Both the position numbers and the translations under genes were made by a program. DNA of 64,000 nucleotides from Desulfitobacterium dehalogenans ATCC 51507 (GTDB lineage: Bacteria > Bacillota > Desulfitobacteriia > Desulfitobacteriales > Desulfitobacteriaceae). The notes under the pieces are model-generated. The model did no database searches. It had not been told where the DNA came from and was given only the letters and a program-made list of their open reading frames with translations. Shown in pieces: positions 1 through 64,000 of this stretch. Within the stretch, counting starts at the first letter, position 1. Each line of letters starts with the position of its first letter. The stretch spans positions 4,154,001-4,218,000 of the forward strand of contig NC_018017.1 of assembly GCF_000243155.2 (NCBI RefSeq). The letters are read 5' to 3'.

Positions 1-21
1 CTAAAACATTCACATTTCTAT

Positions 22-85
22 AGAAAAAACCGAGAAATAGCTTCTTCCGGTCTGCACCGGATATAGCCCCTTTCCTCGGCTTTAA
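22..85 (-). terminator. probable intrinsic terminator after mbl
   Basis: Read on the minus strand, AGCCGAG pairs with CTCGGTT around an inner CCGGT/ACCGG hairpin, and a run of six T follows. It lies about 60 nt past the mbl stop codon. The outer stem is short and contains a G-T pair, so confidence is moderate. Confidence 0.45.
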
Positions 86-140
86 AGCTTGTCTACAATC
101 GAATTCTATGTATTCACTACACTACAATGATGTCAGCGAC

Positions 141-1127
141 CTAGAAGCTTTGATCCAAGACCTTACCCGTTCCTAAAGCAACACATGAGATAGGATCATC
201 GGCCAAAGTTACCGGTAGACCGGTCTCCCTTGAAATCCGGGTATCAAACCCATAGACCAGAGCCCCTCCTCCTGTCATAACGATCCCTTTGCTTAAGATA
301 TCAGCAGAAAGCTCGGGAGGAGTCCGTTCTAATACTTCCTTCACTGCTCCCACAATGGCTTCCACATTTTCTTCAAGAGCGAGGTAGCACTCTTTGGAAT
401 TGACATTAATGGTTTTAGGAAGACCTGTGACCAAATCTCTCCCCCGCACATCGATTTCAGCATGATCGGGGCGACCTTCAGGAATAGCTGCACCCACAGC
501 AATCTTAACCTCTTCCGCCGTCCGCTCCCCAATCATTAGGTTATATTCACGCCGAATATGGCGGATAATGGCTTCATCAAATTTATCCCCACCTACTCGT
601 AAGCTACGCTTGGTGACGATCCCTTCAAGAGAAAGAACTGCCACATCTGATGTTCCTCCACCGATATCCACGATCATATTACCCGTGGGTCCGGAAATGT
701 CCAATCCTGCTCCCAAGGCTGCAGCATAGGGTTCTTCAATGACCTTGACCTGTTTAGCTCCGGCTTGGTAGGCGGCTTGCTTTACTGCCCGCTCTTCAAC
801 ATCGGTAACCCCAGAAGGGATACAGACCACCACCCGGGTCTTAAATAAAGGCCAACGCCGGGCCCCTGCTTTTTCCAAAAAGTATTTGAGCATGATTTCT
901 GTCGTTTGATAATCGGCGATGACACCATCCCGCATAGGCCGAACAGCTACAATATTTCCTGGTGTTCTTCCCAGCATCATCCTTGCCTCTTCCCCAACGG
1001 CGATTTTTTTGTTGGTATTCTTATCGATTGCAAGAACCGAAGGCTCATGAAGAACAATTCCTTTTCCTTTTGCGAAGACCAAAACACTGGCCGTTCCTAA
1101 GTCAATACCTAAGTCAATACCAAACAT
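141..1127 (-). CDS. mbl: MreB-like cell-shape protein Mbl
   Basis: Bacterial actin homologue that forms membrane-associated filaments guiding lateral cell-wall synthesis. The 328 residues are usual for MreB/Mbl. Visible motifs are the phosphate-1 loop GIDLGTA at the N-terminus, the phosphate-2 region DIGGGTSDVAVLSL near residue 155, IEEPYAAALGAG, and the adenosine motif GIVMTGGGALVYG near residue 285. Mbl rather than MreB is chosen because spoIIID lies directly upstream, the conserved Firmicutes spoIIID-mbl pair. The ATG follows an AAGGGG ribosome site. Odd: the first residues read MFGIDLGIDLGTA, a tandem 12-nt duplication of the GIDL codons. Confidence 0.93.
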   Translation of the reverse strand: MFGIDLGIDLGTASVLVFAKGKGIVLHEPSVLAIDKNTNKKIAVGEEARMMLGRTPGNIVAVRPMRDGVIADYQTTEIMLKYFLEKAGARRWPLFKTRVVVCIPSGVTDVEERAVKQAAYQAGAKQVKVIEEPYAAALGAGLDISGPTGNMIVDIGGGTSDVAVLSLEGIVTKRSLRVGGDKFDEAIIRHIRREYNLMIGERTAEEVKIAVGAAIPEGRPDHAEIDVRGRDLVTGLPKTINVNSKECYLALEENVEAIVGAVKEVLERTPPELSADILSKGIVMTGGGALVYGFDTRISRETGLPVTLADDPISCVALGTGKVLDQSF

Positions 1128-1251
1128 TCGTAGTGGTACCCCTTTCTTACACTTCTGGCTTGTCCATTTCGTTCATCATTCACTGCACTAGCTTTCTATT
1201 CCATGCTTAATTTGAATATCCTTCCTAATATATCCTCAAAACGAAAAGTAC

Positions 1252-1271
1252 AATCTCCCCTGCGGGAGATT
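1252..1271. other. perfect 8-bp hairpin between spoIIID and mbl
   Basis: AATCTCCC and GGGAGATT are separated by four bases in the 271-nt gap between spoIIID and mbl. No T-run follows directly on the minus strand (GTACTTTTC comes a few bases on). It could be a weak terminator or attenuator separating the two genes, or an operator. Function unknown. Confidence 0.4.
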
Positions 1272-1398
1272 ATACATAATATACCACGTTCTTTTATTCG
1301 ATGAAACTATACTAATTCCTTTATTATTTCCCCTGTTTATCTAGAAAAAAATTCTTCCTTTATCGTTCCCGAACATTTATACAAATAAACCTAACCCT

Positions 1399-1647
1399 TT
1401 AGCTCTCCTGATATTTTTTCCGAGTGGCTTCGCCCCCTCGAATATGCCGTTCAGCTTTATTGCTTTCAAGTATTTGCTTAACCTCCATGGCCAGCTTCTC
1501 ATTGATCAGGGGTAGCCTCTCCGTGACATCCTTATGGACAGTGGATTTACTCACTCCGAAGATATCAGCTGTCTGTCTCACCGTGGCGCTCGATTCCATT
1601 ATATAATTCCCGATATCGAGTACCCGTTTGCGGATATATTCTTGCAC
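1399..1647 (-). CDS. spoIIID: sporulation transcriptional regulator SpoIIID
   Basis: DNA-binding regulator of the mother cell that modulates sigma-E and sigma-K genes during sporulation. The 82-residue product contains the helix-turn-helix ATVRQTADIFGVSKSTVHKDVTERL at about residues 19-43 and a basic C-terminus ending RGGEATRKKYQES, as in the family. The start chosen is GTG at 1647 (VQEYIRKRVLDIG) because AAAGGAGGGG sits just upstream; the longer reading to 1713 would be 22 unlike-family residues. Its neighbour mbl follows on the same strand. Confidence 0.93.
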   Translation of the reverse strand: MQEYIRKRVLDIGNYIMESSATVRQTADIFGVSKSTVHKDVTERLPLINEKLAMEVKQILESNKAERHIRGGEATRKKYQES

Positions 1648-1705
1648 TCTGAGCCCCTCCTTTTTGCACCGAAATTTTATACATTTATATGCACTTAAAA
1701 TCAAA

Positions 1706-1730
1706 AAAGACATCCTCGAGAGATGTCTTT
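1706..1730 (-). terminator. terminator-like hairpin upstream of spoIIID
   Basis: On the minus strand AAAGACATC pairs with GATGTCTTT around seven bases, then the T-run continues (TTTTTTG). It sits about 60 nt before the spoIIID start, with only plus-strand genes beyond it. It may insulate spoIIID from antisense transcription of the nifJ/cotD region, or act as an attenuator in the spoIIID leader. Confidence 0.5.
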
Positions 1731-1790
1731 CGATTGGTAAATGCTGTATAAGTCAAAATAAGATTTTTTTCAAAAATACTGTAAAACATT

Positions 1791-1818
1791 ACCAAATTCA
1801 TTTTCATATCATACACTG
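1791..1818 (+). promoter_or_regulatory. candidate sigma-K promoter of the cotD-like gene
   Basis: ACC at 1791-1793, 16 bases, then CATACACTG at 1810-1818 resembles the sigma-K pattern (AC, N16, CATAnnnTA) with one mismatch in the last position. The distance to the ATG at 1844 leaves room for the AAAAGGAGG ribosome site. cotD is sigma-K dependent in Bacillus subtilis, which supports the reading; it is still an inference. Confidence 0.45.
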
Positions 1819-1843
1819 TAATATAAAAAGGAGGTGTTTCGCA

Positions 1844-2092
1844 ATGCATGGCTGCGTTAAACCAATTTGTTGCCCACCACAATTCTGCGTAAGGGATTTT
1901 TGTACCCCTAGAGCAGTCCCTGTTATTCATCCGGTCGTAACTATCAATCGCCAGAATATTATTGATGTTCCTCAACATTTTGTTCAGCCGATAACACGTA
2001 ACGTTGTTGTTGATCGTGGTTTCGTTAATACTGGTGCCTTCGGTTTCGGTAACGAGGGCTTCGGCCTTTCTAATCGTCTGTTCGTGCGTTAA
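1844..2092 (+). CDS. CotD-like spore coat protein
   Basis: Short protein of 82 residues rich in Cys and Pro at the N-terminus (MHGCVKPICCPPQFC), followed by a VIHPVVTINRQNIIDVPQHF segment resembling the HP..T.VN..H.F.H core of CotD-family coat proteins, and a Gly/Phe-rich tail. The ATG at 1844 has an excellent AAAAGGAGGTG ribosome site; the upstream in-frame extension runs through the spoIIID intergenic region and is rejected. A sigma-K-like promoter precedes it and an intrinsic terminator follows. Likely a component of the spore coat made late in the mother cell. Function by family resemblance only. Confidence 0.72.
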   Translation: MHGCVKPICCPPQFCVRDFCTPRAVPVIHPVVTINRQNIIDVPQHFVQPITRNVVVDRGFVNTGAFGFGNEGFGLSNRLFVR

Positions 2093-2184
2093 AAAATTCA
2101 GCCCTCTTGCTAAAACTATTTATAGAGTAACCTCCCGAATTTCGGACTCCTAAATGATGTTCAATTTAATCTGGGCTGTAGACC

Positions 2185-2228
2185 AAAACCGTTTCTATGC
2201 CGTCAGGCTTGAAACGGTTTTGTTTTTT
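2185..2228 (+). terminator. intrinsic terminator after the cotD-like gene
   Basis: AAAACCGTTTC (2185-2195) pairs with GAAACGGTTTT (2211-2221) and is followed by a T-run. It separates the coat gene from nifJ. Confidence 0.85.
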
Positions 2229-2350
2229 ATGGTCTGGAAACTCGGTATTGATCAATTCAAGCAAAATTGCAGAAAGAATGTATGAGAGTCTCCCAATAAC
2301 GAATACTAAACCTATATCCAAATGCTCATTGTTTTAAAGGAGGTTCTCAC

Positions 2351-5300
2351 GTGGCAAAGAAAATGAAAACGATGGATGCAAATCAAGCTGCAGCCGAAGC
2401 GTCCTATGCTTTAACTGAGGTGGCGACCATCTTCCCCATTACACCTTCCTCTCCCATGGCTGAAGCGGTGGATGAATGGTCTGCCCACAATAACAAAAAT
2501 ATCTTTGATCAGCCTGTCAAAGTGGTTGAGATGGAATCCGAGGCGGGAGCCGCAGCAGCGGTGCATGGTTCTCTTCAAGCAGGAGCCCTAACCACAACCT
2601 ATACAGCTTCTCAGGGCCTGCTCCTGATGATCCCCGAAATGTATAAAATGGCCGGAAACCTGGTGCCCGCTGTCTTTCATGTCAGTGCCCGGGGGTTAGC
2701 CACCCATGCTCTGTCTATCTTTGGCGACCACTCCGATATTAATGCCTGCCGCCAAACAGGCTTTGCTCTGCTTTGTTCCAATGATGTACAAGAAGCCATG
2801 GATATGGCTTACATAGCTCATCTCTCAGCGATCAAATCACGAATTCCTCATCTTCACTTCTTTGATGGATTTAGAACCTCCCACGAAGTGCAAAAGATCG
2901 AAGTGACTCCCTATGAAGAAATTGCACAATTGGTGGATTACGAAAAGATTCAGCAATTCCGGGATAATGCTCTTAATCCTAATCATCCGGTCTTGAGAGG
3001 TACAGCACAAAACCCGGATATTTATTTCCAAGGACGGGAAGTATCCAATCCGTTCTATGCAGCAGTTCCCGATATCATTGAAGACTATTTTAAAGAATTC
3101 AAGAAAATTACCGGACGGGAATACCATCCTTTCCAATATTATGGTGATCCTAATGCGGAAAACATTATCGTGGCCATGGGCTCCGTATGCAATACCATCG
3201 AAGAGACCATCGACTTCCTGACCCAAAGAGGAGAAAAATTGGGACTGATTAAAGTCCATCTCTACCGCCCCTTCTGCTCCAAGTACTTCTTCGATGTCCT
3301 GCCCAAATCCGTGAAAAAAATTGCTGTCCTGGACCGTACCAAGGAACCCGGCTCTACCGGCGAGCCTCTCTATCTGGATATTATTCAAATGTTTAACCAT
3401 GAAGCGACTCGCCCCGTTATCGTTGGCGGCCGCTATGGCTTAGGTTCCAAGGACACGACTCCCTCCCAGATCTTAGCCGTCTTTAAAAACCTCAATCAAG
3501 CCCAACCCAAAGACCGCTTTACCATCGGAATCATCGATGATGTAAGCAACACCTCTTTACCTGAAGAAGAAATAATTGATGCGTCTCCAGAAGGAACCAT
3601 CCGCTGCAAGTTCTGGGGACTGGGCTCCGATGGAACGGTCGGAGCGAATAAGAGCGCCATTAAAATTATTGGAGATAATACGGATTTGAATGTTCAAGGT
3701 TACTTTGAATATGACAGCAAAAAATCCGGCGGTACCACCATTTCTCACTTGCGCTTCGGTAAGCAGCCTATAAAATCCTCTTACCTGGTTTTTGATGCTG
3801 ACTATGTTGCTTGTCACAACAAATCCTTCATTTATAACTACGACATCCTTAAAGGTCTGAAAAAAGGCGGCGCCTTTGTCTTGAACTGCCCCTGGACCCC
3901 CGAGGAAGTGGAAGATCACCTGCCTGCTTATCTAAAACGCTTTATTGCTAAAAACGATATTAAATTCTACCTCATTGACGCTATATCCATCGCCGGTGAA
4001 ATTGGCCTGGGCGGACGAATCAACATGGTCATGCAGGCTGCCTTCTTTAAACTGGCTAATGTCATCCCCATTGACGATGCCATTCGCTACTTAAAAGACT
4101 CCATCCATAAGGTCTACGGCAAAAAAGGCGCCAAGATTGTAGACATGAACGAAAAAGCCGTGGACAAGGGAATTGAATCCCTTATTAAGGTTAATGTCCC
4201 CTCAGCCTGGGCCGATGTTCCCGATGAGACTATGCCTATCAAAGAGGAGCCGGATTTCGTTAAAAATATTCAGCGCCGTATGGCTCGCCATGAAGGTGAC
4301 GAGCTGCCCACCAGCGCTTTTGTGGGCATGGAAGACGGCACCTTCCCCTTAGGAACCACCAAATATGAAAAGCGGGGAATTGCGGTTTATGTGCCTGAGT
4401 GGCAGATTGATAAATGTATCCAATGTAATCAATGTGCCTATGTCTGCCCCCATGCCACCATACGTGCCTTCCTGCTGGACGACCAGGAATCCGCCAAAGC
4501 ACCGGATACCTTTAAAACAAAGAAACCTAATAGCAAAAAACTGGAAGGCTATCATTACCGGATTCAAGTCTCTCCACTGGATTGTACCGGCTGCGGCAAC
4601 TGCGCCGATATCTGCCCTGCACCGGGTAAAGCACTGGTGATGGAACCCGCGGATCATGAAATCGAAATGGAAGCCGAAAATTGGGAATTTGCTATGACCG
4701 TCACCGAAAAGCGGGATCTTCTGGATGTAAAGACTCTCTTTGGCAGCCAGTTGGCAAGACCTCTTCTGGAATTCAACGGTGCATGCCCCGGCTGCGGTGA
4801 AACGCCTTATGCCCGCCTCATTACCCAACTTTATGGGGACCGCATGATTATAGCCAATGCCACCGGTTGTTCCTCTATCTGGGGTGGCAGTGCCCCGTCG
4901 GTACCTTATACCGTCAATGCAGATGGCAAAGGACCGGCTTGGATGAATCCTCTCTTCGAGGACAATGCTCAATTCGGTTATGGTATTTATCTCGGCTCCA
5001 AACAAATCCGGGAGAAACTGGCTCAGCTGATGAACCAGTTAATCGAAAACGGGATCGGTGGAGAAATGAAGGAGGCTTTCCAGGACTGGCTGGATAACTT
5101 CAATGAGGGTGAAGGGTCCAAGAAGGCCAGCGCACGGGTTCTGGAAGTCCTCAAAAAAGAGGATAGTTCGGGCAATCCACTACTGCAGGAAATTATGTCC
5201 AGAAAAGATTATCTGGTTAAACCCTCCGTATGGATCTTCGGCGGCGACGGTTTTGCCTATGATATCGGTTACAATGGGGTGGATCATGTCCTGGCCAGCG

Positions 5301-5875
5301 GCGATGACATTAATATCTTCGTCTTTGATACAGAGGTCTACTCCAATACAGGAGGTCAGTCCTCCAAGGCAACCCAAACTGCGGCCATTGCCAAGTTCGC
5401 CGCTGGCGGAAAGAAAGTTCGCAAAAAGGACCTGGGCCTGATCTCCACCACCTATGGCTATATCTATGTAGCGCAAATCGCCATGGGCGCCAATATGAAT
5501 CACACCTTGAGAGCCATTGCCGAGGCTGAAAGTTATAAAGGACCTTCCATCATCATTGCCTACGCTTCCTGTATCAACCACGGAATTAAGACAGGTATGG
5601 GTACTAGTATGGCACAAATGAAGAAAGCCGTAGATGCCGGTTACTGGCACTTGTGGCGTCATGACCCCCGTCTCAAGGAACAAGGAAAGAACCCCTTTAT
5701 TCTGGATTCCAAAGAACCCAAAGGCTCCTTCCAGGAGTTCATTAACGGAGAAATCCGCTACTCATCACTTAAAACCGTCTTTCCCGAAATTGCCGACGAA
5801 ATGTTCAAAGTGGCGGAAGAACATGCCCAGGATAAATATCAGACCCTTAAGCGCATGGCTGAAATGCAGTACTAA
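2351..5875 (+). CDS. nifJ: pyruvate:ferredoxin (flavodoxin) oxidoreductase
   Basis: Single-chain enzyme of 1174 residues that converts pyruvate and CoA to acetyl-CoA and CO2 while reducing ferredoxin or flavodoxin. Domains in order: N-terminal pyrimidine-binding domain with TIFPITPSSPMAE and TASQGLLLMIPEMYK; transketolase-C and gamma-type domains; two [4Fe-4S] motifs, CIQCNQCAYVCP near residue 688 and CTGCGNCADICP near 744; a further cluster/ThDP domain starting CPGCGETPYARL near 811; ThDP-binding GGDGFAYDIGYNG near 963; and a C-terminal CINHG. Start is GTG at 2351 after AAAGGAGG. It is the central anaerobic pyruvate-oxidising enzyme, supplying low-potential electrons. No frameshift seen. Confidence 0.96.
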   Translation: MAKKMKTMDANQAAAEASYALTEVATIFPITPSSPMAEAVDEWSAHNNKNIFDQPVKVVEMESEAGAAAAVHGSLQAGALTTTYTASQGLLLMIPEMYKMAGNLVPAVFHVSARGLATHALSIFGDHSDINACRQTGFALLCSNDVQEAMDMAYIAHLSAIKSRIPHLHFFDGFRTSHEVQKIEVTPYEEIAQLVDYEKIQQFRDNALNPNHPVLRGTAQNPDIYFQGREVSNPFYAAVPDIIEDYFKEFKKITGREYHPFQYYGDPNAENIIVAMGSVCNTIEETIDFLTQRGEKLGLIKVHLYRPFCSKYFFDVLPKSVKKIAVLDRTKEPGSTGEPLYLDIIQMFNHEATRPVIVGGRYGLGSKDTTPSQILAVFKNLNQAQPKDRFTIGIIDDVSNTSLPEEEIIDASPEGTIRCKFWGLGSDGTVGANKSAIKIIGDNTDLNVQGYFEYDSKKSGGTTISHLRFGKQPIKSSYLVFDADYVACHNKSFIYNYDILKGLKKGGAFVLNCPWTPEEVEDHLPAYLKRFIAKNDIKFYLIDAISIAGEIGLGGRINMVMQAAFFKLANVIPIDDAIRYLKDSIHKVYGKKGAKIVDMNEKAVDKGIESLIKVNVPSAWADVPDETMPIKEEPDFVKNIQRRMARHEGDELPTSAFVGMEDGTFPLGTTKYEKRGIAVYVPEWQIDKCIQCNQCAYVCPHATIRAFLLDDQESAKAPDTFKTKKPNSKKLEGYHYRIQVSPLDCTGCGNCADICPAPGKALVMEPADHEIEMEAENWEFAMTVTEKRDLLDVKTLFGSQLARPLLEFNGACPGCGETPYARLITQLYGDRMIIANATGCSSIWGGSAPSVPYTVNADGKGPAWMNPLFEDNAQFGYGIYLGSKQIREKLAQLMNQLIENGIGGEMKEAFQDWLDNFNEGEGSKKASARVLEVLKKEDSSGNPLLQEIMSRKDYLVKPSVWIFGGDGFAYDIGYNGVDHVLASGDDINIFVFDTEVYSNTGGQSSKATQTAAIAKFAAGGKKVRKKDLGLISTTYGYIYVAQIAMGANMNHTLRAIAEAESYKGPSIIIAYASCINHGIKTGMGTSMAQMKKAVDAGYWHLWRHDPRLKEQGKNPFILDSKEPKGSFQEFINGEIRYSSLKTVFPEIADEMFKVAEEHAQDKYQTLKRMAEMQY

Positions 5876-5893
5876 ATCAAGGAGGCTTTACTA

Positions 5894-6067
5894 ATGACTG
5901 AAAATAAATCCAAAGAGAAGTTCATGGCTAATCCTGTTGAACGGCATGATACTGCCGCCTGGCGGGCTGATATCAAAGAGTTGAAGTCCGAATCCAAGGT
6001 AGCCGTTCCCACAGAAGATTCCGTATCCGAGGCTAAAGATTGGGTGGACACCAACTCCCTATCATAA
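5894..6067 (+). CDS. DUF3787 (CDIF630_02480-type) small spore-surface protein
   Basis: Translated by hand: 57 residues, beginning MTENKSKEKFMANPVERHDT and ending WVDTNSLS. The pattern KEKFM.NPVERH.TAAW, a K-V-x-VPTEDSV stretch and a terminal A-K-x-WVD match the DUF3787 family of very small clostridial proteins, one of which is described as a spore-surface protein. The ATG has AAGGAGG nearby, and it starts 18 nt after the nifJ stop, so it may be co-transcribed with nifJ. It ends in a strong terminator. The function is unknown beyond the family name. Confidence 0.75.
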   Translation: MTENKSKEKFMANPVERHDTAAWRADIKELKSESKVAVPTEDSVSEAKDWVDTNSLS

Positions 6068-6068
6068 A

Positions 6069-6123
6069 AAAAGGGGTACAGTCGCGGCTCCATTTGGAAC
6101 CAGCAACTGTACCCCTTTTTTTT
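6069..6123. terminator. strong bidirectional terminator
   Basis: GGGGTACAGT (6073-6082) pairs with ACTGTACCCC (6106-6115), flanked by A and T runs on both sides, so it works on either strand. It ends the plus-strand nifJ unit and can also end the minus-strand spoIIQ-like gene. Confidence 0.9.
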
Positions 6124-6169
6124 ATTAAACGCATTCGCCGCTAAGTCCGGCTGTCCTGTATCTGTGTTT

Positions 6170-6685
6170 TTAGGGAACCTGCACCAGGTCCCCATGCCAA
6201 ACCTCGTAGTGAAGATGAGTCTGCTCTATATCCCCGAAGATATCCGGATAATAGCCAATCTGCCCGATAGCCTGATCGGCCTCCACCCAATCCCCTTCTT
6301 TAACACGCAGATTTTTTAACCCGCCATAGATGACGCCCCAATCCTCACCGCAATCCACTTCAACTTTATGACCAAGGAATGGATCAGGTCCAGCATAAGT
6401 TACTCTCCCGGCATGCTTAACCCGAATAACAGCTCCCTCAGCTTGAGCATAATCTGTTCCCGAATGAAAAAGGGTGGTCCCTAATTCTTCAGAATAATAT
6501 TCCCCAGCTACACGCAAGGGTTTCCCCTGAATAGGACTGGGGAAATCTTCAATGGTCTTACTGCTTAATTCTTCTTGGGCATAGGTATTTTTACTCTCTT
6601 CTTGAGCATTGAGCATTAAGGCCCTGATCCCGAAGAAAGTTATCCCAATAATAAAAATCGCAGTTAAACCCTTCCATCTCCTCAT
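6170..6685 (-). CDS. spoIIQ: M23-family (LytM) protein, probable SpoIIQ
   Basis: 171-residue membrane-anchored protein: one N-terminal transmembrane segment (GLTAIFIIGITFFGIRALML), a linker, then a LytM/peptidase M23 domain. Both zinc-binding motifs are present, HSGTD near residue 75 and HLHYE near 159, so it could be an active endopeptidase, like clostridial rather than Bacillus SpoIIQ. Position between spoIID and spoIIID/mbl in the backbone supports SpoIIQ, the forespore partner of the engulfment channel. The ATG at 6685 is preferred because AGAGGTG precedes it; a GTG three codons earlier is possible. A weak sigma-F-like pair (GTCTA, N15, GGTAAGTAT) lies at 6705-6733. Confidence 0.75.
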   Translation of the reverse strand: MRRWKGLTAIFIIGITFFGIRALMLNAQEESKNTYAQEELSSKTIEDFPSPIQGKPLRVAGEYYSEELGTTLFHSGTDYAQAEGAVIRVKHAGRVTYAGPDPFLGHKVEVDCGEDWGVIYGGLKNLRVKEGDWVEADQAIGQIGYYPDIFGDIEQTHLHYEVWHGDLVQVP

Positions 6686-6778
6686 AACGTTCACCTCTAA
6701 GGATATACTTACCCGGAGCGAAAGAATTTAGACCAAATATAAAATAGTTCTCTATTTTCTCTCATTGTAGACGAAACC

Positions 6779-7204
6779 TTACTTAATAAGCAGCACTGGC
6801 CGTGATGTTTTGGCTAGAACCTTTTGGCTTACGCTCCCCATGAATGTTCCGGCCAGTGAAGTATACCCACGATAACCCATTACAACCAGATCGATATCTT
6901 CACTTACAATCTCCTCTAATATCACTAAGGCAGGATAGCCAGGTTTTAGTCTGCAAGTCAGCCTTACTCCTTCAAGATCCACATCTTTAGTTGTAGCAGC
7001 TAATGTGGCCTCGCCATTAGGATTAAACTGCTGTTGCACTACGGTTGCATCCTCGGTGAGGAGATACCCGAGTGCCTCAGGGGTCATCAGCACATTGAGC
7101 AGTATAACCTCCGCATTAAACTTTTTGCCTATCTCTAAGGCTACTAACAATGCCCTACGGGAATATTCCGATCCATCCGTTGGGACAAGAATCTTTGTAA
7201 ACAC
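6779..7204 (-). CDS. universal stress protein, UspA family
   Basis: 141-residue Usp-domain protein. The N-terminal ILVPTDGSEYSRRALLVALEIGKKF and the C-terminal ATP-binding pattern VMGYRGYTSLAGTFMGSVSQKVLAKTSRPVLLIK (G-x2-G..G-S-V-S-x-K-V) are typical of ATP-binding Usp proteins. It lies 20 nt downstream of the HPP membrane protein gene and is probably in the same operon. Cytoplasmic; exact role unknown. Confidence 0.88.
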   Translation of the reverse strand: MFTKILVPTDGSEYSRRALLVALEIGKKFNAEVILLNVLMTPEALGYLLTEDATVVQQQFNPNGEATLAATTKDVDLEGVRLTCRLKPGYPALVILEEIVSEDIDLVVMGYRGYTSLAGTFMGSVSQKVLAKTSRPVLLIK

Positions 7205-7224
7205 AATAACACCCCACCTCTAAC

Positions 7225-7794
7225 TTAGTACCAATAGCGCGGGTAATTTCGATTAGGTGATAAATTATTTACTACTACTGCAATCAAAACCAATACTATA
7301 CTACCCGAGATCATTGGGGCGACAATAAACGTCGGGCCAGCACCATTAAGGACGGCAAGCATTGCCGTTGCTCCACCCGGCGGATGAGTCGTTTTCGTTA
7401 ACAACATGACCAGTAAAGCAAGAGTGGTACCTAAGGCAACCGACCACCATGTCATTCCAAAAATTTGATAGATTAATACGCCTATACTTGCCGAAAATGT
7501 ATGCCCTAAAATGACATTACGTGGTTGAGACAGCGGGGCATCAGGAACTCCATAGACTAATACCGCTGAAGCTCCCAGGGAAGCAGCTAACATCGGAATG
7601 TCGTAGATAAACAGTAAGATGCTTAAGAATGAGATGCCTAACATAGTGCCAAATAAGGTAATGAGAATGTCTAAGGGAGCAGGGGAGACAAGAGGCGTGA
7701 TTCTTTTATGCCCTTTAAATTTAACCAGATAGTTAATGAGTTTACTTTTCTTTTGACCATTTTCAAGGATTTGGGCACTATCCATAAGATCCAA
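7225..7794 (-). CDS. HPP-family integral membrane protein
   Basis: 189 residues with four to five hydrophobic segments. Family markers include LGASAVLVYGVPDAPLSQPRNVILGH and TKTTHPPGGATAMLAVL, the latter holding the HPP motif that names the family. Some HPP proteins in phototrophs transport nitrite, but the substrate here cannot be read. Start is TTG at 7794, seven bases after GGAGGG; an ATG three codons on has poorer spacing. Followed by the usp gene, suggesting a two-gene operon. Confidence 0.82.
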   Translation of the reverse strand: MDLMDSAQILENGQKKSKLINYLVKFKGHKRITPLVSPAPLDILITLFGTMLGISFLSILLFIYDIPMLAASLGASAVLVYGVPDAPLSQPRNVILGHTFSASIGVLIYQIFGMTWWSVALGTTLALLVMLLTKTTHPPGGATAMLAVLNGAGPTFIVAPMISGSIVLVLIAVVVNNLSPNRNYPRYWY

Positions 7795-7973
7795 CTCAAT
7801 TCCCTCCTTTCATAGTGAAGCATTGAATGGAGCGAATAAAGTGCAGGTAATGCAACATAAGGCAATCGTACTGAAAATCCCTCTTGCTCAGCGTGAGTCA
7901 AATCACACCGTTAGGAGAAAAAGGGGTTGTTCTCACCTTTTTGTAGAATTTACTATAAAGACCTATGGATAAT

Positions 7974-8014
7974 TAAAAAAATGAGACAAGGGAACTATTC
8001 CCTGTCTCATTTTA
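7974..8014 (-). terminator. intrinsic terminator of the sigma-54 regulator operon
   Basis: On the minus strand ATGAGACAGGGAA pairs with TTCCCTTGTCTCAT (one bulge), followed by a run of seven T. It lies directly after the response regulator stop codon at 8023. Confidence 0.85.
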
Positions 8015-8022
8015 TATCCTGA

Positions 8023-9435
8023 TCAGCTATACTCCTCCAGCTTCCGATAGAGATTCCGGACACTGATGCTGAGAAGTCTGGCTGCCCGTACTTTATTCCC
8101 ATCCACCTTTTTCAGAGTGGCAAGGATATAGTTCTTCTCTATCTCTGCGAGAGTGGCGTATCCTTCTAAGCTCTCACTTTGATTCTCCTCATTTCTTGTT
8201 TTGAGGTCTTTTTCGTCCATTACTGTTCCTTCATCCGGCACCGGAATGGCTGCCTGAACACTGCCTCCTCCTTCCCCATGGTCCGGCCAAAGATCTCCGG
8301 GGTGGATGACATCACCTTCAGCCAAAATCATCCCCCGCTCAATGAGATGAGCCAACTCCCGAACATTGCCTGGAAAATCATAGGCCAACAAAGCTTCCTG
8401 TGTCCCCAGGGCCAAATGAAGTTGTCCCTTAAGCCTTACCCTGAGGAAATGTTCTGCCAACTGGAGGATGTCCCCTTTCCGCTCTCTTAACGGCGGAATA
8501 TGCAAGACCATGCCGCTTAAGCGGTAGTAGAGGTCCTTGCGAAAGCGCCCGGCCTCCACCTCCTCCAGAAGATTGCGGTTGGTGGCGGTGACAATGCGGA
8601 CATTGACCCGCCTTAAGCGGTTATCCCCCACCCGCCGAAACTCCCCGGTCTCCATAAAGCGCAGAAGTTTAACCTGTAGATTCAAGGGCATCTCCCCGAT
8701 CTCATCCAAGAAAAGGGTGCCTTGGTCAGCCATCTCCACCAACCCCAGCTTAACCGCATTGGCTCCTGTAAAGGCTCCCTTTTCATGACCAAAAAGCTCA
8801 CTTTCCATCAAGGTTTCATGGACTGCTCCCGCGTTCAAGGGAATATAGGCTTGAGCCCTGCGGGGGCCCCAGACATGGAGAGCCCTCGCAAACAACTCCT
8901 TTCCCGTCCCGCTCTCCCCTTGTATAAGAACAGGAGTATCCGTCTGAGCGATCTTCCGAGTCATTTCCTTAAGGGATTGCATTATTTCACTATCACCAAC
9001 AATCAAGGGTTCGGCATTTTGCCGGTGAACCACCTGCCGCAGTCCCGTATTCTCTAGCATAAGCTTTCTCTGCTCTAAAGCCTTCTGCAGAGTAATCTCC
9101 AGCTCTGAGAGATTGCAGGGCTTAGTCAAGTAATCATAGGCTCCCGCTTTCATGGCTTCAATGGCTGATTCCAGGGTGCCATGGCCGGTGAGCATAATCA
9201 CCTGAAGGTCCGGCTGACGTTTTTTCATTTCCTGTAAGAGCTGAAGCCCATCCCCATCGGGCAGGCGAATATCCAAAAGGACTGCCTCAAAAATGTTCTC
9301 TTGGAGCAAAGCCATGCCTTCCTGAGCCGTTCCCGCCTCCGAAATCTCATATCCCCGCCGCCCTAAACGCTGGGCGAGAATCGAACGCAAATCCTCTTCA
9401 TCATCTAAAATCAAGATGCTTTGATGACTATTCAT
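8023..9435 (-). CDS. sigma-54-dependent response regulator (NtrC family)
   Basis: 470 residues: receiver domain 1-120 (phosphoacceptor Asp in LLDIRLPDGDG, Lys in YLTKP); AAA+ domain about 145-375 with Walker A GESGTGKE, the sigma-54 contact loop GAFTGA and Walker B TLFLDEIGEM; Fis-type helix-turn-helix at the end (NKVRAARLLSISVRNLYRKL). It activates sigma-54 promoters when phosphorylated. Its ATG overlaps the stop of the kinase gene by 4 nt. A canonical -24/-12 promoter with tandem palindromes upstream of ttrA is the obvious nearby target, though that link is inference. Confidence 0.93.
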   Translation of the reverse strand: MNSHQSILILDDEEDLRSILAQRLGRRGYEISEAGTAQEGMALLQENIFEAVLLDIRLPDGDGLQLLQEMKKRQPDLQVIMLTGHGTLESAIEAMKAGAYDYLTKPCNLSELEITLQKALEQRKLMLENTGLRQVVHRQNAEPLIVGDSEIMQSLKEMTRKIAQTDTPVLIQGESGTGKELFARALHVWGPRRAQAYIPLNAGAVHETLMESELFGHEKGAFTGANAVKLGLVEMADQGTLFLDEIGEMPLNLQVKLLRFMETGEFRRVGDNRLRRVNVRIVTATNRNLLEEVEAGRFRKDLYYRLSGMVLHIPPLRERKGDILQLAEHFLRVRLKGQLHLALGTQEALLAYDFPGNVRELAHLIERGMILAEGDVIHPGDLWPDHGEGGGSVQAAIPVPDEGTVMDEKDLKTRNEENQSESLEGYATLAEIEKNYILATLKKVDGNKVRAARLLSISVRNLYRKLEEYS

Positions 9436-11627
9436 GGCCTATCCCCCATTTCCTGATAGGGAAGATTAATGCGAACCGTTGTCCCTTTCCCTTCGGTACT
9501 CTCAACGAAAAGCTTTCCCCTCATTTTTTGCACGATACCATAGCTGACAAAAAGCCCCAGACCCGTACCCTGACCCGGGGGTTTGGTGGTAAAGAAGGGA
9601 TCAAACACCTTCTTAAGGTACTGAGGCGGAATCCCATGGCCTTGATCCACTACCTCAACCTGTATCTCATCACCTCTGCTTATGAACAATGCCCCTTCCG
9701 AGGCAGAGTGGCCTTTGACGCGTTGAGCCCGTACCAGGATCTGGCTTCCCTCCCCGGAGGCATCGATGGCATTGGTTAAGATATTGAGCACCACCTGCTG
9801 CCATTCGTTTTCATCACCATCCACCCAGAGACCGGGTTCACTTTCTTTGATAAGCACCATTCTTTTTTGTTTGAGGCGGTATGCCAGTAAATCCACGGTC
9901 TGCTCGATGGCCTTATTGGCATCCATCACATCCAGATTATGCCTGCCTGGTCGGGCAAAGCGCAGAAGCCTGCTGGTCACCTGTTTGCAGCGGTCAATCT
10001 GCTTGGCAATGATACCCAGTATTCCTTGAATCTCAGCCTTACTGGGCAGCTCGCTTTCCTCTTGAAGCCGATCCAGTAAATCCTCATTATGGGCGGAAAC
10101 AATGGCCAAGGGATTGTTAATCTCATGAGCCACTCCGGAGGCTAACAGTCCAACCGTCGCCATTTTCTCCGTCTGAATGACCCGGGCTTCCATCTCTACC
10201 TGCTGGGTCACATCTTCCAGAAGGAGCAAATAAGCGGCATTTTCCGGATTTCCAGAGCTCAGCCGGTAATAAGAATGGCGAAGATAACGCTTGTCCCCCT
10301 GTACTTCCAAAGCCAGCACTTTGCCATTTTCTCCATAGACAGATTCTGGTCCCTCTCCTCGCAGAAGGGCTTCATAAGGCAGTTCTTTAAAGTTTCTATC
10401 TTCTAAACCAAACCAATCGGAGAAAATGGAATTCCACCAGATAAGTCGTTTTTCCTGATCCAAAAGGGCCATCCCTGCCCCAATCCCATGGACCACCGTT
10501 TCCAAAAGCTCCTGCTCCGCCTGCAGATTGGCCGTCTTATCGGAGAGCCGGCGCAGAAGATTATTAAAGGCTTGAACCAGCCGACCAATTTCATCATCAC
10601 TTTCCTGAGTCACTTCGGCCTGCAGGTCCTCCGTAGAAATAATCCGCCGTACTCCCGCTTCCAAATTCTCAATGGGCTTCGTCAGCTTCAAACCAAAATA
10701 AATACTGATCAGGGTCACACCCAAGATAATGACAAACATGATCCCCATGACTCGAAAGGCAAACTGGGCAATCGGTTCATAGGCTTCATGCACCGGCTGC
10801 TCAATAAATACCCCCCATGAGGGATTGCCTACAGAAGCATACAACCCGAGGACAGGAACACCGTCGGCGTTGCGATACTCATTCCCGGCCAGGTCAGGGC
10901 GTTTCCCGGTCAAGAAATTGCGGACGCTGGGATTTTGGGTCACATCTTCCCGGCTTAGTACCCGACTAAAATCCGGATGACCAATCAGCTTTCCTTTCCC
11001 ATCGGTAAGATAAATGATCCCACCCTGACCGATTGGAGTGCTGGTAAATTTATTGAAGAGAGCCTTCAGATCCGTCTTAGCCTGGAGATAGCCCAGATTC
11101 TTGCGGGTCTGAGGATCAATGATATTCACTGTCAAATACACCTGAGGCCGGCCGTCCACTGAGAAGAACACTTCGCTGATCGAATAGCTCTCCGGGGCAA
11201 AGAATCCCGGGTGGGGGAAAGTTTCCCCCTCCTGCACCGGATAGTCCACTTCTCGCCGGGAAACCTTCCCGAGAACCTGAGCCTGAGTGTCTGCCACCAG
11301 CAAACTCTCCAGGTAGGGTGTCTCACGGAGCATGGTCCCCAGCACGGTTTCTCTGGCCAGTGGGTCCGGCCCCGCCAATTCCGGGGCGTTGGTGGAGGTC
11401 ACTAGGATTAAACTGTCGGCGTTATTCTGAATAAAGTCTTGGATCTGCCCGGCTAAAAGGGTAGCCCGTTCATAGTTTTGTTCCTGGATGCTTTTTTCCA
11501 GATAAGCCTGGGCTGCAGTAAAGCTTGCCAACCCGAAAACGATCAAGGGCACTGCCGACATGAGCACCCCAAAAACCAAAACCCGGACTTTAATCCGCAT
11601 CCACCAAGGGGATCTTCTCTCACTCAT
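9432..11627 (-). CDS. sensor histidine kinase with extracellular Cache-type domain
   Basis: About 731 residues: transmembrane helix near residues 10-32, a long extracytoplasmic Cache-like region to about 290, second transmembrane helix, HAMP linker (TKPIENLEAGVRRI), a PAS-like segment (GMALLDQEKRLIWWNSIFSDWFG), HisKA with phospho-His in GVAHEINNPLAIVSAHN, and an HATPase domain with GHGIPPQYLKKVFDPFFTT and GTGLGLFVSYGIV. NtrB-like architecture fits its NtrC-type partner just downstream. The ATG at 11627 is preferred: GAGGTGG lies six bases upstream and the gene overlaps the stop of the binding-protein gene; ATG 11630 is equally usable. Confidence 0.9.
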   Translation of the reverse strand: MSERRSPWWMRIKVRVLVFGVLMSAVPLIVFGLASFTAAQAYLEKSIQEQNYERATLLAGQIQDFIQNNADSLILVTSTNAPELAGPDPLARETVLGTMLRETPYLESLLVADTQAQVLGKVSRREVDYPVQEGETFPHPGFFAPESYSISEVFFSVDGRPQVYLTVNIIDPQTRKNLGYLQAKTDLKALFNKFTSTPIGQGGIIYLTDGKGKLIGHPDFSRVLSREDVTQNPSVRNFLTGKRPDLAGNEYRNADGVPVLGLYASVGNPSWGVFIEQPVHEAYEPIAQFAFRVMGIMFVIILGVTLISIYFGLKLTKPIENLEAGVRRIISTEDLQAEVTQESDDEIGRLVQAFNNLLRRLSDKTANLQAEQELLETVVHGIGAGMALLDQEKRLIWWNSIFSDWFGLEDRNFKELPYEALLRGEGPESVYGENGKVLALEVQGDKRYLRHSYYRLSSGNPENAAYLLLLEDVTQQVEMEARVIQTEKMATVGLLASGVAHEINNPLAIVSAHNEDLLDRLQEESELPSKAEIQGILGIIAKQIDRCKQVTSRLLRFARPGRHNLDVMDANKAIEQTVDLLAYRLKQKRMVLIKESEPGLWVDGDENEWQQVVLNILTNAIDASGEGSQILVRAQRVKGHSASEGALFISRGDEIQVEVVDQGHGIPPQYLKKVFDPFFTTKPPGQGTGLGLFVSYGIVQKMRGKLFVESTEGKGTTVRINLPYQEMGDRP

Positions 11628-12624
11628 CATAAACCACCTCATCGGCACGGCTCAATACTGCTTGGGAAGGAGTTATTCCCAGCTTATCGGCGGTTTTGAG
11701 GTTGACGGAGAAAATAATCCGGTCCGGTGTCTCCACCGGAATCACCCGGGGATTTTGTCCTTGGAGAACTTTATAGACCATATTGGCGGATTGGGCACCC
11801 TGACTCCAATTGGAGGTACCGTAAGAAGCCAGACAGCCATCTATGGTATCCTGAGGATAGACCCCAAAGACGGGAATCTTAAAAGCCATAGCGTATTGGA
11901 CGATTTCCTCGGTATAGCTTTCCAGGAAGAACCCCGGCAAAAGAACGATACCCTCTTCCTCAGCCTCTCGGATTCTACGAAAGACATCTTCAATCCCCTC
12001 TGTGCTGGTTAGGGTATATGTACTCAGCTCAAGACCCATTTTTTGCGAAGCCTGCTGCAGACTCTCCTGAGTCTGTTGGAAAAAGGGTACACGTGTATCC
12101 CCTAGGATTGCCACTTTTTTTATCTCGGGCAGAAGGCGGTGCAATAGCTCAAGGCGCTTAGGAGTTAATTCATAATGGTAATTGTTTAAACCCGTTAAAT
12201 GATTTCCAGGCCGAAGGGTGTCTTCCACCAATCCAATTACACTTGGGGAAAGGGTTCCCATGAAGACCACCGGCGTAGGAGATTCTTGAGCTGAGGTGAG
12301 CTCTTTTAAGCTCAGTGCCTCAACCGCTCCCGAGGCCACCAGGACATCGGGCTCTTCCATCAATAGTTCCTTCCCTAAGGCAGGAAGATCGGAGAGATTG
12401 TTTTTAGCATTTTCTATATGAAAAACTATGTTCTCCCCTTCGATTAAACCCATCTCCTTAAGCCTGAGTTTTAAGGCTTCTACTTTCACCAGTCTCAAAT
12501 CATTAGCTACCAGGACTCCTACTTTATAGGGCTGCTTTTGAGTTGGGGAGAGTTCACTTAAATGACCGAAAAAAAGAAAGGCGATAACCATTGCGCTGCA
12601 AAGTATGACGGTCATTTTTTTCAT
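11620..12624 (-). CDS. periplasmic-binding-type protein (ABC_sub_bind family)
   Basis: 334-residue exported protein with an N-terminal hydrophobic signal or anchor (VILCSAMVIAFLFFG) and no lipobox. The body (YKVGVLVANDLRLVKVEALKLRLKEMG, PDVLVASGAVEAL, VAILGDTRVPFFQQ, GNHLTGLNNYHYE) matches the ABC-transporter substrate-binding family related to TrpX. No permease or ATPase gene is adjacent. Instead the kinase gene overlaps its end, so it probably presents a ligand to the sensor rather than feeding a transporter. ATG 12624 is used because GGAAG precedes it at good spacing. Confidence 0.8.
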   Translation of the reverse strand: MKKMTVILCSAMVIAFLFFGHLSELSPTQKQPYKVGVLVANDLRLVKVEALKLRLKEMGLIEGENIVFHIENAKNNLSDLPALGKELLMEEPDVLVASGAVEALSLKELTSAQESPTPVVFMGTLSPSVIGLVEDTLRPGNHLTGLNNYHYELTPKRLELLHRLLPEIKKVAILGDTRVPFFQQTQESLQQASQKMGLELSTYTLTSTEGIEDVFRRIREAEEEGIVLLPGFFLESYTEEIVQYAMAFKIPVFGVYPQDTIDGCLASYGTSNWSQGAQSANMVYKVLQGQNPRVIPVETPDRIIFSVNLKTADKLGITPSQAVLSRADEVVYDE

Positions 12625-12725
12625 CTGCACTCTTCCTTTCCTTTGTCAGTTCATGGTCCTGACTCACCGTTCTGGGGAACATCCTTCCGATATTATGGAT
12701 AGCCCTTGAATTTAGATGGCCTTTT

Positions 12726-13273
12726 ATGCCGCTGGCGACACCGGCAGATGATGAAAAAGCGTTTGCTCGGGTCGCGTAGCTTTACGCACATCGCTCACTC
12801 TATAGCTACGGGGCTGGTCAACTCGCTTTCTTAACAGCTCCACCAAACCTTTGGTTAATACCTGATGTGAACCATGGCTCCGCTTCGTTAAGAAAGCTTC
12901 GCTGACCTGACCGCCCCTACACTAAATCCGTTCGCTCTTGTGCGTAAAGCTACACTTACGGGTCTTTTTCCTAGAAAACATCCTGAAAAGGCACTTGGAA
13001 AGCCACCCAAGGATTTTGCTTTCAGGCAGAGAACGGATTCTAAGCGAGCAGGTAAGCAATCTTCGCGAAAAGACTGCAGCGGAGTCGGGTTGGAAACAGG
13101 ACGTTTCCAACCGGCCATTGAGAACAAGTGCGAAAGCAGTGCTTTCGAGGAGCCGATTTGGCCGGGCACCCGACTCAGCGGAGGTCTTGAGCGATTAGAT
13201 TGCTCCGCACAGCTTATGGAGTAAACGCCGAAAGCAAAATCCTGGAGACTCAGCTTGTGAAGGAGCTTTTTCA
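12726..13273. repeat. long structured intergenic repeat, copy A
   Basis: Non-coding, palindrome-rich block filling most of the 781-nt gap between the binding-protein gene and the ttr operon. Outer arms GTAGCTTTACGCAC (12776-12789) and GTGCGTAAAGCTAC (12940-12953) pair perfectly; inner arms at 12825-12835 and 12887-12897 pair (GCTTTCTTAAC). A further 12-bp pair (13010-13021 with 13232-13243) encloses about 210 nt holding more palindromes, such as GGTTGGAAAC/GTTTCCAACC. TGAAAAAGC/GCTTTTTCA form short inverted ends. A second copy is at 59795-60192. Short overlapping open frames on both strands here are by-products of the palindromes. Confidence 0.8.
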
Positions 13274-13331
13274 GAGTAGTTTATGAGATGTAACTATAAC
13301 TATCCCTCAATCTAAGTCTATCAAGAGGTAT

Positions 13332-13375
13332 GAAAATAAGCAAAAGGAACTGCAAGATTACAGCCCCTTTTGCTT
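13332..13375 (-). terminator. probable terminator of the ttr operon
   Basis: AAGCAAAAGG (13338-13347) pairs with CCTTTTGCTT (13366-13375); on the minus strand the stem is followed by ATTTTC. It lies about 30 nt past the ttrC stop codon. Confidence 0.6.
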
Positions 13376-13405
13376 GAGTGTCACCTGAGGAAATCCACCC
13401 TTTTT

Positions 13406-14602
13406 TTAGTGGGCTGAAACCCCGCCGGATTGAGGAACATTGTGTTCCGCCGAGGTTCTTTCCGTTTCAGACTCTATACCATAAACCGGCAAGAACTTAA
13501 AGGCCAGGTAGAGGATCACCACTTCAAGGACTGCAAAGCAGCCCAAGAAGATCAGATGTTTGGGTTCGGCATGATAGGGGTTGAGAGCATTGCCGCTTAA
13601 AGGAATCTGCTGGCCGCCTACCACGAAGTTGATCCGCATGGCGATAACTCCCAGAAGGGTCAAGAGGGAGGCCAGGGATATGAGCCCTATGGATTTCCGG
13701 GTCTTGGACCAAAAGGTGATGACGAAGGGTATCACAAGGCCCAAGCCAATCTCGACGCCGAGGAACATGGCGCTGTGGCTGCCGAAAAGCAGCATCTCCG
13801 CGGCAGCATAGCCTGCAGCATTGCCAAAGTAGAGGATAATGAAGTTAATCACCATGAGCGCACCATCCACCACGATAAACCACATCATCAGGCGGGCAAT
13901 ATCCTGAAGAACGACTCTACGCTGAGAGGTAAGCTCTCTTTCCGGGGAGAAAAAGCGTTGGGTCAGGATGAGGACGAGGATGAGCAGCCCCGTACCTGAA
14001 ACCATAGCGGACATAAGGAAGATGAGGGGCATAAGTCCCGTATGCCAAAGGGCTCTGGCCTGCATATTGGCCAGAATAAATCCTGTATAGCCATGGACCA
14101 GGAGAGCCAGGGGTACTCCCAGGGTTCCTAAGCCCTTGATCCATTTTTGATCCTTGGCCAGGGCAGCTGGGGAGAGATCTTTTTTGCCAAAGGTTAAGAA
14201 GGAATAGAGGGCCTGACGGAAACCTGTTAGTTTTTGAGCGCCGAGAACAAAATCCTTACGCATCATGAACCAGAGGTAAATGAGGCAGTTCAGAGGATAA
14301 AGGGTGAGCAGGAAGGTCCCATAGGAAATAGCGGAGGTCGGATTCAATCGGAAGAATAAGGTATAGAAACGACCGGGCTGCTCCAGATCCGCGATAAGAT
14401 GCAAGGGAGCAACGACCAACAGGGCGATGGCCATGACCACCCCGGCCTTGGCAATGGGTTTGAATTTTTGGATGCCAAAAACCGTTCCCAGGCTGGAAAG
14501 GACGAAAGATCCTGCACTGAGTCCTGTGTAGAAGAAATAGATGGCAATCATATAACCCAGTTGAACCGGATGCTCGACATTGGCTAAATAGGTTATTTCC
14601 AC
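13406..14602 (-). CDS. ttrC: NrfD/TtrC-type membrane quinol-interacting subunit
   Basis: 398-residue polytopic membrane protein of the NrfD/PsrC family with about nine to ten hydrophobic segments, for example IAIYFFYTGLSAGSFVLSSLG and FLGVEIGLGLVIPFVITFW. It passes electrons between the quinol pool and the iron-sulfur subunit of a molybdoenzyme. Start is GTG at 14602 behind GGGGGAGA; the ttrB stop ends one base before it, so the two are translationally linked. Last gene of the operon. TtrC is chosen because ttrB resembles TtrB closely; substrate specificity is not readable. Confidence 0.78.
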   Translation of the reverse strand: MEITYLANVEHPVQLGYMIAIYFFYTGLSAGSFVLSSLGTVFGIQKFKPIAKAGVVMAIALLVVAPLHLIADLEQPGRFYTLFFRLNPTSAISYGTFLLTLYPLNCLIYLWFMMRKDFVLGAQKLTGFRQALYSFLTFGKKDLSPAALAKDQKWIKGLGTLGVPLALLVHGYTGFILANMQARALWHTGLMPLIFLMSAMVSGTGLLILVLILTQRFFSPERELTSQRRVVLQDIARLMMWFIVVDGALMVINFIILYFGNAAGYAAAEMLLFGSHSAMFLGVEIGLGLVIPFVITFWSKTRKSIGLISLASLLTLLGVIAMRINFVVGGQQIPLSGNALNPYHAEPKHLIFLGCFAVLEVVILYLAFKFLPVYGIESETERTSAEHNVPQSGGVSAH

Positions 14603-14603
14603 T

Positions 14604-15209
14604 TTATTTCTCCCCCTTTGCTAAATCTGTATAGTCTGCTCCCAGCAGGGCCTGTTCAGCACCGATGTAGTAAATCATAGGCCGGGTATTCATCTCCGGC
14701 TTGAGAACTTGTACAGGGTTATTGGCGATAAGCCTGGAGACGAGACTGTCGGGATCATTCAAATCTCCAAAGATTCGGGCTCCCCCTACACAGGTGGTGA
14801 CACAAGCCGGCAGCAGCCCCATTTGGACTCTGTGATAGCAGAAGGTGCATTTCTCCGCGGTTTTGCGGACCGGGTTAACAAAGCGGGCGTCATAGGGACA
14901 GGCGGCCATACAGTATTTACAGCCAATACAGCGCTCATAATCGATAAGAATAGTACCATCTTCCGTCCGGTAGGTGGCCCGGACGGGGCAGGCTGACTTA
15001 CAAGGGGCATTATCACAATGATTGCATAAGCGGGGCAAGCGATGGCGGGATACTTCCGGATAGGTTCCCTTTTCGATTTCCTTGACCCAGGTACGGTATT
15101 TTCCATCCGGCACATTGTTCTCGATTTTGCAGGAAACGGTGCAGGCATTACAGCCCACACATTTCCGCAAATCAATGACCATGCCGTAACGAATCGGCTG
15201 TTCGGTCAC
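14604..15209 (-). CDS. ttrB: four-cluster ferredoxin subunit, TtrB-like
   Basis: 201-residue electron-transfer subunit with four Cys groups for [4Fe-4S] clusters: CVGCNACTVSC, CNHCDNAPCKSACP, CIGCKYCMAACPYDARF and CTFCYHRVQMGLLPACVTTC. The stretch PACVTTCVGGARIFGDLNDP and the C-terminal VLKPEMNTRPMIYYIG closely follow tetrathionate reductase TtrB as I know it. GTG at 15209 is the start, with GAGGAG eight bases upstream and a 4-nt overlap with the chaperone gene; the longer open frame runs through the chaperone gene. It has no Tat signal of its own, so it may be exported with the catalytic subunit. Confidence 0.82.
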   Translation of the reverse strand: MTEQPIRYGMVIDLRKCVGCNACTVSCKIENNVPDGKYRTWVKEIEKGTYPEVSRHRLPRLCNHCDNAPCKSACPVRATYRTEDGTILIDYERCIGCKYCMAACPYDARFVNPVRKTAEKCTFCYHRVQMGLLPACVTTCVGGARIFGDLNDPDSLVSRLIANNPVQVLKPEMNTRPMIYYIGAEQALLGADYTDLAKGEK

Positions 15210-15922
15210 GCTTTCCACTCCTCTCGGTGAATGTTCTCGTTGCTGACGTTTTCCGGCAGGGGAGATCCGGTCAGGAACCCAACCTCTTCCCGGCAAAATT
15301 CTGCGGCCAGCCGGGCAAAATAAGTGTAAAATCCTGTGGGATCTGCTCCTGCGAGATCCTCTCTGAGATGATCAAGCCACTGGTTCAAATGCTCTTCCAG
15401 CAAAATCTTCTGAATAGAGTGAAGGGAGTCCAAGTCTTTCTGTTCTTCCTCCCAGCTTGCTTCAGCCTGACAAAGACAGGCAAGGGCCGAGAGCTCAAAG
15501 CCAATGTGATCCGGAATATTCATTTCTTTAAGGGGCTGAAAACTATTCATTTTTTCCGGTTCAAAGCCAATCTGTTGATAAATCTGTCTGACCTGCAGGG
15601 TGGAATCCCCCCAGAATCCTCCATACCTGATTTTCCTTCCTTTTTGACGCTGAGCCCCACGAATTGCCGCTTCAAAGGGGGGCACAAAGCGTCCCGAAAC
15701 GGGGACGAAGAAAAGATCATAATAGGTTTGGAGCAATTCCTGCAACTCAGGGTCTCCTTCTTCGATCTCTCTCAGCAGCTCCTTCAATGAGGAGTCCTCC
15801 AGCCCGGCGGCCCAGTTCTGCAATGTTCTGAACTGTTCCAATGTGGGCTCTTTAAGGAAAATACCTGCCAGCAATTCATAGCCTAGAGCCCGCTCCCGGG
15901 CATTTCCTTCTCTTTCAGGCAT
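15206..15922 (-). CDS. TorD/DmsD-type molybdoenzyme chaperone
   Basis: 238-residue, mostly helical cytoplasmic protein. The pattern ARERALGYELLAGIFLKEPTLEQF, an LLQTYYDLFFVPVSGRFVPPFEAAI segment and YTYFARLAAEF is typical of the TorD family, which binds Tat signal peptides and assists cofactor insertion into molybdoenzymes. Its place between the catalytic and iron-sulfur subunit genes fits. ATG 15922 is chosen because AAAAGGAGGG precedes it at good spacing; an earlier in-frame ATG lies upstream of that site. Confidence 0.8.
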   Translation of the reverse strand: MPEREGNARERALGYELLAGIFLKEPTLEQFRTLQNWAAGLEDSSLKELLREIEEGDPELQELLQTYYDLFFVPVSGRFVPPFEAAIRGAQRQKGRKIRYGGFWGDSTLQVRQIYQQIGFEPEKMNSFQPLKEMNIPDHIGFELSALACLCQAEASWEEEQKDLDSLHSIQKILLEEHLNQWLDHLREDLAGADPTGFYTYFARLAAEFCREEVGFLTGSPLPENVSNENIHREEWKA

Positions 15923-15956
15923 GTTTGCTTGCCCTCCTTTTCGCATTATAAAAAAC

Positions 15957-18900
15957 TTAAAGCTTAAGGATTTTCGCTTTGACCGTATTGCGGTCTGTTG
16001 ACCCGCCTATCAGATCCACTAGGGGATGAGCGGTCTTTAAGCTGATATCCCGCAGAGCGAGGCGATTGAGGAGAATTCCTTTGCCATCCTTGGCATCCCC
16101 GGCACGCTTCTTGCCCTCGACTTCAAAGCCTTGATCTCCGGATTGTCCCCAGTGTCCGTAGCCGTATTCGATGCCAATGGAGCCTTTGCCTACTCCCCGG
16201 CGGACCTTAGCGATACCTTCTACTTCCCCGGTGGGAGTGACCAATTTGACCTTATCTCCTGTATCAATGTCCATTGCAGCAGCGTCTTCAATGTTCATCT
16301 CGATATAGTTGGTATCCTGCATTCCCTTGAGCAGGGGGACATTGGCCAGGTAAGCACCGGTGCGATAGCGGGGCTTATAGGATACTGCGATAAAGGGCCA
16401 TTCCTGGGTGGAGTAGACTTCATCCACGGTTCTCCCGTCAGCAAAGGTGGGAGGAACCCAGCAGGCTGTCCCCGGATTGTAGCGGCCCGTCATACAGTTA
16501 ATGGTGGTTCCTAACTTTTGATTATAAATGTTGACCACTTTACCAAATTTATTGGTCAGGTTATCTCCGTCATAGTTCTTTACATAGTCCTCAAAACGTC
16601 CTCCCCGGGACAGCAAATAATAGACTTTTTTCCACTCTTCTGAGGAGAGGCTGGATTCTACGGCCTTCAAATCCTCCTCCAAGCCGGAGAGAGCCAATTC
16701 TTCCGGAGAGATATCAGAAATGGGAGTTTCATCAAAGGCGATGTTAGCCATGGCCTTTAAAAAATAGTCCGCTGCTGAGTTCAAAGGGGTGGGCTTTCCT
16801 TCTGCGTCCAAAATCCCTTTCTCCCCATAGCCTGGAAGATTTAAACGTTTGGCAACTTCGATTAGATAGGCTTCCATGGAATAGGGATGCCCTTCCTTGG
16901 TCTTGGGGACCAGGGGATCGATGATGGGACGGCGGGCACCGTTGGCCTTAGTTAAGACCAGATTCCAGATCGTCGGCACTCCCCAGCTCTCATAGAAGGT
17001 GGTATCGGGAATAATATAGTCCGCATATTGGGTGGAGTCACCCATCATGACGTCGATGGAAATGATCAAGGGGAGCTTTTCCGGATCTTTGAGGAAATCC
17101 TCCACATCTTTTTGGAACAGCCCCGGTGTGGCATAGAGAGGGTTAGCCATCCACATCATGAGGATTTTGGCAGGGTAAGGATAGCCGGCCATCATGGAGG
17201 GGATAACATGACCTTCCAAACTATCGGCCAAGGGGCTCCAAGGCAGGGTGGCGGGATAGGGATTTTCACCTTTGGCTTTTCTGGCTTTAAATTCCGGTGT
17301 TTCTTCGTAGGCTTTTCCTTCCCGGCTGATTTTAACTCCTTTAGGTTTTACTCCTCCGGGAACCTTGGCAAAATCATAGCGCTTGCCCGCTTCATCAGCG
17401 ATATATCCGCCACCGCTCTTTGTCGATCCGCCTTTTTTATTGATATTGCCATTCAATGCGTTAAGGGTCGCTACGGCCAGGGAACCGTAAAAGCCGTTGG
17501 AGTGCATGGAAACCCCGCCGTGATGGTCTGTGGCTGCTTTGGTTCCATGACTGAAATATTCCTTAGCTAAACTGATGATCCGTTCCTGGCTTAAGCCTGC
17601 CTCTTTGGCATACTCTTCATAGGTATGGGAGGCGGCTTCATCCATGAGGATTTGCAGAGAGCTCTTCACGGTAACCATTTCATCCCCAAGGGTGATTTTA
17701 CCGGTGTAGAAGAGGGTTCCGTTCTCAATAGCTTTATAAAGTACGGGTTCTCCAGACTCCTTATCAATAACCACATAATTGGGATTAGTCTCATCGGCCT
17801 TTTCAGCCAGTCCAATCTGTTCACCCAAGAGAAACTTCCCGTAGTCTGCATGTCCTTCTTCCTGAATGACCAGGTAGGTAGCATTGGTCCAGGAAGGAAA
17901 TTTCTTTTTCTGGGCCGCTTCTTTGCTGGGTGAAATCAAGTAGTTTTCATTATATTTTTTGTTCTCCAGAGCCCAACGGACCATGGCCATGGCCAGGGCA
18001 CCATCCCCTCCCGGACGGATGGGAACCCAGGAGGATTCCCCAGCTTTCGGTGAGTTGTACATTCCGTTTTGGAGGATGGGATCGACGATGACGGCTCTCA
18101 TACCGTTTTCAGCCTGGGCTAGAGCGGATTTCCGGGCCATAGGCTGGAAAGGGGCCCCTGCTTGACCTGGTGCATTGCCAAAGAACATAACAAATTCTGC
18201 ACCCATATAATCCGCCTTCATATGGGGCTTTTTATCCCAGGTATCCAGGAAGGCCAGATAGGCGACCCGGCGGCTGATTCCGCAGATACCGCCATGACCG
18301 AAATGGTTGGGGGAGCCATAGGAGTTATTGACAAAGCGCTTGGCGAATGAGGTTCGTCCGTCATCTCGGCCACCGATAAAGACAAATTGGTTGGCCTTCA
18401 CACCCCAGCCCGGCTGTTCAGGGTAGATAGGGGTATCTAAGTCGCGAACCTGGCGAAGGCCTTCAATGGTTTGATTTTCTCCAAGGTCTGTAAAGAGCCG
18501 GCCCCCCTCAACGGTTTCTTCTAAGGCCTGCTCCCAGGTGATGGGCTTCCATTTCCCTTCGCCCCGTTTGCCGGCCCGTTTGAGAGGAGTGAGAATGCGA
18601 TTGGGTTCATAAACCATTTGGAAAGCTGAGTTCCCTCTTTGGCAGACTGTAGCTCTTTGACTGTGGCCGTTCTCCTGATACTGACCTAAAGAAAGATAGG
18701 ATTCCTTCAGAGAAGCGTCAAAGGGGAGGTGAGGTTCGGCACAGCTGGGATGGTAGGGATTGCCCACCACGCGCAGGATCTTACCGCTTTTCTTGTCCAC
18801 CTTCACCCGATTGCCACAATTGCTCCAACAGCCCAGACAGACGCTGGTTTTTAAAGCAATGTCCTGATTCAGGGTGATCTCTCCGGTAGCTTTATCAATC

Positions 18901-19052
18901 TTCATCTCTACCGGCAGGGCATCCCCATCATAGGGAGTAGGATTGGTGATGGCTTCGTCGGCAATGACCCGGGGAATCTGTTCTATTCCTAAGCCAATGG
19001 CTGTAACACTCCCGACAAAAGCCATGGATTTAATGAAATCGCGCCTTTTCAT
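15957..19052 (-). CDS. ttrA: Tat-exported molybdopterin oxidoreductase, TtrA-like
   Basis: 1031-residue catalytic subunit of the DMSO-reductase superfamily. Twin-arginine signal MKRRDFIKSMAFVGSV at the N-terminus; [4Fe-4S] motif CLGCWSNC followed by a distal Cys in VCQRGNSAF; molybdopterin-binding regions such as GGICGISRRVAYL, MFFGNAPGQAGAPF and DVMMGDSTQYADYIIPDTTFYESWG. Its size (over 1000 residues) and TtrB-like partner favour tetrathionate reductase, but related enzymes reduce selenate, arsenate or other sulfur oxyanions. ATG 19052 is certain in practice: AAAGGAG precedes it, and the longer open frame includes the sigma-54 promoter at 19134-19149. Confidence 0.82.
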   Translation of the reverse strand: MKRRDFIKSMAFVGSVTAIGLGIEQIPRVIADEAITNPTPYDGDALPVEMKIDKATGEITLNQDIALKTSVCLGCWSNCGNRVKVDKKSGKILRVVGNPYHPSCAEPHLPFDASLKESYLSLGQYQENGHSQRATVCQRGNSAFQMVYEPNRILTPLKRAGKRGEGKWKPITWEQALEETVEGGRLFTDLGENQTIEGLRQVRDLDTPIYPEQPGWGVKANQFVFIGGRDDGRTSFAKRFVNNSYGSPNHFGHGGICGISRRVAYLAFLDTWDKKPHMKADYMGAEFVMFFGNAPGQAGAPFQPMARKSALAQAENGMRAVIVDPILQNGMYNSPKAGESSWVPIRPGGDGALAMAMVRWALENKKYNENYLISPSKEAAQKKKFPSWTNATYLVIQEEGHADYGKFLLGEQIGLAEKADETNPNYVVIDKESGEPVLYKAIENGTLFYTGKITLGDEMVTVKSSLQILMDEAASHTYEEYAKEAGLSQERIISLAKEYFSHGTKAATDHHGGVSMHSNGFYGSLAVATLNALNGNINKKGGSTKSGGGYIADEAGKRYDFAKVPGGVKPKGVKISREGKAYEETPEFKARKAKGENPYPATLPWSPLADSLEGHVIPSMMAGYPYPAKILMMWMANPLYATPGLFQKDVEDFLKDPEKLPLIISIDVMMGDSTQYADYIIPDTTFYESWGVPTIWNLVLTKANGARRPIIDPLVPKTKEGHPYSMEAYLIEVAKRLNLPGYGEKGILDAEGKPTPLNSAADYFLKAMANIAFDETPISDISPEELALSGLEEDLKAVESSLSSEEWKKVYYLLSRGGRFEDYVKNYDGDNLTNKFGKVVNIYNQKLGTTINCMTGRYNPGTACWVPPTFADGRTVDEVYSTQEWPFIAVSYKPRYRTGAYLANVPLLKGMQDTNYIEMNIEDAAAMDIDTGDKVKLVTPTGEVEGIAKVRRGVGKGSIGIEYGYGHWGQSGDQGFEVEGKKRAGDAKDGKGILLNRLALRDISLKTAHPLVDLIGGSTDRNTVKAKILKL

Positions 19053-19133
19053 GGTTCTAGCTCCTTTCTGTTCCTTTGGGTATGCTTTGTTAAAGCTTGA
19101 GTTGTGCTTTGAGTTAGTACTGATTCTTTTATT

Positions 19134-19149
19134 TGCAAAACCCATGCCA
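19134..19149 (-). promoter_or_regulatory. sigma-54 (-24/-12) promoter of the ttr operon
   Basis: On the minus strand the sequence is TGGCATGGGTTTTGCA, matching the sigma-54 pattern TGGCAcg-N4-TTGCa with GG and GC exactly 12 bases apart. It lies 82 nt upstream of the ttrA ATG. An NtrC-family activator is encoded about 10 kb away in the neighbouring operon. Confidence 0.85.
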
Positions 19150-19264
19150 GCAGCTTTATTCAGGTTCTCTATACCTTCTCCTTGAAGTTTTCCTTGCCGA
19201 AAAAGCTTCACAGAGGAAATCAGGACATCAAAAGAACTTCCGCTTCCCTGTGTTCAGAGTTTGT

Positions 19265-19332
19265 CTGACAAAATGTCAGGCAGTAAAGTCTGACATTATT
19301 GCAAAAAAATAAGAGCCCTGACAAAATGTCAG
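19265..19332. promoter_or_regulatory. tandem palindromic upstream activator sites for ttr
   Basis: CTGACAAAATGTCAG occurs perfectly at 19265-19279 and again at 19318-19332, with a degenerate copy (CTGACATTATTGCAA) centred near 19297. The two perfect sites are 53 bp apart, about five helical turns. They sit 115-200 bp upstream of the sigma-54 promoter, the usual placement for an NtrC-type activator. The whole array fits between the topB stop codon and ttrA. Confidence 0.8.
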
Positions 19333-19346
19333 AGCTGCTCAGTCTT

Positions 19347-21536
19347 TTACTTCGGTAGATTTAGTTTAGCAAGGGCATCAGCTAACGCTGTATTTAAGGG
19401 AGCATCCTTTTGCTGTTTTTGCAAATAGTGATTGACTTCCCTTTTATTGTAGGATCCTTTGCTTCCTTCTTGCTCTTTACGCTTGGTAAAGGCAGACAGT
19501 TTCTCCCGATAACCACAGGCACAGGTGAAGATCTTTTGCTCTCCTTCTCCCTGCAATTTCATTTTTTTATGACATCGGGGACACCGGGCATTGGATTGTA
19601 CGGAAAGCCCCTGGCGATAACCGCACTCCCGATCCTGGCAAACCAGCATTTCCCCACGTTTGCCCTTCACCTGCAAGAGGAATTTGCCGCACTCAGGACA
19701 TTTGGCCCTTGTCATATTGTCATGGCGATAAGTCCGGCCGCTCCCGGCCACTTCCGAGACAAGTTGGGTGGCATAGCTTCTGATCCCCTGGATGAAGTGT
19801 TGCCGGTCTTCCCGCCCTTTGCTGATTTCACTGAGTTGTTGTTCCCACTTTGCCGTGAGCTCCGGGGATTTCAGTTCAGAGGGAACCAAGCCAATCAGTT
19901 GAATCCCTTTGGAAGTAGGAATGATTTCCTTGCCGTTGCGCTCCATATAGAAAGAACTAAAGAGCTTTTCAATGATATCGGCCCGGGTGGCCGGAGTACC
20001 CAAACCGCTGGTTTTTTCCAGAGTCTCCCGCAGGGCCTCATCATCCACCCGCTGCCCGGGATGTTCCATAGCCGAAAGCAGGGTCGCTTCGGTGTAACGC
20101 TTCGGAGGCTTGGTTTTGCCCGGCAAAAGTTTTAGGTCAAGGACTTCAATACTTTGCTTGGGCTGGAGATCCGGCAAATTTTGTTCCTGTTCCTCATGGT
20201 CGGCCTCCTCGTCAGCAGCATCCCTGCCTTCGTATACACTTCGCCAGCCTTTTTGTTTAACAATTTTGCCTTTAGCGATGAAGTATTCTCCCTGAATCTC
20301 CACTTTAACCGTGGTCTGCTCGTATTCAAAGGCCGGGGACAGGACCGCGATAAAGCGCCGCACAATTAGGTCATAGATTTTGACCTCTTCCGGACTGAGT
20401 TTATTAAGAAACACCGTTTGTTCCGTCGGTATAATGGCGTGATGGTCCGTGACTTTCGAGTTATCCACCCATCGTTTCGTGGGGGTAATCGGCTTGCGCA
20501 GAACCCGGCGGGCCGATTCAGCGTAAGGCCCCACGGCAATGGTTTTGAGCCGTTCCGGAAGTGTCGGGACGATATCCTCGGAAAGATAACGGGAATCTGT
20601 TCTTGGGTAAGTAACCAGCTTATGATGTTCATAAAGCTGCTGCATGATGGATGAAGTTTGCTTGGCCGAGAATCCGTATTTTCTGTTGGCATCCCTTTGG
20701 AGTTCGGTTAAATCATAGGCCTGAGGAGGCTGCTCTTTTTTAGCTTCTTTCTTAATCTCTGCAACCAGGCCCTTATGACCCCTTAATTTCTGCACAAGCT
20801 GTTCTGCTTTTTTCTGATCAAAAATTCTGCTTTGTCCATTGCTCTTATCCTGCCAGCTCAAAGAAAAGCCTTTCACACGGGCATTAATAGTCCAATAACC
20901 CTTAGGGACAAAGTTTTGAATCTCCTTTTCCCGTTCCACCACCAGAGCCAGGGTGGGGGTTTGCACTCTTCCTGCCGAGAGTTGGGCATTGTATTTGCAG
21001 GTCAGGGCTCGCGTGACATTCAAGCCCACATACCAGTCCGCTTGAGCACGGCACTCGGCGGCTGCGTAAAGAGACTCGTAAGCCTTACCTGGCTTGAGAT
21101 TACTAAAGCCCTCTCGGATAGCCTTATCCGTTTGGGAAGAAATCCAGAGCCGTTTGATGGGCTTTTTCCAACCGGCCTTCCGGATAATCCAACGGGCCAC
21201 CAACTCCCCCTCCCGGCCTGCATCTGTGGCAATAATCAGCTCGTCCACATCAGGCTGGCGAAGGAGTTGCTTGACGGCAGCATATTGCTTGGAGGTTTCT
21301 TTGATAACGACCAATTCCATTTCCTTAGGGAGCATGGGTAGGTCTTCCAGGCGCCAGGTCTTATACTGATCCCCATAAGCCTCCGGATCGGCGAGGGTTA
21401 CTAAGTGACCCAGTGCCCAGGTTACAATATATTTGGCACCTATGAAGCAGCCATTGCCCTTTTGATTGCAGCCTAATAATTTGGCAATATCACGACCCAC
21501 GGAGGGTTTTTCTGTTAAGACTAAACTCTTTCCCAT
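19347..21536 (-). CDS. topB: DNA topoisomerase III
   Basis: 729-residue type IA topoisomerase that relaxes and decatenates DNA. TOPRIM domain with EKPSVGRDIAKLLG at the start and the acidic triad region ATDAGREGELVARW near residue 105; active-site Tyr in LVTYPRTDSRYL near residue 310. The C-terminus has two Cys4 zinc-finger-like units, CPECGKFLLQ..CQDRECGYRQ and CPRCHKKMKLQ..CACGYRE. ATG with AGGAGAG upstream. It stands alone between spoIID and the ttr operon, inside the backbone order, and is probably an insertion there. Confidence 0.93.
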   Translation of the reverse strand: MGKSLVLTEKPSVGRDIAKLLGCNQKGNGCFIGAKYIVTWALGHLVTLADPEAYGDQYKTWRLEDLPMLPKEMELVVIKETSKQYAAVKQLLRQPDVDELIIATDAGREGELVARWIIRKAGWKKPIKRLWISSQTDKAIREGFSNLKPGKAYESLYAAAECRAQADWYVGLNVTRALTCKYNAQLSAGRVQTPTLALVVEREKEIQNFVPKGYWTINARVKGFSLSWQDKSNGQSRIFDQKKAEQLVQKLRGHKGLVAEIKKEAKKEQPPQAYDLTELQRDANRKYGFSAKQTSSIMQQLYEHHKLVTYPRTDSRYLSEDIVPTLPERLKTIAVGPYAESARRVLRKPITPTKRWVDNSKVTDHHAIIPTEQTVFLNKLSPEEVKIYDLIVRRFIAVLSPAFEYEQTTVKVEIQGEYFIAKGKIVKQKGWRSVYEGRDAADEEADHEEQEQNLPDLQPKQSIEVLDLKLLPGKTKPPKRYTEATLLSAMEHPGQRVDDEALRETLEKTSGLGTPATRADIIEKLFSSFYMERNGKEIIPTSKGIQLIGLVPSELKSPELTAKWEQQLSEISKGREDRQHFIQGIRSYATQLVSEVAGSGRTYRHDNMTRAKCPECGKFLLQVKGKRGEMLVCQDRECGYRQGLSVQSNARCPRCHKKMKLQGEGEQKIFTCACGYREKLSAFTKRKEQEGSKGSYNKREVNHYLQKQQKDAPLNTALADALAKLNLPK

Positions 21537-21676
21537 TAGTTCTCTCCTATTATCTAATTTTCTTTATTACTAGAATTAAAAACAGTCAACAGTACCTTTA
21601 TCTTAGTATAACACAGTCCATCCAGAAAAAAGCGCAAGGAGAAAATCCAACTAGTACGAGATTTGTAACCATCTTA

Positions 21677-21736
21677 GAAAAATAAGGGAGCATCGCTGAC
21701 TGCATTTTTCTGAAGCAGCCAGCGATGCTCCCTTTT
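21677..21736 (-). terminator. strong intrinsic terminator of spoIID
   Basis: On the minus strand AAGGGAGCATCGCTG pairs with CAGCGATGCTCCCTT around a loop of about 20 bases, and TATTTTTC follows. It lies just after the spoIID stop codon at 21751. Confidence 0.88.
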
Positions 21737-21750
21737 CGTCTACTCCTGCC

Positions 21751-22692
21751 CTAGGCTTTGGTGAGGGTGAGGAGTTGAGTGCCGGGGTAGTAGTGTTGGA
21801 GGATTTCTTCGCAGGTTTTACCGGCCTTGGCCAAGTCATTCGCACCGTATTGGGACATACCGACAGCATGCCCGTTACCATAGGTGGTGATTTTGATTTC
21901 CTGAGGAGTTAGGGTGATCTCCATATCAGTAGAGGCTAACCCAAGGAGGGTACGAATCTGGGCTCCGGTATAGTTTTTCCCTAGTACACGAACTACTTTC
22001 GCCCGTCCTGCCGCTGTCTCGCTTAAGATCACGAAGTCGGATTCCGTAAAAGCTTTGGCCGTACCGGAGTGACCGACTTTTTGATAGAGGTCGCTGGGGG
22101 TGAAGGTATAGCTTTTTACATAACGGGCGGGGTTTTCTTCTCCTGCCACCACATTTTGCAGATAGGGACGAGAAGAACTCCAGACGTCCTCTGCGCGCTC
22201 CGTGGGTTTTCTCCCCGTACTGCTATGAAAAAAAGCTTCTATATATTGCCCGTCAGCGACCAGTACCTGGTCCTTTGTGCCGGTTACTGCCTTTTCTATC
22301 TTGTTATGATAGCGCCAGTAGGAGAGCCAGTTCCATTTCTCCTTCATCTTATCTTCTGATATCCAAACCTGGGTATTGACTGTGGTGTCCACATCATAGC
22401 CTGCCTCACTGCCGGATCGCTGGCTTATGCGCTTGGCGGCATAGGTCCGAGCGGCAATGGCCTGCGCTTTGAGAGCTTCCTCTTCGAATTCGGCGGGCAT
22501 TTCTGCAGCTACGACGCCAACGAGATACTCTTCCAAGCCCAAAGATTTTACTTGTCCATCCGGCATTAAGACTCGAATGGTAATGTCCTCAGTCCTGACT
22601 TCGCTTTGGTTGTACCATCGAAGCACCGTCCAAGGAAATAAAACAATAATTATGACCAATAGAACCAGAATTCTGATCCATTCTTTGCGCAC
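21751..22692 (-). CDS. spoIID: stage II sporulation protein D
   Basis: 313-residue membrane-anchored lytic transglycosylase needed for septal peptidoglycan thinning and engulfment. N-terminal transmembrane segment (ILVLLVIIIVLFPWTVL); catalytic region LEEYLVGVVAAEMPAEFEEEALKAQAIAARTYA; HSSTGRKPTERAEDVW; C-terminal GNGHAVGMSQYGANDLAKAGKTCEEILQHYYPG, all SpoIID signatures. GTG start with GGAGGG just before it. A close match to a sigma-E promoter sits 38-64 nt upstream. murA lies upstream on the same strand in the ancestral order, here displaced by the dehalogenase cluster. Confidence 0.95.
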   Translation of the reverse strand: MRKEWIRILVLLVIIIVLFPWTVLRWYNQSEVRTEDITIRVLMPDGQVKSLGLEEYLVGVVAAEMPAEFEEEALKAQAIAARTYAAKRISQRSGSEAGYDVDTTVNTQVWISEDKMKEKWNWLSYWRYHNKIEKAVTGTKDQVLVADGQYIEAFFHSSTGRKPTERAEDVWSSSRPYLQNVVAGEENPARYVKSYTFTPSDLYQKVGHSGTAKAFTESDFVILSETAAGRAKVVRVLGKNYTGAQIRTLLGLASTDMEITLTPQEIKITTYGNGHAVGMSQYGANDLAKAGKTCEEILQHYYPGTQLLTLTKA

Positions 22693-22729
22693 AAAGTCCC
22701 TCCTCTCTCATAGGCCAAGCCCATGCTTA

Positions 22730-22756
22730 ACACTATGCTGAGGGGAGGGACAATAT
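22730..22756 (-). promoter_or_regulatory. sigma-E promoter of spoIID
   Basis: On the minus strand AACATATT, 14 bases, then CATAGTGT. This matches the sigma-E pattern (GkmATATT, N14, CATACAnT) with small deviations in the -10. spoIID is sigma-E controlled in Bacillus subtilis. The predicted start point is about 30 nt before the GTG. Confidence 0.7.
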
Positions 22757-22808
22757 GTTTACTCTTCTCTACTCTGATTAATCGTTATAAGTCCTATAAA
22801 ATCTAGTT

Positions 22809-23747
22809 TCATCGACTTCTAATTTTAAGCGCTTTCGATGGACACTTGTCTACACACAAATGACAATGAGTACAATTTAACATATCATCCAATTTGGGAT
22901 GCGATTTCCAAACGCACACCTTTTCGCATAATATACAGCTTGCCATGCACTTTGTTTTATCCCTTCGTACACGGATCAATTTTTTTCTTCCCAGTAAACC
23001 GAGCAAAGCACCTGTAGGGCATAGATAATTGCACCAAACACCTTTTTGCATAAAAGAATCCAAAAACAGGAGCACCATGACAACGATAAGACCCGTCCAA
23101 AAAACTGAACCGAACGTCAAATAATAAAAAAACCGACCCAGCTGAACATAAGGTAATATATATGGGAAGACAGCACTACCTAATACCGTTAAAACGAATC
23201 CGATTCCTAAAATAGTATAACGCAAATAGGGATCTGCAATCACTTGTTTACTTATCCCTTTAATACCTAATGTCCTAGCGGCAAAGCGGATAAATTCCTG
23301 CAAGGTATTGTATGGACATATCCAACTGCAGAATACTCTTCCCAAAACAAGTGCTATAGCTATAGGTAGTGTAATCGATATCAGAAAATCCAAATCAAAG
23401 GAATAATCTATGATTGGCATTTGTATAAAAGCCAAAGGATCTATAAAAGTAAAATCGCCAATCGTTATGGACCAAAAGAATCCACTGAATCCATCAAGGA
23501 ATCGGCTTACTGTATAGGTATTATCAACTATTAATCCAAACAACTTATCAATAATAAGTACAACCTGCTCTAAATAACCACCTTTTAAAGATGAATCTAA
23601 AGAGCTGAATCCCTCTTTATAAAGATTCCCAATCGAGCTCTTGGGTATATAGTAGAGGAGCCTTTTATAACTCTCAAAGATTGGAATTAGGAAAATCAAG
23701 AGCAGCGACCCAAATTGTGTCAGTCTCCTTAGCTTTTGCACTGGCAT
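22809..23747 (-). CDS. NapH-like membrane iron-sulfur protein
   Basis: 312-residue protein with about five hydrophobic segments, two membrane-edge Cys motifs (CSWICPYNTLQEF and CNYLCPTGALLG) characteristic of NapH/NosR/MauN-type quinol dehydrogenases, and two C-terminal [4Fe-4S] motifs (CMASCILCEKVC and CTHCHLCVDKCP). It probably draws electrons from menaquinol and passes them outward. ATG 23747 is preferred: GGGAGG lies seven bases before it, and the NapG-like gene stops one base earlier. As the last gene of the rdh cluster it may feed the exported dehalogenase. Confidence 0.83.
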   Translation of the reverse strand: MPVQKLRRLTQFGSLLLIFLIPIFESYKRLLYYIPKSSIGNLYKEGFSSLDSSLKGGYLEQVVLIIDKLFGLIVDNTYTVSRFLDGFSGFFWSITIGDFTFIDPLAFIQMPIIDYSFDLDFLISITLPIAIALVLGRVFCSWICPYNTLQEFIRFAARTLGIKGISKQVIADPYLRYTILGIGFVLTVLGSAVFPYILPYVQLGRFFYYLTFGSVFWTGLIVVMVLLFLDSFMQKGVWCNYLCPTGALLGLLGRKKLIRVRRDKTKCMASCILCEKVCVWKSHPKLDDMLNCTHCHLCVDKCPSKALKIRSR

Positions 23748-23748
23748 C

Positions 23749-24429
23749 TCAAATCCTCCCCGGGAGCCGGCTCTCATAGAAGGAACCTCTATTAATTCTC
23801 TCGAACAACTCGTAAGACCGTTTATCTTCACGATTGAGGGGCATAGTTATGGCTATTGGAGGGCAGGCGATCTCGCAAAGCCCACACCCGTAACATATTA
23901 TTTTATCAATGACAGGCCTTCCTTGGTCATCAATGTAGAGCGCTTCATCTTTTAACGGGCAAGCCTCATAACAAAGAAGGCATTTTCGGTTTCTTCCATG
24001 ATAAAGAATACATTTATCTTTCTGTATTTGGGCCACTCCAAGGTTAAAGCTTGGATGGGCGTCATGCTCCTTAGAATGCATCTTCTGAGCTTTCTTGGCA
24101 TGCAATTCAGGATTCTCTGTTAATGGACTTAAGGCTCCCGTTGGGCAAATATTAATACAGCTCATACACAAGTTGCACTGATCCTTATCCATTAGAATGG
24201 GTGTTGCCATCATTTCTCCTCTGAGTGATTTGCCAAACGTAATCACACCAGTGGGACACTCCTCCCCACACTTCAAGCATCGAATACACCGTGCTAAAAA
24301 GTCTTTCTCATTGAGTGCCCCTGGTGGCCTCTGATAAACTTCAGATGTTACTGCTGAAAATGGAACAAAAAAACCTAAAACAGTAATAGCACCAAGCCTT
24401 TCAAGAAATCTTCTTCTTGAGATCTTCAC
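23749..24429 (-). CDS. NapG-like exported polyferredoxin
   Basis: 226 residues with a Tat-type signal (MKISRRRFLERLGAITVLGFFVPFSAV) and four [4Fe-4S] motifs: CIRCLKCGEECP, CNLCMSCINICP, CLLCYEACP preceded by a lone Cys, and CYGCGLCEIACPP. NapG-type proteins take electrons from NapH and hand them to exported reductases. It is followed directly by the NapH-like gene. Placed downstream of rdhAB, it is a plausible electron donor to the dehalogenase, which otherwise lacks an obvious quinol dehydrogenase. Confidence 0.84.
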   Translation of the reverse strand: MKISRRRFLERLGAITVLGFFVPFSAVTSEVYQRPPGALNEKDFLARCIRCLKCGEECPTGVITFGKSLRGEMMATPILMDKDQCNLCMSCINICPTGALSPLTENPELHAKKAQKMHSKEHDAHPSFNLGVAQIQKDKCILYHGRNRKCLLCYEACPLKDEALYIDDQGRPVIDKIICYGCGLCEIACPPIAITMPLNREDKRSYELFERINRGSFYESRLPGRI

Positions 24430-24534
24430 GAGTCCCTCCCAAACGATTCACCGCTCTATACATAGTTAACGAGGGTCAAAAAATCTTTAACCCTCGTCCC
24501 TTGATACTATCTACATAAATTTAGTCATAATGCC

Positions 24535-24840
24535 TTAAGTTGATGCGTTTTGCCCGCCCGAAGCCGATTTCCTTCCTTTGGAAATCATCGGAATAATCCA
24601 TATGAGTCCAGCTAAGACGACTGCAGGTAACCCCATAGCCAACAAGACAAAGTTAGCTGCACTGGATTCAATTTCCATCTTTAATCCTATGTAGTTTTGT
24701 ATTGTTAACAGCATCATGGCAACAGAGATTACTGCAAGAACCCATTGATACCACTTTACATTAAGTCGTCCGGCTCTAATCTGTGTAAGTACTACGCCTA
24801 ATCCAAGTCCGATGATAATCCCCAAAAATAGCCAAAGCAT
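24535..24840 (-). CDS. rdhB: reductive dehalogenase membrane anchor RdhB
   Basis: 101-residue protein with three transmembrane segments (MLWLFLGIIIGLGLGVVL, WVLAVISVAMMLLTI, FVLLAMGLPAVVLAGLIWI) and a short basic tail, matching PceB/CprB-type anchors in length and topology. It holds the catalytic RdhA on the outer face of the membrane. ATG 24840 is used because GGGGGTG precedes it and the family usually begins this way; the longer open frame overlaps rdhA. It follows rdhA by about 30 nt. Confidence 0.87.
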   Translation of the reverse strand: MLWLFLGIIIGLGLGVVLTQIRAGRLNVKWYQWVLAVISVAMMLLTIQNYIGLKMEIESSAANFVLLAMGLPAVVLAGLIWIIPMISKGRKSASGGQNAST

Positions 24841-24871
24841 AACTTCACCCCCATTAGTTATATACTTTATC

Positions 24872-26278
24872 TTAGATTCTACGTCCGCCTCTTCTTGTAT
24901 CAATGCCCATCTCCGCTAAGTTCGTGTCCTTCCACCAATCTTCTGGGTTCTTAAGCGGTTGTTCTGGCTGTGCAGGGAAAGCCATCCGATCAGCAGCTAC
25001 AAGTACTGAATTGAACATCGACGTGCTAGCAATGGTTCCTTTAACAATCCTGTGTAAGCTTGCATCATCATCTACTGCATAAGGGCAGGCTGAGAAACAA
25101 ATACCACAGTTCGTGCCACATTGATTCCAGTAATTTCTGCATAACACTGAGTCCTCAAAATATGCTCGATGCCCCGGATTGTTCCACTCTCCCTTAATCT
25201 CCCATGAAGGATCTCTATCCATACTCAACGCTTTAGACGGACACATCTCAGCACAAGTCTTGCAATCCTTACAGAAATCCATCACACCAAAGTTAATGGG
25301 CTTGGTTGGTGCAAGCGGCAAATCTGTCGTAAGTACAGCTACTCTTACCATGGGTCCATATTCCGGAGTAATAATTCGATTCAATCTCGACAACTCTCCG
25401 AGACCCGCCATGACGGCAAAGGCCGGTCCAATTCCGAAACCATTCAGGGCAGTGGCACCGTAAGAATGGTAACCTAAGGCCCGAATAAACTCATGAAGCT
25501 GAGCGTAAATTGTGTAAAGACGAGTGTAACTCAATGATGTTGTCAATGATCCGAGAACAGTTGGACCATATTTCATCGTCTCAGTAGACATTTGAACAGT
25601 GTATACAATAGCATAACGCGCTTTTTCAGGAATGACTAACTTCTTTTCATCCTCATAACCTACATCAATGTTCTCAAATACAATCGGTTTCTTAGTAGGT
25701 GCTGGCTCTTCTTGATAGACTAACTTGCGGGTTGTTTCCGTCTCAAGCTCCACAAAGCCCACTGTTGCTGCACCCATATGACGTAGAGCTGCTGTAACCA
25801 TCCTGGAATTTTCCTCTGGAGTACCTTCGTAACGGGGTACGCCCCGTTCTTCCGGTGTCGAGGCCTTTTGGGGACCCATAAATAGGATGCTTGGCTGCCC
25901 GTACCCTACCGCAGCTTTTAGTGCCATATCCTTCGTTGTATAACCAGGGACACCTTCTTTTTCAAACTTGAGCAAATTATCCGCTTGTAATTGATTCATC
26001 TTTTTGTTAAAGTCTTCACCACGATATTTGGCGAGGCTTCCTCTGGTTGTTTGCCATTCCCGAAAACGTTGCATCTGTTGCCAATCAATTTCGGTAGTCG
26101 GCTTATCAACATTTTTTACCCACCAATAGCGTTTTGCGCTTTCTTGAGCATTTGCTGTTGCATCAGCAGCATTGGTCACTCCAGGTGCACCTAAAATACC
26201 TGTTGACGCCAAAGTCAAGCTTGCTCCAGCAAATCCAATTGCTTTCAACAATTGTCTTCGAGTTAATTGCCCTGGCAT
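24872..26278 (-). CDS. rdhA: reductive dehalogenase catalytic subunit
   Basis: 468-residue corrinoid/iron-sulfur enzyme that removes halogen from organohalides as terminal electron acceptors. Twin-arginine signal LTRRQLLKAIGFAGASLTLAS; a central domain with MGAATVGFVELE and GYHSYGATALNGFGIGPAFAVMAGLGELSR, the cobamide-binding region of the family; and two C-terminal cluster motifs, CKDCKTCAEMCPSKALS and CGTNCGICFSACPYAV. Followed by rdhB and NapGH-like genes. The substrate cannot be deduced. A promoter or operator region probably lies in the 146-nt gap upstream, where an AATTAATATCTC/GAGATCAATT palindrome is seen. Confidence 0.93.
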   Translation of the reverse strand: MPGQLTRRQLLKAIGFAGASLTLASTGILGAPGVTNAADATANAQESAKRYWWVKNVDKPTTEIDWQQMQRFREWQTTRGSLAKYRGEDFNKKMNQLQADNLLKFEKEGVPGYTTKDMALKAAVGYGQPSILFMGPQKASTPEERGVPRYEGTPEENSRMVTAALRHMGAATVGFVELETETTRKLVYQEEPAPTKKPIVFENIDVGYEDEKKLVIPEKARYAIVYTVQMSTETMKYGPTVLGSLTTSLSYTRLYTIYAQLHEFIRALGYHSYGATALNGFGIGPAFAVMAGLGELSRLNRIITPEYGPMVRVAVLTTDLPLAPTKPINFGVMDFCKDCKTCAEMCPSKALSMDRDPSWEIKGEWNNPGHRAYFEDSVLCRNYWNQCGTNCGICFSACPYAVDDDASLHRIVKGTIASTSMFNSVLVAADRMAFPAQPEQPLKNPEDWWKDTNLAEMGIDTRRGGRRI

Positions 26279-26344
26279 AATTTTAGCCCCCTATACTTTA
26301 GTCTTTGCTCAAAAAGTATAAAACTCTTATATGCAAATCTTATC

Positions 26345-26375
26345 ACAAGGGGGTCAATTAATATCTCAAAACGAG
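26345..26375 (-). promoter_or_regulatory. palindromic operator-like site upstream of rdhA
   Basis: ATCTC and GAGAT are separated by AAAAC, extended on both sides by AATT. TTGAC-like and TATAAG-like elements lie just downstream on the minus strand. It may separate transcription of rdhA from the upstream rdhA-like gene. It does not match the CprK dehalobox (TTAAT-N4-ATTAA type). Low confidence. Confidence 0.3.
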
Positions 26376-26424
26376 ATCAATTTTTCCAGCCAAATATAAA
26401 AATTATATAAAAATTCCGGACATG

Positions 26425-27636
26425 TTAACTGTTGAGCCAAAAGCTTGCCTCGGGATCAAAAACATCCGGTCCACAATCATCGAGGGAGTCCAGCAGATTA
26501 TCAACCAAAGTACTGCTCTCCTTACTGGAATTCAGGATACTCTTTGTCCATTTATATCCTCTATTGTAAGAACAAACGGTAATGCAGATATTACAATTTG
26601 TTCCACACTCACTCCAATAGCAAAAACATTTCTTGTGATCTATTGCCCATCTTAAGTACCCGTCATTGCTCAACTCATCCATTCCTGAACACACTTTTGA
26701 ATCAGACGGGATAGCACCGGCAGGGCATTTTCTCGCGCATTTTCTGCACGCTTCACAGAACTCATTCACTCCAAAATCAATGGGCTGATCACAGTCCAGA
26801 GGTAAATCAGTAATAACTTTAGCAATTCGAATACGGGTTCCAAGATAAGGATTAATGAGCTTGCCATTTCTACCGATCTGCCCTAAACCGGCATCTATGG
26901 CCAATGGAATATTAAGAGCTGTACAATTCACACTCGGTATCGCATTATAGCCCAATTCTCTGATTAATCCAGCTAGACTATTGGTAGTCAGACACATTTC
27001 GGAGTATACAAAACGGCCATTGGCATAGGGGAGTAGGGTTGGGGAATACTTCAGACACCCTGGGTCCATTTCAAATAACATGACAATCGCTGTCTTCATA
27101 CTTGCTGGAATAACTCTAACTTTATTCTCTAAAAGAGTGGGCTCCTGTATACGGTTATATTCTGGAGCTTCATCGGAAAACTGTATCGGATAACTTTGCC
27201 TTGTTTGTAAGTCATACCAATGAGAATATACCCACCTACGATCTAATGGGGCTATTCCTACAGCACATGCACCGTACATTTTAGCTGCTTTTTTTATTGC
27301 TTTTGTCAATGTGAAAATGTCCATTCCTTCTTCTTTAGTGCCCTTCTCACCGTTCCAAGCATTGAATTCCTGATCACATATATGGATATTCTGAACGATC
27401 TTCTCCCTCATAAAATTCATAGTTCCGGCCAAAAATGCTTTGTCGAATTTCGAGTATCCAGGCTTATTATCTTTTGAGTATTGTTCAGCATTCTTCTGTC
27501 TTGCATGCTCTAACCTTTTTATTTCTTCATCCCAAAATAATCGTATAAAAATATTGTGTTTCTGATTATATCTTGAATAGTTCTGATCAATTTCATGGAG
27601 TTCTGCAGCTGAGGTATTAAGCCTTTGGATACGCAT
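26425..27636 (-). CDS. second RdhA-like protein without Tat signal
   Basis: 403-residue reductive-dehalogenase-like protein. It has the central region (MYGACAVGIAPLD, ELGYNAIPSVNCTALNIPLAIDAGLGQIGRNG) and two cluster motifs, CEACRKCARKCPAGAI and CGTNCNICITVCSYNRG; the last Cys is followed by Ser instead of the usual Pro. There is no twin-arginine signal and no rdhB of its own, so it is predicted to be cytoplasmic. ATG with AAGGAGG upstream. It starts 11 nt after the response regulator and may be a regulatory or accessory paralogue, or a cytosolic dehalogenase or epoxyqueuosine-reductase-like enzyme. Confidence 0.82.
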   Translation of the reverse strand: MRIQRLNTSAAELHEIDQNYSRYNQKHNIFIRLFWDEEIKRLEHARQKNAEQYSKDNKPGYSKFDKAFLAGTMNFMREKIVQNIHICDQEFNAWNGEKGTKEEGMDIFTLTKAIKKAAKMYGACAVGIAPLDRRWVYSHWYDLQTRQSYPIQFSDEAPEYNRIQEPTLLENKVRVIPASMKTAIVMLFEMDPGCLKYSPTLLPYANGRFVYSEMCLTTNSLAGLIRELGYNAIPSVNCTALNIPLAIDAGLGQIGRNGKLINPYLGTRIRIAKVITDLPLDCDQPIDFGVNEFCEACRKCARKCPAGAIPSDSKVCSGMDELSNDGYLRWAIDHKKCFCYWSECGTNCNICITVCSYNRGYKWTKSILNSSKESSTLVDNLLDSLDDCGPDVFDPEASFWLNS

Positions 27637-27647
27637 TTGTTTCCTCC

Positions 27648-28340
27648 TTATAACATCATATACCCGACCATTTGAACTGTATGGATATAACCGGGTTGTC
27701 CCTCAGGAATATCAATCTTTTGTCTGATTCTCGCTATACAAACCCTTACGTAATGGGTTTCCTCGCTGTATTGAGCACCCCAGATCTTAGTTAATAAGTC
27801 AGTGTGAGTTAAAACACAACCTCTGTCTTTTGCTAAAAGAACCAGAAGCTTATATTCAGTGGGTGTTAGCTTTATATCTACAGAATTCACTTTAACAGTA
27901 TGAGTTCCTAAGCTAATCATTAAGCTTCCAATAACCATATCTGGATTTTTATCTGGTTTATCTGTCATTGTTCTTTTCAAAACAGCTTTCACTCTGGCCA
28001 GCATCTCCGTTATATCAAAGGGCTTTACGATGTAGTCATCTGCTCCTAATTCCAACCCTTTCACTTTATCTGAAACATTTTGTTTGGCTGAGATTAGAAT
28101 TACTGGAACATCCGAAAATTGGCGTATTTCCCGCAGAACCTGATAGCCTTCCAATTTAGGGAGCATGATATCCAAAAGAATAATATCTGGTAAAAACTGC
28201 TCATACTTCCTTAATGCATCTTCCCCATCTCCCGCCGTGTATACTACATAATTGCTGACTTCAAGGTTAGCACGCATGAATCTCAAGATTTTGGGTTCAT
28301 CTTCGGCTATTAGTACTTTTTTACTCAAAATAATCACCAA
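27648..28340 (-). CDS. OmpR/PhoB-family response regulator
   Basis: 230 residues: receiver domain with acidic pocket AEDEPK, phosphoacceptor in IILLDIMLPKLEGY and Lys in DDYIVKPF; C-terminal winged helix with LTPTEYKLLVLLAKDRGCVLTHTDLLTKIWG and THYVRVCIARIRQKI. Resembles KdpE-type regulators. It overlaps the kinase gene by about 20 nt; the start may be TTG or GTG at 28340-28337 or the later TTG at 28328. Presumably controls the downstream rdh genes, replacing the CRP-type CprK regulator found in other Desulfitobacterium rdh loci. Confidence 0.9.
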   Translation of the reverse strand: MVIILSKKVLIAEDEPKILRFMRANLEVSNYVVYTAGDGEDALRKYEQFLPDIILLDIMLPKLEGYQVLREIRQFSDVPVILISAKQNVSDKVKGLELGADDYIVKPFDITEMLARVKAVLKRTMTDKPDKNPDMVIGSLMISLGTHTVKVNSVDIKLTPTEYKLLVLLAKDRGCVLTHTDLLTKIWGAQYSEETHYVRVCIARIRQKIDIPEGQPGYIHTVQMVGYMML

Positions 28341-29907
28341 CTTTGACTTTATTTACAGGTAGCGTAAAACAAAAATCACTTCCTTTACCTAAGGTACTTT
28401 CAGCCCAAATGCTCCCTCCGTGAGCCTCGACGATTCCTTTACATATACTTAATCCTAGTCCACTACCCTTATTAATTGAGGTTCTTTCCGGTTTGACCTG
28501 ATAGTATTGTTGAAAAATTTTATCTAATGCATCTTTAGAAATACCTGGTCCATTATCTTTTATGATAAACAGGACTCGATCCCCTTCCCTTTTTACATAT
28601 ACATTCACTTTTACATGTCTGGGACCATATTTGACTGCATTATCGATTAAATTCTGTATCACTTGTTGAACTTTTTGTTCGTCGATTTCAAAAACGTCAT
28701 CCTTATTCTTGACTGTAAATGTAATGTTACCCTGCTTGGCATATGCTCTGGAAATTGTTCTATAGACCTTATCAGTAAAACTGCCAATGGTTATGAATCT
28801 CTTATGTAGCTGATATTTTTTCGCATTGATTAAGGAGATCGCCAATAGTTCACCAACCATGTCATTAAGTCTATGACACTCTTCGGAAATTTCTTTCAAA
28901 AACTCCTGTCGATCAGCTTCTTCCCATCGGATATCCGTTCTAAGTAAAGAAGTAGCATTCCCGTTTATAATAGTTAATGGTGTTTTAAGCTCATGGCTTA
29001 GTATAGATATTAGGGTATCTTTAAATCTTTCTTTTTCTTTATATTCAGTTACATCGCTTAAAAGCAGTCCTTTACAAAGGGTTTCACCGGAGACGTTTTG
29101 CACATCAAATTTAGAAAACTTTAAAAAGCGATTATCTCTAGTCTCTATTGTAAAATAATAAAAGCTATTCGCTAAAAGGAAGGTTTCCAAATATATAATA
29201 GTATTGGAAGGATTCTTGCTAATCTTAACTAAATGAGCACAAAATTGATCAATCTCTTTATTTGCGTATGAGTTATTCATTCTTAACAATTCGAAAGCCT
29301 TGGAATTACAATATACTACTTTATCCTGTAGCATAATGATTCCTTCATTGAGGCTATTGATAATCGAGTCGAATCTCATTTCTGAAGAATCTGTTTTTTC
29401 TTTGTAGAATTCTTTTTCCAGGGAGAACCCTATTTGATTTGTGATAACCTCTAAAATTGTTAAATCAAGTTCAGCATCTATATTTTTCTTTTCTGTTAAT
29501 AAGGCGAATATTCCTATAATCTTATTTGACGTCCATAATGGGATAAAAATAAGATAGTAATTCCCTTCATCAGATAACAATAACTTGCCCTTAACCTTCT
29601 TACAACTGATTTTCTCTGCTTGTCCCTCCATCGTACTCAAAAAAATTGTTTTAGGTAAACTTAACATATACTGGGGAGTCTTCCCTGTCACGCCTGCTAT
29701 AGGTAGAAATTCACCTTGTTTGCTCTTGATTACTATGGTCACTTCTTCTGCTTGCCAAAAATCAGTAATCAGCTCTAAAACGTCACTGAGTACACAACTA
29801 CAGCTCGGTGAACGAACCAGAAGATTTGATATCTCTTTAAGAAAATTGACGCTCTGATGAGTATTCTCCAAAATAATAATCACTCCACAACATGTTCGTT
29901 CAACCAC
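28321..29907 (-). CDS. soluble sensor histidine kinase (GAF-PAS type)
   Basis: Up to 528 residues without transmembrane segments: a GAF-like domain at about 20-175, a PAS-like domain at about 180-300 (IINSLNEGIIMLQDKVVYCNSKAFELL), HisKA with phospho-His in LISILSHELKTPLTIINGN, and HATPase (NLIDNAVKYGP, KDNGPGISKDALDKIFQQYY, GSGLGLSICKGIVEAHGG). It probably senses a cytoplasmic signal, perhaps the organohalide. The first residues are uncertain: GTG or TTG codons a few positions in are alternatives because no clear ribosome site precedes the ATG-like start at 29907. Confidence 0.88.
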   Translation of the reverse strand: MVERTCCGVIIILENTHQSVNFLKEISNLLVRSPSCSCVLSDVLELITDFWQAEEVTIVIKSKQGEFLPIAGVTGKTPQYMLSLPKTIFLSTMEGQAEKISCKKVKGKLLLSDEGNYYLIFIPLWTSNKIIGIFALLTEKKNIDAELDLTILEVITNQIGFSLEKEFYKEKTDSSEMRFDSIINSLNEGIIMLQDKVVYCNSKAFELLRMNNSYANKEIDQFCAHLVKISKNPSNTIIYLETFLLANSFYYFTIETRDNRFLKFSKFDVQNVSGETLCKGLLLSDVTEYKEKERFKDTLISILSHELKTPLTIINGNATSLLRTDIRWEEADRQEFLKEISEECHRLNDMVGELLAISLINAKKYQLHKRFITIGSFTDKVYRTISRAYAKQGNITFTVKNKDDVFEIDEQKVQQVIQNLIDNAVKYGPRHVKVNVYVKREGDRVLFIIKDNGPGISKDALDKIFQQYYQVKPERTSINKGSGLGLSICKGIVEAHGGSIWAESTLGKGSDFCFTLPVNKVKVGDYFE

Positions 29908-30224
29908 AAACTGTTATATGGTTATAAAATTCTTGCTTGTTCATATTATCATTTATCAGTTTTTTTTGCTACTTTCGATAGATAAGGTATCATCAATTTC
30001 GAAAATTAAGACTTTGCATTTTAAAAAAGGACATAGAAGCACCCGCTTGGAAAGATAAAGTTACCACACACCATCTACCAAGAAAGGGGTTGCACCTATG
30101 TCTGAGAAATTTATATCGATTTAATGATAAATGGAGTGTATCAATATCTTTTGATACACTCCATTACCTGATAAGGGCAGTATGCTTAGCTCCTTAAATC
30201 AATTCAATACTCACAAATCATAGT
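29908..30224. other. 317-nt gap between rdh kinase and murA, with one hairpin
   Basis: AT-rich. It holds the inverted repeat AATGGAGTGTATCA (30130-30143) and TGATACACTCCATT (30152-30165), a possible murA terminator on the minus strand although its T-run is poor. A tiny open frame MSEKFISI (8 codons, with AAAGGGG upstream, start at 30098) is visible on the plus strand and probably has no role. The kinase promoter presumably lies at the left end; no clear motif seen. Confidence 0.4.
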
Positions 30225-31472
30225 TTATTCTCTACGAATCTGAGCACCAATTCCAGCTAATTTCTCCACAATATACTCATAGCCGCGGTCGATATGGTGA
30301 ACCCCTTGGATCTCTGTTTCGCCATCTGCTGTCAAAGCGGCAAGGATAAGAGCTGCACCTGCACGCAAGTCGGTAGCGGTTACAGGGGCGGCAGTTAAAT
30401 TTGAATTTCCTTGGATGATGGCACTACGGCCTTCGATTTTGATGTCGGCACCCATCCGTTTGAGCTCATCCACATGCATGAAGCGATTTTCAAACACGGT
30501 CTCCGTAACCATTCCTGTCCCATTAGCCCGGGTTAAGAAGGATAAGAAAGGAGCCTGAAGATCTGTCGGGAACCCCGGATGAACTTGTGTCTTAATATCA
30601 ACAGCATTATAGACACCTTCACCTACCACACGGATTCCATCATCCACCTCACGAAGATATACCCCCGCCTCTTCCATCTTGGCCAGAAGGGGTTTCAAGT
30701 GATCAGCGATCACATTTTGAACAAAGATATCTCCGCCGGCGGCAGCGGCCATCAGCAGATAGCTGCCTGCTTCGATGCGATCTGGTATAACAGTGTGATT
30801 GGCACCATGTAACTCTTGAACACCTTCGATACGAATCACACTGGTCCCGGCCCCCCGGACCTTCCCACCCATCTGGTTTAGAAAATTGGCCAAGTCAATA
30901 ATCTCCGGTTCTTGGGCAGCATTTTCAATAAAAGTGGTTCCCTCGGCACCGACTGCAGCCATCATAATGTTTTCTGTCGCACCCACGCTGGGGAAATCCA
31001 AGTAAATACGGGCTCCCTTTAATTTGGTCGCGCTTACATCCAGATAGCCATGATCCATGCGAATTTCCGCGCCTAAGGCTTCCAGGCCCTTGAGATGCCA
31101 ATTAATCGGTCGTGAACCGATGGCACACCCTCCAGGGTGAGAGATCCGTACTCTACCCGTTCTGGCCAGTACCGGTCCCATGGTGACGATGGAGGCTCTC
31201 ATTTGGGACACCAAATCATGTGGTGCTTCAAGACTGGTGATTTCCGGTGTATTTATATACAATTGCGATCCTTCTCGCCGTACTGATGCGCCAAATGCTC
31301 CTATGACCTGACACATGACGTCTACATCCAGCAAATGCGGGGCATCGTCAATGCGTATAGGCTCCGGAGATAACAAGCTGGCAGCAATTAAAGGCAATAC
31401 TGCGTTTTTTGCTCCGCTTACGGTGATTTTCCCTTCTAAGGAACTACCGCCAGCAACAATAATTTTGCTCAA
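30225..31472 (-). CDS. murA: UDP-N-acetylglucosamine 1-carboxyvinyltransferase
   Basis: 415-residue EPSP-synthase-fold enzyme for the first committed step of peptidoglycan synthesis. Characteristic segments: GGSSLEGKITVSGAKNAVLPLIAASLL at the N-terminus, HPGGCAIGSRPINWHLKGLEALGA holding the reactive Cys near residue 115, and RIEAGSYLLMAAAAGGD. TTG at 31472 is preferred as start (SKIIVAGGSS, with GGGGGTG nine bases upstream) over the ORF's first codon at 31490, which overlaps that site. Between ywmB and spoIID in the conserved backbone. Confidence 0.94.
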   Translation of the reverse strand: MSKIIVAGGSSLEGKITVSGAKNAVLPLIAASLLSPEPIRIDDAPHLLDVDVMCQVIGAFGASVRREGSQLYINTPEITSLEAPHDLVSQMRASIVTMGPVLARTGRVRISHPGGCAIGSRPINWHLKGLEALGAEIRMDHGYLDVSATKLKGARIYLDFPSVGATENIMMAAVGAEGTTFIENAAQEPEIIDLANFLNQMGGKVRGAGTSVIRIEGVQELHGANHTVIPDRIEAGSYLLMAAAAGGDIFVQNVIADHLKPLLAKMEEAGVYLREVDDGIRVVGEGVYNAVDIKTQVHPGFPTDLQAPFLSFLTRANGTGMVTETVFENRFMHVDELKRMGADIKIEGRSAIIQGNSNLTAAPVTATDLRAGAALILAALTADGETEIQGVHHIDRGYEYIVEKLAGIGAQIRRE

Positions 31473-31609
31473 GTGTTCAGGCACCCCCAATTACATAAAA
31501 CTATCTATAGGGCAACAAATCCTACGGATTTGTAAAAAACTTATCCGACCTGCTTATATTCTCCTCAAGCATCCCGATTTCCTGCTATATCATCGGGTTT
31601 AGTCACGAT

Positions 31610-32260
31610 TTAAAATTCTTCCAGCAAGACCGGTATAGCAAGGGCGGTTTTCCCTTGCCCATACCCTTGACTAATCACTTGAATATTGACTTTATCGTTA
31701 CCCGCGGCAACCTGCGGCAGAGAGGATTCCTGCCAGCCTACCACTGAAAAAACACCCTCGGATAGGGAGAATTGCCGGGGAAGAATATTCTGTTTCAAAG
31801 CATATTGAGCTATATCCATCCCTTCCGGGACTCTTTCGTCAAGATAAGCGTTGCCACCTGATTCTCTGGCATCTTCTACCAAGCTTTGATACCATAAAAA
31901 AATGGCCTGTTCCGACTCTTGATTAATTCTAGTATATCCTGCAAGGGAGTAGCCCGTACCTATTGAATTGGAGGGATGAGACTCCTGCCATACCCAATTC
32001 TCTCGGGGCAGCTTCTTTAGAAAGTTCTTTTGGGGTTTACCCTTTTCAAACCAAAGAATGACCCGCAATTCCGCCTCCTGAGCTTCCAATAACCCTGTAC
32101 TTAGTAGTAATGGATTTTTATCCCCCGGTTTTGCAAATAGAGAAGATGAATTATCCGCAATGAAAGCATGGACAAATACGATAACTCCTAATAATACGAT
32201 GAGTAGCCGGGTGTTTAAGGGGGTTTCCGGGAAATAAGTCAAGGGAACCTTCTTTATCAT
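31610..32260 (-). CDS. ywmB: YwmB-family protein (TATA-box-binding-like)
   Basis: 216-residue protein with an N-terminal hydrophobic segment (LLIVLLGVIVFVHAFIA) and a secreted or membrane-anchored body of the DUF1779/YwmB type. Recognition is mainly by position between atpC and murA, the same as in Bacillus, plus the general pattern of the C-terminal half (QVAAGNDKVNIQVISQGYGQGKTALAIPVLLEEF). Molecular function is not known. Confidence 0.7.
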   Translation of the reverse strand: MIKKVPLTYFPETPLNTRLLIVLLGVIVFVHAFIADNSSSLFAKPGDKNPLLLSTGLLEAQEAELRVILWFEKGKPQKNFLKKLPRENWVWQESHPSNSIGTGYSLAGYTRINQESEQAIFLWYQSLVEDARESGGNAYLDERVPEGMDIAQYALKQNILPRQFSLSEGVFSVVGWQESSLPQVAAGNDKVNIQVISQGYGQGKTALAIPVLLEEF

Positions 32261-32483
32261 ATCCTCACACCTTATCTTCTCGTTCAGCTTTCTGCTATTT
32301 CTAATTCTAGTTTTGCCAAAGCCTCAAAAAGATAACGGTTTTTTCTAAGGAAATAAAAATATTCTTCGCCGGTATATTTATCACAACACTGTTTTGTGTC
32401 AATTATTGCTCTTTCCAATATAGGAAGAAGGTTATATTATATAGCTTTTTCAAATAGTTGCCACTTTAATTATGATTTTCCTT

Positions 32484-32669
32484 TTACCTTTTAGGTTCAG
32501 GGATGCTATTAAATAACTTTATTAATGTATCTACACAATTATCACTGGTAAAACCACCATTTTCATTGCTCACCATCTGAAGATTGGCGGCTGTAAGCAT
32601 TAAAATGCTTTTAGCATCTGACTCATTTAAAGCAATGATTTTTTCTCTTGTTTTCTCTAAATCCAACAT
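32484..32669 (-). CDS. small hypothetical protein
   Basis: 61 residues, MLDLEKTREKIIALNESDAK at the start and NSIPEPKR at the end; probably two or three helices, no Cys, one Trp-free acidic/basic mix. The ATG has GGAGG nine bases upstream, which is why it is kept as a gene. It lies alone between ywmB and the atpC terminator. No family recognised. Confidence 0.55.
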   Translation of the reverse strand: MLDLEKTREKIIALNESDAKSILMLTAANLQMVSNENGGFTSDNCVDTLIKLFNSIPEPKR

Positions 32670-32757
32670 GAAAATTTACCTCCTGCCTATAGACCCCTTA
32701 GGAGTCTGCACCCTTATCACGAGACAAGTCAATTAACACAATCTACACGAAAACTGC

Positions 32758-32827
32758 ATCAAAAAGAGGTTGCCTCAGATGAGTAAAACCGGTTTTACTC
32801 TGATTTAGAGACAACCTCTTTTTCAAT
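32758..32827 (-). terminator. intrinsic terminator of the atp operon
   Basis: AAAAAGAGGTTG pairs with CAACCTCTTTTT, with an inner palindrome AGTAAAACCGGTTTTACT inside. On the minus strand it lies just past the atpC stop codon. Confidence 0.88.
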
Positions 32828-32854
32828 CGGATGATGACATAGATAATAAACCTA

Positions 32855-33253
32855 CTAATCCTCGGTTGCATTGATCCGTGCCACAGCACGTAAGAGGGCC
32901 AGCTCAGCACGTCGGATATCGATTCCTTCTCTCTGGGCCAGGCGTTTTTCGGCTCTTTCCTTAGCTGCTAAAGCACGATCCAGATCAACCTTTTCACCGG
33001 GTTCCGCCGTATCGGCTAAAACGGTTACCTTATTATCCGATACTTCAACGAATCCGCCGGAGGTGGCTATTTTTTGTACTTTGCCATTGACTGTGTAGCG
33101 AATGACTCCAATCCCGATGGAGGAAATCAAAGGTGCGTGATTAGGCAAAATCCCGATTTCACCGTTTCCCCCGGGTAGTACCACAAATTCCGCCTCTTCT
33201 TTAAGCACATTGCCTTCCGGGGAAACGACACGGAGTGTAAACGTCCCTGCCAT
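32855..33253 (-). CDS. atpC: F1 ATP synthase epsilon subunit
   Basis: 132-residue regulatory subunit of F1: N-terminal beta-barrel (FTLRVVSPEGNVLKEEAEFVVLPGGNGEIGILPNHAPLISSIGIG) and a C-terminal helical hairpin (DLDRALAAKERAEKRL). Last gene of the atp operon, separated from atpD by 2 nt and followed by the operon terminator. Confidence 0.96.
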   Translation of the reverse strand: MAGTFTLRVVSPEGNVLKEEAEFVVLPGGNGEIGILPNHAPLISSIGIGVIRYTVNGKVQKIATSGGFVEVSDNKVTVLADTAEPGEKVDLDRALAAKERAEKRLAQREGIDIRRAELALLRAVARINATED

Positions 33254-33255
33254 AA

Positions 33256-34689
<1,434 letters not shown>

Positions 34690-35535
34690 TTATTCAAGAG
34701 CGCTGGCGCCCCCGACAATTTCGGAAATTTCCGTGGTAATCGCCGCTTGGCGAGCACGATTCATCTGCAGGGTCAGCCGCTCAATCATCTCTTTCGCGTT
34801 GTCCGTTGCAGCACCCATCGCGGTCATCTGTGCTCCCATCTCACTGGCTTTGCCTTCGAGCAAGGTGCGGAATACTTGAGTTTCCACATATTTCGGAAGG
34901 AGAGTGGTTAGAATCTCCTCGGCGGAGGGTTCAAAAATATACTCCGTGTTGGACACCTGCTTAGGCTTTTCAATGGGAAGAAGCTTGATCCGAGTGGGAC
35001 GTTGGGAAATTGCACTGATGAATTCGTTATAGAGAAGATAAACTTCATCCAATTCTCCACTTTCGTAAAGACCGATCACCTCTTGAGCAATTTCCTTAGC
35101 CTGTCCATAGGATGGGTTATCGCCTAGCCCTACGAATTCGGCAATGGTCTCAATCTTGCCACGACGGTAGAAGTCTCTCCCTTTGCGTCCAACGGCAACG
35201 AGTCTTACGTCGTGAGTTTCTTCGGCAATCAAACTATTGGTCATCCGGATCAGGTTCGCATTATACCCTCCGCAGAGGCCTCGATCAGAGGTAATGATGA
35301 TATAGCCTACCCGCTGTACAGGTCGCTCGATTAAGAGGGGATGAGTTGCATCCGCTTGATCCTGAGCAAGACGTGCTAGAACTTCTTGCAATTGACGGGC
35401 ATAAGGGCGGGCAGCGATGACCTTTTCCTGAGCTTTACGTAATTTAGATGCAGCCACCATTTTCATAGCCTTAGTAATCTGCTGCATATTCCGTACGCCA
35501 CGAATCCTGCGTCGTATATCACGTACATTTGCCAC
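34690..35535 (-). CDS. atpG: F1 ATP synthase gamma subunit
   Basis: 281-residue central-shaft subunit: N-terminal ANVRDIRRRIRGVRNMQQITKAMKMVAASKLRKAQ and C-terminal MGAATDNAKEMIERLTLQMNRARQAAITTEISEIVGGA, the two halves of the rotating coiled coil. GTG 35535 gives the usual family start; a GTG three codons earlier (35544) is equally possible. Confidence 0.95.
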   Translation of the reverse strand: MANVRDIRRRIRGVRNMQQITKAMKMVAASKLRKAQEKVIAARPYARQLQEVLARLAQDQADATHPLLIERPVQRVGYIIITSDRGLCGGYNANLIRMTNSLIAEETHDVRLVAVGRKGRDFYRRGKIETIAEFVGLGDNPSYGQAKEIAQEVIGLYESGELDEVYLLYNEFISAISQRPTRIKLLPIEKPKQVSNTEYIFEPSAEEILTTLLPKYVETQVFRTLLEGKASEMGAQMTAMGAATDNAKEMIERLTLQMNRARQAAITTEISEIVGGASALE

Positions 35536-35594
35536 CTGGTTCACCTACCCCCTTTATTCGCTCTTCCGCATGAAACGTCTTATGGGTGAAAAAC

Positions 35595-37109
<1,515 letters not shown>

Positions 37110-37146
37110 CTATTCACCCCTATTTTTTGAGGTTCTCTCGACCCTT

Positions 37147-37683
37147 CTAAGCGTGGCTGAGGCTTTGGCGAATCCTCTGTAATTTAAAGGCCACGGTTCC
37201 ATCCATCACACGGTCACCAATCTGAATCATGACACCGCCGATCAGCTCCGGACGCACTTCCTTAACCATCCGTACATTCTTACCTGTCATGCGGACCAAT
37301 TCCTGATGCAAACGCTGCTCTTGAGTCTCACTCAGGGGAATTGCACTAGAAACTTTAGCTTCCACAATATTGCGGGCTTCGTCAGCAAGGCGTGCAAATA
37401 CCCGGGCAATCTCAGTGAGGTAGTTTTGCCTTCTTCGGTCGATCAGCAGGTTGAGGAAATTTCGCACAGTAACACTTAATTGGCCAGCGAAAATTTTATT
37501 CATCAGATCTTTCTTCTCGGAAAGAGAAATATGCGGATGGTAAAGGACGTGGGCTACCTCAGCATTCTGTTCAACACACTGTGTCAGCTCCTGAAGTTCA
37601 GCCTCGATACCATCCAAATTTTCTTGGACGGCGATATCAAACAAGGCTTGGGCATACCGCTGAGCTATCGCTCCCTTTAACAT
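37147..37683 (-). CDS. atpH: F1 ATP synthase delta subunit
   Basis: 178-residue stator subunit joining F1 to the b dimer. N-terminal helical part (AIAQRYAQALFDIAVQENLDGIEAELQ) and C-terminal VRMVKEVRPELIGGVMIQIGDRVMDGTVAFKLQRIRQSL, a family hallmark. Overlaps the end of atpF by 7 nt. Confidence 0.95.
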   Translation of the reverse strand: MLKGAIAQRYAQALFDIAVQENLDGIEAELQELTQCVEQNAEVAHVLYHPHISLSEKKDLMNKIFAGQLSVTVRNFLNLLIDRRRQNYLTEIARVFARLADEARNIVEAKVSSAIPLSETQEQRLHQELVRMTGKNVRMVKEVRPELIGGVMIQIGDRVMDGTVAFKLQRIRQSLSHA

Positions 37684-38171
37684 GGCAATTCCCCTACTTC
37701 TTGAATAAATTGCTCAATCATACCTTCCTGGCCACTGATGTCCAGGTTCTTACGAATAATTTTTTCGGCGACAGCCACAGATAAATCGGCGACTTGTGCT
37801 TGGACCTGAGCAATGGCCCGATCCCGTTCCCGTTCAATATCAGCCAAAGCCGCCTGTTTAATCTTTTCGGCTTCGCCATGGGCAACCGCGAGAATCTCGG
37901 CAGCTCGCTGCTCGCTCAGTTTGGTTGCTTTAGCAATGACTTCCTGAGCTTCTTGACGGGCTTTGCGCATTTCTTCCTGATATTCGCGCTTTATTTGTTC
38001 AGCCTGCAGGCGCTCTTTTTCTGCATTGGCGATGTTAGCCTCAATCTGATTGCGGCGCTCCTCCATCATAGTGATGAGGGGATTCCAAGCGAATCGTCTG
38101 AGAATATAAACCAAGAGCAAAAAAGATAAGACCTGGACGACCAATGTTAAATCAAAATGTATGGGATTCAA
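37677..38171 (-). CDS. atpF: Fo ATP synthase b subunit
   Basis: 164 residues: one N-terminal transmembrane helix (LTLVVQVLSFLLLVYIL) and a long charged coiled coil (ANAEKERLQAEQIKREYQEEMRKARQEAQEVIAKA), forming the peripheral stalk. Start is TTG at 38171 behind GGGGGG. Confidence 0.95.
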   Translation of the reverse strand: MNPIHFDLTLVVQVLSFLLLVYILRRFAWNPLITMMEERRNQIEANIANAEKERLQAEQIKREYQEEMRKARQEAQEVIAKATKLSEQRAAEILAVAHGEAEKIKQAALADIERERDRAIAQVQAQVADLSVAVAEKIIRKNLDISGQEGMIEQFIQEVGELPC

Positions 38172-38283
38172 TATTTACCCCCCTCTCAAGTCGTGTCCAT
38201 CGATGATTTTTTCAAGGGGGAACTTAGTGTTCCCCCTTGTTCTTGACGGGCTGGGACTTAAGATCTCGCCCATGTATTGCAGA

Positions 38284-38556
<273 letters not shown>

Positions 38557-38611
38557 TTATTCCTCAGTGCGTATTTCATCACTGAAAACAAACGCGAACA
38601 GATACCGATTC

Positions 38612-39349
38612 TCAATCCTCAGCCACTGCCTGAGCGACATAGGCTGTGGTCAAGACCGTAAAGACGAAGGCTTGGATCGATCCAATAAATACACTGAAGG
38701 CTAACCAAATGGCATCAGGCAATATGCCGCCTAATACCCAAATACCAGGAAGCATCAGGATTACGGAGATGAGAACCTCCCCGGCATAGATATTTCCAAA
38801 AAGACGGAAGGCTAAGGTCATTGGCTTGGACAATAAGTCAATGACGTGAATCAGCGAAAATATCGGATGGGGCTCTAAAAAATGATGAAAATAATGAGAT
38901 CCTTTGTGTTTTATTCCCATATAGAAGACTAGACCCATGGTCATCAAGGCTAAAGCCATCGTGGTGTTGATGTCGGCGGTAGGCGACATTAAAGCTGGCC
39001 CTTCGAAGATATCGTTCAACTTGGCGAACTCCACATTATGCAAAAGACCAAAAGTAAAGTTCGGAATCAAGCCAAACATATTGGATGCGAAGACGAATAA
39101 AATCAGAGTGACTAAGTAGCCTAGAAGGGGCTTTCCTTTTTCATAGTCCATATTATCTGAGATGAGCTTGCGAACAAAATCAACCATCCACTCCAGGACG
39201 TTTTGCATTTTTCCCGGCTTACCGCTGGTCAGATGCCGAGCCCCTGAAAGTACAAAAACTATGATGATCGCCATGACTATCCAGGTCATGATTAGGGTTT
39301 TGCCATGGAGTGTCATGCCCCCGATTTCCCACAATATCGTTTCATGCAT
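38612..39349 (-). CDS. atpB: Fo ATP synthase a subunit
   Basis: 245-residue membrane subunit with about five to six transmembrane segments. The essential Arg lies in SKPMTLAFRLFGNIYAGEVLI; the C-terminal IQAFVFTVLTTAYVAQAV is also typical. It forms the half-channels for proton passage next to the c ring. Confidence 0.96.
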   Translation of the reverse strand: MHETILWEIGGMTLHGKTLIMTWIVMAIIIVFVLSGARHLTSGKPGKMQNVLEWMVDFVRKLISDNMDYEKGKPLLGYLVTLILFVFASNMFGLIPNFTFGLLHNVEFAKLNDIFEGPALMSPTADINTTMALALMTMGLVFYMGIKHKGSHYFHHFLEPHPIFSLIHVIDLLSKPMTLAFRLFGNIYAGEVLISVILMLPGIWVLGGILPDAIWLAFSVFIGSIQAFVFTVLTTAYVAQAVAED

Positions 39350-39360
39350 TGTCTATCAAT

Positions 39361-39729
39361 TCACCCCTTTCCACTGTTAGAAATTTGCTTAATACTTGCC
39401 AAAAGAGAGACCACAAGGCCCAGGGCTATCCCCAAAGCCAAAGGAAACAGCCAGGTCGCTTGGAATCGACCTACTGCAACGACCACCAAAGTTATCATTC
39501 CCAAACGCGCAAAAAAACTCCGACGCATACGTCTAATCGCGATAACCAATTCGTCATCCACGCTGCGCAGAGTATCCCTATGTAGCCAAAAAGTAAGCAA
39601 AAAACCTAGTACATAGCCCGGAAGTGCACCTAAAAGATTGGAATTCCCCGTCACTGCCACTCCCATAAGAATGAAAGAAGTTCCTACCAGCAGGAGGATT
39701 AAATTATTTTTTGTCATCCATAACGCCAA
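39361..39729 (-). CDS. ATP synthase subunit I-like protein
   Basis: 122-residue membrane protein with four hydrophobic segments in two hairpins. It matches the ATP synthase I (ATP_synt_I) family by topology and place just before atpB; such proteins assist c-ring assembly. Overlaps the AtpZ-type gene by 26 nt. Confidence 0.75.
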   Translation of the reverse strand: MALWMTKNNLILLLVGTSFILMGVAVTGNSNLLGALPGYVLGFLLTFWLHRDTLRSVDDELVIAIRRMRRSFFARLGMITLVVVAVGRFQATWLFPLALGIALGLVVSLLASIKQISNSGKG

Positions 39730-39934
39730 ACTTTCTCAGTGTAACAACCAAATAACACCCTCCCAATACCAAACCCAGGATCATCAAAAGAAGTGAAAGC
39801 CAAGGCTGAGTACCGAATCGTTGATCAAGAAAACGCCCCAGCACAAATCCTCCCCCGACCAGTCCGGCCAGAGTGGTCGCAATACTTGTCCCGAAAGCCA
39901 TAGCCTTAAGTACGGTCATGCGATGTTCGCCCAT
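39704..39934 (-). CDS. AtpZ/AtpI-type accessory protein
   Basis: 76 residues with two transmembrane segments (GTSIATTLAGLVGGGFVLGRFLDQRFGTQPWLSLLLMILGLVLGGCYLV), the signature of the AtpZ/AtpI family that accompanies F-type synthases. ATG 39934 is used because AAGGGAAG precedes it; the 27 residues of the longer reading are not family-like. First gene of the atp operon. Confidence 0.8.
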   Translation of the reverse strand: MGEHRMTVLKAMAFGTSIATTLAGLVGGGFVLGRFLDQRFGTQPWLSLLLMILGLVLGGCYLVVTLRKFGVMDDKK

Positions 39935-40048
39935 TTTACTTCCCTTCTGAACCCAAAGAGTTGTTTCAAAGAATTGGAAATAGTAAAAATTTATACCTGA
40001 TATAAATAATAACACCGTTTTCTAAATATTTATTTTTTCTTTCTCCTT

Positions 40049-40077
40049 ATCATAACAACTTTTTACGCTTATCGCAA
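40049..40077 (-). promoter_or_regulatory. sigma-A promoter of the atp operon
   Basis: On the minus strand TTGCGA, a 17-base spacer, then TATGAT. It lies about 115 nt before the AtpZ start and immediately right of the backbone/tailocin junction, so the tailocin block has not separated atp from its promoter. Confidence 0.7.
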
Positions 40078-40136
40078 TAAGCGAGTTGTAAATAAGCAAT
40101 TAATAAATCTCAGGAAACGATTAAAAAAAGTAATGG

Positions 40137-40607
40137 TTACGCTTCATCAAATAACTCAACAACCTCCAGCGGCTCAAAACAAATCAGATAACTCGCCCAC
40201 TCAACCCGCAGACCGTGCTTTTCCTTGTAATAAGATAAAGCGTCTTCTAAGAAGCCTTCCGTCACATCCATATATTCAGCAAATTCATATCTGCTCCTGA
40301 TCCCCTCTCTGTAAGCCCCTACAAAGCTCCGGAGGGGGATTAGTTTTTCATAGGCCATGCGTCTGGCTAATCTCTCTTGCTTCCGATTCCTTATTTTATG
40401 CTGGTCCAGAATATCTCCCACTGAAGTAAGATAGTGGGCCTGCTCTTCGGCAAGGGTACAGGCTTTTTCCCGTTCTGTCTCTATGTTTCGGTTAAGCCAG
40501 ATTATTTTATCGCTATATAAGCCTTTGATTCTGGGCAGCAGAGAGACTTCATAAACTCCAACTTCCTGTTGAGCCAGCTCAGCGCAAAGGGTTTCGTACA
40601 AAGTCAT
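40137..40607 (-). CDS. ImmA/IrrE-like protein of the tailocin control region
   Basis: 156-residue protein resembling ImmA/IrrE metalloproteases that cleave phage-type repressors. The putative zinc motif reads LAEEQAHYLT: the last His is present, the first of HExxH is replaced by Glu, as in several phage-borne members. ATG 40607 is chosen because AGAGGTG precedes it. It follows the repressor gene by about 12 nt in the same operon, the usual repressor-protease pairing. Whether it is catalytically active is unclear. Confidence 0.75.
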   Translation of the reverse strand: MTLYETLCAELAQQEVGVYEVSLLPRIKGLYSDKIIWLNRNIETEREKACTLAEEQAHYLTSVGDILDQHKIRNRKQERLARRMAYEKLIPLRSFVGAYREGIRSRYEFAEYMDVTEGFLEDALSYYKEKHGLRVEWASYLICFEPLEVVELFDEA

Positions 40608-40618
40608 ATCTATCACCT

Positions 40619-41404
40619 CTATTTATCCCGCTTTTTAGATCGCACAAACTCCTTAAACCTTTCGATTTCCGCTAACTCCTCGTCGGTCCACTCCTCCCCG
40701 TCGTGATGAGCGGCTATGGTTTCAGGTTCGTAGCTACCGGTCAAAGCGTCTTGTTCTTCTACCCTTTCAGTGGCTAAGTATCTCGTGGGCCTGTCAGTGA
40801 ATTCGGACAGGGTGTACTCGTCAGAAACTTCTCCATTAACATCGTCGAGACCTTCTTTGTAGAAGATCTTACTTTCTTTATCCTCAATGGTGAGTTTGGG
40901 GATAGACCAGTAATCAAGATAGAAAGTAATACTTTGCCCCCAGAGGACAAAAACAACCGGAGTATTCTCCCTGAAATCGGGGGGTAAGATCAGCTCCCAA
41001 ACCACAAAAAGGCTTAGGTCGTAATATTCAACATCGGTAAACGCTTCTTTTTTGAGCAGACTTTCTATGTATTTTCTTGTACTGTCTTTGAACCAAAAAC
41101 CTGAATCAATATTAATCCTGGCTGCATCCCAGATAAGCTTCTTATTTTGAGGACTATCAAGGGCTGCTTTCATTCCGGCAACACGAATCGAACATCCCGC
41201 TTCTTTGGCATTGGTGAAGGGAGAGATTCCCAACAAATAATCCGTAGATACCTTAAAGAAATCTGCGACTTTTTGAAGGTTGTCTGCAGTCGGAAAACTT
41301 TTGGTCCATTTGTATAGGGCCCCCCGCCCAAAGCCAAGCTCTCTTTCCAGCTGAGTTAAAGTTATCTTGTGAGTCTTGCACAGACTCTGAATCTTTTCTA
41401 ACAA
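40619..41404 (-). CDS. XRE-family repressor of the tailocin
   Basis: 261 residues: N-terminal helix-turn-helix (ITLTQLERELGFGRGALYKWTKSFPTADNLQKVADFFKVSTDYLLG) and a long C-terminal region without a recognised LexA-type peptidase motif, ending with acidic and basic tracts. It starts at TTG 41404 behind GGAGGTG. It diverges from the tail operon, and repeated operator-like sites lie between them. Expected to hold the tail genes silent until induction, possibly relieved by the adjacent ImmA-like protein. Confidence 0.85.
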   Translation of the reverse strand: MLEKIQSLCKTHKITLTQLERELGFGRGALYKWTKSFPTADNLQKVADFFKVSTDYLLGISPFTNAKEAGCSIRVAGMKAALDSPQNKKLIWDAARINIDSGFWFKDSTRKYIESLLKKEAFTDVEYYDLSLFVVWELILPPDFRENTPVVFVLWGQSITFYLDYWSIPKLTIEDKESKIFYKEGLDDVNGEVSDEYTLSEFTDRPTRYLATERVEEQDALTGSYEPETIAAHHDGEEWTDEELAEIERFKEFVRSKKRDK

Positions 41405-41431
41405 AAAAGAGCACCTCCAGGAAAATATTTA

Positions 41432-41573
41432 CGTAAAATATTCAGATACACTATTGACTTGCGTATAATTTTCAGATAGTATGATCCCAACAGCTTGGGT
41501 TATTGAAAAATTTGGTTACTCAACCAAACTTTGCGTTTGTGGCATGCTTTAATATTAGAATATTTTCAGACGC
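41432..41573. promoter_or_regulatory. repeated operator-like sites
   Basis: CGTAAAATATTCAGATA (41432-41448) and CGTATAATTTTCAGATA (41462-41478) are direct repeats 30 bp apart; a weaker copy, AATATTTTCAGAC, lies near 41560. The second one covers the -35/-10 spacer of the plus-strand promoter. They are the likely binding sites for the XRE repressor. Short hairpins CCCAA/TTGGG (41486-41499) and TTTGGTT/AACCAAA (41511-41528) follow. Confidence 0.6.
41454..41482 (+). promoter_or_regulatory. promoter of the tail operon
   Basis: TTGACT (41454-41459), 17 bases, TAGTAT (41477-41482). It overlaps an operator repeat and faces the tail genes. The leader is about 260 nt. Confidence 0.65.
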
Positions 41574-41637
41574 ATGTCAATGTCTAGGCTCTTTTTCAAC
41601 ATCCTTTGTTCTTTGGCAACTTCATATGGACCGTTGA

Positions 41638-41709
41638 GTACAGACGAATAGCTCCGGCGAAGTCGGCATGACGCCGGCCAAGGGGCCCAAGGTAGAGAAA
41701 GACGGCTAA
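41638..41709 (+). pseudogene. possible gene-end remnant in the leader
   Basis: An open frame ending at TAA (41707-41709) reads VQTNSSGEVGMTPAKGPKVEKDG with good codon usage but has no start; a stop codon precedes it. It looks like the C-terminal tail of a lost phage gene, or may be part of an untranslated leader. Very tentative. Confidence 0.25.
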
Positions 41710-41747
41710 TTAGTATAAAGATCAAAAGAAAGGAGGCGAGGCAAGGT

Positions 41748-41972
41748 GTGAGCGTAAATAAGAGTGAAGTCGCCGCTTTCACCAGCGACTTATATGCGGT
41801 AGAGAGGGAATTGCCCCAGGCTCACCATAAGCTTCTTGAAGATCTGAGGAAACTGCCTGAAGAGGCAGGTGAGCGCACCCCCTCGATCATTATCGAAGTA
41901 AAAGCGCTCCGTTTAGCCCAGAAATTTGCGGAGAATATAGGAAAGCGCATTGAGGGGGGAGCAACATTTTAA
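41748..41972 (+). CDS. hypothetical protein, first gene of the tail operon
   Basis: 74 residues (MSVNKSEVAAFTSDLYAVER ... NIGKRIEGGATF), predicted helical and soluble. GTG start at 41748 with AGGAGG upstream. Its position before the tail-terminator-like gene suggests a head-tail connector or neck remnant or a tail completion factor, but no family is recognised. Confidence 0.6.
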   Translation: MSVNKSEVAAFTSDLYAVERELPQAHHKLLEDLRKLPEEAGERTPSIIIEVKALRLAQKFAENIGKRIEGGATF

Positions 41973-41986
41973 ACAGTATTCACATT

Positions 41987-42412
41987 ATGGCTGGAATCCA
42001 GCAGCTTTTGGCGGAGAACTACCCTGACCATACGATCACCATGGATCTCCACCCTGAGCCCTTAGAGCGTCCCAGCTTCATGATTGAACTTGTGACGGCA
42101 GACCGTTCCCCCGTGAATTGTAAGACAGTTCAAGAGACGGTCTATTTTACGATTACTTGCTTTGATATCACGGATGATGATCCTGGCAATACGACCAATC
42201 TCTTATTGATCCAGCAAGGTGTGCTTGATCTTTTCCGAGCCGGGTATCTGTCCGTCCAAGATAGAAAAATCTCTGTCGCGGCCAGCCCAGGAGGCCGCAA
42301 CGCTGATCAAGCCTATGTGGATCTGCAGTTTGAATACTTTGAGGATCGTTCAGACGGACGGAATATAACGCCATTAATGAAAGAGGTCTATACGACCATA
42401 AAGGAGGAATAA
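41987..42412 (+). CDS. phage tail terminator-like protein
   Basis: 141 residues (GIQQLLAENYPDHTITMDLHPEPLERPSFMIELV ... YVDLQFEYFEDRSD), a pattern typical of small tail-completion proteins that precede the sheath gene in PBSX-like clusters. No clear ribosome site lies before the ATG; an ATT or TTA start in the GGGGGAGCAAC region is possible and would add a few residues. It caps the distal end of the tube, still needed in a headless particle. Confidence 0.6.
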   Translation: MAGIQQLLAENYPDHTITMDLHPEPLERPSFMIELVTADRSPVNCKTVQETVYFTITCFDITDDDPGNTTNLLLIQQGVLDLFRAGYLSVQDRKISVAASPGGRNADQAYVDLQFEYFEDRSDGRNITPLMKEVYTTIKEE

Positions 42413-42415
42413 ACA

Positions 42416-43486
42416 TTGGGACTCCCAAACATCAATATTAAATTTAAGACAACGGCTGCTGCAGCTATTAAACGCTCGCAAAAGGGGATTGTTGCCATTA
42501 TTTTGAAGGACGCTGCCCAGACAGCTCAAGGGATGCATGTACTAACCAATGTAACCCAGATCCCCGCAACCCTGGGAACACTGAATAAGGATTATATCAG
42601 CCGCACATTTTTGGGCTATGTGCACCCGCCGCGCAAGGTGCTTGTCTATGTGCTGCCTGACACGGCTGAGAATCTTGCCGCCGCTTTAAGCCATTTGGCT
42701 ACGCAGACCTTTGATTATGTCGTAGGTCCCCCGGACTGCACTGCTGCCCAGGCGACAGAGATTACCTCATGGGTAGCCGCTCAGCGCGCCAACGGATTGA
42801 CACCTAAAACTGTTCTGCCCCATAAGGCAGAGGATAGCGAAAGTGTTATCAACTTCACAACTGCTGGCATTAAAGTGGGTGAAGATACCTACGATGCCCC
42901 AGGATATTGCTCACGAATCGCCGGGTTAATCGCCGGTACTCCCCTGACCATCAGCTGCACTTATGCCCCATTGCCTGAAATTACCGACGTGACCAGACTG
43001 GCCAAAGGGGACATGGATACAGCAATCGACCATGGGGAGTTTATTGTCTTCCACGATGGAGAGAAAGTGAAAGTCGGGCGGGGAGTGAACAGCCTGCAAA
43101 CGACTAACCCTAGCAAAGGAGAGATTTTTAAGAAGATCAAGATTGTGGAAGCCGTGGATATGATCCGCAACGATATCAAGATGACCGCTCAGGATAACTA
43201 TATCGGCAAATATGCCAATAGTTACGATAATAAATGCCTGCTGATTACAGCAATCAGCGGCTATTTCGCTCAATTGGAGCTGGACGGGATTCTGCAGGCA
43301 GGGAGCAGCTCGGTGGGTATCGACATAGAGGCTCAGGAGGCTTATCTGCAGGCTGCGGGAGTGGATACCTCTGCTCAGTCCGAACAGGACATCAAGGAGG
43401 CTAACACCGGGGATAAGGTCTATCTCAAAGCCAGCATCAAAATTCTGGATGCTATCGAGGATATCAACCTGGATATTGTGATTTAA
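42416..43486 (+). CDS. contractile tail sheath protein (XkdK-like)
   Basis: 356-residue tail sheath subunit of the Phage_sheath_1 family. Segments such as FKTTAAAAIKRSQKGIVAIILKD at the start, VLPHKAEDSESVINFTTAGI, YCSRIAGLIAGTPLTISCTYAPLPEITDV and the C-terminal VYLKASIKILDAIEDINLDIVI fit XkdK-type sheaths. It is shorter than Bacillus XkdK, as in diffocin-type systems. Start TTG 42416 after AAGGAGG. Contraction of the sheath drives the tube through the target envelope. Confidence 0.88.
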   Translation: MGLPNINIKFKTTAAAAIKRSQKGIVAIILKDAAQTAQGMHVLTNVTQIPATLGTLNKDYISRTFLGYVHPPRKVLVYVLPDTAENLAAALSHLATQTFDYVVGPPDCTAAQATEITSWVAAQRANGLTPKTVLPHKAEDSESVINFTTAGIKVGEDTYDAPGYCSRIAGLIAGTPLTISCTYAPLPEITDVTRLAKGDMDTAIDHGEFIVFHDGEKVKVGRGVNSLQTTNPSKGEIFKKIKIVEAVDMIRNDIKMTAQDNYIGKYANSYDNKCLLITAISGYFAQLELDGILQAGSSSVGIDIEAQEAYLQAAGVDTSAQSEQDIKEANTGDKVYLKASIKILDAIEDINLDIVI

Positions 43487-43501
43487 GGAGGAAATGAATA
43501 A

Positions 43502-44197
43502 ATGGATAGTGCAAAAAGAGTGATGTCTGGTACCTGGGGTGAAACTTTGCCCTCCTGATTAGTAATAATTGGGTAATAAAGCGGGAGAATTCAGAGAAAA
43601 CCTAAGGCATTTATGCTATGGCAACTCTGAGCCGAGCCAAGCGAAGCCTGAAAGTAGCTTGGAAGGTGCAACGACTAATGGGTGAGGAAGGCAACCAATA
43701 AGCCCAACACGAGTACCCGCCACCCTCAATGGGTGAAGATATAGTCTGAACTATATGGAAACATATAGAGCTGTGGGATAAATAGCCCGCAGGATAACAT
43801 AATGGAAGTCTGGCTGGATAACGCCTATGTGGGCGAATGCTACGGCATGCAGGCTAAAGTAAGTTTTAATAAAGAAGATGTGCAAATTTGCGGCCGGATG
43901 GCTACGGATAAAAAAGTCTCCAGTATCAGCTGCACAGGCTCCTTGCGGATGCACAAAGTTTCCAGTCGGATGGCTAATGCTATTGGCGCATCTATCCGCA
44001 ACGGTCGAGATCTGCGTTTCGTAGTGATCTCCAAGCTGAATGACCCGGATGCCTATGGTGCTGAGCGGGTTGTGCTGAAAAACGTGAGCTTCGACGATCT
44101 GACACTGGCCGATTGGGAAGTAGCCACCAATGGGAAAATCGAAGCTCCCTTTACCTTTACGGATTATGAACTTCTTGACGCTGTGGAGGCGAGATAA
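43502..44197 (+). CDS. tail tube protein (XkdM-like), split by a group I intron
   Basis: The coding sequence is in two exons: 43502-43540 (13 codons, MDSAKRVMSGTWG, behind AAGGAGG) and 43805-44197. Joined in frame they give 143 residues beginning MDSAKRVMSGTWGEVWLDN, matching XkdM, whose family start is similarly short then SGxxGxVxxxxx. The second exon contains NKEDVQICGRMATDKKVSSISCTGS and FTFTDYELLDAVEAR. Without splicing the first exon runs into a TGA five codons in. Exon 2 alone would start with an ATG at 43802 that is really the last three intron bases. Confidence 0.85.
43541..43804 (+). ncRNA. group I self-splicing intron in the tail tube gene
   Basis: 264 nt, no homing endonuclease. 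P1: exon GGGGU pairs with GCCCU (43549-43553), with U-G at the splice site. P10: exon GAAGU pairs with ACUUU just before it. P3: GGGTA (43571-43575) with TACCC (43714-43718). P4: TTCAGAG with CTCTGAG (43590-43596, 43625-43631). P6: CCAAGC (43637-43642) with GCTTGG (43657-43662). P7: GACTA (43673-43677) with TAGTC (43742-43746). P8: CACCC/GGGTG (43721-43735). P9: CTATATG-GAAA-CATATAG (43751-43768). The last base is the terminal G. The extra helix region between P7 and P3 suggests subgroup IA. Confidence 0.93.
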
Positions 44198-44720
44198 TGG
44201 ATACTTTAGAGCTGCTGCTTAAAGGGGACCGGCCCAATATGCCGGAGAAAGAAATTAAGTTAAAGCGATTGAGCAAAGCCTGCGGCGGGGACATTATCTT
44301 CCGGCTGCGAGCCCTTAGCTTCAACCGGGTGGCCGAGATTAAGAATAGTCATGCCGGCGGCGATATGGAGGTCCATATTCTCTTAGCCGGCGTCATCTCT
44401 CCCGATCTGAAGTCGGAGGAGCTTAAGCAAAAATATAATGCGGTGACGCCCTCGGAAATGATCAAAACCATGCTCCTACCGGGGGAAATCGAGGATATCT
44501 CCCGGGAAATCGAGAAGCTGAGCGGCTATCGGGTTACTACGGTGGAAGAGGTTAAAAAAAAATAGAGTCGGATCCTGAGATCCAGCTCATGTACTATTTG
44601 TTTGTCGAGAAGAACATGACCCCAGGCTCTTATTATAACCTGCCTCCAGGGGAAAAGGTGATGATAAGAGCCTTCTTTGAAATGCACATGGAATCCCGCA
44701 GCTCGCGAATGAAAACATAG
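44197..44720 (+). CDS. tail assembly chaperone with -1 frameshift extension (XkdN-like)
   Basis: The unshifted product is 44197-44565, 122 residues, ending VEEVKKK at TAG. Its stop is preceded by nine A (44554-44562). A -1 slip there reads on as IESDPEIQLMYYLFVEKN ... SSRMKT to TAG at 44718-44720, giving a 174-residue fusion. Paired short and long tail chaperones made by -1 frameshifting, just before the tape measure gene, are a standard feature of tailed phages. The start overlaps the tube gene stop by one base. Confidence 0.85.
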
Positions 44721-44738
44721 CCGATTGGAGGTGAACAT

Positions 44739-46769
44739 ATGGGGAGAAATATCAGTATAGCCATTTCAGTCCAGGATAATTTTACAAAGAAAATCACTAC
44801 GATGCGCGAGGCGAGCCATAAATTTAATAAAGATCTTGCTGATCTTTCGTCTAAGCTTGATAGTTTAAATAAAAAGAAAATCAGTCTCAAAGTTGATACA
44901 GCTAAAGCAAACGAAGCCTTAAGAAAAGCAGAAACGCGATTTGCCAAAACAGGCGAAGCCGCTGCTAATATGTCCACGGTGATAAACCAGATAAATGTTG
45001 ATCATGCCAGAACAAGCCTGAACTTACTTGAGAATGATGCTCATCAGACAGAAAAGACTCTTCATAGTCTTGACAAGACAATCGGGAAAATGGGAAATAA
45101 GGCAGGCATTTCAGGTGTCTCAGGTGGTGGCAAGGCAGGAATTTCAGCTGGCGGCAAGGCAGGCTTGATCGGCACTTTGGCGGAGGCAGGAATAGCAAGA
45201 TTTTCGGGGGACATTGCACAGATTGCGGATGCGGCGATTGGCAGCGCATTTGGTTCAAATACAAATACAATGGTCCAAAGCACGATAGGCAGTGCAATTA
45301 GCGGAGCCGCCATGGGGAGCATGATAGGAGGGCTACCCGGAGCAGCCGTTGGAGCTATTGCGGGCGGAGTAATGGGGTTTGCAAGTGGAAAAGCGTCCAA
45401 CTATTCCAAAGAAGACGATATCTTCAAAAGCAGTGTACGCGACCAATATGAGGCCGTAAAGCAACAAGAGTCCGATACCCTCACTCGCGGCATAGGTATT
45501 GCAGGTAGCAGAGAGCAGACGCAGTTGGCCTTTGGCAGAGTGTTGGGCAGTGATGAGACGGCTAAAGATTTCCTGGCGGAGATGGCAGACTTTGCCGTGG
45601 CTACACCCTTTGACTATGATCAGCTCGCTGCTATAAGCAAGACTATGCTTGCTAATGGCTACAAGCAGAACGAAGTGTTTGAGGAACTTGTCAAAATCGG
45701 GGATGCCGGAATGGCTTTGGGGATGAGCAGTGAAGATATGAACTACGTAGCCGCAAGCTTGGGGAGCCTGAGGTCCACCGGTCAAACTACGCTGGAGTCC
45801 CTGAGCCCCTTGCTTGAAAGAGGCATCCCAGTTTTTGAATATTTAGCCAAAGCTTCCGGCAAAACAGAGGCCCAAATACAAGACATGGTCTCGAATGGGT
45901 TAATTCCCGGTGTCGAGGCCGCTAAAGCAATCGCTGATTATATGGGCACAGAGCACGCCGGAAATATGGAGAAGCAAAATCAAAGCTACCAAGGGCTTAT
46001 GAGTAACTTGGAAGATGCTCAGGGCAATATGGATGCGGCTATGGGGGAGGGCTATACCCATGAACGCCAAAAAGGTATTCAAGCTCAGATCGACTACTTT
46101 GAGGGGGAAAGCGGCGAGAAGCTAAAGGAAGCCAACCGGATGATCGGTGAGTGGAAAGCGTCCCTGGAGAACGACCATGAAGCCGCTATTCGCAACTCTA
46201 TGGATGAGATGATGGATTCCGATGAATATAAGCAAGCAGCGGCAGAGGGCAACCGGGTTGAGATGGGAAAACTCCTTGCCGAGGCCCAGGCAAAAGGAGA
46301 GAATGAATATAAAGCCAGTGAAGGGTATCAGCTACAGCTCGCTACTGATCAGGAACTTATAAAAAAAATCCGTGAAGACCAATCATTAAAAAAAGAGTAT
46401 TGGAATACGGGCAAAGCTCTGCAAGAGGAATTTGAAAAAGGGCGTAGGGCCGTTTCGGCCGCTTCTCCTTATGGCTATGGCGATGCCTATGATTATGGCT
46501 GGAATGGCCAGGTAGCAGGGTCTGTACCGGGGTCAGGTAAAGTGGCTGCCTATGGCATAAGCTATGTACCCTATGATAATTTTCCAGCGCTTCTCCACGA
46601 GGGCGAGCGGGTTCTGACCGCCAGTGAAGCACGGGCCTTAAAAGGTTCCGGGGCAAGCAATATAAGCATCACCGGCAACAGCTTCATCATCAGGGAGGAA
46701 GCGGATATCGGCAAAATAGCCCGTGAGCTGGCCCGGAACATGGCGAGAGCCTCTGCACTGGCCATTTGA
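44739..46769 (+). CDS. tail tape measure protein
   Basis: 676 residues. N-terminal coiled coil (ISIAISVQDNFTKKITTMREASHKFNKDLADLSSKLDSLNKKK), a Gly/Ala-rich hydrophobic stretch near 185-225 (SAISGAAMGSMIGGLPGAAVGAIAGGVMGF), a tape-measure domain (VLGSDETAKDFLAEMADFAVATPFDYDQL ... SPLLERGIPVFEYLAKASG), a charged helical part, and a C-terminal LLHEGERVLTASEARAL. ATG 44739 behind GGAGGTG. Its length sets the tail length; at about 1.5 angstrom per residue that would be roughly 0.1 micrometre (inference). Confidence 0.88.
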   Translation: MGRNISIAISVQDNFTKKITTMREASHKFNKDLADLSSKLDSLNKKKISLKVDTAKANEALRKAETRFAKTGEAAANMSTVINQINVDHARTSLNLLENDAHQTEKTLHSLDKTIGKMGNKAGISGVSGGGKAGISAGGKAGLIGTLAEAGIARFSGDIAQIADAAIGSAFGSNTNTMVQSTIGSAISGAAMGSMIGGLPGAAVGAIAGGVMGFASGKASNYSKEDDIFKSSVRDQYEAVKQQESDTLTRGIGIAGSREQTQLAFGRVLGSDETAKDFLAEMADFAVATPFDYDQLAAISKTMLANGYKQNEVFEELVKIGDAGMALGMSSEDMNYVAASLGSLRSTGQTTLESLSPLLERGIPVFEYLAKASGKTEAQIQDMVSNGLIPGVEAAKAIADYMGTEHAGNMEKQNQSYQGLMSNLEDAQGNMDAAMGEGYTHERQKGIQAQIDYFEGESGEKLKEANRMIGEWKASLENDHEAAIRNSMDEMMDSDEYKQAAAEGNRVEMGKLLAEAQAKGENEYKASEGYQLQLATDQELIKKIREDQSLKKEYWNTGKALQEEFEKGRRAVSAASPYGYGDAYDYGWNGQVAGSVPGSGKVAAYGISYVPYDNFPALLHEGERVLTASEARALKGSGASNISITGNSFIIREEADIGKIARELARNMARASALAI

Positions 46770-46793
46770 TTTTGGAATGTCTTTTCTTGCCCC

Positions 46794-46817
46794 AAATTCC
46801 CAAACGCTTGGGAATTT
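46794..46817 (+). other. perfect 10-bp hairpin after the tape measure gene
   Basis: AAATTCCCAA and TTGGGAATTT are separated by ACGC in the 183-nt gap that also contains an intrinsic terminator. No T-run follows. It may be an RNA processing or protein-binding site. Confidence 0.5.
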
Positions 46818-46901
46818 CACCTCCATGGCCTCACCTCCCTTCAGAGGAACCCCAACCACACTGCACCCTTTTGCTCTACCAAACTAAACTATATACCCTA
46901 C

Positions 46902-46928
46902 AAGCACTCTGCAATGGAGTGCTTTTTT
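46902..46928 (+). terminator. intrinsic terminator inside the tail operon
   Basis: AAGCACTC (46902-46909) pairs with GAGTGCTT (46917-46924), followed by further T. It sits 25 nt before the next gene start, and no new promoter is evident, so it may be a partial or regulated terminator. Confidence 0.7.
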
Positions 46929-46952
46929 CTACCCTAAAAGGAGGCGAACTGT

Positions 46953-47591
46953 TTGCGAAAATTCATCTTCAAAGACGGAAACCGGGAACTCCTGCTCCCG
47001 GTTACGCCCCCGTCTTTTGCAATTGGCCATGGCATAAGGATAGAGACCATCCATATTCATACTCTCGGTGATGTTAATATAGCGGGCTATGGGACCCTTG
47101 CCTCAATCAAGATAGACTGCCTCTTCCCTGCCCGGCCCTACCCCTTTTCCCTTGCCGATGAGAATCCCTATACCTATGTGAAGACCTTTCAAAAATTCTG
47201 CGATAAAGGCAAGGTGATTCGCTTTATTATTCCTGATACCCCCGTTAATCTCCCGGTTTTAGTGGAATCCATTACTTACTCGGAGCGGGACGGAACCCAT
47301 GATGTTTACGCAACCCTTGCTCTGCGCGAATACCGACCATTAAGCGCCGTAAAGGTTGAGCAAAGCGGTATGGAAAACCAATCCAGGCCGGCAGCTGTAA
47401 CCGTAGTCAAGTCCTCGCCTTATATCGTCGAGAGCGGGGATACCCTAAGCGCCATCTGCCGAAAGTTTTATGGGGATGCGAACCTATATCCTAAAGTAGC
47501 TGACGCCAATAAGATTACCAATCCTCATTTGATATTTCCAGGGCAAAAGCTCGACATGCCGGATAAAAGCCAACTGGTACAAGGGGGGTGA
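46953..47591 (+). CDS. LysM-containing baseplate-proximal protein (XkdP-like)
   Basis: 212 residues; the N-terminal two thirds resemble XkdP tail proteins, and the C-terminal 50 residues form a LysM domain (YIVESGDTLSAICRKFYGDANLYPKVADANKITNPHLIFPGQKLDMP). TTG start at 46953 behind AAAAGGAGG. In PBSX-type clusters this gene follows the tape measure gene and links tape and hub. Confidence 0.85.
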   Translation: MRKFIFKDGNRELLLPVTPPSFAIGHGIRIETIHIHTLGDVNIAGYGTLASIKIDCLFPARPYPFSLADENPYTYVKTFQKFCDKGKVIRFIIPDTPVNLPVLVESITYSERDGTHDVYATLALREYRPLSAVKVEQSGMENQSRPAAVTVVKSSPYIVESGDTLSAICRKFYGDANLYPKVADANKITNPHLIFPGQKLDMPDKSQLVQGG

Positions 47592-47600
47592 CCCATTTCC

Positions 47601-48608
47601 GTGGTTAAACTGTTTTTAAAAAATAAAGAGGGGAAATTCGACATAAGTCAGTTGGTCCCCCAGATAACCTGGTCCGGAAATTATCAGCAATGTGCCCGAT
47701 CCCTGGATTTCAGTCTGCTGTCCTCTCCCCTTGACAAACACATCCCCGTGGTCCAATGCGACCTGGGAAATGCTATCCTGCTCATGCAGGACGATACAGT
47801 ATTGTTCGAAGGTTATATCTTTGAGCGCACTAAAAATACAGGGAGCAGCACCATAGACATAGCCTGTTTTGACCGGGGAATCTACCTCAAACGCAACAAA
47901 ACATCGTATAAATTCACGAATCAGACTCCGGAGGCGATTGCCAAAAGGATCTGCGCGGATTTTGATATCGAAATTGGGGAAATCGTTGACACAAGGGTTA
48001 AAATCAGCCGTAATTTTCTTGGCTCGACTCTCTATGACATCATCCAGACCGCCTACACCCTGGCCTCGTATCAGACCAAGAAGAAATATTATCTTGCCTT
48101 TAAGGGCGCCAAGCTTTATGTCCTGGAAAAGAAGGTTACCGATGAGACTTTGGTGATTGAGGGCGGCTCCAATCTCATGGATGCCAGCACATCGGAAAGT
48201 ATCAGTAATCTGATTAATCAGGTTACGCTCTACGATAAAGACGACAACTTTATCCGCCATATCAAAAACGACGCCTTGATTGAGCTGTACGGATTGATGC
48301 AGGACTCTATCCGGCAGTCAGATGATGAAGATGCCGGAGGGAAAGCCCAGGAGATGCTGGATAACAATGGCCTGCAGCAGAAGATCACCATCAATAATCT
48401 TGGAAATGCGGCCAATGTCTCAGGGGGCACCGTAGTCGTCCGGGAACCTTATACAGGGCTTTACGGACTGTTCTACATTGATCAGGACACCCATACCTGG
48501 AAGAACGGCCTTTATCTCAATCAATTGGTCATCAACTTTAAAAACATGATGGACGAAAAGGAGGTGGGCTCATTGCCGAACAAGAGCGGAGAAAAGACGG
48601 CCGGTTGA
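47601..48608 (+). CDS. baseplate hub protein (XkdQ-like)
   Basis: 335-residue homologue of the gpD/XkdQ hub family (LVPQITWSGNYQQCARSLDFSLLSSP, FEGYIFERTKNTGSSTIDIACFDRGIYLKRN, and NLINQVTLYDK). It organises the base of the tube. GTG 47601 is used although no clear ribosome site is seen; the XkdP stop overlaps the GGGGGGTG that may serve as one. Confidence 0.82.
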   Translation: MVKLFLKNKEGKFDISQLVPQITWSGNYQQCARSLDFSLLSSPLDKHIPVVQCDLGNAILLMQDDTVLFEGYIFERTKNTGSSTIDIACFDRGIYLKRNKTSYKFTNQTPEAIAKRICADFDIEIGEIVDTRVKISRNFLGSTLYDIIQTAYTLASYQTKKKYYLAFKGAKLYVLEKKVTDETLVIEGGSNLMDASTSESISNLINQVTLYDKDDNFIRHIKNDALIELYGLMQDSIRQSDDEDAGGKAQEMLDNNGLQQKITINNLGNAANVSGGTVVVREPYTGLYGLFYIDQDTHTWKNGLYLNQLVINFKNMMDEKEVGSLPNKSGEKTAG

Positions 48609-48658
48609 AGACTCTCATTCAGCTTGGGGCCTTAGTACAGAGAAAGGAGTGACATGCA

Positions 48659-49039
48659 ATGGAAGACAATCCTTTTACAACACTTCTGGAGACTATGCGC
48701 GGCGAAGCCAAAGGACAAATACCTACAGCTTATCGCTTAGGAAAAGTCGTCAACACCAATCCTCTCAAAGTGAGCGCTTCAGGAATACTTTTGTCAGGGG
48801 ATGACCTGCTGATCAACGCAGGAATTGGGGAGCGGACTGAAACTCTATCTATGTCTGAACTATCAGGTGATCTCACCGGAACCCTTCATGGCGACTCGGC
48901 CAATCTGGCCATTGCCGGTGGCCATCTATCCGCTGCCGCCAGGGTAAAAACCAGTTTGGCTGAAGATGACACTGTCCTGCTGCTCTCCCTTGAGGATAAT
49001 CAGAAATTTATCGTACTCTGCAAGGTGGTGAGCCTATGA
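48659..49039 (+). CDS. XkdR-like baseplate protein (DUF2577)
   Basis: 126 residues; the opening (NPFTTLLETMRGEAKGQIPTAYRLGKVVNTNPLKVSASG) and ending (DDTVLLLSLEDNQKFIVLCKVV) are DUF2577-like. Behind AAAGGAG. It overlaps the next gene by 4 nt. Structural role in the baseplate by context. Confidence 0.8.
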   Translation: MEDNPFTTLLETMRGEAKGQIPTAYRLGKVVNTNPLKVSASGILLSGDDLLINAGIGERTETLSMSELSGDLTGTLHGDSANLAIAGGHLSAAARVKTSLAEDDTVLLLSLEDNQKFIVLCKVVSL

Positions 49040-49452
49040 GCCTTTTTCCCATGATTCAGCCGGAGGCGGCAAGGGTTGAAATAGCGTTACCCCTCTGCCG
49101 GGAAGTGGACTGGGACTTTGAACTGGATAGTCCGATCTATAAAAACGGCTCACCCTCTTTTGTCACCGGGGCAAGGGCCGTTTTGGTTTGGGCATGGAAC
49201 GCTCTCCATACCCCCAGGTACCGGTATGAGATCTACACCTGGAATTATGGCAACGAAGTGGAGCAGTTGATTGGCCAGCCTTTTACAGATGACCTCAAAC
49301 GTTCTGAGGTAAGCCGATTTGTAAGGGAATGCCTGTTAATCAATCCATATATTACAGATGTAGCCGATATAACAGTTAACTTTGCCAATGAAACAGTAAA
49401 GGTTGGCTGCAGAATAATCACAGTTTATGGGGAGGTGAATCTTAATGTTTGA
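49036..49452 (+). CDS. XkdS-like baseplate protein (DUF2634)
   Basis: 138 residues; the DWDFELDSPIYKNGSPSFVTGARAVLVWAWNALHTPRYRYEIYTWNYGNEVEQLIGQPF pattern is the DUF2634/XkdS (gp25-like) family. It overlaps both neighbours, so it is part of a tightly coupled baseplate module. Confidence 0.85.
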   Translation: MSLFPMIQPEAARVEIALPLCREVDWDFELDSPIYKNGSPSFVTGARAVLVWAWNALHTPRYRYEIYTWNYGNEVEQLIGQPFTDDLKRSEVSRFVRECLLINPYITDVADITVNFANETVKVGCRIITVYGEVNLNV

Positions 49453-50485
49453 AACGATTACTCCTGAAAGTATCAAAGAAAACATCCTAAATGAACTTGA
49501 GCAGGTGGATGTCCGGGAAGGAAGCTATACGAATAATCTTGTCAGCCCCACCGCTTTGGCGATCTGGAAGCTTTACGACAGTTTGAATGCCCTTATCCCC
49601 ATGGTCTATGTGGATGAAACCTCCGGAGTATATATTGACAAAAAGGCTGCCAATTATGGGATCACCAGAAAATCCGGTACAAAGGCTTCCGCAGTGCTTC
49701 ACTTCACAGGAGTTGACGGTAAGGTGGTTCCTAAAGGGGCGGTTTTTCTAACAGGTGACGGCTTGGAATTTGTGATTGAGTCGGCGGTTACGCTCACCGC
49801 CGGAGCAGCCAGCACCACAGCCATAGCGGCCGAAGCAGGCGAAGCCTACAATGTTCTCAGCGGCAGCATTACTCAGCAGATTGTCAGCATCTCGGGACTT
49901 ACCGGCGTAACCAATGAAGCTGCTGTCGGGGGCACAGACCCGGAAAGCGATAAAAGCCTGGTGGAGAGGCTCTATGCCTATCTTCGCAAGCCGGCGACCA
50001 GCGGCAATGTTTATCATTACGAACAATGGGCTTTGGCTGTTGATGGAGTGGGCGGGGTAAAGGTAGCTCCGCTTTGGAATGGACCGGGCACGGTTAAGGT
50101 CCTGATTGTAAACCCTGCTAAAGCTCCTGTGGATCAAGAGGTTGTGACGCGTTGCGCTGACCATATCGATCAGAATAGACCCATTGGAGCAACGGTGACC
50201 GTAGAAAGTGCCTCGGCACTTACGATTAATGTGGAGGCAACCATTACTATTGAAAGTACAACCACCAAGTCCGCGGTGAAGGAAGCTTTTGCGAACAGCC
50301 TGAACGCTTATTTGCAGAGCATTGCTTTTGAAAAGTATGAACTGATTTACAATCGCCTTGCTTTTATGCTCCTGGATATCGAAGGGGTCATTGACTATGC
50401 AGATCTAACCGTTAATGGCGGCACATCAAATATTACCATTGCCGCTAATGAGGTCCCTGTAGCAGGAATGGTGGTGATCAGTTAA
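49445..50485 (+). CDS. baseplate J-like protein (XkdT)
   Basis: 346-residue wedge protein of the baseplate J family: ESIKENILNELEQVDVREGSYTNNLVSPTALAIWKLYDSLN, the GIDxxAxxYGI-type segment IDKKAANYGITRKSGTKASAVLHFTG, and GGTDPESDKSLVERLYAYLRKPATSGNVYHYEQWALAVDGVGGVKVAPLWNGPGTVKVLI. Its stop overlaps the next start by one base. Confidence 0.9.
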   Translation: MFETITPESIKENILNELEQVDVREGSYTNNLVSPTALAIWKLYDSLNALIPMVYVDETSGVYIDKKAANYGITRKSGTKASAVLHFTGVDGKVVPKGAVFLTGDGLEFVIESAVTLTAGAASTTAIAAEAGEAYNVLSGSITQQIVSISGLTGVTNEAAVGGTDPESDKSLVERLYAYLRKPATSGNVYHYEQWALAVDGVGGVKVAPLWNGPGTVKVLIVNPAKAPVDQEVVTRCADHIDQNRPIGATVTVESASALTINVEATITIESTTTKSAVKEAFANSLNAYLQSIAFEKYELIYNRLAFMLLDIEGVIDYADLTVNGGTSNITIAANEVPVAGMVVIS

Positions 50486-51030
50486 TGGCGGAGCTGATTG
50501 AGTTATTGCCGGCCAATTACAAGAACAGTCAGGAAGTCGTAGAACTGCAGGAGGCTTTGGGAAATCAGATTGCGGCTGCAGCGGCGGCTAAAGCCGATGT
50601 GTTTAAGCAACTGGATGTTAACACAGCTACCTGGGGACTAAGATACTGGGAGCAGGCCTATGGGCTTAAAACAGATGTCTCAAGATCTTATGATTACCGC
50701 AGAACAAGACTATTAAGCAAGATGCGCGGCCAAGGTTCAACAACAAGCTCGATGATCAAAAATGCCGCGGAGAGCTTCAGCAATGGGGAAGTAGAAATTG
50801 CCGAAGATAACGCCAATTATCAATTTACTGTGAAATTTATAGGGACCAAAGGAATACCGCCCAATCTGGATGATCTTAAAGATGCTGTTGAGGAAATAAA
50901 ACCGGCTCATCTGAAAGCCATCTATGAATTTACTTATCTGGTGTGGTATGAGCTTGATGCTAAAAACTGGACTTGGGCTCAGTTCGATGCTCAAGGTCTT
51001 ACCTGGAATGAATTGGAGGTGCTTAGCTGA
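50485..51030 (+). CDS. XkdU/YmfQ-like baseplate protein
   Basis: 181 residues; MAELIELLPANYKNSQEVVELQEALGNQIA, a WGLRYWEQAYGLKTDVSRSYDYRRTRLLSKMRGQG core and a Trp-rich tail (WYELDAKNWTWAQFDAQGLTWNELEVLS), typical of the DUF2313 (YmfQ) family at the baseplate/fibre junction. Confidence 0.85.
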   Translation: MAELIELLPANYKNSQEVVELQEALGNQIAAAAAAKADVFKQLDVNTATWGLRYWEQAYGLKTDVSRSYDYRRTRLLSKMRGQGSTTSSMIKNAAESFSNGEVEIAEDNANYQFTVKFIGTKGIPPNLDDLKDAVEEIKPAHLKAIYEFTYLVWYELDAKNWTWAQFDAQGLTWNELEVLS

Positions 51031-51431
51031 TGCCAGAACAATCAGCACGATTAGGAATACCCTTACCCTTAGGAAATGAGAATGTTTCAAGGCAAGCCAT
51101 CAGAGAAATGCTTCAGGCTGTGGATGATCATGCGGAAACTATCCCCGGAGCTCAAGCCAAAGCCGATGCGGCGAAGGCTGCTGCCAAGTCCTACGCGGAT
51201 AGTGCCGCCGGCTCTGCAGCGGGGGCCGTGGCAAGCGCACTTGCTGCGCATAAGGCGGAAAGTATCTATTTGCAAGAAGATGAGCCATCAGCAGTGAACC
51301 ATAAAACACTATGGTTTGCAATAGGATCTGAAGCAAATTTTGATGACGGTGGAGTAAATATTGCAAATGCTCAAACCAGCACTACTCCACAGGAAACTGA
51401 TGGTTATTGGTTTGAGCCTATAAAAGGTTAA
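51030..51431 (+). CDS. short tail-fibre-associated protein
   Basis: 133 residues; N-terminal RLGIPLPLGNENVSRQAIREMLQAVDDHAE resembles fibre-attachment segments, then an Ala-rich coiled-coil stretch and a short C-terminal domain. ATG overlaps the preceding stop. Probably a connector or short fibre; no firm family. Confidence 0.6.
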   Translation: MPEQSARLGIPLPLGNENVSRQAIREMLQAVDDHAETIPGAQAKADAAKAAAKSYADSAAGSAAGAVASALAAHKAESIYLQEDEPSAVNHKTLWFAIGSEANFDDGGVNIANAQTSTTPQETDGYWFEPIKG

Positions 51432-51454
51432 TAAAGGAAGAGGTGGACAATACC

Positions 51455-52213
51455 ATGGCAGATATAAACGTCCAAATCAAGCAAAGAAACGGAGAAATTT
51501 GGGATAATCTCTGCCCGAAGACAAAAGCCGAGAACGTAACCGAATCCGCGGCTAAAAGGTTTGTGTCAGATACTGAAAAAGCATCGTGGAATGGTAAGCA
51601 AACTGCTCTGGGTTTTACGCCGGAAAATGCGAGTAAAAAAGGAACGGCTAACGGGTATCCTGAACTAGATGCAAGCGGCAAAGTGCCTGCATCGCAGTTG
51701 CCATCCTATGTAGACGATGTTTTAGAGTACGCAAATCAGGCCGCATTTCCCTCGAGCGGCGAAACTGGGAAAATCTACATCGCAATAGATACGAATAAAA
51801 CCTATCGCTGGGGCGGTACTGGTTATGTTGAAATAAGTGCCTCACTGGCCTTGGGTGAAACGTCAAGTACAGCCTATCGCGGTGACCGTGGAAAAACAGC
51901 TTACGATCATAGCCAATCCGCCCACGCTCCAGCTAATGCTCAGAAAAATAGTGACATCACCAAAGCTGAGATTGAGGCCAAACTTACAGGAGTGATATCT
52001 TCACACTCACACGCGTCAGGTACACCCTCTGCCCACGGAGCAACACATATCACGGGTGGTGCCGACGTAATTCCGGGTGCCGTAGCAGGCGGTAATGCCG
52101 GTCTGATGAGCGGCGTGGATAAATCAAAACTTGACGGGTTGCCTAGCATAACAGTAAATGTCACCGAACCAGAGTCTCCCTCCAGTGGAGACTTATGGTA
52201 TGCAATTATTTAA
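51455..52213 (+). CDS. tail fibre protein, first of two
   Basis: 252 residues; N-terminal MADINVQIKQRNGEIWDNLCPKTKAENV matches the opening of the next fibre gene (TYNTVIKKRNATNNGWDSVLPITTAENV), so both probably share an attachment domain. It contains YRWGGTGYVEISASLALGETSSTAYRGDRG and an SHSHASGTPSAHGATHITGGAD segment, both common in phage fibres. ATG 51455 is preferred over GTG 51443 because GAGGTGG fits its spacing. Confidence 0.75.
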   Translation: MADINVQIKQRNGEIWDNLCPKTKAENVTESAAKRFVSDTEKASWNGKQTALGFTPENASKKGTANGYPELDASGKVPASQLPSYVDDVLEYANQAAFPSSGETGKIYIAIDTNKTYRWGGTGYVEISASLALGETSSTAYRGDRGKTAYDHSQSAHAPANAQKNSDITKAEIEAKLTGVISSHSHASGTPSAHGATHITGGADVIPGAVAGGNAGLMSGVDKSKLDGLPSITVNVTEPESPSSGDLWYAII

Positions 52214-52225
52214 GGAGGGCTTAAA

Positions 52226-54022
52226 ATGGCCACATACAACACAGTTATAAAAAAGCGCAATGCAACGAACAATGGCTGGGATTCCGTTTTGCCGATTACC
52301 ACTGCCGAGAATGTATTGATCAACGCCGAAGGAGATACTCTTGCTACGCACTTTGCGGAAAATGCGACATTACTTGATAATACAAACGTTAATAACTACG
52401 TGTTTAATACTGGTAAGAACATTACCCTGAAAAACATGCAATTATATAGTTTAAGGGTAAACCTATCATCAACGGGACCAGTAACAATTAAAATTGATAA
52501 TAACCCAGCCTTACCACTGAAAAACATTGCTACATCCACACAGCTTGGGGCTGGAAAAGTGAAGCAATGGCGAGTATTCCAAGTGTGGTATGATTCTTCC
52601 GTTCCTTGTTTTTTCTTGCGGGCTAGTTCGTCAGGTAATGCCGTTGCTGGTGACGTTCTGGCTGGAAAGACATTCAGCAACGATGATGGGACGGATTTAG
52701 TTGGAATAATCCCTATCAAAAATCCAGATTTTGCCGATTCAATCCCCGCGACAAGTGCAATGGTTTTTAATAATTGGGGAGATGGTAACAATTATGCGCT
52801 ATTCGGTATATCTCCAGGTACATTTATTGGTAGTGGGGTTAATTGGATTAGATGGTATCAACCTGATTTAGTTCCACAAAATATAAAAGCAGGTGTGTCT
52901 ATTCTTGGTGTAACAGGCACAGGTCCTAAATATGCTGTTGGTGATACACTATCACTAAGACTCGCTTTTAATAAGGCTCCTATAGTGACTCAGCGAAGTC
53001 AACCCAATGCTAGTGACACTTATGCTGATAGGATATTTAGTTATGATAACTACATTTTAAGATTACGCAATTATAGTTCCTACGCATACCTCCAAAATGT
53101 GCCTGGGTCATCTGCCTCATGGACAGTACAGAGTCCGCCTGTAACTGGAGGTTCTGGTAGCTATAACCGTATAAATCCTATAACTTTAACCAGAAATGGC
53201 TACTTATATTTCACTATATTTCAAGGGCTTAATGAATTGCAAAGGATACAATTTTCTAATGGCGCTACTATTAGAAGTGGTGTGGCGATTGGTCTAACAG
53301 GGACATTTGAAATCGCTTCTAGTGATGATTCATATGTGTATGTGGTAGGGTGTACACCTAGTGGTAATAATCCAACTATTGTCACTATTGAAAAGTATGA
53401 CCCTAATACTCTAGCTAGAATAGCAACTATCACATGCACAATACCTGGAAACCGTCCTATGCCTGCTTTTAGGGCATGTGTAGATTCTTCAGGATATATT
53501 TATATTGGATATAATATTGCTAGGTCCGGATATGCTAATTGTTGCCGGGATTATTATGCATATTGGGAGAATACTTTATGGAAATTTAACCCATCCGGTG
53601 GTAATCCTATTGTAACTTACACAATCGGCTCTAAACCAAGTAATACTACACCTAATCCTTCGGGTATGATTGAGGGTAATGGAAGAATGGGTATCTGTAA
53701 TGGTATAATCTATCAATCTGACCGTATAAATACTTTGCGATCATTCAATACATCTTTGCAACTGACGGGAACTGTAAGCACTCCAACTGCCGTTTATTAT
53801 AGTGATAGTGAAGAAATACGAAGAACACAAGATAATAGAGTACAAGTTAGATATAAGATATTTACAGGTAATTGTCAGCTTGTAGGTGATATAGAATCTG
53901 GTGGCGGTAATACGATAGACGATATTAAGTATATGGATGCAACTAATGCATATGGTATTTGGCGGAGTTATAGTTACGCATATCTGAATTCCATCGAACA
54001 TGGTTTAAAAATTGTAAGTTAA
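52226..54022 (+). CDS. large tail fibre / receptor-binding protein
   Basis: 598 residues. It shares the N-terminal attachment segment with the preceding fibre and then continues with beta-rich, Asn/Thr/Tyr-rich sequence resembling beta-propeller-like repeats (SFNTSLQLTGTVSTPT, WKFNPSGGNPIVTYTIG). The distal part is visibly AT-richer than the upstream tail genes, as expected for a swapped receptor-binding domain. It likely determines which strains the particle kills. Confidence 0.75.
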   Translation: MATYNTVIKKRNATNNGWDSVLPITTAENVLINAEGDTLATHFAENATLLDNTNVNNYVFNTGKNITLKNMQLYSLRVNLSSTGPVTIKIDNNPALPLKNIATSTQLGAGKVKQWRVFQVWYDSSVPCFFLRASSSGNAVAGDVLAGKTFSNDDGTDLVGIIPIKNPDFADSIPATSAMVFNNWGDGNNYALFGISPGTFIGSGVNWIRWYQPDLVPQNIKAGVSILGVTGTGPKYAVGDTLSLRLAFNKAPIVTQRSQPNASDTYADRIFSYDNYILRLRNYSSYAYLQNVPGSSASWTVQSPPVTGGSGSYNRINPITLTRNGYLYFTIFQGLNELQRIQFSNGATIRSGVAIGLTGTFEIASSDDSYVYVVGCTPSGNNPTIVTIEKYDPNTLARIATITCTIPGNRPMPAFRACVDSSGYIYIGYNIARSGYANCCRDYYAYWENTLWKFNPSGGNPIVTYTIGSKPSNTTPNPSGMIEGNGRMGICNGIIYQSDRINTLRSFNTSLQLTGTVSTPTAVYYSDSEEIRRTQDNRVQVRYKIFTGNCQLVGDIESGGGNTIDDIKYMDATNAYGIWRSYSYAYLNSIEHGLKIVS

Positions 54023-54036
54023 GAGGAGGAAATCAA

Positions 54037-54723
54037 ATGGCAGTATTTATTATGTACGAAGAAATTACCCCAGACAAGGCACGTGTGTTTTATCAAAATT
54101 ATACACCAAATGACCCTATCACCGGTGTTACAGAAGATATGTTGAGTAATGAAAATGCCCGAATGCTCAATTCAATTCCAGAGCCAGAACTTCAAAATGG
54201 ATATGTTTCAATTTTGTATATCAATCCAGAAACAGATGAGCTTTTTTATGAGTATTCAAGAAGTAATGATTACAATGGCGACATGAATTTAGAAGAATTA
54301 GAGCTATTAAAGAAGCAATTGAATTTAATTTCTCCATATCAAAATCCTTTATCGTTGGAAGAACATAAAGCCAATAAGGCCTATGAAATATCTAAAGAGT
54401 GTGAAGATGAAATCTTGTCCGGTTTTTATTCTGATGCCAGAGGTGAAATAGAATGGTATACCAATAGTAGAGATGATCAAAATAATTTAATTGGTCAAGC
54501 TACATTGGCTACTCTTAACCCTTCTTTTATTCCTCAGTGGAAAAGTGCCACGGAATATATCTGTACTGACTTTACAATGGAACAGATTATTAAGTTGTCA
54601 ACTGATGGTGCGGTCTTTAAAACTGAAAGAATTAAAGCTTTTGATATGCTTAAGGCGCAAATATTATCTGCTACAACTGTTGAAGAAGTAGAGGTGATAG
54701 AATGGACAAAAAAAGTTTGGTAA
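54037..54723 (+). CDS. XkdW/DUF4376-type fibre assembly protein
   Basis: 228 residues; the N-terminal MAVFIMYEEITPDKARVFYQN and C-terminal KAYEISKECEDEILSGFYSDARGEIEWYTNSRDDQNNLIGQ pattern matches DUF4376/XkdW-like proteins that follow fibre genes and probably assist folding. AGAGGAGG upstream. Its stop overlaps the next gene by 22 nt, linking fibre module and cargo cassette. Confidence 0.75.
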   Translation: MAVFIMYEEITPDKARVFYQNYTPNDPITGVTEDMLSNENARMLNSIPEPELQNGYVSILYINPETDELFYEYSRSNDYNGDMNLEELELLKKQLNLISPYQNPLSLEEHKANKAYEISKECEDEILSGFYSDARGEIEWYTNSRDDQNNLIGQATLATLNPSFIPQWKSATEYICTDFTMEQIIKLSTDGAVFKTERIKAFDMLKAQILSATTVEEVEVIEWTKKVW

Positions 54724-55145
54724 AATATCTTTTTATTATTGTTATGATTGGAATGGTTTACCTTTCATTAGAAGCTGTTTGGAAAGGATGGACGCATGTC
54801 AGTATGCTTTTTGTTGGAGGGATTTGTGGATTATTTATTGGTCTGCTTAATCAGAAAACAAACTTAAAAGTATATAAGCAAGTCTTAGTTGGTCTTCCAG
54901 CAGTTTTAACAATAGAATTATTTTCAGGATTGTTTATTAACAAATATCTAGGTTTTGCCGTTTGGGATTACTCTGATAAGCTTGGTAATGTCTTAGGTCA
55001 AATATGCCCACAGTATTCAATATTGTGGGTTCTCCTTATCCCTTTTGGGATATGGTTAGATGACTATATTAGGTGGAAATGGTTTAACGAAGGTAGTTAT
55101 TATCCTATATATGAAAATTATATAGAGCTAATAACCTTGAGGTAG
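54702..55145 (+). CDS. CmpB-like (ABC_trans_CmpB) membrane protein
   Basis: 147-residue polytopic membrane protein with four hydrophobic segments. The sequence GFAVWDYSDKLGNVLGQICPQYSILWVLLIPFGIWLDDYIRW is the hallmark of the ABC_trans_CmpB family, whose function is unclear. It lies inside the tailocin operon, AT-rich and unlike the tail genes. First gene of a three-gene cargo cassette. Confidence 0.7.
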   Translation: MDKKSLVKYLFIIVMIGMVYLSLEAVWKGWTHVSMLFVGGICGLFIGLLNQKTNLKVYKQVLVGLPAVLTIELFSGLFINKYLGFAVWDYSDKLGNVLGQICPQYSILWVLLIPFGIWLDDYIRWKWFNEGSYYPIYENYIELITLR

Positions 55146-55155
55146 GTGTTTTAGT

Positions 55156-55995
55156 ATGTATGAAAGGTTTACAATTATTTTAAGCAACTGGTGTAATCTT
55201 AGATGTCCATTCTGTTTACAAAATGCAACTGTAAACAATGGTAAAGAAATATCAGCAGAGAGCCTTATATCATTCTTTGAAAGTGGTAAGGTTGCTCCTA
55301 AAGTATTTAAGTTAACTGGTGGAGAACCATTATCCCCACAAGTTTATGAAAAGACTAAGAAGATTGTAGAGTATGCCATAAGTAAAGGCATAAGAACACA
55401 GCTTAATACAAATGGAACATATAAATTTACAGGCGATTTTGATAAAGAACTTCTTAATTTTCAGGTAAGCTTAGATGGTCTTAAAGAAAAACATGAGTCG
55501 TTAAGGGGGAACGGTACTTTTGAAAAAACAGTGAACTTTATTAAGAGAGTAACAAAAACGGGGTACAAAGTTAATATTATGCAAGTCCTTCAAGAAGAAA
55601 CTACTAGAGATGAGGTAGAAGAATTTATTAACTTCAGTGTAAATGAATTTAATATACATCCTAAATTTCAACGTATGGCCCCTTCTGGTAGAGCAAGTGG
55701 TAATAAAGAAGTTATAAATATTGATTATGATATGGATGAATTTATTGAAAACAAGGGGTGTAGTTGTAGAGGTGTAAAATATAAATGCACAACCCCAGAG
55801 GGTAAATCAACCCAAATAGGGATTGATCAACATGGGAATATTATCCCATGTCCATTGTTAGGTAAATATAAGTTTGGAACAATATTTAATTTCAACGAAT
55901 TCAAAATCAGACAAGAAATAAGCAGAAAGCTAAAGGGATGCACTTGTTGTTACCCTGATGGTTACAAAGGGGAGGTTAGTTTTGGACATATTTAG
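55156..55995 (+). CDS. radical SAM protein with SPASM-like C-terminus
   Basis: 279 residues. SAM-binding cluster motif CNLRCPFC at residues 13-20, KLTGGEP (the GGE motif), NTNGT and SLDGLKEKHESLRGNGTFEKTVNFI, a typical partial barrel. C-terminal Cys groups (GCSCRGVKYKC, IDQHGNIIPCPLLGKYKFGTI and GCTCCYP) resemble a SPASM/twitch auxiliary-cluster domain, found in peptide-modifying enzymes. No precursor peptide gene is seen next to it. AT-rich; the permease gene overlaps its end. Substrate unknown. Confidence 0.85.
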   Translation: MYERFTIILSNWCNLRCPFCLQNATVNNGKEISAESLISFFESGKVAPKVFKLTGGEPLSPQVYEKTKKIVEYAISKGIRTQLNTNGTYKFTGDFDKELLNFQVSLDGLKEKHESLRGNGTFEKTVNFIKRVTKTGYKVNIMQVLQEETTRDEVEEFINFSVNEFNIHPKFQRMAPSGRASGNKEVINIDYDMDEFIENKGCSCRGVKYKCTTPEGKSTQIGIDQHGNIIPCPLLGKYKFGTIFNFNEFKIRQEISRKLKGCTCCYPDGYKGEVSFGHI

Positions 55996-57070
55996 TTTGA
56001 GCCTATGGAGTAAGATACTCACAAACATTACTTTAATGTTTTCTTTAACTATATTGATAATCAGTGCAAATAAAGTAGGTTTGCTTGAATATCTTTACAT
56101 GCCATTAAAGAATATAAAAAGTTCCCGTATTATCATGCTTGCATGGTTTATGATTGCTACAATCTTAAGTGCATTCACGCTTGATCTCACATTAGCTTTA
56201 ATATTAACGCCTATTGTTTTATTCTATGCAAATTCTAGAGGATTAAGTAAAGTAGAGATATTACTCGCCACTACCTGGGGTAACATGGTAGGAAGTGAAT
56301 GGACTTACTTCGGCGGTGGAGATACAATTATTGGCTGGACTTTACTTGAACAATTTACTGGTGAACGATTAGATATCTTAACCTGGGGAAGCCTTTTTTG
56401 GCTTCCTTCTTTTTTATCTTTGGTAGGTACGGCTATTTGCTTACTTATGTTTATTAAAAATACATATGTAGAGCCCCAAGAAGTACAGTTCAAAAAACCG
56501 TCATTAAAAACTGCCGTTATCGGAGCGCTTTCAGTTATAGGTATTATTGGAGCTTTAACAGGCTTTAGTCCTTTATACATGTGTTTAATTACTTTAACGT
56601 CTTTGGTCATAGCTAGGCTTGGCAAAGATGAACTGAAGAATATGCCACTTAAGGGAGTTTATATATGGACTTTCTGCATTATAATAGGTTCCCTTATCGG
56701 TAACTTAGTTAAAAGTCATTATCAGCTTATCTTACCTGAATACTTGTACTCTTTTGCAGGGATTGTTTTGATTTTAACTATTATCTGTGGACTAACAAAT
56801 ATTATGACTAATACAGGTCTTACTACTATTATTCTTCCTCTTGTTATGGCTAGTCAATTTGTCGATAAAATCTGGTTGTATGTTTTAGTAACAAAAGCTA
56901 TCAGCATGTGTTACCTTACTATTTTTGCCAACTCAGGTTTGGCAGTTTCGTCAAGCTATGGACTATCGCAAAAAGATATGTTTTTAAAAGGGTTACTTGT
57001 CGTGTTTGTACAGTTAGCTATATTCTCACTATACTTTTACTTTATGAGAGGACATATATCAATATATTAG
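55982..57070 (+). CDS. SLC13/ArsB-like permease
   Basis: 362 residues with about ten hydrophobic segments. A SEWTYFGGGDTIIG re-entrant-like motif in the first half and a LTNIMTNTGLTTIILPLVM motif in the second half resemble ion-transporter (DASS/ArsB/NhaD) superfamily repeats. TTG 55982 behind GGGGAGG is preferred to the ATG at 55958; it overlaps the radical SAM gene by 14 nt, implying coupled translation. AT-rich like its partners. Substrate unknown. Confidence 0.7.
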   Translation: MDIFSLSLWSKILTNITLMFSLTILIISANKVGLLEYLYMPLKNIKSSRIIMLAWFMIATILSAFTLDLTLALILTPIVLFYANSRGLSKVEILLATTWGNMVGSEWTYFGGGDTIIGWTLLEQFTGERLDILTWGSLFWLPSFLSLVGTAICLLMFIKNTYVEPQEVQFKKPSLKTAVIGALSVIGIIGALTGFSPLYMCLITLTSLVIARLGKDELKNMPLKGVYIWTFCIIIGSLIGNLVKSHYQLILPEYLYSFAGIVLILTIICGLTNIMTNTGLTTIILPLVMASQFVDKIWLYVLVTKAISMCYLTIFANSGLAVSSSYGLSQKDMFLKGLLVVFVQLAIFSLYFYFMRGHISIY

Positions 57071-57123
57071 AGATAATAAGGAAATTCTTACTACGTAATA
57101 TACCCTTTTTGCGCAGCACCGCA

Positions 57124-57147
57124 ACGCCAACACAGGGCGTATTTTTT
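57124..57147 (+). terminator. probable terminator after the cargo cassette
   Basis: ACGCC (57124-57128) pairs with GGCGT (57136-57140), followed by ATTTTTT. Short stem, but it sits in the gap that ends the AT-rich cassette, before the lysis genes. Confidence 0.5.
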
Positions 57148-57235
57148 ATACCCCAAATCCAGGCCCGAACCCCGCCAGAGGTGGCGAGGAGTGGGGCTCG
57201 GAGCTTTCATGTTTAAAAGAGGTAGGTGATAGCCT

Positions 57236-57532
57236 TTGGACTTTACACTTATTACTGCCCTCATTGGGGTAGCGGCTACTTTGTCCGGAATCATCTTAGG
57301 CTGGTCGGCAAGAGCTAAGGAAGCAGAGAAGGAAGTCAGAAAAGATGCCGAAATCGACACAGCCCTCCGTACAGATATGGAGTATCTTAAGCGCGGGGTA
57401 GATGATATCCGACTTGAACAGCGTACCCAAGGGCAGCGCGTAGATGCCATGGGTGAACGCCTTACCCGGGTTGAAGAGTCATCAAAACAGGCTCACAAGC
57501 GGATTGACCGCATCGAGCAGAAAGAAGAGTAA
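57236..57532 (+). CDS. XhlA-type lysis-associated membrane protein
   Basis: 98 residues: one N-terminal transmembrane segment (LITALIGVAATLSGIILGW) and a long amphipathic coiled coil (DMEYLKRGVDDIRLEQRTQGQRVDAMGERLTRVEESSKQAHKRIDRIEQKEE). TTG start behind AGGTAGGTG. The architecture resembles XhlA-type hemolysins that act with holins in PBSX-type lysis modules. Confidence 0.7.
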   Translation: MDFTLITALIGVAATLSGIILGWSARAKEAEKEVRKDAEIDTALRTDMEYLKRGVDDIRLEQRTQGQRVDAMGERLTRVEESSKQAHKRIDRIEQKEE

Positions 57533-57534
57533 AC

Positions 57535-58245
57535 ATGCCGCAAATCGAATGGGTAGGTACCCCCAACTTTAGGTATGGCCGCAATGCCCTCCAGCCCTTG
57601 GCCATTGTCAATCATATCACTGCCGGCTATTATCCGGGCTGCTTAGACTGGATGCAGCATCCTGGCTCCCAGGCAAGTGCACATTATTTGGTCTTAAGAA
57701 ACGGCCGCATACTACAACTGGTCAAAGAGGAAAACACAGCCTGGCATGCAGGTATAGCGAATAAACCCAATTGGAACCTGTATGATGGAACGAATCCGAA
57801 CTACTATACCATCGGCATTGAACACGAAGGAATGCCTGGAGATGAGCTGACAGAAGCTCAGTATCAGTCCACCCTATGGCTCCACAAACAGCTCATAACC
57901 AAGTACCCAGCGATCACCATTGATAACCGGCATATCATTGGCCATTACAGAATTGACAGTATAAACAGACCAAACTGCCCAGGGATTAAGTTTCCCTGGG
58001 CTAAATTATTTGCTGATTTGAAAGGAGAGCATGACGTGGATCATCTCGTAATCTATGCCGATGGAGACGTAGGAGCAGCGCTTTTGCTCAGCTTTAAGCT
58101 AAAATGCCCGATGGTCCATAAAGCCTTTGCTGAGAAAATCCAGGCCAAACATAAGTACTGGGTTGGGGTGCAGGGGACGAACGGCGACGGAAATGTCTAC
58201 TATGCCGGGAGCGACCGGATAGAAACCGCGAAGTTAGGTTTGTAA
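57535..58245 (+). CDS. N-acetylmuramoyl-L-alanine amidase (endolysin)
   Basis: 236 residues: Amidase_2 domain, with zinc-ligand candidates in AIVNHITAGYYPGC, HYRIDSINRPNCPG and SAHYLV, and a short C-terminal region (VIYADGDVGAALLLSFKLKCPMVHK) resembling a cell-wall-binding repeat. It starts 2 nt after the XhlA-like gene. Cleaves the peptide from the glycan of peptidoglycan to release particles. Confidence 0.88.
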   Translation: MPQIEWVGTPNFRYGRNALQPLAIVNHITAGYYPGCLDWMQHPGSQASAHYLVLRNGRILQLVKEENTAWHAGIANKPNWNLYDGTNPNYYTIGIEHEGMPGDELTEAQYQSTLWLHKQLITKYPAITIDNRHIIGHYRIDSINRPNCPGIKFPWAKLFADLKGEHDVDHLVIYADGDVGAALLLSFKLKCPMVHKAFAEKIQAKHKYWVGVQGTNGDGNVYYAGSDRIETAKLGL

Positions 58246-58258
58246 GGAGAGATCGGCC

Positions 58259-58621
58259 ATGGAAACCGCATTAGGTTATATCCAGAACTTTTGGGGGCTG
58301 CTGCTTGTTGTGGCAGTCTTTATTATTTATCTGATCAGCCTGGGAAGGACCAAGGCGGGGAAGATTGTGCTCTCGTTGATGCTGAGGTTGGAGAAACAGG
58401 CTGAGGAGTACGCGCTGCAGACCGGGGAAGAGAAGTTTGGTTTTGTGGTGGAAAAGGGCTATCAGCTTTTGCCCAAATATGTACGGTTGATCTTTAGTTA
58501 TAAAATGTTCGTTGAATTGGCAGATAGACTCTATGATGATGCCAAGAATTATTTAATGAGCCTGGAGGGAAAGACCCTTACCGCGCCAGTTAAGGACGAC
58601 AAGGAAGCTGATCCCGGATAA
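58259..58621 (+). CDS. LLH-type holin-like protein
   Basis: 120 residues with one N-terminal transmembrane segment (FWGLLLVVAVFIIYLISLG) and a charged helical cytoplasmic part (LRLEKQAEEYALQTGEEKFGFVVEKGYQLLPKYVRLIFSYKMFVELADRLYDDAKNYL), the pattern of LLH-family phage holins. Behind AAGGAGAG. Last gene of the tailocin; wecB ends on the other strand 13 nt on. Confidence 0.72.
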   Translation: METALGYIQNFWGLLLVVAVFIIYLISLGRTKAGKIVLSLMLRLEKQAEEYALQTGEEKFGFVVEKGYQLLPKYVRLIFSYKMFVELADRLYDDAKNYLMSLEGKTLTAPVKDDKEADPG

Positions 58622-58634
58622 GCAACAAAGCCCT

Positions 58635-59759
58635 CTATGATTGGAGAAAATCTTCAGTAATCTTCGCAATCCGGCTTGCAGCTCGGCCATCACCATAGGG
58701 GTTAACAGCATGAGCCATGTACTCATAGGCTTCCTGATTACCCAGGAGGCGGCTCAGTTCCTGAAGAACTTTTTCATAGCTGGTTCCCACTAAAGATACG
58801 GTCCCCGCCTCCACCGCCTCCGGCCGCTCGGTGGTATCCCGGACCACCAGCACAGGAATCCCCAGGGAAGGGGCTTCTTCCTGAATTCCTCCGGAATCGG
58901 TCATAATGATATTGGCTTGAGCCATGAGGTTGACAAAGGGTTCATAGTCCAGAGGCTCAATCATATGGACCCGGGGATTATGACCTAGAACTTCATTAAC
59001 TACTTGACGGACAGAGGGGTTTTTATGTACAGGGAACACCGCATAAGTATCTGGATAGTACTCTAAAACCTCCGCTAAAGCCCGATAGATCTGCCGCATA
59101 GGCTCACCGAGGTTTTCCCGGCGATGAGTGGTCACAAGAATCATGCGTTGACCTTCATTTTGGCGTAATATTTCCTTTAAGGCGGAATCAGAAAAGGTAT
59201 AACCCTTCTTTACGGTGGTCAGTAAGGCGTCAATCACTGTATTTCCTGTGACATATATTTTCTCTTCCGGGACCCCTTCAGCTAATAAGTTTCTTTTGGA
59301 TGTTTCCGTAGGTGAAAAATGCAAATCCGTTAAAGCTCCGGCCAATTTGCGATTCATTTCCTCCGGGAAAGGAGAGTATTTATTGCCCGTACGCAATCCC
59401 GCTTCCACATGGCCTACGGGAATTTGGGCATAAAAGGCGGCTAAAGCCGCAACAAAGGTAGTTGTAGTATCCCCGTGGACCAGGACCAGGTCGGGCCTAG
59501 CCTCTTCCAACACTTCCTTTAAACCGTTAAGGGCACGGGTAGTAATGTCCGTTAAAGTCTGTCCCGCCTGCATGAGATTTAAGTCATAATCCGGTTTAAT
59601 TTGAAACAGATCCAGCACCTGATCCAGCATTTCCCGATGCTGGGCAGTCACAGTAACCTCACAGTGCAGAGACGTTTTTTTCAGGGCCTGAACAACGGGA
59701 GCCATCTTAATCCCTTCAGGCCGTGTCCCGAAGACTACCATAACCTTTTTTCCTTCCAC
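58635..59759 (-). CDS. wecB: UDP-N-acetylglucosamine 2-epimerase
   Basis: 374 residues converting UDP-GlcNAc to UDP-ManNAc for teichoic acid and polysaccharide linkage (MnaA in Bacillus naming). Motifs: VFGTRPEGIKMAPVVQAL, VHGDTTTTFVAALAAFYAQIPVGHVEAGLRTGN, PFPEEMNRKL and TDSGGIQEEAPSLGIPVLVVRDTTERPE. GTG 59759 is chosen because GGAAGGAGAG precedes it; the longer open frame enters repeat copy B. It marks the right junction of the tailocin block. Confidence 0.94.
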   Translation of the reverse strand: MEGKKVMVVFGTRPEGIKMAPVVQALKKTSLHCEVTVTAQHREMLDQVLDLFQIKPDYDLNLMQAGQTLTDITTRALNGLKEVLEEARPDLVLVHGDTTTTFVAALAAFYAQIPVGHVEAGLRTGNKYSPFPEEMNRKLAGALTDLHFSPTETSKRNLLAEGVPEEKIYVTGNTVIDALLTTVKKGYTFSDSALKEILRQNEGQRMILVTTHRRENLGEPMRQIYRALAEVLEYYPDTYAVFPVHKNPSVRQVVNEVLGHNPRVHMIEPLDYEPFVNLMAQANIIMTDSGGIQEEAPSLGIPVLVVRDTTERPEAVEAGTVSLVGTSYEKVLQELSRLLGNQEAYEYMAHAVNPYGDGRAASRIAKITEDFLQS

Positions 59760-59794
59760 TTGAATACTCTCCTTCCAGCAAAATAGCTTTCTTT

Positions 59795-60192
59795 TGTCCG
59801 GGTCGCGTAGCTTTGCGCACAACGGTCACTTTATAGCTCCAGAGCTGGTCAACCCGCTTTCTTAACAGCTCCGCCAAACCCCGCTGCTTTCTGCATGCGA
59901 ACCAGTGGCTACGCTACGTTAAGAAAGCATCGTTGACCCGATCGCTCTTCCGCTAAAGCCGTTCCCTTTTGTACGCAAAGCTACGTTTATGGGTCTTTGT
60001 CAGCTCTTTTTGGGGACTTCTTAAGAATCTTTTTCGAGCCGGCCATGCCGCAAGCGGCACCGGCAAAGGTTGAAAAAACGACTCGGATCAGTTAGCATTA
60101 TCTGACAACGCGCTGCTCAAACCCGAAAAGCAGCCCAAGGATTTTGCTTTACAAGCAAAATCCTGGAGAATCAACTTTCAAACCTCTTTCAG
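59795..60192. repeat. long structured intergenic repeat, copy B
   Basis: Homologous to copy A at 12726-13273. Outer arms 59807-59820 and 59971-59984, inner arms 59856-59866 and 59918-59928; the gaps between the arms (150 and 51 nt) are the same as in copy A. A third hairpin, AGGATTTTGCTT/AAGCAAAATCCT (60138-60149, 60153-60164), has only a 3-nt loop here, whereas copy A carries about 210 nt between these arms. The module ATGCCGC...CGGCA near 60044-60080 is internal here but lies at the left end in copy A. It occupies the 481-nt gap between wecB and comEB; no coding sequence is supported. Confidence 0.8.
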
Positions 60193-60206
60193 TCCAGTAC
60201 TGCAAA

Positions 60207-60240
60207 GAAAGGGCTAGGAGACCCTAGCCCTTTCTTTCTT
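60207..60240 (-). terminator. intrinsic terminator of comEB
   Basis: GAAAGGGCTAGG pairs with CCTAGCCCTTTC around four bases; on the minus strand TTTGC follows. It directly abuts the comEB stop codon. Confidence 0.75.
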
Positions 60241-60705
60241 CTATTGAGCTGAAGATTCCAGCTGGATGAGCTCTAATTCCGCTTCAGCCGCCATCTCCAA
60301 AGCCAGTGGATCCGGGTAGGGATAAAGGAAAAAGACGCGTTTTATACCGGCATTAATAAGGAGCTTAGTACAAAGCACACAAGGCTGAAATGTAGTATAG
60401 ATATCCGCTCCATTAATAGAAACCCCATGCTTGGCTGCCTGAACCAAAGCATTTTGCTCCGCATGAACCGCCCGGCAAATCTCTGTCCGTTCCCCGGAAG
60501 GGATACCCAGCTGTTGTCTGAGGCAGCCCTTTTGGGCACAATGACTCAGCCCTGTAGGACTGCCGTTATAACCGGTGCTGAGAATCTGTTTATCCTTAAC
60601 GAGCACAGCACCCACTTGACGGCGCAGGCATGTGGAACGTCCTGCTACGACTTGTGCCATCTGCATAAAATATTCATCCCAACTGGGTCGCTCTATCTTT
60701 TTCAT
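60241..60705 (-). CDS. comEB: dCMP deaminase / ComEB-type zinc deaminase
   Basis: 154-residue cytidine/deoxycytidylate deaminase-fold enzyme. Zinc site: HAEQNAL (His plus catalytic Glu) near residue 78 and PCVLC near 110. Converts dCMP to dUMP in dTMP synthesis; the late-competence name is by homology only. Its ATG overlaps the upp stop by 4 nt, so it is co-transcribed with upp. Confidence 0.92.
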
Positions 60706-61331
60706 TTCGTACCATATAACCGATCCCCGGCGTCACCGAGACCGGGAATGATATAGCCGTGGTCGTTTAAATAATCGTCCACTGCCGCCACAAAAATATC
60801 CACATCGTCATGGTAGGTGTGAACTTCTTTGATGCCTTCCGGAGCGGCTATTAAACACATGAGCTTGATGTTTTTTGCTCCTCTGTCCTTCAGGAAGGTA
60901 ATGGCCGCAGCAGCGGACCCCCCCGTAGCCAGCATGGGGTCAATGACAATTAAATCACGTTCTTCTACATCGGTAGGGAGCTTGCAGTAGTATTCCACCG
61001 GCTTCAGTGTCTCCGGATCCCGATAAAGTCCTACATGGCCAACTTTGGCTGTGGGGATTAATCTCAGCATCCCGTCCACCATTCCCAGACCGGCTCTTAA
61101 GATAGGAATCAAGCCTACTTTGCGTCCTGCTATTGCTTTTGCTGTCATAGTAGCTACCGGAGTCTTCACTTCCACATCTTGCAGAGGAAAATCCCGGGTC
61201 ACTTCATAGGCCATGAGCATGGCTACTTCTTCTACCAGTTCACGAAAGTCTTTGGACCCTGTGTTTTCGTCCCGGATTAAAGATAATTTATGCTGTATTA
61301 AAGGATGGTCCAGAATATGAACTTTTGCCAT
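60702..61331 (-). CDS. upp: uracil phosphoribosyltransferase
   Basis: 209-residue salvage enzyme making UMP from uracil and [29 protein letters not shown] at the start, and the PRPP-binding loop [14 protein letters not shown] near residue 130, plus the C-terminal [16 protein letters not shown] 61331 is used (AGGAG nine bases upstream); the alternative TTG at 61340 would leave no spacing. Confidence 0.96.
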
Positions 61332-61343
61332 GGGTGTCAACTC

Positions 61344-62597
61344 CTAATCTAAATTTGGGTAGAGAGGGAATTCTGCACAGAGTGCTGTAACAATATCCCG
61401 AGCTTTGGCCGCCCCTGCTTCATTGGGTTCCGACAAAGCAATGTTGATGGCTTCGGCAATTCTTTCCATTGCCTGAGCATCCATGCCGCGGCTGGTCACA
61501 GCAGGGGTGCCAATCCGGATGCCGCTGGTTACCATTGGGCTGGCCGGATCATAGGGAATAGTGTTCTTGTTCACCGTAATACCGACCTCATCTAAAATAT
61601 GCTCCGCTTCTTTCCCTGTCAAGCCTTTAGGCCGTACATCCACAAGTATCAGATGATTGTCCGTGCCTCCAGAAACGACGCGGAAGCCTTTTTCAGCCAG
61701 AGCTTCTGCTAATACTTTAGCATTCTCCACAATCCGTTTTTGATATTCCACAAATTCCGGTTTTAACGCTTCACCAAAAGCAACGGCCTTTGCCGCAATT
61801 ACATGCATCAAGGGGCCGCCCTGAATGCCGGGGAAGATGGCTTTATCGATAGCTTTAGCAAATTCTTCTTTGCATAGAATCAGCCCCCCACGAGGCCCCC
61901 GCAGAGTTTTATGTGTGGTGGTGGTGACAAAATGAGCGTAGGGAACAGGGCTTTGATGAAGTCCTGCTGCGACTAAGCCCGCAATATGGGCCATGTCTAC
62001 CATGAAATAAGAGCCTGCCTCATCGGCGATTTCTCTTAAGCGGGCAAAGTCGATTTGTCTGGGATAGGCACTGGCTCCCGCTACAATCATCTTAGGGCGA
62101 TGCTCAAGGGCTAATTTGCGCACCACATCATAATCAATTCGTTCTGACGACTGATCTACGCCATAGGCAACAAAGTTATAATACACGCCGGAAATATTAA
62201 CGGGGCTGCCGTGGGTTAAATGCCCCCCATGGGAAAGATTCATACCAAGAACCGTATCCCCAGGTTTAAGCATGGCAAAATATACGGCGGTATTAGCTTG
62301 GGCGCCGGAATGGGGCTGGACATTAGCATGTTCTGCGCCAAAAAGCCTTTTCACTCGCTCCCGGGCTAAATCCTCAACAATATCCACATACTCACAACCG
62401 CCATAATAGCGTTTTCCCGGATACCCTTCCGCATACTTATTCGTTAGAACGGAACCCTGGGCTGCCATGACGGCTCTACTCACAAAATTCTCTGATGCAA
62501 TCAGCTCGATTTTATTGCGTTGTCTCCCTTCCTCCTGGGCGATAGCCTCCGCTACTTCGGGATCCTGAGGGAGAATCCATTCCTTAATATAATCCAT
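61344..62597 (-). CDS. glyA: serine hydroxymethyltransferase
   Basis: 417-residue PLP enzyme interconverting serine and glycine with tetrahydrofolate. PLP lysine in [18 protein letters not shown] near residue 225; [18 protein letters not shown] and [18 protein letters not shown] near the start are typical. ATG 62597 (MDYIKEW) has AGGAG eight bases upstream; the 7 codons before it overlap that ribosome site. Confidence 0.96.
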
Positions 62598-62662
62598 ATT
62601 ACCCACTCCTACCTCCATAAATTAAGAAAACCTGGCTTGAGCGCGAATACATTGCCGACCAG

Positions 62663-63211
62663 CTATACTACAGGATACATCGCCCTCGGACCACCAATCA
62701 GCCGTGGTCGGGTTCTGGCCATGGTAAGGTGAGCATGGCCAATTTCCTTAATGGAAGGGCGTATAGGCACAACCACCGGCCGCAGGTGCATCCCGATAAA
62801 GGTATCTCCCACATCAATTCCAGCATGACCGCGAATGGTTTCCACCATCATAGGTTCCTTATAGGTCTGCCAAGCCTTAACCGCCATGGAGCCCCCTGCT
62901 GATAGCGAGGGGACAACGGTTACGGCATCAAGGCCGTAATGCTCCACACAAGCTTCTTCCACCACGAGAGCGCGGTTCAAATGTTCACAGCCTTGGACAG
63001 CCAGATAGAGTTCCCGTGCCCTGACTTTGGCCAGCAAAGGGGGAAGAAGGGCGTCAGCAACCTCTTCGCTGCTTGCCTTCCCGATATGTTGTCCCATAAC
63101 CTCACTGGTACTGCAGCCAAGAACGACAATTTGCCGGGGTCTTAAATTAGCTTGAGAAAAGAATTCATCTAAAACCTGATTCCAAGCTTTATTCATATCC
63201 TCAAAATTCAT
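62663..63211 (-). CDS. ywlG: YwlG-family protein (DUF436)
   Basis: 182-residue protein of the TIGR01440/DUF436 family (QIVVLGCSTSEVMGQHIGKASSEEVADALL, HLNRALVVEEACVEHYGLDAVTVVPSLSAGGSMAVKAWQTY). Function unknown, but it sits between glyA and rpiB as in Bacillus, which supports the assignment. Confidence 0.85.
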   Translation of the reverse strand: MNFEDMNKAWNQVLDEFFSQANLRPRQIVVLGCSTSEVMGQHIGKASSEEVADALLPPLLAKVRARELYLAVQGCEHLNRALVVEEACVEHYGLDAVTVVPSLSAGGSMAVKAWQTYKEPMMVETIRGHAGIDVGDTFIGMHLRPVVVPIRPSIKEIGHAHLTMARTRPRLIGGPRAMYPVV

Positions 63212-63235
63212 CGATGATTGCCTCCCTACAGGGGA

Positions 63236-63685
63236 TTAGAGTGTCTCTCCCTTTTCAATAGAACTGATGAGTTCGACCCGACAGGCATGCCGTCCACCGG
63301 CAAAAGGAGTTTTAATGAAACTATCCACGATATCCAAGGCTAATCCTAAACCGGTGACTCTGCCTCCGAGGGCCAAGACATTGGCATTATTATGTTCCCG
63401 CGCCATACGTGCCGAATAGGTCTCAGTGCAGACTGCAGCACGAATACCCGGCACTTTATTGGCAGCTATAGAGATTCCTAAGCCCGTCCCACAGACCACG
63501 ATTCCTAAGTCTGCTTTGCCTTTATTTATTGCATCACCCACAAAAAAACCATACCTGGGGTAATCCACGGAATCTTTAGTGTTTGTACCGAAATCCAAGA
63601 TCTCGATCCCTTGGTCTTCTAAATGGGCACGAATCTCATTTTTAAGTTCGTACCCGCCATGATCTGCTCCTAACGCGATTTTCAA
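63236..63685 (-). CDS. rpiB: ribose 5-phosphate isomerase B
   Basis: 149-residue isomerase of the pentose phosphate pathway. IALGADHGGYELK at the N-terminus, CGTGLGISIAANKVPGIRAAVCTETYSARMAREHNNANVLALGGRV in the middle, with the catalytic Cys. TTG 63685 (KIALGADHGG) is chosen: GGAGG precedes it, and the length equals the family norm. Confidence 0.95.
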   Translation of the reverse strand: MKIALGADHGGYELKNEIRAHLEDQGIEILDFGTNTKDSVDYPRYGFFVGDAINKGKADLGIVVCGTGLGISIAANKVPGIRAAVCTETYSARMAREHNNANVLALGGRVTGLGLALDIVDSFIKTPFAGGRHACRVELISSIEKGETL

Positions 63686-63813
63686 AAGGGACACCTCCAA
63701 TTATCTATAGCAGTTTTCTACATTAATTAGACAATCCCTGCCTATGGCTATGAAAAAGGAATTTTCACATAATAACCATCGATCATTAGTTTGTCCATCA
63801 TTTTCCAAAGCTA

Positions 63814-64000
63814 TTATCGCTGTCCCTCCAGGCTTGTTTTGACCTCATAAAGCAATGCCGCCATGTCCTCAGCACACCGGCGATACCGCTCAACACTTCC
63901 GCCCCAAGGATCTGAGATATCCTGATGGCTCCTTTCCCTTACCCAGCTACCCAACCTTTTGATTTTTGGGGCGAACTCAGGGAAAGCCTCCTTAAGCTGC
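63814..64000 (-). CDS. low-molecular-weight protein-tyrosine phosphatase, C-terminal fragment
   Basis: The last 61 codons are in the window; the rest lies beyond the right edge. Hand translation gives QLKEAFPEFAPKIKRLGSWV, then DISDPWGGSVERYRRCAEDM, the conserved Asp-Pro loop of LMW-PTPs, ending SLEGQR at TAA. In Bacillus the corresponding gene (ywlE, an arginine phosphatase) also precedes rpiB. Partial, so not judged further. Confidence 0.82.
   Translation of the reverse strand, partial: QLKEAFPEFAPKIKRLGSWVRERSHQDISDPWGGSVERYRRCAEDMAALLYEVKTSLEGQR

Follow-up and report, generated by a model that had tools for sequence, protein, structure and literature searches.

Accounts of tailocins usually present them as purely mechanical weapons that vary only in their fibres and chaperones, and variable cargo at fibre loci is already known. 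What, then, is the role of a radical-SAM enzyme and a permease encoded inside the headless contractile tail cluster of Desulfitobacterium dehalogenans ATCC 51507? We analysed this question in a window of 64,000 nucleotides (the whole stretch of DNA studied; contig NC_018017.1, positions 4,154,001 to 4,218,000), in which a first-pass annotation made from the sequence alone had described an AT-rich cargo cassette of three genes. According to the translated open reading frames (ORFs), the tail cluster is flanked by ATP-synthase genes and a UDP-GlcNAc 2-epimerase gene. Its features, in window coordinates, are as follows.

40137..41404, minus strand: gene for a Peptidase_M78/ImmA-IrrE-like protein (Pfam PF06114) and gene for an HTH repressor (HTH_3)
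41987..51030, plus strand: headless contractile tail cluster with tail terminator, sheath, tube, tape measure, LysM, YQBQ-like, gp25-like, baseplate J and Gp48 genes (Pfam)
52226..54022, plus strand: tail fibre, its N-terminal 48 aa conserved with the same-genus locus L134 and its distal part replaced
52369..57205, plus strand: AT-rich swapped block holding the fibre tip, DUF4376, CmpB, radical-SAM and permease genes (blastn breakpoints against L134; GC profile)
54037..54723, plus strand: DUF4376 protein of the tail-fibre assembly type (PF14301, 1e-12; phrog_1348 tail fiber, 1.5e-23)
54702..55145, plus strand: CmpB-like integral membrane protein with about four transmembrane segments (PF06541, 3.3e-9; phrog_20274, 8.9e-42; hydropathy)
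55156..55995, plus strand: radical-SAM enzyme (PF04055, 5.4e-19; alignment of five family members)
55982..57070, plus strand: ion-transporter-superfamily permease with a likely TTG start judged from the sequence (PF03600; predicted fold)
57124..57140, plus strand: terminator-like GC hairpin followed by a T-run (ACGCCAACACAGGGCGT-ATTTTTT), between the permease and the lysis-side genes
57236..58621, plus strand: membrane/coiled-coil protein in the XhlA position (phrog_1863), Amidase_2 endolysin and holin-like protein (ORFs, Pfam, PHROG)

The cluster has the gene content of an R-type tailocin, known here from genes alone: sheath, tube, baseplate, fibre and lysis genes are present, and no capsid or terminase gene was seen among the ORFs of the window. 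The PF06114/HTH_3 gene pair is likely to be the SOS-type switch of the tail genes. In its headless contractile layout, its sheath (9e-89 to the solved sheath CD1363) and the distal placing of its fibre and lysis genes, the cluster resembles the diffocin, the R-type tailocin of Clostridioides difficile, from which it differs in the radical-SAM/permease cargo. We know of no such cargo in diffocins, and a search of the open-licence literature for radical-SAM enzymes with tailocins returned no relevant paper and, for phages with SPASM proteins, none that was close.

The first-pass annotation had placed a non-tail cassette of three overlapping or abutting, AT-rich genes between the fibre-assembly and lysis genes of a tailocin operon, and the ORF order and composition bear this out. 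The CmpB-like ORF (147 aa), the radical-SAM ORF (279 aa) and the permease ORF (55958–57070, 370 aa counted from ATG) are all intact. For the permease, a TTG start at 55982 behind GGGGAGG is probably used rather than the ATG at 55958, giving a 14-bp overlap with the end of the radical-SAM gene. The DUF4376 and CmpB-like genes overlap by 22 bp, a 10-bp gap separates the CmpB-like from the radical-SAM gene, and the GC content of the cassette is 31–36%, compared with 46–52% in the lysis genes behind it. The 147-aa protein passed the Pfam gathering score for CmpB (PF06541, 37.5 bits versus 25.9). Predicted promoter signals in the cassette were not in excess over shuffled sequence, which, together with the tight junctions, fits co-transcription with the tail operon.

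Comparison with a locus of the same genus (L134, genome G002) located the boundaries of the foreign DNA. L134 carries the same tail cluster at the same chromosomal site, with proteins 95% (repressor), 92% (sheath) and 92% (wecB-like flank) identical to those of the window. By blastn, the two sequences are 96% identical up to position 52368, at about codon 48 of the fibre gene, and homology returns at 57206 with 92% identity. The 4,837 bp in between are swapped in L134 for another fibre tip, a 114-aa ORF, a 41-aa ORF and a 337-aa tail-type protein, and this replacement segment contains neither the radical-SAM nor the permease gene. Low GC likewise sets in within the fibre gene (39% at 52300, 34% at 53800) and extends at 31–42% across the whole of 52369–57205, DUF4376 gene included. 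The homology breaks and the low GC across the block argue that the cassette was exchanged within a fibre-tip swap, so that the foreign unit, as drawn from these comparisons, is the block in which fibre tip, DUF4376 gene and cassette were replaced together. The proposed AT-rich import thus stands for the three genes, whereas its boundary does not, since the fibre tip and the DUF4376 gene belong to it too. Also as the first-pass annotation had suggested checking, the cassette is variable between related tail loci: in addition to L134, seven Desulfosporosinus contractile-tail loci (L135–L141) have no radical-SAM and permease pair. Such an exchange resembles the localized replacement of receptor-binding genes described for Pseudomonas tailocins (PMC12090994).

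Searches elsewhere identified a smaller conserved unit than the three genes proposed. A radical-SAM gene followed by a permease gene was found in four loci besides the window, namely a prophage of Desulfosporosinus acididurans and three IMG/VR loci (L096, L105 and L106), with radical-SAM proteins 36–49% and permeases 33–54% identical to those of the window. The order of the two genes and their position on the strand of the tail genes are the same in all five loci, and the genes are adjacent in each apart from L106, where a 217-aa ORF lies between them. Every pair occupies one slot, behind the fibre and chaperone genes and ahead of the lysis side. Conservation of gene order therefore holds for the last two genes of the cassette. 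Of the loci compared, the window alone has the CmpB-like gene, which has no counterpart in the four relatives, and the three-gene set was rejected as a unit. The conserved unit is the radical-SAM and permease pair, an exchangeable two-gene module in the fibre–lysis slot of five tail loci.

Two further gene products were considered around the pair. Of the phage records that matched the CmpB protein, the two examined, deposited as ‘Bacteriophage sp.’ (MT837418 and MT836253; loci L011 and L012), look like pieces of bacterial chromosome rather than phage and were set aside; their ORFs include an RNA polymerase sigma factor and proteins resembling tRNA nucleotidyltransferase and DNA polymerase III delta. 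The 217-aa ORF of L106 (5303–5956) looks like a methyltransferase and had no Pfam, NCBIfam or PHROG match.

Radical-SAM members of the family scored 418–466 bits and the next radical-SAM protein 80 bits; the other 79 loci of the genome-contig scan, general radical-SAM proteins at 80 bits or less, were rejected as members. Among the loci compared, no permease outside the five reached an E value of 1e-3, the genome search gave one weak general transporter (50 bits) beyond the family, and the permease had no match in public phage records or plasmids. A class search (83 genomes) and samples of 398 and 397 genomes returned only D. acididurans besides the window's genome; this species belongs, by the grouping of the database, to the same bacterial family and is the nearest named genome with the pair. 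Viral scans with single proteins gave no match, alignment-based scans found the three IMG/VR members, and a further pattern scan of viral contigs added none. In the genomes and viral contigs searched neither gene was found alone, though the family numbers five and wider sampling could yet turn up lone copies.

The backbones that carry the pair are diverse: alongside the diffocin-like R-type cluster of the window there are two more contractile clusters and a non-contractile one, all three apparently headless, and a siphophage prophage. By ORF reading, the D. acididurans prophage has terminase, portal and capsid genes. L096 and L105 are contractile clusters in which no head genes were seen and regulator-like genes lie on the far side of the tail genes. 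The contig of L106 (L157) carries, with ORFs named by reading, a repressor, an ImmA-like gene, a sigma-like gene, non-contractile tail genes, a fibre and the pair, adjoins a chemotaxis-receptor gene and shows no head genes; it apparently has the layout of an F-type tailocin. Four of the five loci thus appear headless, although IMG/VR contigs may be incomplete.

Several features of these loci were observed in passing. L105 has two tandem fibre modules (2986–9241), one fibre with the pair and then a second fibre set, the start of which (7246–8364) is 95% identical in DNA to window 51241–52359. To the regulator side of its sheath gene (3165–8490), the L096 contig (L164) has two further sets of a fibre and a 113-aa protein as well as an XhlA-like ORF, an unusual layout for a tail cluster. 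The region around the hairpin in the window (57091–57149) is 85.7% conserved in L105 (9790–9851), although the flanking genes differ; a conserved hairpin with a T-run could be a terminator or attenuator ahead of lysis. A phrog_28171 domain is common to the fibres of the window (52226–54022), L096, L105 and L106, and three of these four fibres end in a glycine-rich tip.

The distribution of the pair bears on whether it has anything to do with the weapon. It might be a passenger of a recombination hot spot between fibre and lysis genes, that is, a host-metabolism or detoxification pair (for example for an anion or arsenite). It is AT-rich and sporadic: of 398 genomes sampled from the phylum, two have it. 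Cargo is often found in the spaces next to fibre and lysis genes, and the superfamily of the permease includes arsenite and dicarboxylate transporters. However, all five copies sit within tail loci, and the coupled packing with tail genes and the recurrence of the same slot in unrelated backbones favour a link to tail expression over a mere passenger, which we regard as unlikely.

The permease family indicates what kind of transport might be involved. An SLC13/ArsB-type permease had been proposed from the sequence, and both the Pfam match and the predicted fold support it. The window protein narrowly passed the cut-off of PF03600 (CitMHS; 33.9 bits versus 31.9), its relatives scoring below it (19.7–30.4 bits). 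Its AlphaFold2 model (pLDDT 68) matched SLC13, INDY and ArsB structures with Z scores of 15–26 (NaDC1, 25.8; ArsB, 17.7), and the protein is predicted to have the elevator fold of the ion-transporter superfamily; a five-row profile of the family found no match among PDB sequences. Compared with known members (SLC13/DASS, CitMHS, ArsB), the pair permeases form a subfamily of their own in which an SNT-like Na+ motif is only partly kept (TNT, TNS, TDS and TRS variants) and a GGGD motif with a nearby Glu is invariant, as are the acidic residues E105 and D113. The family lacks the paired SNT motifs and the TIGR00785 score of DASS Na+ symporters: the L105 permease scored 9.1 bits against a cut-off of 198.6, and no match was listed for the window permease. 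The two invariant acidic residues and the degenerate SNT motif fit coupling to protons rather than sodium, which is our guess.

By its sequence, the enzyme itself belongs to the radical-SAM superfamily (PF04055, 69.4 bits versus a cut-off of 29.5). The CxxxCxxC motif (C13, C17, C20) is invariant in all five members and the GGE motif is kept. An auxiliary-cluster-like C terminus, which the first-pass annotation had read from the window protein, gains support from the family: the C211-x15-G227-x4-C232 motif, together with C202, C262 and C264, is invariant in all five and follows, at the sequence level, the SPASM/twitch pattern C-x(9-15)-G-x(4)-C with a downstream Cys. The region is predicted to be a twitch/SPASM auxiliary-cluster domain; this assignment rests on the motif because the model of the C terminus is poor (pLDDT below 50 from residue 207). 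The closest solved relative by sequence is SkfB (7.5e-15); by fold the closest are SkfB and SuiB, with viperin also among the matches. Although the cysteine motif and the best solved relatives are those of SkfB/SuiB-type RiPP maturases, the window enzyme has no visible leader-peptide-binding extension and no precursor gene beside it. Among the matches listed, scores were far below every NCBIfam equivalog cut-off (for the maturase StsB, 60.6 bits versus 625), and no short ORF with a ribosome site was found at 53950–57300; a distant precursor is possible. In the four relatives, the gene just ahead of the radical-SAM enzyme is an ORF of 45–46 aa, which was rejected as a conserved peptide precursor: it is CD1375-like, a named small-protein family whose cut-off one of the four exceeded, and it has no counterpart in the window cassette.

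Viperin among the fold matches, and matches of the family to the PADLOC pVip model (3e-8 to 4e-14), raised the alternative of a viperin-like antiviral enzyme making modified nucleotides. Many other radical-SAM models match equally well or better, StsB at 1.2e-16 versus pVip at 4e-14 for the window protein (from libraries of different size), and neither the twitch-type motif of the C terminus nor the set of five auxiliary cysteines is known from viperins. We consider this alternative highly improbable and set the defence identity aside, the similarity being non-specific.

Gene trees suggest that the two genes have histories of their own. In the radical-SAM tree, the window and D. acididurans are separated from a clade of L096, L105 and L106 (bootstrap 100), whereas the permease tree joins the window to L105 and L106 to D. 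acididurans. For either gene, the alignment rejects the tree obtained from the other (AU p = 2.9e-5 and 0.016); only five tips enter this comparison, and one is a long branch. It seems that the genes were reshuffled and yet kept paired; because they are always paired in spite of the conflict, selection for the pair, or joint function, is the best explanation.

The L096, L105 and L106 clade coincides with one type of fibre tip and chaperone, which are homologous in these three loci. This match would suit a maturation enzyme for which the fibre, its chaperone or the CD1375-like protein is the target of post-translational modification, and radical SAM/SPASM enzymes do often act on peptides. Yet the match may simply reflect the linkage of neighbouring genes, tips are unrelated between the window and D. 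acididurans although their radical-SAM proteins are 49% identical, the window is without the CD1375-like gene, and the permease is left unexplained. A role in fibre maturation therefore seems improbable to us.

The position of the pair could also point to self-protection or superinfection exclusion, in which the two proteins would alter the envelope component recognized by the linked fibre, so that kin or the lysogen is left unbound, by analogy with serotype-converting prophage genes. The cassette lies inside the segment swapped with the fibre tip and always beside a fibre, and one copy of the module is carried by a prophage. Producers of tailocins are resistant to the particles they release, which in Gram-negatives has been ascribed to the surface (PMC12090994). 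The same disparity of fibre tips, however, counts against this alternative, as does a module without a glycosyltransferase, flippase or teichoic-acid gene, and transcription in a late operon would leave uninduced cells unprotected. We rate it as rather unlikely, if worth keeping in mind. The likeness to prophage fibre-locus cargo and serotype-converting genes lies in non-structural genes exchanged by recombination beside a receptor-binding fibre; the enzymes differ, and the pair occurs mostly in headless, tailocin-like clusters.

The best explanation, to which we assign a probability of roughly 0.4, is that the pair is a cargo module of tailocins, an enzyme and a transporter acting beside the weapon. 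Under this cargo reading, relief of the repressor/ImmA-type switch would lead to transcription of the pair together with the tail genes. The radical-SAM enzyme would hold one or more auxiliary clusters besides its catalytic [4Fe-4S] cluster and would modify a small anionic metabolite or a short peptide, and the elevator-type permease would carry substrate or product over the cytoplasmic membrane, export being the simplest case. The first-pass annotation had conjectured production or modification of a small molecule or peptide, or resistance to it, any of which may apply. What is made may then work alongside the tail weapon, directed at competitors or protecting kin, rather than as a component of the particle, with the CmpB protein of the window and the methyltransferase-like ORF of L106 as optional tailoring or membrane partners. 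Against the cargo reading, it is not obvious why a cell that switches these genes on only shortly before its lysis would need a transporter, and the window cassette contains neither a precursor-peptide ORF nor the CD1375-like ORF. More tentatively, we consider it possible that tailocin fibre loci hold a dedicated module of radical-SAM chemistry and transport whose product works with the weapon, as a co-released effector or as self-immunity matched to the fibre, and which moves together with fibre tips among tailocins, contractile or not, and a prophage.

If the cargo reading is true, some tailocins also carry chemistry, as a second effector or as built-in kin resistance. To our knowledge, the self-resistance of Gram-positive tailocin producers is little understood, and the module offers a concrete gene pair to test for it. 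The recurrence of the pair in five tail loci suggests that such weapons sometimes travel with a small chemistry kit of their own.
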